Source: an uncultured Saprospiraceae bacterium | GTDB lineage: Bacteria > Bacteroidota > Bacteroidia > Chitinophagales > Saprospiraceae | NCBI GenBank assembly: GCA_937924495.1 | Contig: CALDSS010000023.1 | Span: 1 to 36,305 of the forward strand | DNA length: 36,305 bases | Direction: 5' to 3' | Part shown: piece after piece, positions 1 to 36,305 of the stretch | Position numbering within the stretch: the first letter of the stretch is position 1 | How the letters are laid out: every line of letters begins with the position of its first letter | Made by a program: the position numbers and the translations under genes | The notes under the pieces: model-generated | Database searches by the model: none | The model's input: the letters and a program-made list of their open reading frames with translations, nothing else | Told to the model about the DNA's origin: nothing

Positions 1-1122
1 TGCTTCTTCGAGTAGTATTTCTGTTTTAAAAAGAATAAAATCTTTTGCCCCTTTATCAATAAATTCCTGAAAAGCAGTCGCGCCAACTTTTTGCAAATAG
101 GAGTCAGGATCTTCTCCATCTGGAATCAGGGCGATGCGCACATTCAGGTCTGCTTCCAATGCTAAATCCAACCCCCGCAACGCCGCTTTAATACCTGCTT
201 TGTCCCCATCATAAATGATTTTTAGATTAGGAGTGAAGCGTTTGATGAGGCGCAATTGCTCTCGCGTCAAAGACGTTCCAGAAGAAGCCACTACATTTTC
301 AAAACCTGCCTGATGCAATGAAATTACATCTGTGTATCCTTCCACCAAGAGACATTCATCCAGTTTTGCGATGTTAGATTTCGCATGATAAATTCCAAAA
401 AGTGATTTACTTTTATTGTAAATATCAGTCTCTGGCGAGTTGATATATTTCGGAGCTTTTGTATTCTTTTTGAGTGTCCGTCCAGCAAATGCAATCGGTT
501 TTCCCGAAAGGTTGAAAATGGTAAACATCACGCGGTCGCGGAAGAAGTCTCGGTCATTTTTGGCCAACCCCAATTTCTCAAGCATTTCTTTTTTATGACC
601 TTCTTTATTGGCGTGTTGTAGAAAATTATTGACACCCGCTGGCGCATATCCAAGTGCAAATTTCTTTATCGTTTCCTCCCGAAAACCTCGACTTTTGAAA
701 TAACTCAGCCCAACGCTCTTCCCACTATCTGTTTCAAAAAGCTGATCTTGAAAGTATTTTTTTGCAAAATCATTAACCACAAAAAGGCTATCGCTCATCT
801 GTTGCGCTTGGCGCTCTTCAGGTGTCATTTCCTTTTCAATGATTTCGATATTGTACTTGGTGGCCAAGTATCGTATCGCTTCCACGAAAGAGAATTTCTC
901 ATGCTCCATCACGAAAGTGGTAGGGTTGCCCCCTTTTCCACAACCAAAACATTTGAATAGATTCTTGCCTGGCGAGACCACAAACGAGGGCGTTTTTTCA
1001 TTATGAAAAGGACACAGCCCTTTCATGTTAGACCCAGCTCGTTTGAGGGGCATGAAATCTTGTACCACATCTTCAATCTTTGCGGTATCGTATATTTCCT
1101 GTATGGTCTTCTGCGCAATCAT
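1..1122 (-). CDS. dnaG: DNA primase DnaG (N-terminal part, cut by window edge)
   Basis: Synthesises RNA primers on the lagging strand at the replication fork. The reverse-strand frame is open from an ATG at 1122 to base 1, giving 374 codons; the family is usually about 600-650 aa, so the C-terminal helicase-interacting part lies outside. Seen: a CHC2-type zinc finger with C37, H40, C58, C61; the primase N-terminal fold; a TOPRIM domain with EGYTD (E261), YDGDKAG (D305, D307) and a downstream DPD. The start is supported because the protein begins right before the usual primase N-terminus (MIAQKTIQEIYDTAKIEDVV). The divergent flank is non-coding and carries REP-like repeats. No frame breaks are seen. 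Identity is secure from motif order. Confidence 0.96.
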   Translation of the reverse strand, partial: MIAQKTIQEIYDTAKIEDVVQDFMPLKRAGSNMKGLCPFHNEKTPSFVVSPGKNLFKCFGCGKGGNPTTFVMEHEKFSFVEAIRYLATKYNIEIIEKEMTPEERQAQQMSDSLFVVNDFAKKYFQDQLFETDSGKSVGLSYFKSRGFREETIKKFALGYAPAGVNNFLQHANKEGHKKEMLEKLGLAKNDRDFFRDRVMFTIFNLSGKPIAFAGRTLKKNTKAPKYINSPETDIYNKSKSLFGIYHAKSNIAKLDECLLVEGYTDVISLHQAGFENVVASSGTSLTREQLRLIKRFTPNLKIIYDGDKAGIKAALRGLDLALEADLNVRIALIPDGEDPDSYLQKVGATAFQEFIDKGAKDFILFKTEILLEEA

Positions 1123-1146
1123 CTACAAACAAAGGTAAGAAAGAAA

Positions 1147-1280
1147 GTAGCACAGGCATCCCTGCCTGTGAAAATGTTTTCGTGAAAAAATTATCATAAA
1201 GGATTTCTAAATTTTAATAAGTCGAAAGCTGATCATTCTTGCTTATGCTCGGGCTTGCACAGGCAGGATGCCTGTGCTAC
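1147..1280. repeat. inverted pair of REP-like palindromes (BIME-like)
   Basis: The left unit at 1147-1170 reads GTAGCACAGGCATC then CCTGCCTGTG. The right unit at 1258-1280 is its reverse complement apart from one extra C in the left copy. Each unit is itself a palindrome (CAGGCA...TGCCTG), so each can fold alone and the two can also pair over an 87-bp spacer. This is the architecture of paired REP sequences mobilised by IS200-like REP-associated tyrosine transposases. No such transposase is in the window, so the class is inferred. Confidence 0.6.
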
Positions 1281-1354
1281 AATTAGAAACAAATTGAGGA
1301 TAGGTTATTGTTTTTCAAAAACGGTGGTATTTTTACTTTATACAACTACACACC

Positions 1355-1440
1355 ATGGAGAAAACGACTAAAAGGATTTTAAAAAGTGGCTGGAATATTT
1401 GCAGCAAGAAAGTTGGCAATTAGAACTCATTATTTGTTTA
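1355..1440 (+). pseudogene. decayed 5' fragment of a gene (WLEYLQQESWQ-type)
   Basis: An ATG at 1355 opens MEKTTKRILK. After a run of five A's the reading shifts by one base into KWLEYLQQESWQLELI, then hits TAG and TGA stops before 1450. One A missing from the run would restore a single frame for about 27 codons. The amphipathic W/L/E/Q-rich segment looks like a genuine protein start rather than random translation, possibly of a Bacteroidota membrane protein, but I cannot name the family with certainty. It may simply be chance. Confidence 0.3.
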
Positions 1441-1477
1441 TAGGAGCTTTGAAATTCCTTTTGTGAAGTATAATTGA

Positions 1478-3004
1478 TTACCGTTGCAAAGAGTAGAGAT
1501 AATAATTTTCATTCTTTAAATTATAACTGTTAAAAGTTTTCCAAAGCTGAGCAGTAGGGTAGCGGTTTTTATCCAATTGTTTAGGAGAAATAATGACAAT
1601 GCCACCCACATTTTTGAATTCAGCAAATATTTTCAATTCTTGCTCCGCTGGTAGATAGATTTTTTCTACCCATTTAAAATAAGAAAAAAGTTCACCATCC
1701 GGAAGAGCATAAAATTTACGATTGGCGTAACCAACGACAGGGGCTGCTTCAAATTTATTGATAGCCACAACTGGCACTTTCTCAGGTACTTTTTCTTTGA
1801 TAAAATCAGCAGCCAATTTCGCATTGGAGAATGGATGTCGATATTCTTTTTGCACGGCAAGTGCAGTGTATTTAATTTGGAAAAAGAAGATGCTGGTGAG
1901 GAAGAGTAGGGAGATTATATCCAGTGAAGTGGTGGGACGACTTTGAGCCATGCCACCACTGGCGGTTGCTTTCGTGGCACAACTCAAAGTCGTCCCACGA
2001 ATAAGGGTAGCTTTTGAAAAGTACAAATGCAATATCATCGTAAAAAAGATGAAAAACGTACCCCATTGCCGAACCCCACCAGTATAAATCGTTACCAAAA
2101 AAACAAAATATCCGCCAACGAAAAACAGCAAAGTCCAAAGCAGATTTTTCTCCTTTCGGAAAAAATGAATCAATCCGCCAAGCACTATCACACTCAAAAG
2201 CAATCCGAAATTCGAAACTCCAAAAACATTGGTATCGGGAATAGCGCCAATCCAAAAGGTATTCGCAAACATGCCCTGAAATCCTTTGAGTAGCGTATCG
2301 CCACTAAACGGCTCAGAAAGATAAGCTCTTGATAATTCTTCGCCACTACTTCTTGGATAAACAGAAAGGATGAAAACAGCTAAACCTGCCACTGCTCCAA
2401 GAGCAATATTCCTCAAATTTGAGTTTTGATAAAGCGCTTTTCTTTTTTCTAAAAAAAGATAAAAAATGAGCGCTCCAGCCATCATGACGGCGTAAACCTC
2501 TGTTTGGCAAAAGAGGAAGAAAAGCAGTGCCAGCCATTTCCAATTTTTTTCTGGTTTTTCAATTAAAGTGACAATGCCATAGCCCAATAGCATAACAAAA
2601 GCATAACCCCTACTCACCATTCCATACTCGAAAAAAGGATAATAGCTGAGGAGTAAAAGCACTTTTACCAAAAAAGGCATTTTCAACCTAAAAAAGAGCA
2701 AATAATAGACCCCCACCATGACGAGTGCATGTGCCAATTGGAGCAAAAATGGATCATTTGCTCCCGAAGAAAATAGAGTCCAAACTTTTAAATAAAAATA
2801 CCAAAGGCCAGGATGACCTTCGTAATAAAGAAAACCCGCCAATTCACCCCACCCCATGTCGCGAGCGACGAGCCACGCCTGCCACTCATCTTTCCAAAAT
2901 TCATGGTAAGAAAACTTAAACCATAAATAAATTACTATGAATACTGCGAAAACGAGGTATTCAACAACCTTAGGAACTTTAATTTCTGGAAGTTTAAAAG
3001 ACAT
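1478..3004 (-). CDS. GT-C type polytopic membrane glycosyltransferase-like protein
   Basis: A 508-aa protein with about 10-12 hydrophobic segments. The first helix (about 15-33) is followed by a loop carrying FWKDEWQAWL (D39, E40) and later EGHPGLWYF; an acidic pair in the first periplasmic loop is typical of GT-C/PMT-like enzymes that use polyprenyl-phosphate sugars. The C-terminal soluble portion (about 390-508) would be periplasmic. Residues 336-358 are encoded by an inserted palindromic element and sit in a loop between two hydrophobic helices. The gene diverges from the ATP-grasp gene with only 32 bp between starts. The sugar donor and acceptor cannot be told. The GT-C assignment rests on topology and the early acidic motif, not on a full domain match. 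Confidence 0.72.
   Translation of the reverse strand: MSFKLPEIKVPKVVEYLVFAVFIVIYLWFKFSYHEFWKDEWQAWLVARDMGWGELAGFLYYEGHPGLWYFYLKVWTLFSSGANDPFLLQLAHALVMVGVYYLLFFRLKMPFLVKVLLLLSYYPFFEYGMVSRGYAFVMLLGYGIVTLIEKPEKNWKWLALLFFLFCQTEVYAVMMAGALIFYLFLEKRKALYQNSNLRNIALGAVAGLAVFILSVYPRSSGEELSRAYLSEPFSGDTLLKGFQGMFANTFWIGAIPDTNVFGVSNFGLLLSVIVLGGLIHFFRKEKNLLWTLLFFVGGYFVFLVTIYTGGVRQWGTFFIFFTMILHLYFSKATLIRGTTLSCATKATASGGMAQSRPTTSLDIISLLFLTSIFFFQIKYTALAVQKEYRHPFSNAKLAADFIKEKVPEKVPVVAINKFEAAPVVGYANRKFYALPDGELFSYFKWVEKIYLPAEQELKIFAEFKNVGGIVIISPKQLDKNRYPTAQLWKTFNSYNLKNENYYLYSLQR
1932..1998. repeat. 67-bp palindromic element inserted in frame in a coding sequence
   Basis: Perfect 16-bp arms GTGGGACGACTTTGAG (1932-1947) and CTCAAAGTCGTCCCAC (1983-1998) enclose a 35-base centre with a further TGCCAC...GTGGCA pairing. 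On the minus strand it is read through without a stop, giving about 23 residues rich in Thr, Ser, Ala and Gly (336-358 of the host protein). This composition is unlike the hydrophobic host sequence on both sides. The arrangement resembles Rickettsia palindromic elements that add peptides to proteins; that comparison is inference. Confidence 0.75.
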
Positions 3005-3036
3005 GTAGTAGTCAGGTAAATTCTAAAGTTAAAGGT

Positions 3037-4245
3037 ATGAATTTCAGCTATTCTGAAGGGCAGTTCGTAGAAAAACCGAAAATAATGACCATATTCTCAA
3101 CCGAAAGTCCTTTTTTTGTGTCTCTATTTCATCAAAAAGCATACGTTGTGAGCTCCACTACCCGAAGGATTGAAGATGCAAAAACGACTGAGCAACATGA
3201 GGAGTCGTTTTTAAAAAAAATACTCGATTGGGAAAAATTGCCTAACGGGGTGTTTCTCTTACCACTCATTGTTTGGGGTATTTTTAGAACCTTAAAGTCT
3301 GGAACGCTTTGGACGATGAGTACCGCTAACCCAGGTCTTACTTTTGGTGGCTTTTTTGGTTTTCCAAAAACCGATGCCTACAAAGTGCTGCCTCCAGAAT
3401 CTTACCCAACAACTGTTTTAATTAAGCCTGGAACTGATTTCGAAACGGCTTTTTCTACGATAAAAGAAGCAGGTTTAGAGTTTCCTTTTGTAGTGAAACC
3501 AGATGGTGGAATGGTCGGATTGTTGGTGCGAGTGGTGGAAGATGAAGCTGCTTTGCGCAAATATCACCATTTGGTGCAAGCAGATTGGATGGCTCAAAAA
3601 ATGGTGGATTATCAAACAGAAGTGGGTGTCTTTTATGTCCGTCATCCAAATGAGGAGAAAGGGCAAATCGTTGGTTTGAACCAAAAAGTGCCTTTGTCTG
3701 TACTTGGAGATGGATCTTCTACGATTGGTGAATTGGTAAAAAGCAATGAGCGAACTATCCCATTCGAAAACGAAATTTTTGAAAAACAGGAAAAGAACTG
3801 GAATTATGTGCCTGCCAAGGGTGAATTTTTTCAACTCATTTTCACTGGCAATAGAAAAAATGGAGCTCGTTTAGTTACGCAAGATGATAAAATTGATGAT
3901 GACTTGATTGCGATTCTTGATGAATGGAGTCATTATAAAGAAGGGATTTTCTATGGTCGATATGATATTAAATGCGAATCATTGGAGAGTTTGAAAAGAG
4001 GAGAGAATTATGCGATTCTTGAATTTAATGGCGTACACTCAGGGTATGGGCATTTGTATCATTGTGGTAAAAAACCAGGCGAAGTTTACAAAGAAATAAA
4101 ACGACTTTGGAATCTGCTTTATGACATTTCGATTACGCATCATAAAAACGGAGAGCCTTATATTTCCTTTTTTGGAGGTTGGAAATTTATTTTCGATTCT
4201 CTTAAAACTTTCAAGAAATTAGGAAAGTGGGAAAAAGAGCTGTGA
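3037..4245 (+). CDS. ATP-grasp superfamily protein
   Basis: A 402-aa cytoplasmic protein. The central and C-terminal parts match the ATP-grasp fold: FVVKPDGGMVG (K154, ATP-binding strand and Gly-rich loop), a KVPLSVLGDGSSTIGELV segment like those in cyanophycin synthetase and D-Ala-D-Ala ligase-like enzymes, GRYDIK (D310) and AILEFNG (E329, N331) as the Mg-binding acidic pair. It would join a carboxylate to an amine or similar nucleophile using ATP; the substrates are unknown. The usual glycine-rich ending after the ExN motif is replaced by VHSGYGH. The N-terminal ~100 residues are poorly recognisable. A second in-frame ATG at 3085 would leave a longer promoter space from the divergent gene and may be the true start. 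Confidence 0.78.
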   Translation: MNFSYSEGQFVEKPKIMTIFSTESPFFVSLFHQKAYVVSSTTRRIEDAKTTEQHEESFLKKILDWEKLPNGVFLLPLIVWGIFRTLKSGTLWTMSTANPGLTFGGFFGFPKTDAYKVLPPESYPTTVLIKPGTDFETAFSTIKEAGLEFPFVVKPDGGMVGLLVRVVEDEAALRKYHHLVQADWMAQKMVDYQTEVGVFYVRHPNEEKGQIVGLNQKVPLSVLGDGSSTIGELVKSNERTIPFENEIFEKQEKNWNYVPAKGEFFQLIFTGNRKNGARLVTQDDKIDDDLIAILDEWSHYKEGIFYGRYDIKCESLESLKRGENYAILEFNGVHSGYGHLYHCGKKPGEVYKEIKRLWNLLYDISITHHKNGEPYISFFGGWKFIFDSLKTFKKLGKWEKEL

Positions 4246-4317
4246 TACAACTTTAAATGAAAATTAAAACAATATTCTAAGAATCACTTACATCTCGTTT
4301 GATTTTAATCTGCATTT

Positions 4318-4325
4318 TACTTTTG
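4318..4325 (+). promoter_or_regulatory. Bacteroidota-type -7 box TACTTTTG
   Basis: Matches TAnnTTTG, with TTTG at 4298-4301 as a possible -33 element (spacing 16, slightly short). It lies so close to the ATG at 4335 that transcription would begin almost at that codon, which favours the downstream ATG at 4389. Confidence 0.5.
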
Positions 4326-4334
4326 ACTGTTTAG

Positions 4335-5009
4335 ATGAATAAAGGAATCGCTACCAGAACCGTTTTAAAAAAAGCTGCTAATACGGAAATGCGCTTCTGG
4401 GAGTCTGTACTTTTAGGCTTTATCATTAGTGTTATTGGTTCGTCTGCTTTTGGAGTACTCAATTTGATGGCCATCCAAATTAGCATGGAACGCAATTGGC
4501 AATCGGCACTTTGGTTTTCATTCGGTTGTGTGGTGATTGAAGTAGTATTTGTTCGGTATTCCGTAATTTTTACTCGATGGATTTCCAGAAATCCGAAAAC
4601 TAAAAAAGTTTTTGATTGGGGGGCACTTATTCTTTTCTTGCTACTTGCTATTGCTTGCCTTTCTTACAGCAGTGCGGGCTCACTTCAAAAAAACATCACG
4701 CCTTATGCTATCCCTGCTTTTTTTGCTGGTGTTGCCATGCGGTCAGTTTATCCAAGCATGATTCCTTATTGGTTGGGCTGGAATGCGGCCTTGATTTCAC
4801 GTGAAGTGACTTTCAAACCCATTCCATTTGCGATAGCAGCGGGAGTGGGCACTATGATTATGCATGCTGGGTATATTTATATGGGCCAAGTTGCCATCGA
4901 TTTTTTAAAAGACAAAGGACAATACTTGATGTGGTTGCTGGGAGTTTTGCTGCTGATTACCGCTTTCTTGCATGGCAAGCGAATGTTTTATAAAAATTCC
5001 AATGCGTAA
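4335..5009 (+). CDS. LysE-like multi-spanning membrane protein
   Basis: A 224-aa protein with about six hydrophobic helices. The first helix carries FGVLNLMAIQ followed by a short loop and a second helix, resembling the first repeat of LysE/RhtB amino-acid exporters (Pro-Gly-Pro-like motif degraded). Placement after the ATP-grasp gene, 89 bp apart and on the same strand, suggests possible shared function, such as export of a small product, but it seems to have its own promoter at 4318. The likely start is ATG 4389 (MRFWESVLLGF), giving 206 aa, because the first 18 residues overlap the probable transcription start. Family assignment is tentative; an unclassified membrane protein is the alternative. 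Confidence 0.7.
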   Translation: MNKGIATRTVLKKAANTEMRFWESVLLGFIISVIGSSAFGVLNLMAIQISMERNWQSALWFSFGCVVIEVVFVRYSVIFTRWISRNPKTKKVFDWGALILFLLLAIACLSYSSAGSLQKNITPYAIPAFFAGVAMRSVYPSMIPYWLGWNAALISREVTFKPIPFAIAAGVGTMIMHAGYIYMGQVAIDFLKDKGQYLMWLLGVLLLITAFLHGKRMFYKNSNA

Positions 5010-5039
5010 AATACCCCCTTCTATAATCAAGGTCTTCCG

Positions 5040-5047
5040 TAGCTTTG
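5040..5047 (+). promoter_or_regulatory. possible -7 box TAGCTTTG upstream of the MopE-like gene
   Basis: Matches TAnnTTTG, with no convincing TTG at the right distance upstream. It would give a leader of about 140 nt, which includes a small AAAAGAG/CTCTTTT hairpin at 5153-5171 next to a T-run. Confidence 0.3.
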
Positions 5048-5191
5048 CGATCCATTCCAAAATCTGCTTTTTTCTAAAACATACTTTTTAGCACACCGAC
5101 TCCCCTGTTTGCATCAGGTCTCCTACTTTAATTTTTTTATCAAATTATTGAGAAAAGAGCGATCCTCTTTTTTACCAAAAAAACATTTACT

Positions 5192-7327
5192 ATGAGTAAA
5201 CTTACTTCTGCTGCGGTAGCTGTGCTATCGCTATCAATTCTTTTTTCTTATCAAAGTAATCAACAGGCCAGAGTCTCCAATGATGATGTTGGAGCCATTA
5301 CCGTTACAGCCATGATGGTGGCAGACAATGACAACGATGGTTTTGATGATACTGTTGATTGTGACGATAATGATCCTTTAGTTACCGTGGGGCCATTATG
5401 GTTTGAAGATGCCGATGGAGATGGATTTGGAAATGCTGCTGTTTCGATGAATGCATGCACGATGCCTATGGGTTTTGCAGATAACGATTTGGATTGTGAT
5501 GATGGCGATTTTGATGTAAAACCAACTGGAGTGGAAATATGCAACGGAATTGATGATGATTGTGATGGAGAAATTGATGAATTTGCAACGGACGCTTCCA
5601 CTTGGTACCGCGATGCTGATAATGATGGGTTTGGCGATCTGAATGACATACAAGTTTCTTGTAACCAACCAGAAGGCTATGTGGATAATTTTGAAGATTG
5701 TAATGACTCTGAACCTGGGCTAAATCCTAATACAATTTGGTATGGTGATTTTGATGGTGATGGCTATGGTAATCCAAATAGTTCACAAACAGGCTGCGAC
5801 CTGTCTGGTGCTGGTTTTGTTTTGAATGATCAAGACTGTAACGACAATATTGGAGCTATCAATCCAGGTGCATTAGATGTTTGTGATGGTTTTGATAATG
5901 ACTGCGACGGCCTAGTTGATAATGATGCCTCACTTTGGCCGACTTGGTTTGCGGATTCGGATGGCGATGGATTTGGTGATGCAAATTCTACGACTCAAGC
6001 TTGTGTAATGCCATTGGGCTATACAGATAACGATTTGGATTGTGATGATGGCGATTTTGATGTAAAACCAACTGGAGTGGAAATATGTAACGGAATTGAT
6101 GACGATTGCGACGGAGAAATTGATGAATTTGCAACAGACGCTTCCACCTGGTACCGTGATGCTGATAATGATGGGTTTGGCGATCTGAATGATATACGAG
6201 TTTCTTGTAACCAGCCAGAAGGCTATGTTGCCGACAATACCGACTGTAATGATGGCGATGCAAGCATCAATCCTAATACAATTTGGTACACAGATATTGA
6301 CGGAGATGGATTTGGTAACCCGAATAATTCATTAGCTGCTTGTGATTTGTCTAATGCTGGCTATGTTTTGAATGCTGACGATTGTAATGACAATGCAGGT
6401 ACTGTTAACCCAAATGCACCAGAGATCTGCGATGGAATCGATAACAATTGTGATGGAAATATAGATGAAGGCTTTGATCAAGACGGCGACGGAGTCACGA
6501 CTTGTGCAGGTGACTGTGACGATACTGATGCAACAGTTTATCCAAATGCACCAGAAATTTGCGATGGCTTAGATAATGATTGTGATGGAGTGATTGATAC
6601 TCCAAGCTGTGGAGGAGGCAATGATCAAGACGGAGATGGTGTGCCAGATGGTTCTGATAATTGCCCAAATACCCCTAATGCTGGTCAGGCTGATGCAGAC
6701 TGTGACGGAGTAGGTGATGTATGTGATCAATGGGATGGTTGTGATGATTCTTTAGATTCAGACGGAGACGGAATACCCGATTGTATAGACGAAGATGAAC
6801 TGGATAATTGGGAATGTAGCTCTAATGGAAAGAAAGCCTATTTCTGTAAAAATGGAGTCACCAGATGCAAAAATAAAAACAGCATAAATGGGCAGTTGCA
6901 GAATGGAGGTTATATTGGAGAATGTGGGTGGTCGTATTGTTCTTCAAGAGTAGCTGTTGACGGAGAAGCGAAAAAGATAGAAGAGGGACATAATGTTTTG
7001 GAATTGGAGGTAGAGCATCCTTCTACTGAAATTTTTGAAGAACAATTTTTAGTTGATTTGAATACTCCTCTTTTGGATTATGAAATATTTCCTAATCCAG
7101 CTCAGTCAGAAATTAATCTGAAATTGGATAGTTATTTTGAAGAGGAAGTAAATGTTCAGATTTTCAACCAATTGGGTCAAATGGTATTATTTGTTCCAAA
7201 TCAAATAGTAAATGATGCCAACTTGCGAATTGATTTGCCAAGTGGAAAAATGCCAGATGGATTATACTCCTTGGCTGTTATTTCAAATGGAGAAATCAAA
7301 ACCAAGCAATTTGTGGTAAGACGATAA
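5192..7327 (+). CDS. secreted MopE-like/thrombospondin-3 repeat protein with T9SS sorting domain
   Basis: A 711-aa exported protein. After a short hydrophobic leader, residues ~45-475 are made of Asp/Cys-rich repeats of two alternating kinds: WYxDxDGDGFGN and ICDGIDNDCDGxID/DCND, the putative metal-binding motif of MopE-type proteins. Residues ~478-545 are thrombospondin type 3 Ca-binding repeats (DxDGDGVPDGSDNCPNT). A Cys-rich stretch follows (~550-590), then a T9SS C-terminal sorting domain from IFPNP (~630) ending in LYSLAVIS...KQFVVRR. Expected to be exported by Sec, moved across the outer membrane by T9SS, and rigidified by Ca2+. A 182-residue unit is duplicated inside it. The next gene is independent because a strong terminator follows. 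Confidence 0.88.
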   Translation: MSKLTSAAVAVLSLSILFSYQSNQQARVSNDDVGAITVTAMMVADNDNDGFDDTVDCDDNDPLVTVGPLWFEDADGDGFGNAAVSMNACTMPMGFADNDLDCDDGDFDVKPTGVEICNGIDDDCDGEIDEFATDASTWYRDADNDGFGDLNDIQVSCNQPEGYVDNFEDCNDSEPGLNPNTIWYGDFDGDGYGNPNSSQTGCDLSGAGFVLNDQDCNDNIGAINPGALDVCDGFDNDCDGLVDNDASLWPTWFADSDGDGFGDANSTTQACVMPLGYTDNDLDCDDGDFDVKPTGVEICNGIDDDCDGEIDEFATDASTWYRDADNDGFGDLNDIRVSCNQPEGYVADNTDCNDGDASINPNTIWYTDIDGDGFGNPNNSLAACDLSNAGYVLNADDCNDNAGTVNPNAPEICDGIDNNCDGNIDEGFDQDGDGVTTCAGDCDDTDATVYPNAPEICDGLDNDCDGVIDTPSCGGGNDQDGDGVPDGSDNCPNTPNAGQADADCDGVGDVCDQWDGCDDSLDSDGDGIPDCIDEDELDNWECSSNGKKAYFCKNGVTRCKNKNSINGQLQNGGYIGECGWSYCSSRVAVDGEAKKIEEGHNVLELEVEHPSTEIFEEQFLVDLNTPLLDYEIFPNPAQSEINLKLDSYFEEEVNVQIFNQLGQMVLFVPNQIVNDANLRIDLPSGKMPDGLYSLAVISNGEIKTKQFVVRR
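5480..5682 (+). repeat. internal direct repeat, copy 1
   Basis: 203 bp matching 6026-6228 with 10 mismatches, offset 546 bp (exactly 182 codons). It encodes one MopE-like module within the secreted protein. Confidence 0.9.
6026..6228 (+). repeat. internal direct repeat, copy 2
   Basis: Second copy of 5480-5682. Nine of the ten differences are synonymous; the tenth changes Gln (CAA) to Arg (CGA). Confidence 0.9.
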
Positions 7328-7349
7328 ACAAAAAAAGGTTTTTTTGGAT

Positions 7350-7383
7350 ACGGGTACTGGAGTAATTCAGTGCCCGTTTTTTT
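7350..7383 (+). terminator. rho-independent terminator
   Basis: Stem ACGGGTACTG / CAGTGCCCGT with an 8-base loop, followed by seven T's. It ends the MopE-like gene 23 bp after its stop. Confidence 0.85.
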
Positions 7384-7415
7384 GTGCAACTTTAGAAGAG
7401 AAATAACAGTTTTGA

Positions 7416-7448
7416 TTTGCGAGGAAAATGAATTTCCTTGTATTTTTG
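7416..7448 (+). promoter_or_regulatory. Bacteroidota-type promoter (TTTG-N21-TATTTTTG)
   Basis: TTTG at 7416-7419 and TATTTTTG at 7441-7448 have the spacing expected for the Bacteroidota primary sigma factor. The start codon of the following gene lies 34 bp downstream. Confidence 0.65.
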
Positions 7449-7481
7449 TAATTCAAATTTTAAAATAAACTTTCTTTCAGT

Positions 7482-8081
7482 ATGAAAAATTTCAAAAATC
7501 TACTATTGCTTTTTATAGCAATTTTTGCTGTGCAAATGGTACAAGCTCAAGACGAGACTGCTCCCAAAAAGAAAGAGAAAATAAAAATGGTCATGATCAA
7601 AAAGACCATTGATGAAGATGGAAATGAGAAAGTGGAAAAAATCATCAAAGAAGGAGATGAAGCGCGTGATTTTGTTTGGATTGAAGAAGGAGAGGACGGA
7701 GAAGAAAAAGATATTCGTATCAAAATCAAGGAAGGCGACATTGACATTGATGAAGAAATAGAAATTGAGGAAGATGTTGAAATCACCATTGAAAAATCAA
7801 AAGATGGCAAGAAGGTCAAGAAAATGAGGAAAACCATCGATGTAGATGTCGAAGCAGAGGATGGTCATAAAACCATCAAAATCGCCGAAGGCAACGATGG
7901 TGAAATGGAAGTGAAAGTCATCAAACTGGGAGAAGGAGAAGAAATTCCTGCTGATATTCAGAAAAAACTCGAAGAATTAGGAATTGATTTGGATGAATTG
8001 CGTGGTGATGGCGAAAAAGAGGGAAAGGTGAAAATCATCAAAAAAGAGAAGAAGGTGATTAAAGAGAAGAAGAAATATTAA
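7482..8081 (+). CDS. exported highly charged Lys/Glu/Asp-rich protein
   Basis: A 199-aa protein with a clear signal peptide (residues 1-22, ending VQAQ). The mature part is almost entirely Lys, Glu, Asp and Ile/Val. Long stretches alternate hydrophobic and charged residues (for example IRIKIKEGDIDIDEEIEIEE), a pattern suited to exposed beta strands. There is an acidic middle and a strongly basic tail (KVKIIKKEKKVIKEKKKY). I do not recognise the family, and no catalytic motif is visible. It is a single-gene unit with its own promoter and a terminator on each side. It could bind ions or polysaccharide, but nothing in the sequence proves that. Confidence 0.8.
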   Translation: MKNFKNLLLLFIAIFAVQMVQAQDETAPKKKEKIKMVMIKKTIDEDGNEKVEKIIKEGDEARDFVWIEEGEDGEEKDIRIKIKEGDIDIDEEIEIEEDVEITIEKSKDGKKVKKMRKTIDVDVEAEDGHKTIKIAEGNDGEMEVKVIKLGEGEEIPADIQKKLEELGIDLDELRGDGEKEGKVKIIKKEKKVIKEKKKY

Positions 8082-8100
8082 GCACTAATAATTGTGAATA

Positions 8101-8135
8101 AAAACGGGGTACTACGAATGTTGTACCCCGTTTTT
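8101..8135. terminator. bidirectional terminator between convergent genes
   Basis: AAAACGGGGTAC / GTACCCCGTTTTT hairpin with a 10-base loop; the A-run and T-run make it usable from both sides. It lies between the stop of the charged protein gene (8081) and the stop of the minus-strand gene at 8138. Confidence 0.85.
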
Positions 8136-8137
8136 AG

Positions 8138-8821
8138 TTAGAGTCCTTCGATGAGTGCCAACATGGATTTAGAGCGGACGTACATCAAATCAGCGTGGTT
8201 TTCTTTTTTTGCCTTAAACTTGTCAAGCATTTTTTTCTTGATTTCTGGCCCCATATAGTCAGGAGAGATGATATTAGCTGTTCTGGCTAAATTTTCAAAA
8301 TTCTTGAAATTTTTAAGGTATCCCTTCTTGGATAAAAATAGAAGAACTGCTTCGTCAAACCTTTGTTCAACAGCCCAAAGATCTACATACCCCTCTTCGT
8401 TTACAAGGTCGTTCCAATCGATTATTCTGCGGGCAAATTGAGCAGGTAATAACCAATAGTTTGTGATTTTATAATAAAGTGCCTTCCCACTTTCGGCTTC
8501 ACCGGTGAGGTTGTTCAATTCCTCAAAGAATTTTTTGTCGGTAGAATGTAAACGGTCAAATGCGTTAATAAATCGTTTAGTTACCTTCTTGCTCTCATAC
8601 CTTAAAGATTTTACTTTTTCCGAGGAGTATTTTATGTTGTACTTCTTGAAAAACTGAAGTTTGTACTGCCACCGCAAGTCATCGGTTGTATTAAACGAAT
8701 AAAATTCAGTTAGTATTTGTCCACCTTCTTTTAGGTATGAGGCGTCAACCATGTTAAGATTTTGGCCGAAGCCCAAAGTGCTGAAGAGTAGAATAAAAGC
8801 GAGATGAAATAAATATCTCAT
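8138..8821 (-). CDS. exported protein of unknown function, intact tandem paralogue
   Basis: A 227-aa protein with a signal peptide (MRYLFHLAFILLFSTLGFGQ). The mature part is mostly helical and charged, with conserved blocks shared with the neighbouring copy: SYLKEG, YKLQFFKK, FFEELNNLTGEAESGKALYYKI.NYW.LPAQ, RFDEAVL, YVRSKSMLALIE. No catalytic motif is recognised. Its start is 11 bp downstream of the stop of the broken paralogue, so the two were probably one transcript. It is the second gene of a tandem duplication and the one that still has a full frame. Confidence 0.82.
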   Translation of the reverse strand: MRYLFHLAFILLFSTLGFGQNLNMVDASYLKEGGQILTEFYSFNTTDDLRWQYKLQFFKKYNIKYSSEKVKSLRYESKKVTKRFINAFDRLHSTDKKFFEELNNLTGEAESGKALYYKITNYWLLPAQFARRIIDWNDLVNEEGYVDLWAVEQRFDEAVLLFLSKKGYLKNFKNFENLARTANIISPDYMGPEIKKKMLDKFKAKKENHADLMYVRSKSMLALIEGL

Positions 8822-8832
8822 ATGCGTTTTGG

Positions 8833-9528
8833 TTATAGTCGTTCAATTAAATTTAGCATCGATTTGGAGCGATAGTATAGAAAGTCAGGGAAGCCTTCAA
8901 GCTCGGTTAGTTCGTCATTTAACATTTTTGGGCGGTTTTTCTCTGACATGAAATTAGGAGAAGTCTCATAAATCGTTTTCACCAGTTTTTCAAAGTCCTT
9001 AAATTTTCTCAATTTCTCGCTCTTAGCCAAAAAATAAAGGACACTTTCGTCAAACCTTTCTTCAATTTTTCGCCAATACTCTTTATCTGTATCCTCATCA
9101 TTGATAATGTCTCTGTAATCGGTCATTGTACGACTTGATTGGGCAGGTAATACCCAATAATTTTGGATTTTATAGTAAAGTGCTTTTCCACTTTCAGCTT
9201 CACCCGTAAGCTCGTTTAGCTGTTCGAAAAATGCTTGGTTGTCTGAAGGCAATCAATCATAAGCATTGAGGTATCTTTTTTCTACCACTTTATTTCTGAA
9301 GCGTTTAATTTTAGTTTTTCCACAGCAAAAGCATTTTTTTGAATTAAACTTCCTGAAAAACTGAAGTTTATATTCTTTAGGATACACGTTGTTCTTATCA
9401 AATTCGTAAAATTCAGAAAGAACTCGCTCGCCTTCTTTTAGGTATGAAGAATCAATCTTGTGAAGATTTTGACCGAAGCCAAAAGTGCTGAAGAGTAAAA
9501 TAAAAGTAAAATGAAATAGATATTTCAT
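8833..9528 (-). pseudogene. tandem paralogue interrupted by an in-frame TGA
   Basis: Same family as the gene at 8138-8821, with signal peptide MKYLFHFTFILLFSTFGFGQ. The frame runs from the ATG at 9528, meets a TGA at 9253-9255 after ...KRYLNAYD, and resumes in the same frame with LPSDNQAFFEQLNELTGE to a stop at 8833. The intact copy has Arg at the matching position (INAFD-R-LHSTD), so a CGA to TGA change is the simplest explanation. Apart from this codon the gene looks whole, about 231 codons. A Cys cluster (KCFCCGK) in the N-terminal half is not present in the sibling. Sequencing error or readthrough remain possible. Confidence 0.75.
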
Positions 9529-9554
9529 GATGCGTTTTTAGTTTTTTAGTCTTA

Positions 9555-9562
9555 CAAAAATA
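9555..9562 (-). promoter_or_regulatory. possible -7 box TATTTTTG for the tandem paralogue genes
   Basis: On the minus strand TATTTTTG matches TAnnTTTG and lies about 26 bp before the ATG at 9528. No clear -33 element is seen. Confidence 0.4.
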
Positions 9563-9633
9563 AAAAAATGATTGTAATAAAGGTCTAATCTCTTTTTACC
9601 CAATTTTTACAATAAGACAACCCGCAGTTTTCT

Positions 9634-9641
9634 TACATTTG
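9634..9641 (+). promoter_or_regulatory. -7 box TACATTTG overlapping the 5' end of uppS
   Basis: Matches TAnnTTTG exactly. It overlaps the TTG at 9639, so transcription would begin downstream of that codon; this bears on the choice of uppS start. Confidence 0.5.
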
Positions 9642-10439
9642 CAGACATTTATAAAACACCAAGCGAAATTAGATTTGGATTTATCAAACATCAAGGTTGA
9701 GGAATTACGTGCTCAGATCAATGAAGAGAAGCTGCCGCGCCACGTCGCCATTATTATGGATGGTAATGGGCGCTGGGCCAAGCAAAAGGGTAGGCCTCGT
9801 GTTTTTGGTCATAGCAATGGAGTGACTTCAGTGCGTGAAGTGACTGAAGGTGCCGCTGAGATAGGAATTGAGTATTTGACCTTGTACGCCTTTTCTACCG
9901 AAAATTGGAAACGTCCAGCTACGGAAGTGGAAGCATTGATGATTTTGTTGGTACAAACGCTTGGCAAAGAGGTAGCAACACTTAATAAAAATAATATTCG
10001 CTTACAGGCTATTGGTGATATTTCTAAGTTGCCACCACGGACACGAAAGGCATTGTTGAAAGGTATTGATGATACCAAAAACAATACGCGCATGACCCTC
10101 GTGTTGGCCTTGAATTATAGCGCAAAGTGGGAAATTTTGGAAGCGACTCGAATCATTTCTGACCAAGTGAAAAGAGGAGAGTTCAGTTCTAATGAAATTA
10201 CGGCTGATATTTTTTCGGATGCTTTGAGTACCGCCGGTATGCCTGACCCAGAGTTGTTGATTAGAACAAGTGGTGAAACGCGGTTAAGCAATTTCCTATT
10301 ATGGCAGTTGGCTTACGCCGAATTTTACTTCACGCCGGTGCTTTGGCCAGACTATCGAAAGAAGCATTTTTTACAATCCATTATTGATTATCAGCAGCGA
10401 GAACGACGTTTTGGAAAAATAAGTGAACAATTAACCTGA
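9639..10439 (+). CDS. uppS: isoprenyl transferase / undecaprenyl diphosphate synthase
   Basis: Condenses isopentenyl diphosphate onto farnesyl diphosphate to make the C55 carrier lipid for peptidoglycan and surface polysaccharides. Family motifs are all present: HVAIIMDGNGRWAKQKG (catalytic D41 in this numbering), GHSNGV, LYAFSTENWKRP, and RTSGETRLSNFLLWQLAYAEFYF near the C-terminus. The frame has no ATG before the catalytic motif. TTG at 9639 gives 266 aa; TTG at 9675 gives 254 aa, nearer the usual ~250. A promoter box overlaps 9639, so 9675 is the better start. It lies 198 bp upstream of bamA, a pairing common in Bacteroidota. Confidence 0.95.
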   Translation: MQTFIKHQAKLDLDLSNIKVEELRAQINEEKLPRHVAIIMDGNGRWAKQKGRPRVFGHSNGVTSVREVTEGAAEIGIEYLTLYAFSTENWKRPATEVEALMILLVQTLGKEVATLNKNNIRLQAIGDISKLPPRTRKALLKGIDDTKNNTRMTLVLALNYSAKWEILEATRIISDQVKRGEFSSNEITADIFSDALSTAGMPDPELLIRTSGETRLSNFLLWQLAYAEFYFTPVLWPDYRKKHFLQSIIDYQQRERRFGKISEQLT

Positions 10440-10456
10440 TACCTACAACCATAACC

Positions 10457-10464
10457 TACCTTTG
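10457..10464 (+). promoter_or_regulatory. -7 box TACCTTTG upstream of bamA
   Basis: Matches TAnnTTTG; the -33 element is weak. It would give bamA a leader of about 165 nt in the otherwise featureless 10440-10637 gap. Confidence 0.45.
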
Positions 10465-10637
10465 CGACCTCTTTAATTTAGAGAAAACAGTGAACACACA
10501 TTTACAGCAAAATATCAGATTGAAAAATATCAAAAACTTTTCCTTAGTTATCCAAATTTATTCATTCAGTTAAACTTGGAAGTTCTCCCTTCATCAGGAG
10601 GGGTAGGAGGAGTTGAAGAAGTTTAGTATAATTATAA

Positions 10638-13172
10638 ATGAGAAAGATCAAGAATTATTTATTTACGGCATTGGCAATTTTTCTTTTACAACCACTAGTT
10701 GCACAGGATGACTTGTTTGATTACAGTGAGCCAAAAGATTATGAAATTGCAGGCGTAAAAGTGACGGGTGGCGAATTTAGTGATGATAATGCGATTATCT
10801 CTATTGCTGGTTTTAGAGTAGGAGAGAAGATTAAACTCCCTGGCCCTGAAACTGCTCGTGCGCTAAAAAGCCTTTGGAAATTAAGTCTTTTCGAAGATAT
10901 TAAGATTTACAAAGAGAAAACGATTGGAGATAAAATCTTTTTAGAGATTGCTGTTAAAGAACGTCCGCGTCTTTCGAGCCATACTTATCAAGGAACTAAG
11001 AAAGGACATCACGACGATTTGAATGAGGCAGTAAATGTTCATCTTGTAAAAGGAGGAATCATTACAGAAAACATCAAAACGAATGCGATGACTGCTGTCC
11101 GCGATTATTATGTGGACAAAGGATATTTGGATGCAAAGGTAGATGTAGTTGAAAAAGAAGACCCGAAGAAGCCGAATGCGGTTCGATTGGTTTTTGATGT
11201 GAAGAGAGGCAAAAAGGTAAAAATTCAAAATATTACCTTTTCAGGAAATAACAATTTGGGTAGCCGAAAACTGCGAAAGCAGATGGAAGGAACGCATCGT
11301 AAACGTAAAGTCTTCACTTCTTCAAAGTTATTGAAAGACGAGTACGAATTGGATAAAAAACTGATTATTGAAAAATATAATAAAATCGGTTTTAGAGATG
11401 CTCGTATTACAAATGATAGTATTTGGAGAGAAGCGGATGGTGATTTACGTCTCCACTTGACTGTGAATGAAGGTAATCGCTACTTTTTCAGAAATATTGG
11501 TTGGAAAGGAAATTCAATATATGATACCCAAACACTAAGCACAGTTTTGGGTATCAATAAGGGTGATGTTTACAACAATGAATTGCTGCAAACACGCCTG
11601 AGTTTTAGCCAAGATGGCCGAGATGTCAGTACTTTGTATATGGATGAGGGGTATTTGTTTTTCCAAGTAGATCCAGTAGAAGTAGCTATTGTAGGTGATT
11701 CTATTGATTTAGAAATTAGAATTTTTGAAGGGCCACAAGCAACAATCGATAAAGTAGTCATTAAAGGAAATGACCGTACGAACGAGCATGTGATTCGTCG
11801 TGAATTGAGAACAGTGCCAGGCGAGAAATTCAGTAGAACCGACATCATTCGTTCGCAACGTGAAATCATCAACCTTGGTTATTTCAATCCCGAGACATTA
11901 GGTATTAATACGCCAGTGAATCCAGAAAGAGGAACTGTTGATATTGAATATACAGTAGAAGAGAAACCTTCTGATCAATTGGAGCTATCTGCAGGTTGGG
12001 GTGGTTTTGGTCGTGGTGTGATTGGTACACTTGGGGTGACGTTCAACAACTTTTCTATAAAAAATATAGCCGACCGTTCGAGTTGGAGCCCACTACCGCA
12101 AGGTGATGGTCAACGACTATCTCTTAGAGCGCAGACCAATGGTCGTTTTTACCAATCTTACAATGCATCGTTTACGGAGCCATGGTTGGGGGGTAAAAAA
12201 CCAACCTCACTTACAGTAGCTGGTTTTCATACACTTTTGACCAATGGTCTTTTTAGGTCTAGTGAAAATTATGGCTCATTAGGCATCTCTGGTGTTTCTA
12301 TTTCTGTAGGAACGCGTTTGAAATGGCCTGATGATAACTTCGTTACTACTACGGCGCTTAACTTACAACGTATCGGCCTGAATAACTGGTCAAGAGCACT
12401 CTTTATTACTGACTTTGGTGATTTGGTAACAAGAGGAGATTACTACAACTTGAGTATCAATCAAACGATAACACGTAGTTCTGTAAATGATCCGCTTTTC
12501 CCACGTAATGGTTCGAGTGTGAGTTTGTCTGCTCAGTTTACGTTGCCATATTCTCTTTTCACACAAGAGCGATTTGACCTTAAACCAACTGACGAACGGT
12601 ACAAATTTTTGGAATATCACAAATGGCGTTTCAATGCAGACTGGTACAATACCATCGTAGGAAAATTAGTATTGAAAGTTCAAGCTAAAATAGGAATGAT
12701 TGGTCAATACAATACTGAAGTTGGTATTTCTCCATTCGAAAGATTTCAGTTAGGTGGTGATGGTTTGAACAATCAATCTTTGGGTCTGAATGTAGGTACA
12801 GACATTATCTCATTGAGAGGATATGAAGTAGAAGATTTAGATGCTAATATTAGAACCAATATATCCACCGGTCAACCAGTACCAACGCCGATATTCAATA
12901 AATTCACCGCAGAATTGCGTTATCCAATTTCCTTGAATCCAAGTTCTACAATCTATGTTTTAGCATTTGCGCAGGGAGGAAACGCATATCAATCTTTCCG
13001 AGATTACAATCCGTATGACTTGAAACGTTCTGCTGGTTTAGGTCTGCGCGTATTCTTGCCGATGTTTGGTATGCTTGGATTTGATTACGGTATCGGTTTT
13101 GATAAAGATGGCCCCGCTACATTGAGCAATATGGGTAACTTTAATATTGTACTTGGTTTTGAACCTGAGTAG
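10638..13172 (+). CDS. bamA: outer membrane protein assembly factor BamA (Omp85)
   Basis: Inserts beta-barrel proteins into the outer membrane. A signal peptide (1-22, ending LVAQ) is followed by consecutive POTRA domains from about residue 35 to 430, recognisable by strand-helix-helix-strand units such as GGEFSDDNAIISIAGFRVGEKI, VRDYYVDKGYLDAKVD and FSGNNNLGSRKLRKQM. The 16-stranded barrel begins around LELSAGWGGFG and carries the conserved barrel-loop motif SLRGYE (R727). It ends in a strand terminating in FEPE. Length 844 aa is normal for Bacteroidota BamA. Upstream is uppS. Unlike many relatives, no Skp/OmpH genes follow; a terminator comes instead. Confidence 0.95.
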   Translation: MRKIKNYLFTALAIFLLQPLVAQDDLFDYSEPKDYEIAGVKVTGGEFSDDNAIISIAGFRVGEKIKLPGPETARALKSLWKLSLFEDIKIYKEKTIGDKIFLEIAVKERPRLSSHTYQGTKKGHHDDLNEAVNVHLVKGGIITENIKTNAMTAVRDYYVDKGYLDAKVDVVEKEDPKKPNAVRLVFDVKRGKKVKIQNITFSGNNNLGSRKLRKQMEGTHRKRKVFTSSKLLKDEYELDKKLIIEKYNKIGFRDARITNDSIWREADGDLRLHLTVNEGNRYFFRNIGWKGNSIYDTQTLSTVLGINKGDVYNNELLQTRLSFSQDGRDVSTLYMDEGYLFFQVDPVEVAIVGDSIDLEIRIFEGPQATIDKVVIKGNDRTNEHVIRRELRTVPGEKFSRTDIIRSQREIINLGYFNPETLGINTPVNPERGTVDIEYTVEEKPSDQLELSAGWGGFGRGVIGTLGVTFNNFSIKNIADRSSWSPLPQGDGQRLSLRAQTNGRFYQSYNASFTEPWLGGKKPTSLTVAGFHTLLTNGLFRSSENYGSLGISGVSISVGTRLKWPDDNFVTTTALNLQRIGLNNWSRALFITDFGDLVTRGDYYNLSINQTITRSSVNDPLFPRNGSSVSLSAQFTLPYSLFTQERFDLKPTDERYKFLEYHKWRFNADWYNTIVGKLVLKVQAKIGMIGQYNTEVGISPFERFQLGGDGLNNQSLGLNVGTDIISLRGYEVEDLDANIRTNISTGQPVPTPIFNKFTAELRYPISLNPSSTIYVLAFAQGGNAYQSFRDYNPYDLKRSAGLGLRVFLPMFGMLGFDYGIGFDKDGPATLSNMGNFNIVLGFEPE

Positions 13173-13211
13173 TCAGGTGGCAATATGCACTACTGCTTAG
13201 AGACAAAAGAG

Positions 13212-13247
13212 AAGCCCTCGTCGAAATTTCGGCGAGGGCTTTTTTTA
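13212..13247. terminator. strong terminator after bamA
   Basis: AAGCCCTCG / CGAGGGCTT stem, extended by the inner TCGAAATTTCGG palindrome, followed by seven T's. It sits between convergent genes (bamA and the minus-strand gene ending at 13248). Confidence 0.88.
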
Positions 13248-13556
13248 TTAGTTCTTATTTAAATATGGGTATTCCCATTTTGAATCAAAAAAGTATTCAC
13301 GATAATTCCAGAATTTAAGATAGTTTTTCGAAAAGGTTCTATATAAAGTAGTGTCCTTTGTATCTGGATTCTTTTTCAAAAAAAGCTGAAAATTATATTC
13401 CATATCACTTAGATTTAAACCTTTTGATGGCATTATGGAATATTCAAAAGAACTGTCAGCATTTGAATAATGATATTTTTTTCCTATCCATAGGATTGAA
13501 ATAAAATTCGAGATAATCAAAGTGAATAAAATCAAAAAGATAATACTTTTTTTCAT
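13248..13556 (-). CDS. small membrane-anchored hypothetical protein
   Basis: About 102 aa from MKKSIIFLILF (start at 13556), with one N-terminal hydrophobic segment that could be a signal anchor and a Tyr/Lys/Asp-rich outer part. An upstream ATG at 13583 would add nine residues and overlap the end of the lipoprotein gene by ten bases; the downstream start gives a cleaner N-terminus. It follows the lipoprotein gene closely on the same strand, so the two probably form an operon. No family recognised. Confidence 0.6.
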   Translation of the reverse strand: MKKSIIFLILFTLIISNFISILWIGKKYHYSNADSSFEYSIMPSKGLNLSDMEYNFQLFLKKNPDTKDTTLYRTFSKNYLKFWNYREYFFDSKWEYPYLNKN

Positions 13557-13573
13557 TTTCAGTATTTTAGAAA

Positions 13574-15241
13574 TTATAGACAATTGGATTCAGGTGCATT
13601 CCCTCCATTTGAGTCTAAACTATAATTTGCATCAGGGTTATTATAATCTTTTAAATCTTCTCCCAAGTCTCCTGGGTTGCTTCCTGCTCCTCCAGGCCAT
13701 GTTCCGCGTGTATCTGGAATGTTGAGACCTATTTGGTTAAGATGATTCATTGCATAGTCAGAACAATTATTTGAGTTCAAGTCATAATAATTATTTAATC
13801 CGGGCCCAGGATTTGATGCTCCAGCAATACTTGAAAGAACCTGATTGAATTCCTCGCATGTTAATTCGAAGGTTATTGCAACACTGAACTCTCTACCTCC
13901 ATCATCTCCAAATGCTGGAAGGCTCAAGCCAGTTTTAGGATCTCCAGGCATAACGGGACCACTTGGATAAAGGCCAGTAACCAAGGTTGTATTTTCTCCT
14001 CCCTCTTCCATATTCAATCCTAAGAATGCATGTCCGACATCTACAGTAAGGTTTCCATCATCATCATATAAATCCCAAGATGCTCTAGAGTTCGCAGTAG
14101 GTTGATCTACATAAAGAGTAACAGAAAGTGATCCAGAAAAACTGTTACAATCTACATGATTTTCACCAAAGCAATCCTTTAAGGCCTGTTTTATATTATT
14201 AATTGGAGTCTTTGGAGATTGTAAAATTTCAGATTTAAGAAAAAAATCACTGCAATCTCGATTATTCATATAATTTTCAATTCCATCCAGCAAATATTGA
14301 GGACTTTGACAATCATTAAAATTTCCACCTAAAGCTTCTGTTATAATCTCAACAGATGTTTTGTCAGGATTACAAGGGTCTTTTATGTCTTTTAGCATTT
14401 CCACCTTTAATTTATGACAATTATCTCTATCAGCCTCTGCACCAGGAGGAATACCACCAATCTCATCACCTGGCGGAAGACCTGAGTGTGTCAGATTCTC
14501 TGGACAATACCAATATTCTAGTTGTGCCCAATTACCACCTTGAAAACTATGAACCACATCTTTGATTTTTGTATAAAGGAATTTTATACTGCCATCTCCC
14601 CCTATCTGGTAGACATCTTCATAAATCGTTGTGGTTTCTACGTTTCGAGCTCTTTGTACTGGATATGCCACCATATAGCAATCATCATTTCTTGAGCCAA
14701 CTACATCTTCTGAATCGCATAGTGAAGGAAGTGATGACCTGTAAGTACCTGTTCTAACTCCATTTTCAAAAGTATAAGCCTCTACAAATTCAGATGTATA
14801 ATAATCAAAAATATAGAGGTCTCCAGTGAATTCGCGGGGCATATTATTAATAGTAACATCATTTATAACATGGCCACTTACATCTTCTAAAGCAGAAATA
14901 ATCATAAAGAATTTTTTGAAGGTAAGGTCTTCAGCACTATTTTTTGTTACAATTCTGCTGCTGAGTGCTACTTCCTGTCCAGAATAGTTAGGGTTAAAAA
15001 AAATAGGGGAATGTCCATTTAAATGAACTGCATATTCATTATAGAAATAATTTTCATGAAATTTTTCAGTGATGTGTTCTGTTTTCGTAATTTCTAGCTC
15101 ATCGACCGAAAAACATTCTAATTCTTCAACTGATTCTTCAATGACAGATTTCTGGGAGAATTCATTTTCTTTTTCACAAGAAAAGAAAAATATGAGGGTA
15201 ATGAGAAGAGGTGCTAACTTAAAAAATGATAGTTTATACAT
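13574..15241 (-). CDS. lipoprotein with C-terminal permuted papain-like (NlpC/P60- or LRAT-like) domain
   Basis: A 555-aa protein. Residues 1-22 form a lipoprotein signal (LIFFFSC, lipidated C22). The middle is Cys-containing and unrecognised. The C-terminal ~180 residues carry DVGHAFLGL (H404) and later YDLNSNNCSDYAMNHLNQIG (C493), followed by a Gly/Pro-rich GTWPGGAGSNPGDLGEDL. A His near the start and a Cys in an NC-D/E-hydrophobic motif later is the order found in circularly permuted NlpC/P60 and LRAT-like folds, which act as amidases, peptidases or acyltransferases. Catalytic activity is inferred from these two residues only. Related C-termini seem common in Bacteroidota lipoproteins. Confidence 0.75.
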   Translation of the reverse strand: MYKLSFFKLAPLLITLIFFFSCEKENEFSQKSVIEESVEELECFSVDELEITKTEHITEKFHENYFYNEYAVHLNGHSPIFFNPNYSGQEVALSSRIVTKNSAEDLTFKKFFMIISALEDVSGHVINDVTINNMPREFTGDLYIFDYYTSEFVEAYTFENGVRTGTYRSSLPSLCDSEDVVGSRNDDCYMVAYPVQRARNVETTTIYEDVYQIGGDGSIKFLYTKIKDVVHSFQGGNWAQLEYWYCPENLTHSGLPPGDEIGGIPPGAEADRDNCHKLKVEMLKDIKDPCNPDKTSVEIITEALGGNFNDCQSPQYLLDGIENYMNNRDCSDFFLKSEILQSPKTPINNIKQALKDCFGENHVDCNSFSGSLSVTLYVDQPTANSRASWDLYDDDGNLTVDVGHAFLGLNMEEGGENTTLVTGLYPSGPVMPGDPKTGLSLPAFGDDGGREFSVAITFELTCEEFNQVLSSIAGASNPGPGLNNYYDLNSNNCSDYAMNHLNQIGLNIPDTRGTWPGGAGSNPGDLGEDLKDYNNPDANYSLDSNGGNAPESNCL

Positions 15242-15427
15242 GGTTTAAATTTTAATTACAAGCCCGCATCACGGCGTTGGGCATAGCCGCTCTACTTTGG
15301 TTTTGAGTGGTGTTCGAGGTTTTCCACTTGTAAAGTGAAATGATTTTTGGTTCGATGGAATATATAGGTTTAGTTATTCTCCTTTTGCAGGATGAGCATT
15401 TCCATTCTTTGTGTTAAAATTTCACCG

Positions 15428-15452
15428 TTACTTTTTTGTTGTAACAAAAGTA
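15428..15452. promoter_or_regulatory. inverted repeat overlapping a minus-strand -7 box
   Basis: TTACTTTT and AAAAGTAA arms lie around TTGTTGTAAC. On the minus strand TACTTTTG (15452-15445) matches TAnnTTTG, with a TTTG 24 bp upstream. It would drive the lipoprotein gene with a long leader; a repressor site overlapping a promoter is possible. Confidence 0.35.
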
Positions 15453-15553
15453 ATACATACACGCACACATAAATTCCAAATATTTAACATATAAATTTAA
15501 AATGGGCTATTTGTTAGAGAATCATAGTTTTATGATTTCATTTTTAGCATTGC

Positions 15554-15561
15554 TACCTTTG
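15554..15561 (+). promoter_or_regulatory. -7 box TACCTTTG
   Basis: Exact TAnnTTTG match 18 bp before the ATG at 15580; no clear -33 element. Confidence 0.5.
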
Positions 15562-15579
15562 AGCCAATAACTACTTGAC

Positions 15580-18168
15580 ATGCAAAGATTTCTTCTCTGT
15601 CTATTTTTCATTTTGATTTCAAATTTTGGGATCAGCCAATTCTCTGATAATTTTTCAGATGGCAATTTATCGGATAGTCCCACTTGGCAAGGCAACCTTT
15701 CTGATTTTCAAATCACAGATGGAGAACTTCAGCTCAATGCCGCGGCAGCAGGTACTTCCTCAATTTTCACAGAAATAAATTTACCAGACAGTGCCGTTTG
15801 GGAAATTTATAGCCGAATGAATTTCAATCCTTCGGGTTCTAATCAATTGCGCATTTATTTGCAATTGGATAATCGGGATGTAGCGCAGGCCAATGGCTAT
15901 TATATTGAAATAGGCGAGACGGGCAGTGAGGATAATTTAAAATTTTATCGCTTGGATGAAGGAGTACCATTGCTGATTGGAGAGGGAACTTTGAGCGCTT
16001 TGGCATCTAATCCTGAATTCAGATTAAAAATTAGCCGAAAGGCAAATGGAGATTGGATGGTAGAAACAGACTATGCTGGCGGAACTGATTTTACGATTGA
16101 TGACCAGTTTTTCGATTCTACCTATTTGGCAGTGAATGGATGGTTTGGTTTAGAATGTAGCTACACTTCCACGCGTATAGATGCTTTCTTTTTTGATGAT
16201 ATCAATGTGCAGCCGCTTTTGCCAGATACACAAGGCCCAGAGTTAATTGTTGCTGAACCACTCGACGAAACAACCCTTTTTGTTGAATTTTCTGAAAACG
16301 TAAATGAAGGAACTGCTACCAATTTATCCAACTATAATGTGCAGCCTAATATCGGCGAACCTTCTTCTGTGAGTTGGAATGGGGCAGAAGTAGAGCTAAA
16401 TTTTTCAGCACCTTTTCAAAACGGCCAAAATACCCTGACTGTTGAAAATATTTCTGATGAAGTGGGGAATATTGTTCCTACCCAGTCCATTGATTTTTCT
16501 TTTTTGAAAATAGAAGGGGTGCAGCCATACGATTTGTTGATTACGGAAATTATGGCAGACCCAACGCCTGCGCTAGGCCTTCCTGATGCCGAGTGGATTG
16601 AAATTTATAATCGAAGTGATAAAACGCTTTCGTTGGAGGAACTACTTTTTGCAGATGGAAGCAGTGAACGCGAACTCAGTGGAATGTTACTCCCTAATGA
16701 ATATGCCATCATTTGTGATGACGATGATTTGGCAGCTTTTGAAGTTTTTGGAAAAGTGATTCCACTTTCCAGTTTTCCTTCGTTGACGAATGGTGGAGAA
16801 TTATTGGCTTTGAAAAATACAGATAATCAAATCATCCATGCAGTTGATTTCTCTGATAGCTGGTACATGGATACTGGTAAAAAAGAAGGTGGTTGGACAC
16901 TCGAACTCATCAATCCGCAGACACCTTGTCTTGGTGCTGAAAATTGGATTGCTTCTACCAATTTGAATGGTGGAACGCCTGGTCGTCAAAACTCCGTTTT
17001 TCAAAATACACCTGATGAAACCTTTCCTGATTTGCTCACTGTTTTTCCTGATTTGGCTACCGAATTGGTTTTGAGTTTTAGTGAAGGATTAGATTTTACG
17101 AGCGCTGAAAATATTTCAAACTACACCATCGAACCATTCATTAATATTCAGTTTGCAATTCCACAACCACCCCTTTTTCAACAGGTTAAATTGATTTTGA
17201 GCGAGCCCCTGCAAGAAGGAGAGATTTATAAGATAAAAGTCGAAAATGGAGTGGCAGACTGTGCTGGCAACACTATCGGAATGAAAAACGAATTGCAGTT
17301 TGCCTTGCCAGCCAAAATAGAACCAGGTGATTTGATTATCAATGAAATACTCTTCAATCCACAAGTAGGAGGAGTAGATTTTTTAGAGGTTTATAACTTG
17401 AGTGGAAAGGTATTGGATTTATCTGATTTATTGATTGGACGAGTAGTGGATGGCGATACACAGGTTTTTGGAGTTGAAAATTCGTACCTCCTGTTTCCTG
17501 AAAGTTTAGCGGCATTTACAGCTGATAAAACGGATGTTTTGTCAAGATATGCTGTTCCTAATCCTTCGGCCTTGATTGAGACCAAATTGCCCACCATGCC
17601 CGACGATGAGGGCAATGTAAAACTATTCGTTGAAGGAATTTTTGAACCGCTAATCATAGATGATTTAAATTATTCGAAAGACTGGCATCATCCCTTGTTA
17701 AGTACTGAAGAAGGAGTTTCTTTAGAAAGAATTGACCCTGCAGCCGAAACAGACAATTCGAATAACTGGCAATCAGCTGCGGAGTCGGTTGGTTTTGCTA
17801 CACCGACAGGTTTGAACTCTCAATTTAAGGGAGCCAATACAAATATTGTAAGTGGTTTTTCACTCAATCCTTCCTCCTTTTCACCTGATGATGATGGAGT
17901 AGATGATTTTTTGCAAATCAATTATTCATTGGAAGGAGCGGGTTTTTTGGCCAATACGACCATCTTTGATGCGGCAGGTCGTCCGATTAAAACTCTTTCT
18001 CAAAATGAACTTTTAGGAATTGAGGGGTTTTTACGTTGGGATGGCGACACCGATGACATAACTCGTGCTAAATCAGGTATCTATATCGTTTACATTCAGA
18101 TTTTTGCGCCAGATGGTACGGTTCGAGAGTTCAAAGAACCCGTTGTTTTAGCTTTGCCATTTGATTGA
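15580..18168 (+). CDS. exported multidomain protein with two lamin-tail (LTD) domains
   Basis: An 862-aa protein. Signal peptide 1-20 (MQRFLLCLFFILISNFGISQ); a concanavalin/LamG-like beta domain (~22-210); an SbsA-type Ig-like domain (LIVAEPLDETTLFVEFSENV, ~215-310); a first LTD (DLLITEIMADPTPALGLPDAEWIEIYN, split as ~316-465 in the protein); a second Ig-like domain (~470-580); a second LTD (GDLIINEILFNPQ, ~582-760); and a C-terminal FlgD-like Ig domain (FSPDDDGVDDFLQI ... SGIYIVYIQ). LTDs in bacteria occur on secreted nucleases and CotH proteins and are thought to mediate binding or surface attachment. No catalytic domain is visible. The lipoprotein gene that follows is 160 bp away. Confidence 0.85.
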   Translation: MQRFLLCLFFILISNFGISQFSDNFSDGNLSDSPTWQGNLSDFQITDGELQLNAAAAGTSSIFTEINLPDSAVWEIYSRMNFNPSGSNQLRIYLQLDNRDVAQANGYYIEIGETGSEDNLKFYRLDEGVPLLIGEGTLSALASNPEFRLKISRKANGDWMVETDYAGGTDFTIDDQFFDSTYLAVNGWFGLECSYTSTRIDAFFFDDINVQPLLPDTQGPELIVAEPLDETTLFVEFSENVNEGTATNLSNYNVQPNIGEPSSVSWNGAEVELNFSAPFQNGQNTLTVENISDEVGNIVPTQSIDFSFLKIEGVQPYDLLITEIMADPTPALGLPDAEWIEIYNRSDKTLSLEELLFADGSSERELSGMLLPNEYAIICDDDDLAAFEVFGKVIPLSSFPSLTNGGELLALKNTDNQIIHAVDFSDSWYMDTGKKEGGWTLELINPQTPCLGAENWIASTNLNGGTPGRQNSVFQNTPDETFPDLLTVFPDLATELVLSFSEGLDFTSAENISNYTIEPFINIQFAIPQPPLFQQVKLILSEPLQEGEIYKIKVENGVADCAGNTIGMKNELQFALPAKIEPGDLIINEILFNPQVGGVDFLEVYNLSGKVLDLSDLLIGRVVDGDTQVFGVENSYLLFPESLAAFTADKTDVLSRYAVPNPSALIETKLPTMPDDEGNVKLFVEGIFEPLIIDDLNYSKDWHHPLLSTEEGVSLERIDPAAETDNSNNWQSAAESVGFATPTGLNSQFKGANTNIVSGFSLNPSSFSPDDDGVDDFLQINYSLEGAGFLANTTIFDAAGRPIKTLSQNELLGIEGFLRWDGDTDDITRAKSGIYIVYIQIFAPDGTVREFKEPVVLALPFD

Positions 18169-18328
18169 TAATTTGCGCTCTATTTGAGTTAAATTAATCA
18201 ATGCAAAATGGTTATAATGGTTCCATGGTTTTTCTAAACAATTTGGCCATGCAGCCATAAAACCATTGAATCTCCTAATTTCAAACCAGAACAAACGCAC
18301 AAAACCATTTCAAAACAAAACACTATAC

Positions 18329-19246
18329 ATGAAATTCATTCCAGTTATCCTTTCCTTTTCTTTTTTTGGAAATTTCGGATGTAACTATTCGAATATGACT
18401 ACTGAAAATTTAGACACAATACAACCCGTGAATATTATTCCTAAAGATTTTTCAGCTTATTGGTATGCAGGTGCTGCGGAGGTAAATTCCTATAAATTGG
18501 AGCAGTCGCGTTATGGTCAGATCAGAGAAGGAGATGCGGTTTTGGTTTTCGTGACGGAAGATTTCTCTAAGTCAAAACAAGTCAAGTTAGACTATCCAGA
18601 TCAAGCTGCGCGTGATGCTGTTTCAGTTTTAAAACTTAATAAATTAAAGCGTTTTCATACAGGAGTTTATGACTATTCTGTCATGCTTTCGGCGTTTACA
18701 CCAGTGGATATTAAGAGTTATCCCAATAGTCTGAAAGCTACTTTTTCTTCTCAGGATTGGTGTGGTCAGGTATTTTCTCAAATGAATTTGGGCAAAGATG
18801 GATTATATGGCTTGAAGTCATTTTCCTATTTTGAATCGGAAGGAGATGAAATTGAAAAACTCAAAGGCACGATGCTCGAAGATGAGATCTGGAATCGTTT
18901 GCGCATTAACCCAGAAAGCATTCCAACAGGAGATGTCTTATTAATTCCTTCCATGAGTTATGGCCGTTTGCAACATAAACCGATGAAACCCTCCAGTGCG
19001 CGAATATCTTTTGAAGAAGAAACAGAGTCAACCTCAGATTTGAAGATTGAGTATTTGCATCATGACCGTTCTGTGATTATTACCTTTGAAAATAGATTCC
19101 CATTCAAAATTTTGGGATGGAAAGAAAAAAATGGAAATGAGCCTACGACTGTCGCTACGCTGCAAAAAAGTATGAAAAGCCCATATTGGGGCAAAAATTC
19201 CAACGAATTTTCTGACCTAAGAGACAGTTTGGGATTAAAGTTTTAA
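18329..19246 (+). CDS. conserved Bacteroidota lipoprotein of unknown function
   Basis: About 305 aa from MKFIPVILSFSFFGNFGC; this start gives a proper lipoprotein signal with lipidated Cys 18. An ATG at 18266 in the same frame adds 21 polar residues and is less likely. Mature sequence begins with DFSAYWYAGAAEVNSYKLEQ then RYGQIREGDAVLVFVTEDFS and LKLNKLKRFHTGVYDYSVML. I recall proteins with this pattern being labelled 'septum formation inhibitor Maf' in databases, but no Maf pyrophosphatase motif is visible, so I would not transfer that name. Function is unknown; a periplasmic-facing outer-membrane lipoprotein is likely. Confidence 0.8.
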   Translation: MKFIPVILSFSFFGNFGCNYSNMTTENLDTIQPVNIIPKDFSAYWYAGAAEVNSYKLEQSRYGQIREGDAVLVFVTEDFSKSKQVKLDYPDQAARDAVSVLKLNKLKRFHTGVYDYSVMLSAFTPVDIKSYPNSLKATFSSQDWCGQVFSQMNLGKDGLYGLKSFSYFESEGDEIEKLKGTMLEDEIWNRLRINPESIPTGDVLLIPSMSYGRLQHKPMKPSSARISFEEETESTSDLKIEYLHHDRSVIITFENRFPFKILGWKEKNGNEPTTVATLQKSMKSPYWGKNSNEFSDLRDSLGLKF

Positions 19247-19276
19247 ATCAGGAATTGATTTTAAAAGTCATTTTTT
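19241..19276. terminator. AT-rich terminator-like hairpin between convergent genes
   Basis: TTTTAAATCA / TGATTTTAAAA with a five-base loop (GGAAT), then AGTCA and six T's. It starts inside the last codons of the lipoprotein gene. The stem is AT-only in part, so it is weak. Confidence 0.4.
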
Positions 19277-19309
19277 AACCACCGCTTTAGGCAATAGATA
19301 AGGCAATAT

Positions 19310-20392
19310 TTAGAACTCTTCTTTCCACCTTGCACCATATTCCTCAACAAGAATATTGTCTAAATCGTCTGCCTGTTGAAAAAGGTTTTTGAAAAGTCTT
19401 AGTCCAGTTTCGCTATTAAAATAGCGGTCATAAATCAGAAGCGATAGAATGATGTCTTGTCCTTTAACGCTAATAGTGAGTCCTTTTAAAGAATAATTGG
19501 TGCGAAGAATATATTCGTAAATAGGCTTAATGTTTTGAGAAGGTAGCAAACATAAAAAGGCATCTCCGATAATCAATCCATTTTTTTCAAAATAAGAAAC
19601 GCGAATTTTTGCACTTCCTTTTTGCATTTCCCAACTATTGGGGCCACGACGGCATAGGCGAATATCATAACCTAATTGTTCGAGCATAGACTCAATCGTT
19701 TTCGGCATACCAGCAGGCTCAAACTCCTCTATCATTGAAGGCAGTTTGAGTTTTGAACCACAATGGATGCAATATTTCCCCTCTCGTTGTTTCTCGAAAA
19801 CGATATTCATACAAGAAGCGCATCTTGCACCATAGTCATTGTTTCCACCTTTAAAAGCTTCTATAGTAGATTGGATATAATGACTAGGTAAGGAAAACCC
19901 TAAATTTTCACCATCCTTGAGAATGAAAGTATTGATACCTACAATCTCCCCTTTTTCATTGATAAGTGGTCCGCCACTATTACCTGGGTTGAGTGCGGCG
20001 TCATGCTGAATAAAAGCAATTTCATCCACCAAGTGATAAGTATTGGATACGATTCCTTGCGTCGCAGTATATTTCAAACCATAAGGGTGGCCAATCGCTA
20101 CCACTTTATCACCTTCCGTAAGTTTATCTTTTTCACCCAATTCAACCTTGAGCGATTGGATGTCTGGCGGCATCTTTAAAAAAGCGAGATCATGTTTTTT
20201 ATCAAGGAAAAAGACATCCGTGAGTTGTTTTTCAAAATGCTTACCATAGACAATGACCGTCTTGTTGTTGCGGACTACATGCTCATTGGTGATAATGATG
20301 TCATATTTTTCTAAAAGAAACCCCGTCCCCGTACTATACGGAGTAGCAATCTGTACAATTATACCTTTATATTTCTCAATGACTTCCTTCAC
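19310..20392 (-). CDS. cytoplasmic trypsin-like serine protease with zinc ribbon and C-terminal YbjN-like domain
   Basis: A 360-aa protein without signal peptide or membrane segment. Residues 1-180 are an HtrA/trypsin-2-like protease with the full triad: H38 (TNEHVV), D68 (KHDLAFL), S139 (NPGNSGGP). No PDZ domain follows. Residues 191-211 form a four-Cys zinc ribbon (C191, C194, C208, C211). The C-terminal ~130 residues (PKTIESMLEQLGYDIRLC ... DRYFNSETGLRLF) look like a YbjN/secretion-chaperone-like alpha-beta domain. The order protease-ribbon-chaperone-like is unusual. An intracellular regulatory protease is inferred from the lack of export signal. It is transcribed towards the convergent lipoprotein gene. 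Confidence 0.88.
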   Translation of the reverse strand: MKEVIEKYKGIIVQIATPYSTGTGFLLEKYDIIITNEHVVRNNKTVIVYGKHFEKQLTDVFFLDKKHDLAFLKMPPDIQSLKVELGEKDKLTEGDKVVAIGHPYGLKYTATQGIVSNTYHLVDEIAFIQHDAALNPGNSGGPLINEKGEIVGINTFILKDGENLGFSLPSHYIQSTIEAFKGGNNDYGARCASCMNIVFEKQREGKYCIHCGSKLKLPSMIEEFEPAGMPKTIESMLEQLGYDIRLCRRGPNSWEMQKGSAKIRVSYFEKNGLIIGDAFLCLLPSQNIKPIYEYILRTNYSLKGLTISVKGQDIILSLLIYDRYFNSETGLRLFKNLFQQADDLDNILVEEYGARWKEEF

Positions 20393-20539
20393 GGAAACGG
20401 GTTTTGAATGGCGAATATATGAGTTAATTATTTAGCCAAAAAGCAATGTTTTTCTTTAGAGGCCTTTTTATGATAAAAATCACGGGTTTTAGGGCGGAAT
20501 AGGCTATTTTATTTCGCTATGATCAATTAGTTTTATTCC

Positions 20540-20547
20540 TATCTTTG
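20540..20547 (+). promoter_or_regulatory. -7 box TATCTTTG upstream of efp
   Basis: Exact TAnnTTTG match, 46 bp before the efp start; no clear -33 element. It probably drives efp and perhaps the acc genes. Confidence 0.55.
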
Positions 20548-20593
20548 CGCCACTTTTTGAATTACCTAAGTTTTTTAATAAAAATATAAAAAC

Positions 20594-21154
20594 ATGGCCT
20601 CAACGGCGGATATTAAAAAAGGACTTTGTATCGAATACAGTAACGATATTTACTCAGTTGTTGATTTTCAGCACGTAAAACCGGGAAAAGGGGCTGCTTT
20701 CGTGAGAACGAAATTAAAAAGTGTGACGAATGGAAAAGTAGTCGATAATACTTTTCCTTCAGGGCATAAAATTACAACGGTAAGAGTCGAGAGAAGGAAG
20801 TTTCAATACTTATACAAAGACGATATGGGTTTTCATTTTATGAATAATGAAACCTATGAGCAGACTTCTATGCAGCCAGAATTGATTGAGAATAGTCAAT
20901 TTTTGAAGGAAGGAATGAATATAGAAATTCTATTTCACTCTGAAAAAGAAATTCCACTCATGGTAGAATTGCCACAAAGTGCCTTTTACGAAGTGAAATA
21001 TACAGAGCCAGGGCTAAAAGGAGATACTGCCACCAATACGCAAAAACCTGCTACTTTGGAAACGGATGCAGAAGTCAGAGTACCTTTGTTTATCAATATT
21101 GGCGATCAAGTGAAAATTGATACACGAACTGGTGATTATTTAGGCCGAACTTAA
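20594..21154 (+). CDS. efp: translation elongation factor P
   Basis: Relieves ribosome stalling at polyproline stretches. 186 aa, normal family length, with the three-barrel layout: KOW-like N-terminal domain (MASTADIKKGLCIEYSNDIY), the tip loop VKPGKGAAF with K32 at the site modified in other bacteria, the central domain and an OB-like C-terminus ending VKIDTRTGDYLGRT. The efp-accB-accC order is common across bacteria. The gap to accB is 164 bp, so accB may have its own promoter as well. Confidence 0.97.
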   Translation: MASTADIKKGLCIEYSNDIYSVVDFQHVKPGKGAAFVRTKLKSVTNGKVVDNTFPSGHKITTVRVERRKFQYLYKDDMGFHFMNNETYEQTSMQPELIENSQFLKEGMNIEILFHSEKEIPLMVELPQSAFYEVKYTEPGLKGDTATNTQKPATLETDAEVRVPLFINIGDQVKIDTRTGDYLGRT

Positions 21155-21318
21155 TTTTTAAGATTTTTAGAATAAACTCAAATAGAAAGGATCGGGTATT
21201 TTTATGGTATCCGAATTCTTTTTGTTATTTTGATAAAGGAGATAAGTATTTGATTTCGCGTTCCTATATTTATCCCACCTTTACCAGCTATTAAATAAAT
21301 ACTACACAACGAAACCAT

Positions 21319-21825
21319 ATGACTTTTAAAGAAATCCAAGAGTTAATCAAATTGGTAAGTAAATCCAAACTGAACGAATTCAAAGTGAAAAAAGGGGATT
21401 TTGAAATGACCATTCGTTCTGAAAATTATACCAAAGGTTCTAATGCCGCTCCGATTATACATTCGGCTCCATCAATCATGCCTGTAAGTGCTCCTGCTCC
21501 AGTACCAGCTGCTGCACCTGCGGCCGCTGCAACACCTGCGGCCGCTGCGCCAGAAGCTGCTGCACCAAAGGAAGATACCAGTAAATATATTGAGATAAAA
21601 TCTCCAATGATTGGTACTTTTTATCGCTCTGCATCACCAGAAAAACCAGTTTTTGTTTCTGTTGGTGATAAAGTTGATAAAGGCTCAGTTGTTTGTATCA
21701 TTGAAGCGATGAAGCTTTTCAATGAAATTGAAGCAGAGGTTACTGGTACAATTGTGAAAGTCTTAGTTGAAGATTCGCAGCCAGTAGAGTATGATCAACC
21801 ACTTTTCTTGGTTGATCCGAGCTAA
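21319..21825 (+). CDS. accB: acetyl-CoA carboxylase biotin carboxyl carrier protein
   Basis: Carries carboxybiotin between the biotin carboxylase and carboxyltransferase in the first step of fatty-acid synthesis. 168 aa: a helical N-terminus ([21 protein letters not shown]), an Ala/Pro-rich flexible linker (about 55-83), and the biotinyl domain [20 protein letters not shown] ... [14 protein letters not shown], with biotinylated K132. Ends with [13 protein letters not shown] as in typical AccB. accC follows 60 bp downstream on the same strand, and the two products form one complex. Confidence 0.97.
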
Positions 21826-21885
21826 TCCATCTTTTCCAATTTTTTTTGACTTGCGTCAAAAGCTGAACAAACACAAAGGAACCTT

Positions 21886-23235
21886 ATGTTCAAGAAAATA
21901 CTTATAGCCAATCGTGGAGAAATTGCGCTTAGAATAATTAGAACCTGCAAGGAAATGGGCATTAAAACAGTGGCCATTTACTCCACAGCTGATAGAGATA
22001 GCCTTCATGTTCGATTTGCAGATGAAGCGGTTTGTATTGGCCCCCCTTCATCCGCAGAGTCTTATCTTAATATTCCTAAAATTATGGCGGCGGTAGAAAT
22101 TACCAATGCTGATGCGGTTCATCCGGGTTATGGTTTCTTGTCAGAGAACCCTGATTTTGCGGAGGTTTGTACTCAATATGGTATCAAATTTATTGGCCCT
22201 ACGCCCGATCAGATGAAGAAAATGGGGGATAAGGTCACTGCAAAAGAAACAATGATTAAGGCAGGTGTTCCAGTAGTACCTGGTTCTGACGGACTTTTGA
22301 AAGACCTGAAAGACGGTAAAAAAGTAGCAAAAGAAATCGGTTATCCTGTTATCATCAAAGCAACAGCCGGTGGTGGTGGAAAAGGAATGCGAATCATTTG
22401 GAAAGAGGAGGAATTTGAGGCAGCTTGGGATAGCGCACGAAAAGAAGCAAAAGTATCCTTCGGTAATGATGGGATGTATTGCGAAAAATTTGTGGAAGAA
22501 CCTCATCATATCGAATTCCAAATCGCAGGTGACCAATTTGGGAATGTTTGCCACCTTTCAGAAAGGGATTGTTCTATTCAGCGAAGACACCAGAAATTAG
22601 TGGAAGAAAGTCCTTCCCCTTATTTAGATGATGACTTGCGTGAAAGAATGGGCGAAGCAGCCATCCGAGCAGGGGAGTGCATCAATTATGAAGGAGTAGG
22701 AACGGTTGAGTTTTTGGTAGATAAATACAAGAAATTCTATTTCATGGAAATGAATACTCGTATTCAGGTAGAACATCCTGTTACGGAGGAGGTCATTGAT
22801 CATGATTTAATAAAAGAGCAAATCAAATTGGCTGCCGGTGAAAAAATTTCCGGTAAAAACTACTACCCAACGATGTGGGCGATGGAATGCCGTATCAATG
22901 CCGAAGATCCATATTATGATTTTCGCCCTGCTCCAGGAAAAATTGGTTCATTTCATAGCCCGAAAGGGCATGGTGTACGCGTAGATACGCACGTTTATGC
23001 AGGGTACACAGTTCCTCCTCATTATGATTCAATGATTGCCAAGCTCATTTGTCGTGCTCAGACTCGTGAAGAATGTATCCGAAAAATGGAGCGAGCGCTA
23101 GATGAATTTATTGTAGAAGGAATAAAAACCACTATTCCTTTTCATAAAAAATTGATGAAGGATCCTGATTTTAGAGCTGGAAAATTCAATACTGGCTTTA
23201 TCAATACTTTCGATTTAGGTGATCCTGAAGGTTAA
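21886..23235 (+). CDS. accC: acetyl-CoA carboxylase biotin carboxylase subunit
   Basis: ATP-dependent carboxylation of the biotin on AccB using bicarbonate. 449 aa, full length. Motifs: N-terminal [29 protein letters not shown]-grasp K116 and K158, the glycine loop [10 protein letters not shown] (162-167), and the catalytic stretch [16 protein letters not shown] with E288, N290, R292 and E296. The biotin carboxylase C-terminal domain runs from ~330 ([11 protein letters not shown]) to the end (FNTGFINTF). It forms an operon with accB. Confidence 0.98.
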
Positions 23236-23242
23236 GAGATTA

Positions 23243-23293
23243 AGTTGATTGGTTGATTTATAAATTTACCTAAACTAAATTAACCAATCAACT
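23243..23293. terminator. inverted repeat between convergent genes (possible terminator)
   Basis: AGTTGATTGGTT (23243-23254) pairs with AACCAATCAACT (23282-23293) across 27 bases. There is no T-run directly after, so termination is uncertain. The arm also overlaps a local direct repeat (AATCAAC). Confidence 0.4.
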
Positions 23294-23305
23294 CAATCAA
23301 CCAAT

Positions 23306-23575
23306 TCATATCCTTTCCAACTCGGCAATACGAGCGTTCAATTGCTCAATCTGCGATTTGTACTTAATGGTAATTTGACCATTTCGAAGCCTCACATTTT
23401 TAAATTCTTCTGAGCTCACATCCAAGTCGTGGCTCATTTTATCAATGTTATTGCTCAAATCTTCTACTTTTCCGTTCAGCGCTTTGATGATAGATTGACG
23501 CTTGGTACTTGTTATCAATGCCCAAACGAAGCCAATGGCTAAAATGCCGAGAAGTGCGAATAGTAAATTTTGCAT
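23306..23575 (-). CDS. small membrane-anchored coiled-coil protein
   Basis: 89 aa: one N-terminal transmembrane helix (LLFALLGILAIGFVWALI), a short basic stretch (TSTKRQ), then heptad-like helix to the C-terminus (KVEDLSNNIDKMSHDLDV ... QIEQLNARIAELERI). The pattern suggests an inner-membrane anchored dimerising helix. No family recognised. It is a single gene, convergent with accC and divergent from the CotH gene. Confidence 0.65.
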   Translation of the reverse strand: MQNLLFALLGILAIGFVWALITSTKRQSIIKALNGKVEDLSNNIDKMSHDLDVSSEEFKNVRLRNGQITIKYKSQIEQLNARIAELERI

Positions 23576-23710
23576 AATTTAATATTTTTCGTTTTGAAAT
23601 ATTGGTTATTTGAAATAATTAAATTTGTGTATTTAATTTATTGCAAAACTTTGTTTGGCTAATTTAGTAATTTTCATAGAATTGTAAAAATTGAATGACT
23701 TGAAGTTGAA

Positions 23711-23744
23711 TTGCATTTCTTGACTGCGGAAGAATTTATCTTTG
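23711..23744 (+). promoter_or_regulatory. Bacteroidota-type promoter (TTG-N23-TATCTTTG)
   Basis: TTG at 23711-23713 and TATCTTTG at 23737-23744, 34 bp before the ATG of the CotH-family gene. The surrounding 23576-23777 gap shows nothing else. Confidence 0.55.
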
Positions 23745-23777
23745 AATTCGTTTAAAATCTATTCTTAAAAAGCGATT

Positions 23778-26117
23778 ATGAAAATTTTACCCTCCAGCTT
23801 TCTTGTCTTTTTTTGTTTTCTGAAATTAAGTAGTCAGGAGGTGGTCATCAATGAAATTTGTTCCAGTAATAGCACCGTCATTGAAGATGGATATGGAGAA
23901 TTTAGCGATTGGGTAGAGTTGTACAACAATAGCTCCCAAACTATCAACCTCGAAAACTATGGATTATCCGATGATAGCGACGAACCTCGAAAATGGCTTT
24001 TCCCAGAAACAGAAATAACTCCAAATGGTTTTTTATTGGTTTTCGCTTCTGGCCAAGATTCGATGATTGACAATGAGCTGCACACCAATTTTAAAATAAA
24101 ACAAACTGGCGAATCTTTAATTTTAACCAATGGACAAGGGCAAATTATTGATGAAGTAGTGCCCCTTGAAATTGCAACAGATCAATCTTTTTCACGAACT
24201 CCTGATGGAGCCAGCAATTGGGAAATCACTACCTCTCCAACTCCCAATATTTCTAATCTAATCACAAAAGAAATTTCCATTTCGCACACCTCTGGTTTTT
24301 ATAAAGAACCTTTTTCTTTTGAAATTAGAAACCCCAATCCCAATCAAAAAATCTACTATACACTGAATGGTAATACACCAACTGAGAATGATTTTCTGTA
24401 CACGCAGCCTATTCAAATTAATTCAAATCCAGCAGATTTTTATCCATATAGTAATATCCCAACTACTCCGACAGAAGGCCCTGATCGACTTCAAGAATAT
24501 ATTTGGAAAGCTCCAGAAAGTGTTTTCACGGGCACGGTGATTCGTTTCGCTGCTTTTGAAAATGGGGAACGAAAAAGTGAAGTCTTTTCAAAAACATATT
24601 TTATTGGTGAAGAAAATAAATATGATTTTCCAGTAGTAAGTGTAGTCACGGATAGTCTCAATTTGTTTGGTTTTAGTGAGGGCATTTACATTCCGGGTGA
24701 GCGATTTGATACAATGGGTTTTGATTGGTTTCCTTTCGGAAATTTTCTGAATGAAGGAAGAGAATGGGAGCGAGATATACATTTGACGTGGTTTGAAAAT
24801 GGGCAAGTTGGATTCGAGACAGATGCTGGTTTTCGAATGCATGGAAATGGAAGTACAGCTTTTTCCCAAAAGTCGTTTAAGGTCTATTTTCGAAATGAGT
24901 ATGGTTTAAACGAATTAGAATACCCCGTTTTTCAAGATGCTGATAATGAACAGTTTAAACGATTATTATTTCGATCAGGAGGCAACGATTTTTTGCGGTC
25001 AAGATTCAAAGATCCCATGTTGCAAACACTGATAAGCGACCTTGATGTTTATTTACAAAACTTTCGACCTGTTGTCGTTTTTATTAATGGGGAATATTGG
25101 GGGTTGCATCATCTGAGAGATAAATATGACCGCTATCATTTAAAATATAATTTTGGGTTTGACGAGGAGGAGGTCAATATTTTAAAGCATTGTGGACAAG
25201 TAGAAGAAGGTAGCAATCGAGAATACAATGAATTAATCAACTTTGTTGAGAGCAACGATTTGTCCATTCAAAGCAATTTTGAATATGTAGAACAACGAGT
25301 TGATATTTCTAATTTCATAGACTTTCAAATTGCGGAAATTTACTTTGCCAACTATGACTGGCCTTGCAATAATTTTAAAATTTGGAAGAGCAATGAACCC
25401 GAAGATAAATGGCGTTTTTTGATTTTTGACCTCGATTTTACTTTCGGCGAAAGCCAAAATACAAGATCAGATTATCTTTCATTAGAACATGCTAGTTCTA
25501 CTTCAGAAGATTGGCCTTATTGTCAGTGTTCGAATGTGCTTTTTAGAAAATTATTAGATAATAAAGATTTTCAAAAACGATTCATAGAACGATTCACCTT
25601 TTGTCTCAATAACACTTTTAGTCGAAACAGGGTAGTGGCTCTGATTGACGAGTTTGAAACTCTTTTCGAAAATGCAATGCCCGAACATATTGCCAGATGG
25701 CAATATCCTGAAGACATGAATGCGTGGCGAAAAGAAATAGAAAAACTACGTGTTTTTGCCAACGAACGTCCTTGTCATGTACAATCTCAACTCCTCTCAT
25801 TTTTTGATTTGGATACAATTGACTTTGATTGCAGCAAAGATTTTATTGCGAATGTAGATGGTAGGTTGAAAATTTTTCCCAATCCAAATAATGGAAATTT
25901 CTCAATCGCCAATGCAACGGAAATCGATATTGAAGATGCGGAATTGACTATTTTCAATGCAGTCGGTCAAATTGTTTTTAATAAATATAACTACACACTT
26001 ACAAGTAAAGAAAAACGATTGGTGAGTAGATTGAAATTGCCGATGGGTTTGTACACTGTTGTTTTAGAAAATGAAACCACTCGCCTTTTGGAAAAGTTAG
26101 TGATTTGGAGTGATTGA
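23778..26117 (+). CDS. secreted CotH-kinase family protein with LTD and T9SS sorting domains
   Basis: A 779-aa exported protein. Signal peptide 1-20; lamin-tail domain 21-~155 (EVVINEICSSNSTVIEDGYG, then WVELYN); a chitobiase-C-like Ig domain ~175-265 (KIYYTLNGNTPT); the CotH domain ~275-640 with FRMHGNGSTAFSQKSFKVYF, FINGEYWGLHHLRDKYDRYH and WRFLIFDLDFTFG; and a T9SS C-terminal sorting domain from IFPNPNNGNFSI (~697) to LLEKLVIW. CotH of Bacillus is an atypical protein kinase; the DLDF motif could supply the metal-binding Asp here. Substrates are unknown. The domain set LTD-CotH-T9SS recurs in Bacteroidota. Its stop lies one base from that of the next, convergent gene. Confidence 0.9.
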   Translation: MKILPSSFLVFFCFLKLSSQEVVINEICSSNSTVIEDGYGEFSDWVELYNNSSQTINLENYGLSDDSDEPRKWLFPETEITPNGFLLVFASGQDSMIDNELHTNFKIKQTGESLILTNGQGQIIDEVVPLEIATDQSFSRTPDGASNWEITTSPTPNISNLITKEISISHTSGFYKEPFSFEIRNPNPNQKIYYTLNGNTPTENDFLYTQPIQINSNPADFYPYSNIPTTPTEGPDRLQEYIWKAPESVFTGTVIRFAAFENGERKSEVFSKTYFIGEENKYDFPVVSVVTDSLNLFGFSEGIYIPGERFDTMGFDWFPFGNFLNEGREWERDIHLTWFENGQVGFETDAGFRMHGNGSTAFSQKSFKVYFRNEYGLNELEYPVFQDADNEQFKRLLFRSGGNDFLRSRFKDPMLQTLISDLDVYLQNFRPVVVFINGEYWGLHHLRDKYDRYHLKYNFGFDEEEVNILKHCGQVEEGSNREYNELINFVESNDLSIQSNFEYVEQRVDISNFIDFQIAEIYFANYDWPCNNFKIWKSNEPEDKWRFLIFDLDFTFGESQNTRSDYLSLEHASSTSEDWPYCQCSNVLFRKLLDNKDFQKRFIERFTFCLNNTFSRNRVVALIDEFETLFENAMPEHIARWQYPEDMNAWRKEIEKLRVFANERPCHVQSQLLSFFDLDTIDFDCSKDFIANVDGRLKIFPNPNNGNFSIANATEIDIEDAELTIFNAVGQIVFNKYNYTLTSKEKRLVSRLKLPMGLYTVVLENETTRLLEKLVIWSD

Positions 26118-26118
26118 A

Positions 26119-26775
26119 TTAAGAGCCTTTTATGATTTCGTAAATTTTTCCTTTTGGTCCGATTCTTACTTTTTTTTGATACAAATCTATTTGAATTTTG
26201 TTCTCATTTTCATCCTTCAGATAAACCGACCATTCATCTCGTTTCGTTTCTTCAAGTTGCTTGGGTTTTCCTTTCTTTTGGGTGTCAGGATTATCTTCCA
26301 GCCAAACAGTTGTTCCAGGTACATTAGCAAAACTTCCAGATGCTTTTTCATTATATGCGTAAACAACTTTTTTTACTTGTTGGCCTTTAGGAGTGATCAA
26401 CGCCTCTTCAATTTTATATAATACTCGTTCAGGTTCATTGCCTTTTTGTTGCATGATCTTTTTACCACTCACATCAATTCGCAAACGAATATTTAGAGAT
26501 TTATTGAAAAGATAAATGGAGGATTTATCACGTTTTTCCTCTTTAAACATAAACCGCATTTTTAGGTCTTTGCCCTCTTCCACCCATTCTTTTCTACCCT
26601 TGTTTCGGAGATAACCATTTTTAAATGAAATGAAGTTTGCGGTTTGGCCATTCACTTCTAATGTGGTAGGTTTGTCAACATTGGCAGCTGTGCTTTCGTG
26701 TACTTCTTCACCATTTATGAAAAAGGCAATGATTGCAACTAAAGCTAAAACAAGGAGAAAAATAATTTTTTTCAT
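26119..26775 (-). CDS. exported protein with two copies of a KRDEWSVYL-type repeat
   Basis: About 218 aa from MKKIIFLLVLALVAIIAFF (start at 26775; an ATG at 26790 adds five residues). A signal peptide or anchor leads into two related units: ~50-110 (RNKGRKEWVEEGKDLKMRF, EEKRDKSSIYLF, IRLRIDVSGKKIM) and ~165-218 (VWLEDNPDTQ, LEETKRDEWSVYLKD, IQIDLYQKKVRIGPKG). The shared pattern is a charged loop, RDxxSxYL, then IxIDxxxKKV, a beta-hairpin-like module I have seen repeated in Bacteroidota proteins. Function unknown. The stop codon is one base from the CotH gene stop, leaving no room for a terminator between them. Confidence 0.72.
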   Translation of the reverse strand: MKKIIFLLVLALVAIIAFFINGEEVHESTAANVDKPTTLEVNGQTANFISFKNGYLRNKGRKEWVEEGKDLKMRFMFKEEKRDKSSIYLFNKSLNIRLRIDVSGKKIMQQKGNEPERVLYKIEEALITPKGQQVKKVVYAYNEKASGSFANVPGTTVWLEDNPDTQKKGKPKQLEETKRDEWSVYLKDENENKIQIDLYQKKVRIGPKGKIYEIIKGS

Positions 26776-26841
26776 AATTAAAATTAGCAAAGATTCAGGA
26801 CTAATTCTTGTTTTCTACGTCTTACTATCACAATTTTAAAT

Positions 26842-27498
26842 ATGGATAATTTATCGCCAACATATTATTACGATTACGAATCAGGTGCTATTCAAAGTTT
26901 AGTAGCTGAATTTCGCTCAGAAGAACTTTCTGATAAAGACAAAGCAGTTCGATTGTATTTGAAAGTGCGAGATGGTTGGTGGTACAATCCTTACACAATT
27001 AGTCTGAAAAAAAAGGACTATCGGGCAAGTTGGCTCGTAGCGCGAAAAGAAGGACACTGCATTGATAAAGCAATTATTTTGATAGCTGGTTTGCGGGCAT
27101 TGGGCATCCCTGCTCGTATCAATTTGGCAAAAGTCAAAAACCATATTGCAGTTGATTTGCTCACCGAACTTTTAGGTACCAATGAATTAACGCCGCATGG
27201 CAATGTGAGTATTTACTTGGATGGAAAATGGGTGAAAGCCACCCCTGCTTTTAATAAAGACTTATGCCGAGTTATCAATGTAGAACCCCTTGAATTTGAT
27301 GGGGAAAGCGATTCTGTTTTTCAAACTTTTAATGCAGCGGGGACTCAGTTCATGGAATACCTTGAAAACTACGGCGACTTCGAAGACTTCCCTTTTGATT
27401 TCGTAGTGGATAATATGAAAACTAATTACCCAAAAATAAAAGAACTATTTGGAGAAGATGTAGAAGTATTTGATTTTAGGAAGGTATCTAAACCTTAG
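26842..27498 (+). CDS. transglutaminase-like cysteine protease superfamily protein
   Basis: A 218-aa protein with no signal peptide. The core shows the family order: KEGHCIDKAIILIAGLRALG (nucleophile C73, helix), GIPARINLAKVKN, then HGNVSIYLDGKWVKATPAFN (H119). In classical members an Asp follows in the D-P motif after the Trp; here the position reads ATPAFN, so the third catalytic residue is missing or supplied by another side chain. It may be a peptidase, amidase or a non-catalytic binding form. It is divergent from the repeat protein gene and convergent with the peroxidase gene (19 bp apart). Confidence 0.82.
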   Translation: MDNLSPTYYYDYESGAIQSLVAEFRSEELSDKDKAVRLYLKVRDGWWYNPYTISLKKKDYRASWLVARKEGHCIDKAIILIAGLRALGIPARINLAKVKNHIAVDLLTELLGTNELTPHGNVSIYLDGKWVKATPAFNKDLCRVINVEPLEFDGESDSVFQTFNAAGTQFMEYLENYGDFEDFPFDFVVDNMKTNYPKIKELFGEDVEVFDFRKVSKP

Positions 27499-27517
27499 CT
27501 TGTTTTTAAATACGAAT

Positions 27518-28681
27518 TTACCTAACAAAAGGATTACTCCACTTTGCTTCTGTTGTCATTTTCTCATCGGTAAGTGATTTTAGAAAATCGACCAAAGCAG
27601 TTTTCTCTTCCTCGTTCATATTCATTCGTTTTGCCTCGTTTCCGTCTCTCAAAGAAGGATGAAGGTTTTCGTGAAATTCGATTCCAGAATTATAAAAATC
27701 TACTACTTCTTCCAAGGTTGCAAAACGGCCGTCGTGCATATAAGGAGCAGTCAATTCAATATTACGCAAACCTGGAATTTTGAATTTTCCAATATCTTCC
27801 AATTTGCCAGTATGCTGATAAACACCCAAATCATTTGCTGTATGTTTCAGTCCATTATTAGTAACAGAAAGATTTTCAGGGTTGGCAAATTCACTAATCG
27901 CTTCCATCCCTTTTCCATGACAAGCAGTACAATGTTTTGCAAATAATTGAAGCCCTCTTTCAAATTTGGTTTCACCAACTACAGAGTCGCCAGAGATGTA
28001 ATTTAAACTAGCGATAACTTCTCCTTCAAATTCAGAATTGGTAGAACTAATCGAATTGATAAAAGTCTCCAATGCTTCTAAAATATTGTCCTCACTAACC
28101 GTTGTTGTACCAAATGCTTTTTCATGCAAAACTTGATAATGATCCGTGTTTTCTATCAGATTAGAAATTTGATGCAACTCCATGCCCATTTCATTGGGGT
28201 TGTTGATAGTCTGTTTGAGTTGCTCTTTGATCGAGGACGCTCGCTCATCCCAAAATAGACCCGGCGTTTCTTTACCGTCAATTGTTTTATCATAATGCAC
28301 GCCGAAATTTCGCAAAGAAGCCAAGGCAATAGAATTTCTATCTGTTACATTGCCATTTGGTCCTTCACTAAATGCTTGGTCGTCTGCAAAGCCAAGGGCT
28401 TGTTGGTGACAACTTGCGCAGGATACTTTTCCATCAGACGACAGTTTTGTATCATAGAAAAGAACGCGTCCGAGTGTTGCCTTATGATTTACTGCTGACT
28501 TGGAGGAAGAATTACCAAATCCATAATCGTATGGAAAATCAGGTAGATCTAAATTGGATGAAAGTACCCTTAATTCGTCAGGAGTATAAGTGCTGTTGAT
28601 GAGTTGTTGATTATTGGGTCGGCAGCCAAAAAGTAGGGCAAAAGCCCCTAATAAAAGTGTAAATATCCTTAACTGGTTCAT
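27518..28681 (-). CDS. di-haem cytochrome c peroxidase (MauG/CcpA family) lipoprotein
   Basis: A 387-aa protein with a lipoprotein signal (FALLFGC, C20). Two c-type haem sites: CASCH at 88-92 and CTACH at 251-255. Other family signatures: KATLGRVLFYDTKLSSDGKVS, FWDERASS, NPNEMGM, KIPGLRNIELTAPYMHDGRF and LHPSL. It would reduce hydrogen peroxide in the periplasm using electrons from a small cytochrome or copper protein, or oxidise a protein substrate as MauG does. The distal Met/Tyr that separates these classes cannot be assigned safely by eye. The neighbouring minus-strand genes include another c-type haem protein. Confidence 0.93.
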   Translation of the reverse strand: MNQLRIFTLLLGAFALLFGCRPNNQQLINSTYTPDELRVLSSNLDLPDFPYDYGFGNSSSKSAVNHKATLGRVLFYDTKLSSDGKVSCASCHQQALGFADDQAFSEGPNGNVTDRNSIALASLRNFGVHYDKTIDGKETPGLFWDERASSIKEQLKQTINNPNEMGMELHQISNLIENTDHYQVLHEKAFGTTTVSEDNILEALETFINSISSTNSEFEGEVIASLNYISGDSVVGETKFERGLQLFAKHCTACHGKGMEAISEFANPENLSVTNNGLKHTANDLGVYQHTGKLEDIGKFKIPGLRNIELTAPYMHDGRFATLEEVVDFYNSGIEFHENLHPSLRDGNEAKRMNMNEEEKTALVDFLKSLTDEKMTTEAKWSNPFVR

Positions 28682-28799
28682 AATTCGAAATTTTCATTGG
28701 GAAATTCGATTTTCAAGTTATGAATAATTTTTTTTGGATGAAATAGAAGGATGAAAATTTGATTGAAATGACTTAATTCGGACTAGAGGAATAGGTTTT

Positions 28800-30338
28800 T
28801 TAGATTTTCACCTTCCATATTTGATTGAAAAACTTTGAGTTCTTCTTTTTAAGAAAGTAAAGTTCATCTTTTGAAATGGTAGTTATCAAATTAATATTAT
28901 CTGCAATCAGCTCAAAGTAGTCTGAATTTTTAAGTCTGTATAGAGCGTACTTTTTCCCATACAGATCACTAGTGATTTTAAAAACATTCGATTCAATTTT
29001 TTTGAGGCCAAATCTATAATGCTGTTTAGTTGGACAATAAGCTGATAGCCCTTCGATTTTTTCAGCACTATTATCTGATTGGTTTAATTTATAAACATTT
29101 CGAGTGGAGTCGTTTTCAGTAGCTGTGAAAATTAAAATACTATCTACAACCGATAAGTTTTGAGCTAATAAGTAGTCACCTTTTATTCTTTCGATTTTTA
29201 AACTTGAATCAATTTTAATTAGAAATCCGAATTTATCAATAAAATACAAAGCCTCTCGAAAAGGAACTAATCGAGTTCCTTGTTCTACTTTTATATATTC
29301 ATTCAAAAGACCATAATCTGCTTTATTCTTATAATACCAAAGGTCATAATCTTTAAGTCCTGCTACACATAAAAAAGTATTGCTGAAAATAATTGGCGAA
29401 TTAACAAGAGCATACCTTCCAAAGTCAATAATTCTTTCTGAAGTGTTATTTTCTAAATCATATTCCCATAGTTCTGTGGCTTCAAAGTCTTTATTATTGT
29501 AACTACCTTTTTTGCCTCGGTGTGTTACTTCAACCAAAAGTTTATTGTTCATAATCTCCATTAATTCAACGAAGACCATTCCTTTTGGGAAGTGTGTTAT
29601 TTTTTTAATATTTCCATTGCAGTCACTAATGAAAAGTGCCTTTTCTTTTGATGCTATTGAACGACCATTAAATATGATTTTATCTTTGTATGAATCATAA
29701 TAATAGGTTTCAAATTCAAAACTATCAGGCAAGAAAGAATTCAATTTTAAACTATCTCTTGTTATGTAAGCGAGTCTGGATTTGGTAAAAACAGTATTAT
29801 CAATCGTTTGGCTACCGCCTAACTCAACCAAAAATTTATTTGCGAAATCATATTCGCCCCTGACTATAGATAGTCTTTTCCACTTTCCAGGTAGTTTTAG
29901 TTTTTCATATAACTCACCTTTTTTAGTCCAAATAAAATGATTTTGCTTGTTGGGAAGATATATTCCTGTTGAGTCGGAGAGTGGATAAAAAGAGGAACGA
30001 AAAATTACTGAGGTATCGGGAATCTTCTGATTTTCATCATAAATGAATTGGTTTTTGAGATTATGATGAAAAATTTTCTCAGTAGTACCTGTTTGAGTCT
30101 CTAATTCAAAAATATGTTTTTCGATAAAAATTCTCGGGCCACCGTTGCCACAAAATGCAATTCCCTTTGGAATGTTTTCGGTATCACCTCCGGTGAACTG
30201 AATTTTTCCATTGACTAATTTTAAATCGGAAATTTGATAAGTAGAATCTTCCGATTTATCATAAACTAAGGATGGTATTTGAGCGAAACCAGCACTTAAC
30301 CAAAGAGATAGGAGAAATGTATTTTTTAGTTTCTTCAT
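28800..30338 (-). CDS. exported protein of unknown function (possible beta-propeller)
   Basis: A 512-aa protein with a signal peptide (MKKLKNTFLLSLWLSAGFAQ). The mature part is a series of short beta-rich units (LYFIDKFGFLIKID, LIFTATENDSTRNVYKLN, YALYRLKNSDYFELIAD, ELYFLKKKNSKFFNQIWKV) suggestive of a propeller that reads like ELK/BNR-type repeats. No T9SS tail or catalytic motif is visible. I do not recognise the family. It is a stand-alone gene; 169 bp separates it from the BNR-propeller gene upstream, with an inverted repeat in between. Confidence 0.72.
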   Translation of the reverse strand: MKKLKNTFLLSLWLSAGFAQIPSLVYDKSEDSTYQISDLKLVNGKIQFTGGDTENIPKGIAFCGNGGPRIFIEKHIFELETQTGTTEKIFHHNLKNQFIYDENQKIPDTSVIFRSSFYPLSDSTGIYLPNKQNHFIWTKKGELYEKLKLPGKWKRLSIVRGEYDFANKFLVELGGSQTIDNTVFTKSRLAYITRDSLKLNSFLPDSFEFETYYYDSYKDKIIFNGRSIASKEKALFISDCNGNIKKITHFPKGMVFVELMEIMNNKLLVEVTHRGKKGSYNNKDFEATELWEYDLENNTSERIIDFGRYALVNSPIIFSNTFLCVAGLKDYDLWYYKNKADYGLLNEYIKVEQGTRLVPFREALYFIDKFGFLIKIDSSLKIERIKGDYLLAQNLSVVDSILIFTATENDSTRNVYKLNQSDNSAEKIEGLSAYCPTKQHYRFGLKKIESNVFKITSDLYGKKYALYRLKNSDYFELIADNINLITTISKDELYFLKKKNSKFFNQIWKVKI

Positions 30339-30425
30339 CGTTCATTTTTATATATCTATGACCCGCTTCATCTATATTTCCCCTTTTTCAGATGAAAATA
30401 GTTTTTCATTTTGCCGAAATATATG

Positions 30426-30496
30426 TGCCGGACACTTCTTTTTTGAATTAGGAGGTTTAAGATCTTGACATCATAAATTTTAGTAAGTGTCCGACA
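30426..30496. repeat. 71-bp inverted-repeat element (possible MITE)
   Basis: TGCCGGACACTT (30426-30437) and AAGTGTCCGACA (30485-30496) are inverted repeats with one mismatch in 12 bp. The 47-base centre (AT-rich) has no coding content. Too widely spaced for a terminator and without a T-run. Confidence 0.45.
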
Positions 30497-30507
30497 AGTT
30501 AAATGAA

Positions 30508-33039
30508 CTATGTTTTTTGAAATTTCATAGAAAACTGTCCTTGCTCCGATTTCATTCTAACAAAATAAAATCCACTTGATAGCTCATTTGTGTTGAAGTC
30601 AATTTGATGTTCTCCTTTCGTATGCTGACCTTTAAAAATGGCTTTTAATTCCTTTCCAGATAGGTCAAAAATTCGAATATCCAAATCTGTTTTTTCAGAA
30701 AGGTCAAATTTTAGCGTTCCTGTTTCCCGTAAAGGGTTAGGAAAAATAGATGCATCGGAAAGTGTTTGAATAGACTCATTCACAGAAACTACATCCTCTA
30801 CTAAATTTCGATCAAAAACTCCATTGCCATGAGTAGCAGCTCTAAGTTTTCGATTCATAGGACTGATTTTTAAATCAAAAATCATAACCGCTTCCATCAG
30901 TCCATCTTGCCATGGTTCCCATGAATTACCTCCGTTAGGAGAGAAGAATACCCCCAAATCATTGCCTACATAAACATGATTAGGAATCATTGGATCTACG
31001 ACTATTGCATTAGTTGGTACATCAGGTAAGTCTGCAGAAATATCTGTCCAAGCCGCTCCAGAATTGGTTGTTTTAAATACATGACCTGTTCCAAAACCAG
31101 AAAAAGTGATATAGGCAATTTCGTCATTCGTTGGGTCAACAGTCATGTCCATCGGATATCTGTCTGGTAAGTTTTGAGTAATATCTATTGCGTTTTGTCC
31201 ACGGTCGTTTGAAACGAATACACTTCCTCTGCCTAGTACAGATGGTGCAGTAGCGAAATACACTTTTTCAAATTTTTGAGAAGATACTTCCATACTCAAA
31301 ACTGGGTTGCCTGGCGTTTGAAATCCAGCAATCCAATTACGGCCACCATTTGGACTATAGGCCATATTGGAAGAGCCAGCATACATGGTTTGGCCATCTG
31401 CTGCCATAACGAAGGGCGCAATGAAAGCAGTAGGATCCTCGCTCGGAATTCTCATTCCAAATCTATTATTGGGTGTAAATCGAGATGTGTTCAAAAACTG
31501 AGAAGAGGTGAAAAAGAACTGGTCATCAGTTGGATTGATAGCCGTCCAGCTACCATCGCCTCCCGAGACACGTCGCCAAGTCAAATCGCCATTGTTTACA
31601 ATGGTTCCATTGTCCTGCAAACCGCCAATGCAAAAGGTAGAATCTTGATAGGAGTTAGAAAATCCATTATAAAACTGAACCGTTTGTAATCGAGCATTTC
31701 GGCTGCGCCAATTGGTGCCCCCATCTTCTGAAACGTGCACACCACCGTCACTTGCCACAAAAATAAAATTGGTGCCCGGCTGATAAATCACATCATGCGC
31801 ATCTGAATGAACATAATCAGAATCTCCATCTGGCCCGGCTATAGGTGGATTGTCATCCCCAACGCCACCAACTGTCACCAGTTGTAAATTGTTGCCTCCA
31901 TTCGTTGATTTCCAAACATTGATACCGATGGCCGTAATTTCATCACGACGCTCAGGGTGAACAGCTACGTCATGTGCAAACCATCCCTGCCATTGAGAAT
32001 AATCTTCTGTATTTTGAAGTGACCAAGTTGTTCCAAAATCATCAGACCGACAAAGCCAACTGGCACCGTCCGAAAAACCAAATCCATTTCCAATACTGGC
32101 ATAAACAATATTGGGATGAGAAGGCGAAGCACCCAATTGTATTTTTCCTAAAAAATCATTTGGTAAGTCTGAGTCATTGTTTTTTGTCCAAGTTGCGCCA
32201 GCATCAGTTGAGCGATAAATTCCAAAACCTGGTGAGGCGAAATTTCCACATCCAACTAATAACTCATTGGTGTTTTCTTGGTTGATGACCAAATCAGTTG
32301 CCATGACCACGTCATGTATTTTGTTCCAATTATCACCTGCATCAATCGATTTGTAAACTCCTTCAGTGGTAGCAGCATAAACGATTTCTGAATTATTTGG
32401 GTCAACTTTAATAGCCCAAATTCCGTGTTGCTGGTTGTATGCCCAATCCAAACTGCGCGTCCAAGTAACCCCTCCGTCAGTTGATTTTAAAATTCCCATT
32501 CCATAACTACCTCTTGTATTTCGATAGGCAGCACCAGTGCCTGCTGCGTCATAATTATACACTTCACCTGTTCCGATATAAATGGTCATAGAATCTTTGG
32601 GAGCAAAAGCGATGTTGCTCACACCAAGCACCGGCCATTCTATATTCACTTGATGCCAAGCATCTTCACCCAGACCTGCCGTGTAGCTTCTCCACAATCC
32701 ACCACTTGCCGAACCTGCATAGAGCGTATTGGGATTTTGAGGATTGAATGCCAAGGACAACATTCTTCCTGCAATGTTATGCGGCCCTAATGATTTCCAA
32801 TGGTCAGTGCTTCTTTCAGCAGTGGCTCCGTATTTTGATTTCATTCTCTCCCATGCTGCGAAGTGGGCTTCGGCAGGTAGTTCTTTGTAAGGGTAGGTTC
32901 TGGCTTGCGCCAAAAAGTTGAGGGCGTGGTAGGCGCCCGATGGGCTGCTCTCTGTAGTATTCTCAATCGGTTTATTTTGAAAATAAAAAATGGAAAGAAC
33001 AAGTAAAGATGCGAATAACAGTACGGCAATTTTTTTCAT
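30508..33039 (-). CDS. secreted BNR/VPS10-type beta-propeller protein with T9SS sorting domain
   Basis: An 843-aa protein. Signal peptide ~1-23. Residues ~90-740 contain many Asp-box/BNR motifs: GLWRS, KSTDGGVTWTR, KSIDAGDNWNK, RSTDAGATWTK, RSDDFGTTWSL, VSEDGGTNWRS, KTTNSGAAWTD and SPNGGNSWEP, typical of sortilin/sialidase-like propellers with two blade sets. The C-terminus is a T9SS sorting domain (ASIFPNPLRETGTLKFDLSE ... SSGFYFVRMKSEQ, split as read). No sialidase arginine triad was identified, so this is a binding or structural propeller as far as can be seen. Exported across the outer membrane and probably surface-bound or released. Confidence 0.9.
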   Translation of the reverse strand: MKKIAVLLFASLLVLSIFYFQNKPIENTTESSPSGAYHALNFLAQARTYPYKELPAEAHFAAWERMKSKYGATAERSTDHWKSLGPHNIAGRMLSLAFNPQNPNTLYAGSASGGLWRSYTAGLGEDAWHQVNIEWPVLGVSNIAFAPKDSMTIYIGTGEVYNYDAAGTGAAYRNTRGSYGMGILKSTDGGVTWTRSLDWAYNQQHGIWAIKVDPNNSEIVYAATTEGVYKSIDAGDNWNKIHDVVMATDLVINQENTNELLVGCGNFASPGFGIYRSTDAGATWTKNNDSDLPNDFLGKIQLGASPSHPNIVYASIGNGFGFSDGASWLCRSDDFGTTWSLQNTEDYSQWQGWFAHDVAVHPERRDEITAIGINVWKSTNGGNNLQLVTVGGVGDDNPPIAGPDGDSDYVHSDAHDVIYQPGTNFIFVASDGGVHVSEDGGTNWRSRNARLQTVQFYNGFSNSYQDSTFCIGGLQDNGTIVNNGDLTWRRVSGGDGSWTAINPTDDQFFFTSSQFLNTSRFTPNNRFGMRIPSEDPTAFIAPFVMAADGQTMYAGSSNMAYSPNGGRNWIAGFQTPGNPVLSMEVSSQKFEKVYFATAPSVLGRGSVFVSNDRGQNAIDITQNLPDRYPMDMTVDPTNDEIAYITFSGFGTGHVFKTTNSGAAWTDISADLPDVPTNAIVVDPMIPNHVYVGNDLGVFFSPNGGNSWEPWQDGLMEAVMIFDLKISPMNRKLRAATHGNGVFDRNLVEDVVSVNESIQTLSDASIFPNPLRETGTLKFDLSEKTDLDIRIFDLSGKELKAIFKGQHTKGEHQIDFNTNELSSGFYFVRMKSEQGQFSMKFQKT

Positions 33040-33139
33040 GCTAATTTATTTTTTGCAAAATAGCAGTAATTAAAAACTTCCCGAAAGGGAAAAAGTAAAT
33101 TGTCGGGAGGATGGTTAAATTTGAGGTAGGCAACTGCGA

Positions 33140-33261
33140 AGTTGTTTAAAAACTCATTGATTGGCTACAAGCGGCAAATTTAATCCTGAATTACGTTAAA
33201 AATCCTCGTCGATGCTAAGGCATCGACTGCGGTTTTTGCCTCGTCTAATGAAAAAACAACT
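33140..33261. repeat. possible MITE or IS remnant with inverted ends
   Basis: AGTTGTTT (33140-33147) and AAACAACT (33254-33261) bracket 106 bp. The centre holds a 40-base hairpin, with an outer TTAATCC/AATTACG stretch. The ends are short and the flanks are not clearly duplicated. Confidence 0.35.
33198..33237. terminator. strong bidirectional terminator-like hairpin
   Basis: AAAAATCC, then GTCGATGC-TAAG-GCATCGAC, then GGTTTTT: an 8-bp perfect stem with matching A- and T-runs outside, allowing termination on either strand. It would end the minus-strand transcript from the cytochrome/VCBS gene. Confidence 0.65.
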
Positions 33262-33361
33262 CACTTCAATTTCGAAACTTTATTATTTCAACTTTACTAA
33301 AGGGAAAATCAAAAGTAAATCTATTTTGAAATATACAATATTGTTGTTATTTTTTTTGAAT

Positions 33362-34882
33362 TTATTTCAACTGATTAAGCATAACTGAAATGTCATATTT
33401 CGCTTCATCCCATTGTTTCTTAATGTTATTCGGAACGGGAGGTGGCGTGACACCAAACAGGCCAAGGACTAAATCCAAGTCTCCATCCCCATCAAAATCA
33501 GCTTTTTCTAAACATAAAGATCGAATCGGTTTTTCACTTGGTACAACTTGAGATTCAAACTCGAAGGTTTTGGTATTTTTGTTTTCCAAATAAATAAAAC
33601 TCTCTTTTAGCCCTTTAGTGTATTCAGGAAAGAAGGCAGTACCAGCCAAATCAATATCCCCGTCTTCATCAAAATCAGCAGCTACCACTTTTGTGCTTCC
33701 GTATATTGGATAAAAAAACGATTCTTCATAAATGCCATTTCGATTCAAATGAATTCTGATACCGTGATATAGTTTGGGGATGTAAGAGTAATCGGCATTG
33801 TCGCCATGAGCCGAGATGATATCTTTTCTGCCGTCTTTATCAAAATCAATAAATACAAAATCACTCGAACCATAATGCGGAGGAAATCTCAAAAGTCGTT
33901 TGGGCTCAAAAGTTAGATTTTCTTTTTGGATAAATTGCCAAATGGATTCATCTCCCTGAGCAAACATTGCAATGATGTCCTTCAATCCATCGCCATTGAT
34001 GTCTTCTATGTAAAATTTTATTGCCCCTGGCAGCTCCAATAGAGGTTTGCGCTCGTACTGTCCCTTCTTTTTTACAAATAAAACTAAGCCTCCGATGTCG
34101 TGTCCAAATTCAGCGACGACAATCTCCTTTTTACCGTCAGTATTTAAATCAACATACTCACTATGGACTGGTCTGCGGAGTTTGTCCAAAAGGATTGTTT
34201 TTTGGGTTTGCCCCAAAAGCGAAAGGTTTCCTTTTGGTAAGTTTCCAGGAAAAAGTTTTCCAATATGTGTGAAAACCGTTCCTTCATCCGTAAAATGAAA
34301 ATCAACAACAGGGCTCTCTACTTCAAAACTTCGATTCCCTTTTTTTGTCCAATGGAAAATTTGATTTTTAAAATTGCCCATCCATAGTTCCTTCTTTTGG
34401 TTGTCAAATTCAATGGAAGTCATAGAAGCGCCATAGTCTTGCTCCACGTACAAATCTTGCCGCCGAAATTGTGGAGAGGTTTTGCTTCTCGTGGCACGCG
34501 TACTATCCACAGGGATTTTCTCTGGGGCTCGATTTAAAATATATTCTTTTAATGCCAACCAATCTTTTTCTTCGATGATTGGCTCCGAAGGGTAGATGTT
34601 TAAACGATTAAATATCGCCAATTCATCTGGAGCAAGTTTTTCACGTCGATCTGCTTTTTTATTAGGAATGCCCATTCGTAAACCCATCTCTGGCAAAACT
34701 GAATTTGCCCAAACATCTTTGGTCAAATCCTTGGGGTCGGCAGGCAGATGGCAATTGCCGCAGTAGGTGATGTAATTTTTTTCTTCAGCACTCATCTCCG
34801 TAGGCAAATCAGATTTGCATGAAAATGCAAAAAATAGAAAGCTGATAAAGACAAATGGACTTTTTTTAGAAAAGCTATTCAT
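33362..34882 (-). CDS. lipoprotein fusing a c-type haem motif to VCBS/FG-GAP repeats
   Basis: A 506-aa lipoprotein (FFAFSC, C22). Close to the mature N-terminus is a c-type haem site YCGNCH (C41, C44, H45) within a cytochrome-like helix (EEKNYITYCGNCHLPADP). Residues ~130-490 form a propeller of FG-GAP/VCBS repeats with Ca-binding loops DLNTDGKKEIV, DINGDGLKDII, DFDKDGRKDII, DFDEDGDIDLA and DFDGDGDLDLV. One haem and a seven-blade-like propeller suggest electron transfer tied to binding at the outer membrane, but no partner can be named. The start was chosen because it gives a proper lipoprotein signal. The upstream neighbour is the YwqG-like gene, 42 bp away. Confidence 0.85.
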   Translation of the reverse strand: MNSFSKKSPFVFISFLFFAFSCKSDLPTEMSAEEKNYITYCGNCHLPADPKDLTKDVWANSVLPEMGLRMGIPNKKADRREKLAPDELAIFNRLNIYPSEPIIEEKDWLALKEYILNRAPEKIPVDSTRATRSKTSPQFRRQDLYVEQDYGASMTSIEFDNQKKELWMGNFKNQIFHWTKKGNRSFEVESPVVDFHFTDEGTVFTHIGKLFPGNLPKGNLSLLGQTQKTILLDKLRRPVHSEYVDLNTDGKKEIVVAEFGHDIGGLVLFVKKKGQYERKPLLELPGAIKFYIEDINGDGLKDIIAMFAQGDESIWQFIQKENLTFEPKRLLRFPPHYGSSDFVFIDFDKDGRKDIISAHGDNADYSYIPKLYHGIRIHLNRNGIYEESFFYPIYGSTKVVAADFDEDGDIDLAGTAFFPEYTKGLKESFIYLENKNTKTFEFESQVVPSEKPIRSLCLEKADFDGDGDLDLVLGLFGVTPPPVPNNIKKQWDEAKYDISVMLNQLK

Positions 34883-34924
34883 GAAGTAGGCTTAATTTGA
34901 ATCCGGTCGAAAAGTAATTCTTTT

Positions 34925-35728
34925 CTACGTATTTTGAATTAAGTAGCAAGCAATCTGTGATTCCGGTTCAAAGAAGATAAATAGATCACCATCTGACCAA
35001 AAATTTAGATGATCAAAAAAGCGCTGATAAAAATCATTACGCCCTTTTACATTGGTGCGAATCACAGGAATGTCATGGTATTCGCTCGTTAACTGACAAA
35101 CAAATTTCATAAGCTTTCCACTCTTAGGACATTTGGGAATGTCGGGGTATTGAATCCAATGAGGTGCTCCAGTGCTTCCCACATTTGCCTCAGCAACATT
35201 GACTTTAGTGGCCCGAATAGGTGTTTTTTCAAAAACAATTTGAGAGTCAAATTTCAACTCTTCTTCGTAAGCATTATCAGTTTTTTCTAAATCATCAATA
35301 TCAAAAACATTGGGCATAATTGGATTTGAATAATCGACGTAAAAGTTTTCAATATTCAGATAAATCGGACAAATTAGGTGCAAGTCATAAGGCAACCAAT
35401 CAAATGCTTTATCATCGGGTGACAGCATGCCCAAATATTGCATTGGTGCCACAAAGTCAAATTTTGGCGTCGTAATACCCATTGGAACTTCACCTCCCAA
35501 ATAACTGTGGCCTCCCTCTCCAATTTCGAGTTGATGAACCTTATTGGGCGTGACTTCAATGTATTTGAATTTCTCTTCTCCTGTCTGGAGTTCGCGTTCG
35601 CCCATTTCTTCTCCTTCTTCATATTCGAGTATTTCGGCGAGTTTTCCTTTACGGAAAATGAGTTCCATCGCGGAGTATTGTGTCATCGCATCTTCTTTAC
35701 TGACGGCTTGTGTTTTGATGAAATTCAT
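34925..35728 (-). CDS. YwqG/DUF1963-like protein; true N-terminus lies upstream without a normal start codon
   Basis: The 267 aa from ATG 35728 include a C-terminal region resembling the DUF1963/YwqG family: APHWIQYPDIPKCPKSGKLMKFVCQLTSE cut in two by function, with CP-SGK and FVCQL blocks, and a final LNFWSDGDLFIFFEPESQ. The same frame stays open upstream to a TAA at 35870-35872, and its last codons read GEEKRLYLAGWEVNFDGSEDC, clearly protein-like and continuous with MNFIKTQ. Yet no ATG, GTG or TTG occurs in those 47 codons. The real start is therefore either a rare codon (ATT or ATA) or was lost by mutation. Function of the family is unknown. Located 42 bp upstream of the cytochrome/VCBS gene on the same strand. 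Confidence 0.65.
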   Translation of the reverse strand: MNFIKTQAVSKEDAMTQYSAMELIFRKGKLAEILEYEEGEEMGERELQTGEEKFKYIEVTPNKVHQLEIGEGGHSYLGGEVPMGITTPKFDFVAPMQYLGMLSPDDKAFDWLPYDLHLICPIYLNIENFYVDYSNPIMPNVFDIDDLEKTDNAYEEELKFDSQIVFEKTPIRATKVNVAEANVGSTGAPHWIQYPDIPKCPKSGKLMKFVCQLTSEYHDIPVIRTNVKGRNDFYQRFFDHLNFWSDGDLFIFFEPESQIACYLIQNT

Positions 35729-35871
35729 ACAATCCTCCGAGCCGTCAAAGTTGACTTCCCAACCTGCGAGATAGAGGCGTTTTTCTTCTCCATTTTGAGA
35801 ATTGGATTTGAGTTGGATAAGGATAATTATTATTTTTGGATGAATGCCTAGTGGTATGTGATTCCTATTTT

Positions 35872-36044
35872 ATGGGACACGGATTAAACTGATTTAAAGG
35901 ATTAGAACGGATTGAATGTTTTTTAAATATCTTTTTTCAATGAATTTACGCTGTAAAATTTTTGGATAAATAGGGAGTGTATTTAGAATTAGACAAATTA
36001 AATCCGTTTTAATCCTTTTTATATCCGTTCAATCAGTGTCCTAT
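35872..36044. repeat. 173-bp element with ~42-bp imperfect inverted repeats
   Basis: The left arm (35872-35914) begins ATGGGACACGGATTAAACTG; the right arm (36001-36044) read on the minus strand begins ATAGGACACTGATTGAACGG. Both arms share GGACAC, GATT, AAGGATTA and AACGGATT blocks in the same order. The 86-base centre is AT-rich and non-coding. Both arms together can form a long cruciform. Confidence 0.7.
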
Positions 36045-36064
36045 CACGTTGTTAAGGCAGCTTT

Positions 36065-36305
36065 TCAACAACACCCCGACCCCGGCGTACAAGACCCACC
36101 ACCAGAGGCAATCAAATCTGAAAGATTCACTTTTGGCTTCACTTCCTCTGCTACGACCACAGGAGCACAGCAGGCAGCCGCTTTTTCCTCAGGCGTTTCG
36201 GCGCGGTCTTTCGCTTTGCAGCAAGTTTGCTCAGTACCGAGTTTTACGATGACTTTGTCGGTATGAATTTGGACTTGGTTGATGTTCAAAACAGCTTTAT
36301 GAAAA
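36065..36305 (-). CDS. Cys-rich C-terminal part of a protein running off the window
   Basis: The minus-strand frame is open from the window edge to a stop at 36065. A TTG at 36289 could start a 74-aa protein, but codons beyond it continue without a stop to the edge (FHKAVLNINQVQIH), so a longer gene truncated by the window is likely. Cysteines fall in pairs: QTCCK, AACCAP and the terminal SCTPGSGCC, eight residues of a metal- or cluster-binding type layout separated by Ala/Glu/Lys-rich linker. I do not recognise the family; metal binding is inferred from the Cys pattern only. Confidence 0.55.
   Translation of the reverse strand, partial: FHKAVLNINQVQIHTDKVIVKLGTEQTCCKAKDRAETPEEKAAACCAPVVVAEEVKPKVNLSDLIASGGGSCTPGSGCC

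Follow-up and report, generated by a model that had tools for sequence, protein, structure and literature searches.

A 67-bp inverted REP doublet read in frame within a predicted membrane-protein gene of an uncultured Saprospiraceae bacterium

The locus and the 67-bp element

The window, by which we mean the whole stretch of 36,305 nucleotides that was analyzed from the genome of an uncultured Saprospiraceae bacterium (G000), carries a gene for a predicted membrane protein in which a short inverted element is read in frame. The features of this locus are the following.

1478..3004, minus strand: host gene, predicted polytopic membrane protein of 508 aa, GT-C-like (an unconfirmed label)
1932..1998, minus strand: complete REP doublet (REPIN), 67 bp, in frame in ORF 1478-3004 and encoding residues 336-358
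1932..1956, plus strand: REP unit of the Z type, flanks TG/GTGG ... CCAC/CA (GAGCCATGCCAC), with a decayed inner half and no fold alone
1957..1973, unstranded: spacer of 17 bp separating the REP units (13-18 bp within the family)
1974..1998, minus strand: REP unit of the Y type, flanks TC/GTGG ... CCAC/GA, folding as ((((.((((((...)))))).)))) with an internal G.G mismatch as in the family
1146..1284, unstranded: separate REP doublet of another family, GTAG-tagged (GTAGCACAGGCATCCCTGCCTGTG / GCACAGGCAGGATGCCTGTGCTAC), not part of the 67-bp element

Positions 1932-1998, read directly, run GTGGGACGACTTTGAG CCATGCCACCACTGGCGGTTGCTTTCGTGGCACAA CTCAAAGTCGTCCCAC, and a repeat finder returned outer arms that match perfectly over 16 nt and, when extended to 25 nt, are 88% complementary, leaving a center of 17 nt, so that both the direct read and the repeat finder bear out an earlier note that had described a 67-bp unit with perfect 16-bp arms. 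The element is composed of two palindromes of about 25 nt (GTGGGACGACTTnGAGTCGTGCCAC) placed face to face across 17 bp. Among arm pairs with a loop of at most 60 nt, this is the window's one perfect 16-bp case, and 100 first-order Markov controls produced none. The G+C content of the element is 58%, compared with 38% for the window. Because two inverted REP palindromes stand across a spacer, either single strand can fold into one long hairpin; as single-stranded DNA the 67-mer has folding energies of -24.1 and -25.9 kcal/mol on its two strands (z = -6.7 and -8.3), values reached by none of 200 shuffles. The left unit is decayed, and this copy may for that reason no longer be mobile.

Within the 508-aa predicted membrane protein the element reads as residues 336-358 (RGTTLSCATKATASGGMAQSRPT), 23 aa in all, between the hydrophobic segments 317-335 and 359-384. 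The same note had claimed that the frame stays open and that these residues occupy a loop between two hydrophobic helices, a placement with which the ORF map and the predicted hydropathy agree. The host protein (P0001) matched no family in Pfam or NCBIfam, and its label as a GT-C glycosyltransferase consequently derives solely from a multi-helix hydropathy profile and a conserved WKDEWQAW motif. An AlphaFold model from a two-row alignment had a mean pLDDT of 37, too low for structural reading. The protein is 78-79% identical to its orthologues in two congeneric genomes (G003 and G004), with dN of about 0.15 and dS of 1.4-1.9 (dS being near saturation), and on these comparative grounds the gene is under purifying constraint. 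The encoded Thr/Ser/Ala/Gly-rich peptide itself is most likely neutral ballast.

The window holds further repeats. The GTAG-tagged doublet at 1146-1284 lies between a 374-aa minus-strand ORF (1-1122) and the membrane-protein gene. A 284-bp part of a gene for a Cys/Asp-rich repeat protein is duplicated at 87% identity (5399-5682 and 5945-6228), and two direct repeats 707 bp apart (8623-8821 and 9330-9528; 133 nt at 80% and 43 nt at 77%) probably represent a duplicated small gene region.

The repeat family and its in-frame copies

A search of the whole genome G000 with the 16-nt arm gave 15 approximate matches, compared with 0 for the reversed control, and related copies were recovered from three congeners; the second copy in the genome and the occurrences in relatives that the earlier note had proposed to look for are thus both present. 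Most copies of the family, hereafter family A (GTGGGACGACTT palindromes), are 25-nt units (GTGGGACGACTTnGAGTCGTGCCAC) in which positions 5 and 21 form a conserved G.G mismatch, and most stand either as solo palindromes or in arrangements other than the 67-bp doublet. Our counts come from searches and from the stretches around matches, the census of units from the fetched stretches alone. By that census G000 has about 26 units, spread over 16 places, and G002, G003, and G004 have about 22, 16, and 10, numbers that are lower bounds because the congeneric genomes are draft MAGs, 64-87% complete. With a covariance model the family and its close relatives were detected in these four of the six genomes of the genus, and G006, a genome of another genus, gave only a related palindrome. 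Exact matches were confined to one genus among 36 genera sampled (41 genomes), occurred only in Saprospiraceae MAGs within a collection of 84,980 species, and were lacking in an exact scan of viral contigs.

The build of the units is regular. Nearly every family A unit begins with GTGG at its 5' end and closes with CCAC at its 3' end, and in the fetched loci TC or TG precedes the GTGG foot. Each of the 12 convergent doublets examined, the window element included, combines one TC-flanked and one TG-flanked unit across a spacer of 13-18 bp (permutation p = 0.0013). Across related palindromes, compensatory changes were seen at 7 of 10 stem pairs, a value that none of 500 shuffles equaled and that slid controls fell far short of; this result leans towards structure to begin with, because the alignment was fitted to the model and some palindromes were read on both strands.

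Besides the membrane protein, at least five other genes carry the family in frame, deep inside homologous proteins. The insertions are listed here, with the host proteins named from profile matches.

VimE/WbmS-like deacetylase: a single unit in G000, two units in G003, and in G004 one unit with a second that is decayed; not seen in any of the 9 aligned orthologues of other genomes
QTMAN, G000: two units, placed after the N-terminal domain (which ends at residue 175) and before the glycosyltransferase domain (from residue 215); the orthologues aligned lack them
NadR-like AAA_28 protein, G000: family unit in frame
Molybdopterin oxidoreductase, G002: variant unit between two domains, in frame
MBL-fold protein, G003: family unit in frame

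The frame used varies by gene, giving GTTxSRPT, WHDSKSSH, or VARLxVVP, as would be expected since most frames are without stops (5 of 6 in the TTTG unit and 6 of 6 in the TTGG unit). We left out of the intragenic count those units that sit at the N-terminal edge of an ORF and are likely upstream of its true start (L153, L169, L170, L175, and L194), as well as two units in probably spurious ORFs (L156 and L159). Of the 16 sites in G000, about 4 lie deep inside genes and the majority lie outside long ORFs; this share is far below that of random insertion in a gene-dense genome and indicates that the family avoids coding sequence overall. Taken together, the dispersed copies, the in-frame copies in several genes, and their absence from orthologues fit the proposal of a mobile repeat that occurs between genes and is tolerated in proteins. 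The N-terminal third of the VimE-like ORF (L172, L190) has a second loop in which another palindrome family (GTGCTTCTCGGCTTCGCTCGAAGTAC) is read in frame, with several copies in the G003 deacetylase (YFERSREAQK...YSERSRREQK).

Orthologous sites and RAYT genes

In the G004 orthologue, which is 79% identical, the insert is absent and YFSK runs straight to LDYFQL (YFSK-KEEKKLDYFQL), so that the net addition in the gene of the window relative to G004 is about 72 bp, with the frame kept. The orthologues of G007 and G018 are likewise without residues 336-358, so that the outcome which the earlier note had named as speaking against an insertion, the same residues in the orthologues of all distant relatives, is not seen. 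Comparison with the orthologues yielded no definable insertion junction or target-site duplication, because the loop is too diverged. The G003 orthologue is occupied in the same loop by a doublet of a different palindrome family (GTCGGACGGCTnnnAGCCGGCAGAC, family B) and, 17 nt beyond it, by one unit of family A, all in frame. Family B is distinct from family A and also forms doublets between genes, in both G003 and G004.

The inserts of G000 and G003 could descend from one ancestral insertion that was subsequently lost in G004, rather than from two independent ones. They share the same loop to within a few nucleotides, the same frame, and the same 25-17-25 layout, and 40 of 67 positions are identical; set against this, the spacers of the two doublets agree at only 8 of 17 positions, GTCGGACGGCTnnnAGCCGGCAGAC belongs to a separate family with intergenic doublets elsewhere, and G003 and G004 are the closest relatives (90% identical) and yet the G004 site is empty. 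We regard a single insertion as unlikely and favor independent insertions in one permissive loop, on account of the intergenic doublets of family B and the 8 of 17 shared spacer positions. More doubtful still is the broader proposition that several REP families of the genus enter the same protein loops repeatedly, independently, and in frame, possibly through a site bias or selection for the peptides. Repeated loop occupancy is seen in the membrane protein, whose loop holds a doublet of family A in G000 and, in G003, a doublet of family B together with a single family A unit, and in the VimE-like deacetylase, where one site has one to two units of family A and a second loop has another palindrome family, and since several families are found in the same loops, REP accretion may be a real source of change in loop length.

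A transposase association was seen in one congener. At G002:C76, units of family A lie on both sides of a decayed RAYT gene, which was found by a RAYT alignment search and not by PF01797; its N-terminus and C-terminus are 50% and 54% identical to the RAYT L131 (E = 3e-10 and 4e-16), and the middle part with the HuH motif is gone. L131 in turn matches the NCBIfam model REP_Tyr_transpos at E = 3e-11, which is below the curated cut-off. No intact RAYT flanked by family A was found in any genome examined, these being incomplete MAGs (64-87%), and PF01797 searches of G000 and five congeners gave no transposase gene framed by family A and several framed by other families. The RAYT genes of G000 so framed have palindromes of the families GTAGCACAGGCAT..., GTCCTGTCAAGCCCC..., and CTGAGGCGGTCACTTCC..., of which the GTAGCACAGGCAT... 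family also occurs in the window at 1146-1284.

Several neighboring palindromes were noted alongside. Those at 1146-1284 also flank an intact RAYT at G000:C98:13453-14013 (L027), and the RAYT at G000:C98:3246-3911 (L131 / L262) has CTGAGGCGGTCACTTCCTGTGACCTCCTCAG palindromes, another REP family of G000, on both sides. RAYT genes lie near the orthologues of the host gene as well, about 1.5 kb off in G003 and less than 0.1 kb off in G004 (L075 543-1220, L071 2-460), and in G003 inverted palindromes (TCGCACTCGGCTGGAGCCGAGCGCGA) stand upstream of that RAYT gene. The palindromes of G006 that the covariance model scored (GTCKGACGGCTTTGAGCCGTCKGAC) were rejected as a candidate, being absent at all G006 RAYT loci examined.

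Origin of the element and comparison with known systems

We consider it highly probable that the 67-bp element is a double-foot GTGG...CCAC REPIN that a RAYT presumably mobilized in trans and that the loop, being permissive, tolerates. This reading joins the doublet architecture, the other copies, the empty site, the in-frame insertions in unrelated genes, and the RAYT remnant of a congener, and the repeat has the marks of a REP/REPIN family, namely a short dispersed palindrome with a GTGG foot that forms spaced inverted doublets and lies mostly outside coding sequence. In the proposed mechanism the REPIN would spread as a non-autonomous single-stranded hairpin that a tyrosine HuH transposase (RAYT) would cut and join, in trans, at the GTGG feet; given the G002 remnant flanked by family units, we infer that movement by a RAYT is the best-supported mechanism. 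The element would have entered the membrane-protein gene once in the lineage of the window, and it would have been kept because most frames are free of stops, because an addition of about 72 bp keeps the frame, and because the loop between the helices is fast-evolving.

A length of 67 bp, perfect 16-bp terminal inverted arms, and dispersed copies would also suit a MITE whose arms are terminal inverted repeats (TIRs) moved by a classical DDE insertion sequence. Most copies, however, are solo 25-nt palindromes or other arrangements that TIR MITEs do not produce, the arms are palindromes in their own right and have a mismatch conserved inside them, and the sole transposase gene found flanked by family units is a RAYT (HuH) remnant, as recovered by transposase searches aimed at RAYT; such an origin is accordingly very unlikely. 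A slimmer chance again attaches to a protein-coding palindrome family of its own kind, resembling the Rickettsia RPEs and selected for insertion into proteins rather than being an ordinary REP. Six or more unrelated genes with copies in frame, the use of most available frames, and the repeated build-up in the same loops of sister species speak in its favor, but with about 4 of 16 G000 sites deep in genes coding sequence is avoided and not preferred, and the element is built as a REP doublet. The likeness to RPEs that had been drawn from the sequence alone is thus retained as regards behavior, since the repeat is dispersed, lies in intergenic DNA as well as in frame within several genes, and is absent from orthologues, and is given up as regards structure, which is a REP doublet and not an RPE.

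The probability that the element is a native part of the gene, that is, a lineage-specific loop palindromic by chance or serving, for example, as an RNA or DNA regulatory hairpin, is practically nil. In its favor, the element keeps the reading frame, and a strong hairpin is predicted for the mRNA-sense strand (by DNA parameters); the same sequence, however, is found elsewhere between and inside unrelated genes, the sister orthologues are without the insert, and Rfam gave no match at window positions 1-4000. Copies at other sites and the empty site of the orthologue refute the native-loop reading.

If the REPIN reading is correct, the locus would be an instance of a RAYT-type REP family that writes itself into the proteins of uncultured Bacteroidota, where sister species offer sites both with and without the insert. 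Orthologues with 0, 1, 2, or 3 REP units in one loop form a natural series in which the cost and fate of REP-encoded peptides are measurable. Annotators should be cautious in that stretches such as GTTxSRPT, WHDSKSSH, and VARLxVVP are translated repeats and not conserved domains.

Among known systems, the TnpAREP subclass 2.4 is abundant in Bacteroidetes and is associated with double-foot REPs that have 5' GT[AG]G and 3' C[TC]AC, with in-frame REP insertions in genes (PMC6006769). Family A is alike in having GT[AG]G as its 5' foot and, as the reverse complement, C[TC]AC as its 3' foot; whereas that paper stresses insertions in tnpAREP genes, the host genes here are unrelated, and family A has a RAYT remnant without the HuH region and no intact cognate that we found. 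The REPINs or BIMEs (PMC3116915) share with it inverted doublets at a fixed spacing that form one hairpin and solo units as probable remnants, and the RAYT gene that such families frame has as its counterpart here the decayed one of G002; they differ in having hundreds of copies where we count dozens, in that the present doublet lies inside a coding gene, and in that the Saprospiraceae sequence is unlike the Pseudomonas and E. coli families. The RPEs of Rickettsia (PMC2229807) are likewise palindromic mobile repeats that are fused in frame in protein genes and also lie between genes, but their units measure 105-146 bp, as opposed to a 25-nt REP and a 67-bp doublet here, and for this reason we do not file the element as an RPE.

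A close parallel for the coding copies is provided by REPs described in many genes across many bacteria, over half of them in dimers or groups, which encode 20-30 aa; in Xanthomonas, orthologous recB genes hold REPs that differ from one another at nearly the same position (PMC3733652). These intragenic GTAG/CGTC REPs have in common with the present case in-frame dimers of 20-30 aa and different REPs at one orthologous site, while the named cases are mainly from Proteobacteria and O. terrae and ours is GTGG-footed and from an uncultured Saprospiraceae genus. The earlier expectation that such behavior is not well described in Bacteroidota is weakened by these reports of in-frame REPs (PMC3733652), including a RAYT subclass abundant in Bacteroidetes (PMC6006769). 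We found no paper on REPs in Saprospiraceae in a literature with limited coverage of subscription journals. In-frame intragenic REPs as such are already known, and the present case adds as new a family, a host among the Saprospiraceae, and a series of sites that are filled in some orthologues and empty in others.

Follow-up and report, generated by a model that had tools for sequence, protein, structure and literature searches.

Bacterial pseudogenes truncated at the 5' end by deletion are a known class, as are microhomology-associated deletions, and initiation at codons other than AUG is known from cases such as the AUU of infC. Gene X, on the minus strand of the window (the whole stretch of 36,305 nucleotides analysed here), can be set beside all three. 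As in 5'-truncated pseudogenes, its body is open and conserved, its start and the adjoining intergenic region are gone, and a neighbour is cut at the same breakpoint; X does not differ in kind from that class, its fused antisense frame being open for about 22 codons and mimicking an N-terminal extension. As in microhomology-associated deletions, a sequence of about 5 nt is common to both breakpoints in the arrangement of a related genome, G004, in what is one example only. Like genes with infC-type initiation, X has an upstream frame devoid of ATG, GTG and TTG but, unlike them, it has relatives with an ATG, and the corresponding region here derives from another gene. X is most likely an ordinary damaged gene, produced by an ordinary kind of event, with no new kind of start codon. 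One puzzling gene start is thereby explained, and rare start codons in this lineage gain no support. In a literature search judged by titles and the openings of abstracts, none of the titles listed dealt with the X locus or with a fused divergent gene pair.

Counted from ATG 35728, its first standard start, X occupies positions 34925-35728. Upstream of that codon the frame runs on for another 47 codons, as far as 35869, and is bounded by a TAA at 35870-35872. Both the frame itself and the list of open reading frames confirm what the initial annotation had noticed, that this stretch contains no stop and, between the TAA and ATG 35728, no ATG, GTG or TTG; the list takes the first of these three codons after a stop and so gives X from 35728 only. 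X matched nothing in Pfam or NCBIfam, its profile matched no PDB sequence, and its predicted structure, built from four sequences, was too poor for use (mean pLDDT 34.5).

The window genome (G000) comprises 3.26 Mb in 211 contigs and is 85.9% complete, and the comparison with relatives covered the window beyond its first 16,305 bases. X was matched in 5 of 60 genomes, its own included; the others are G004, a sister species (86% identity), G002 (73%) and G003 (89% over 195 residues, in a copy cut by a contig end), all of the same genus, and G059, of another family. The same search gave no match to X in G001 and G005, also of this genus. The X loci of G002, G003 and G004 come from metagenome-assembled genomes named 'uncultured Saprospiraceae bacterium', and G003 holds a second, distant copy (43% identity), a paralogue that begins MSFWKKLSG.... 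In G004, X starts MKKIIDKITSMFDSNDSDNGEE, with its ATG at C190:21326 and the N-terminus MKKIIDKITSMFDSNDSDNGEEKHLYL...; the G002 protein begins MKDLFKKITSAFTSDDATNSGEQRLYL... at an ATG picked by alignment, its frame being open further to a TTG. The start is thus present in relatives and lost here: an ATG lies well upstream of MNF in both orthologues (G004 and G002) and in the G003 paralogue, and MNFIKTQ is internal. ATG 35728 also aligns with an ATG in G004 and G002 and encodes an internal methionine, M48 of the window's open frame and M41 in G004. The initial annotation, in holding that a start at 35728 comes too late, was right for the ancestral gene, and the comparison of N-termini that it proposed as a check found that none of these three homologues begins at MNF. 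Nor is a non-standard start conserved among the relatives, which have ATG at the aligned N-terminus.

The fate of the start emerges from the intact arrangement in G004. When the 901-bp X-GNAT stretch of that genome (the end of a GNAT gene, the beginning of X and the 70-bp intergenic region that separates the two genes) was searched against the window's own genome, query positions 674-899 matched window 35577-35802 (86%, E = 3e-72) and query positions 120-163 matched window 35802-35845 (80%, E = 0.0025). The two pieces lie on the same strand and in the same order and meet at 35802, the collinear pattern of a deletion-truncated gene, with 510 query bases missing between them. Of the missing G004 sequence, 394 bases belong to GNAT and 46 to the beginning of X, and the remainder is the complete intergenic region. 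Read in the X sense, both G004 breakpoints carry CCAAC and the window junction carries CCAAT, a microhomology of about 5 nt. Elsewhere in G000 the missing 510 bp gave just chance-like matches of 17-27 nt (E of at least 0.056, among 40 of 87 candidates, in an 85.9% complete genome).

We consider it very likely that a deletion of about 510 bp fused X to the antisense of the last codons of the neighbouring GNAT gene. In the ancestor, X (minus strand) and GNAT (plus strand) would have been divergent genes with about 70 bp between their start codons, the head-to-head arrangement of G004, the one relative in which this order is seen; G002 has both genes on separate contigs. A single deletion of about 510 bp, with its ends inside both genes and at the microhomology, would have removed the first 15 or so codons of X together with their ATG, the intergenic region and all of GNAT except its last 16 or so codons. 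The X frame would then run 'upstream' into the antisense of the GNAT tail, where it is presumably by chance that it stays open to the TAA at 35870-35872. The deleted intergenic region in G004 carries, upstream of X, TTG-N19-TAATTTTG, a motif of the Bacteroidota type and a putative promoter; PMC6847099 gives the Bacteroidetes promoter consensus as TTTG/TANNTTTG. No TAnnTTTG was found in the X sense between window positions 36060 and 35728.

The neighbour's remains are recognizable in their own right. When window 35795-35875 was searched against the genus, the segment 35802-35846 matched G002:C47 (84%, E = 1.2e-7) and G004:C190:20818-20861 (80%, E = 2.5e-4), and other hits outside the window had E values of at least 0.037. 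The G004 match shares a contig with X and is found some 465 bp upstream of the X ATG, within the 3' end of a gene that encodes a 147-residue protein and stands head to head with X. The intact genes match Pfam GNAT (PF00583) at 5.6e-15 in G004 and 1.7e-14 in G002. The remnant's frame ends ...GFELDKDNYYFWMNA before its stop, compared with ...GFELEGNNFYFWANL in G004 and ...GFELEENNFYFWRNG in G002. Aligned with the G004 and G002 genes, the 49-nt remnant scored 50 and 60, respectively, against maxima of 33 and 40 in single-base shuffles (0 of 5,000 reached the observed score in each case), and the match on the GNAT side runs ungapped through the CCAA of the junction. A search of G000 (85.9% complete) with the G004 GNAT protein yielded only two weak matches, of 23 and 27% identity, and listed no GNAT orthologue; with the genome incomplete, the absence is provisional, and intact copies of GNAT or X may lie elsewhere. 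About half of the apparent upstream coding sequence is therefore the antisense of the GNAT C-terminus plus its flank: of the 47 codons, the first 22 or so are this remnant and flank read backwards and form no part of the X coding sequence. The antisense frame over tail and flank is open for 23 codons (NRNHIPLGIHPKIIIILIQLKSN), a length so short that we think chance is explanation enough. The locus illustrates a trap: what looks like a seamless upstream extension of a conserved gene may be an open antisense frame of a truncated neighbour, as comparison with the intact arrangement reveals.

Table 1. Features at the start of gene X and toward the end of the window.
Feature	Position	Strand	Remarks
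Gene X remainder	34925..35803	-	Codons ~23 to 314 of the open frame, homologous in the intact G004 orthologue to codons ~16 to 307
X codons 27-47 (GEEKRLYLAGWEVNFDGSEDC, GEEKRLYL...EDC)	35729..35791	-	True coding sequence upstream of the only usable ATG, under purifying selection
Deletion junction	35801..35806		510 bp of G004 (C190:20862-21371) missing here
GNAT tail remnant (IGFELDKDNYYFWMNA, then stop)	35801..35851	+	Last ~16 codons and TAG 35849-35851; matches GNAT genes of G002 and G004
Inverted-repeat element	35872..36046		Arms of about 45 nt; matched at no fewer than 15 other places in the genome
DUF6428 gene, 3' part, cut by contig end	36054..36305	-	251/252 bases identical to the end of a G002-binned contig

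The part of the upstream frame nearest to ATG 35728 is of a different nature. Codons 27-47 align gap-free with G004 and G002. Against G004 they show 3.0 nonsynonymous changes over 50.8 sites and 10 synonymous changes over 12.2 sites, a dN of 0.061 with synonymous sites saturated, compared with a dN of 0.054 and a dS of 1.33 for codons 48-314; the 267 codons from ATG 35728 on thus have the same substitution pattern. Codons 11-26 show no such constraint (dN 0.83). Codons 27-47 are real coding sequence that has been under purifying selection like the rest of X, so that the earlier description of the entire upstream stretch as coding stands for these codons and fails for codons 1 to about 22. On the window branch (sites at which the window departs from a state common to G004 and G002), codons 27-47 have acquired three synonymous and no nonsynonymous changes; about 12 nonsynonymous changes would be expected had they been untranslated throughout, a rough figure scaled from only 3 changes. 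Polarised changes across codons 27-314 number 34 synonymous and 8 nonsynonymous on the window branch and 32 and 7 on the G004 branch, corresponding to dN/dS values of 0.058 and 0.054, which are rough estimates because synonymous sites are near saturation and only codons at which two genomes agree were counted. The unconstrained share f of the window branch has a one-sided 95% upper limit of 0.05 to 0.10, depending on the earlier dN/dS that is assumed. No stop, frameshift or rise in dN/dS was seen in X on the window branch, which is consistent with a young deletion and also with continued use of a shortened X.

The most likely status of X is that of a 5'-truncated gene silenced not long ago, and we favour a young loss with X now mostly silent. 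With its start and promoter-like motif gone, X could at best yield a shortened protein from M48. That such a protein, beginning MNFIKTQ... at ATG 35728, is still expressed and functional after the same deletion is the main rival; it would account for the absence of nonsense and frameshift changes in codons 48-314 and for their low dN/dS (0.058) on the window branch, and it would use the first standard start. However, the shortened product would lack the original N-terminus and 21 further codons conserved to the same degree as the body, the window has lost the promoter-like motif present in G004, and long use of ATG 35728 should have let codons 27-47 decay. We regard continued use of a shortened X as unlikely, though as the most serious competitor of recent silencing. 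Translation from a non-standard codon recruited after the deletion is more doubtful still. An ATA ATA ATT ATC run at 35822-35833, within the GNAT-derived stretch, is in frame and lies behind AAAA, and codons 27-47 are intact. In PMC6847099, Bacteroidetes are described as being without Shine-Dalgarno sequences, and adenines at -3 and -6 as favouring initiation in F. johnsoniae, a preference that counts in favour of this run. The run nevertheless mirrors the aligned GNAT codons of G002 and G004 and so does not owe its position to selection for a start, which leaves the possible start at this run without positive support; the intact state of codons 27-47 is accounted for by the recency of the loss. 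Rescue of X by a de novo AUA or AUU start within the antisense of the old neighbour's tail would make it a living gene whose newly born N-terminus is read from the opposite strand of another gene, a prospect to which we give very little credence.

The remaining explanations dispute the event itself. The join could be an error of metagenome assembly or a minority strain variant, with both genes intact in the species; the named relatives are metagenome-assembled genomes, the window genome is fragmented and 85.9% complete, and the contig ends about 500 bp past the junction, in sequence shared with another contig. Against this, the sequence shared at the junction is only about 5 nt, much shorter than the words with which an assembler works. 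Within 35780-36100 the junction is not covered by any repeat of 12 nt or more, own-genome matches of window 35600-36000 at E values up to 0.001 all fall in the element part (among 40 of 72 candidates), and the missing 510 bp is represented in G000 only by the chance-like 17-27 nt matches (among 40 of 87 candidates). An artefact or minority variant accordingly seems improbable to us. It is less credible still, to the point of near exclusion, that insertion of the inverted-repeat element at 35872 brought new DNA to the start of X. The element is close to X and has at least 15 other matching places in the genome; however, it starts about 35872, 20 bp past the GNAT stop and 3' of GNAT, so that the GNAT tail, its stop and the 20-bp flank separate it from X, and the collinearity of that tail with G004 contradicts an insertion. 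The element, which lies between the converging GNAT remnant and DUF6428 gene, is a bystander to the start loss. The initial annotation had offered three origins for the startless frame. Damage at the start is borne out by the removal of the ancestral ATG and the two-piece collinear match to G004; DNA joined by the element is contradicted by a breakpoint near 35801-35806, roughly 65 bp away from the element, and by the origin of the joined DNA, which is the 3' end of the former neighbour; and a rare ATT or ATA start, though conceivable, is needed to explain nothing.

Two local origins were tried and rejected. For loss of the start by point change with the original 5' region kept, TAGGCATT and AAAAATAAT were seemingly shared with the G004 start region, but shuffles reached the score in 129 of 1,000 cases, and still in 91 of 1,000 when the homologous edge was left out. 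For a small inversion of the start region, shuffles reached the scores in 511 and 453 of 1,000 cases, and the plus-strand reading behind this idea is the GNAT tail. The same two comparisons against G002 found nothing.

Window 35600-36000 as query hit at least 16 places in the genome, the window included, of which the other 15 match only the left arm region of the element (among 40 of 72 candidates). The unit of about 45 nt, GGACACGGATTAAAC...GGATT, forms the inverted pair in 35872-36046 and also a cluster of at least six copies, in both orientations, on the 3450-bp contig G000:C102. The G002-binned contig that shares the end of the window is 3046 bp long; the two sequences differ only at 36164, agree throughout their last 141 bases and terminate at the same base. 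Such a shared contig end is what an assembler working with an overlap of 141 would be expected to leave. It suggests either two contexts for the DUF6428 gene in the sequenced community or the misbinning of one contig. A chimeric contig joined at the element was considered for this 251/252 identity, but the other part of the contig already accounts for the start loss. The PALP protein of the G002 contig, which we take to be TrpB-like, had no match in a search of G000, an empty result that shows little.

A second, intergenic repeat lies at window 33138-33301, is dispersed in high copy and contains the short palindrome TCGATGC TAAG GCATCGA. Its matches number at least 46 in this genome (window included), at least 47 in G004, at least 23 in G002 and at least 12 in G003, with none in G001 or G005 among the matches listed. 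In G002 and G004, many copies share 90-97% identity with that of the window, where gene matches are mostly 65-83%, and several copies start at the first bases of contigs. The window, this repeat included, gave no Rfam match at gathering thresholds. About 2.6 kb upstream of X in G004 is an open reading frame (L015 3-416) that, by resemblance, we take to be a candidate REP-associated (Y1/RAYT) transposase and that could be linked to the dispersed repeats of the genus.

As a control on start codons, 13 other window genes (15580-34882, genes before 15580 lying outside the control) were compared with the loci of relatives. A relative aligned from near the N-terminus for 9 of the 13, and in 7 of these 9 (15580, 19310, 20594, 21319, 21886, 26842 and 30508) at least one relative had a permitted start at the aligned first residue. 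The starts of genes 18266 and 27518 were not cleanly aligned, and four genes (23778, 26119, 28800 and 33362) were without a usable relative. This control alone would not flag X, because ATG 35728 has its aligned ATG in G004 and G002. One control gene, at 19310-20392 on the minus strand and presumably encoding a trypsin-like protease (we recognize a GNSGG motif), begins with GTG; the aligned codon in its relatives is TTG or GTG, and the 15 codons displayed around that position include no ATG, so that a start other than ATG may be conserved here.
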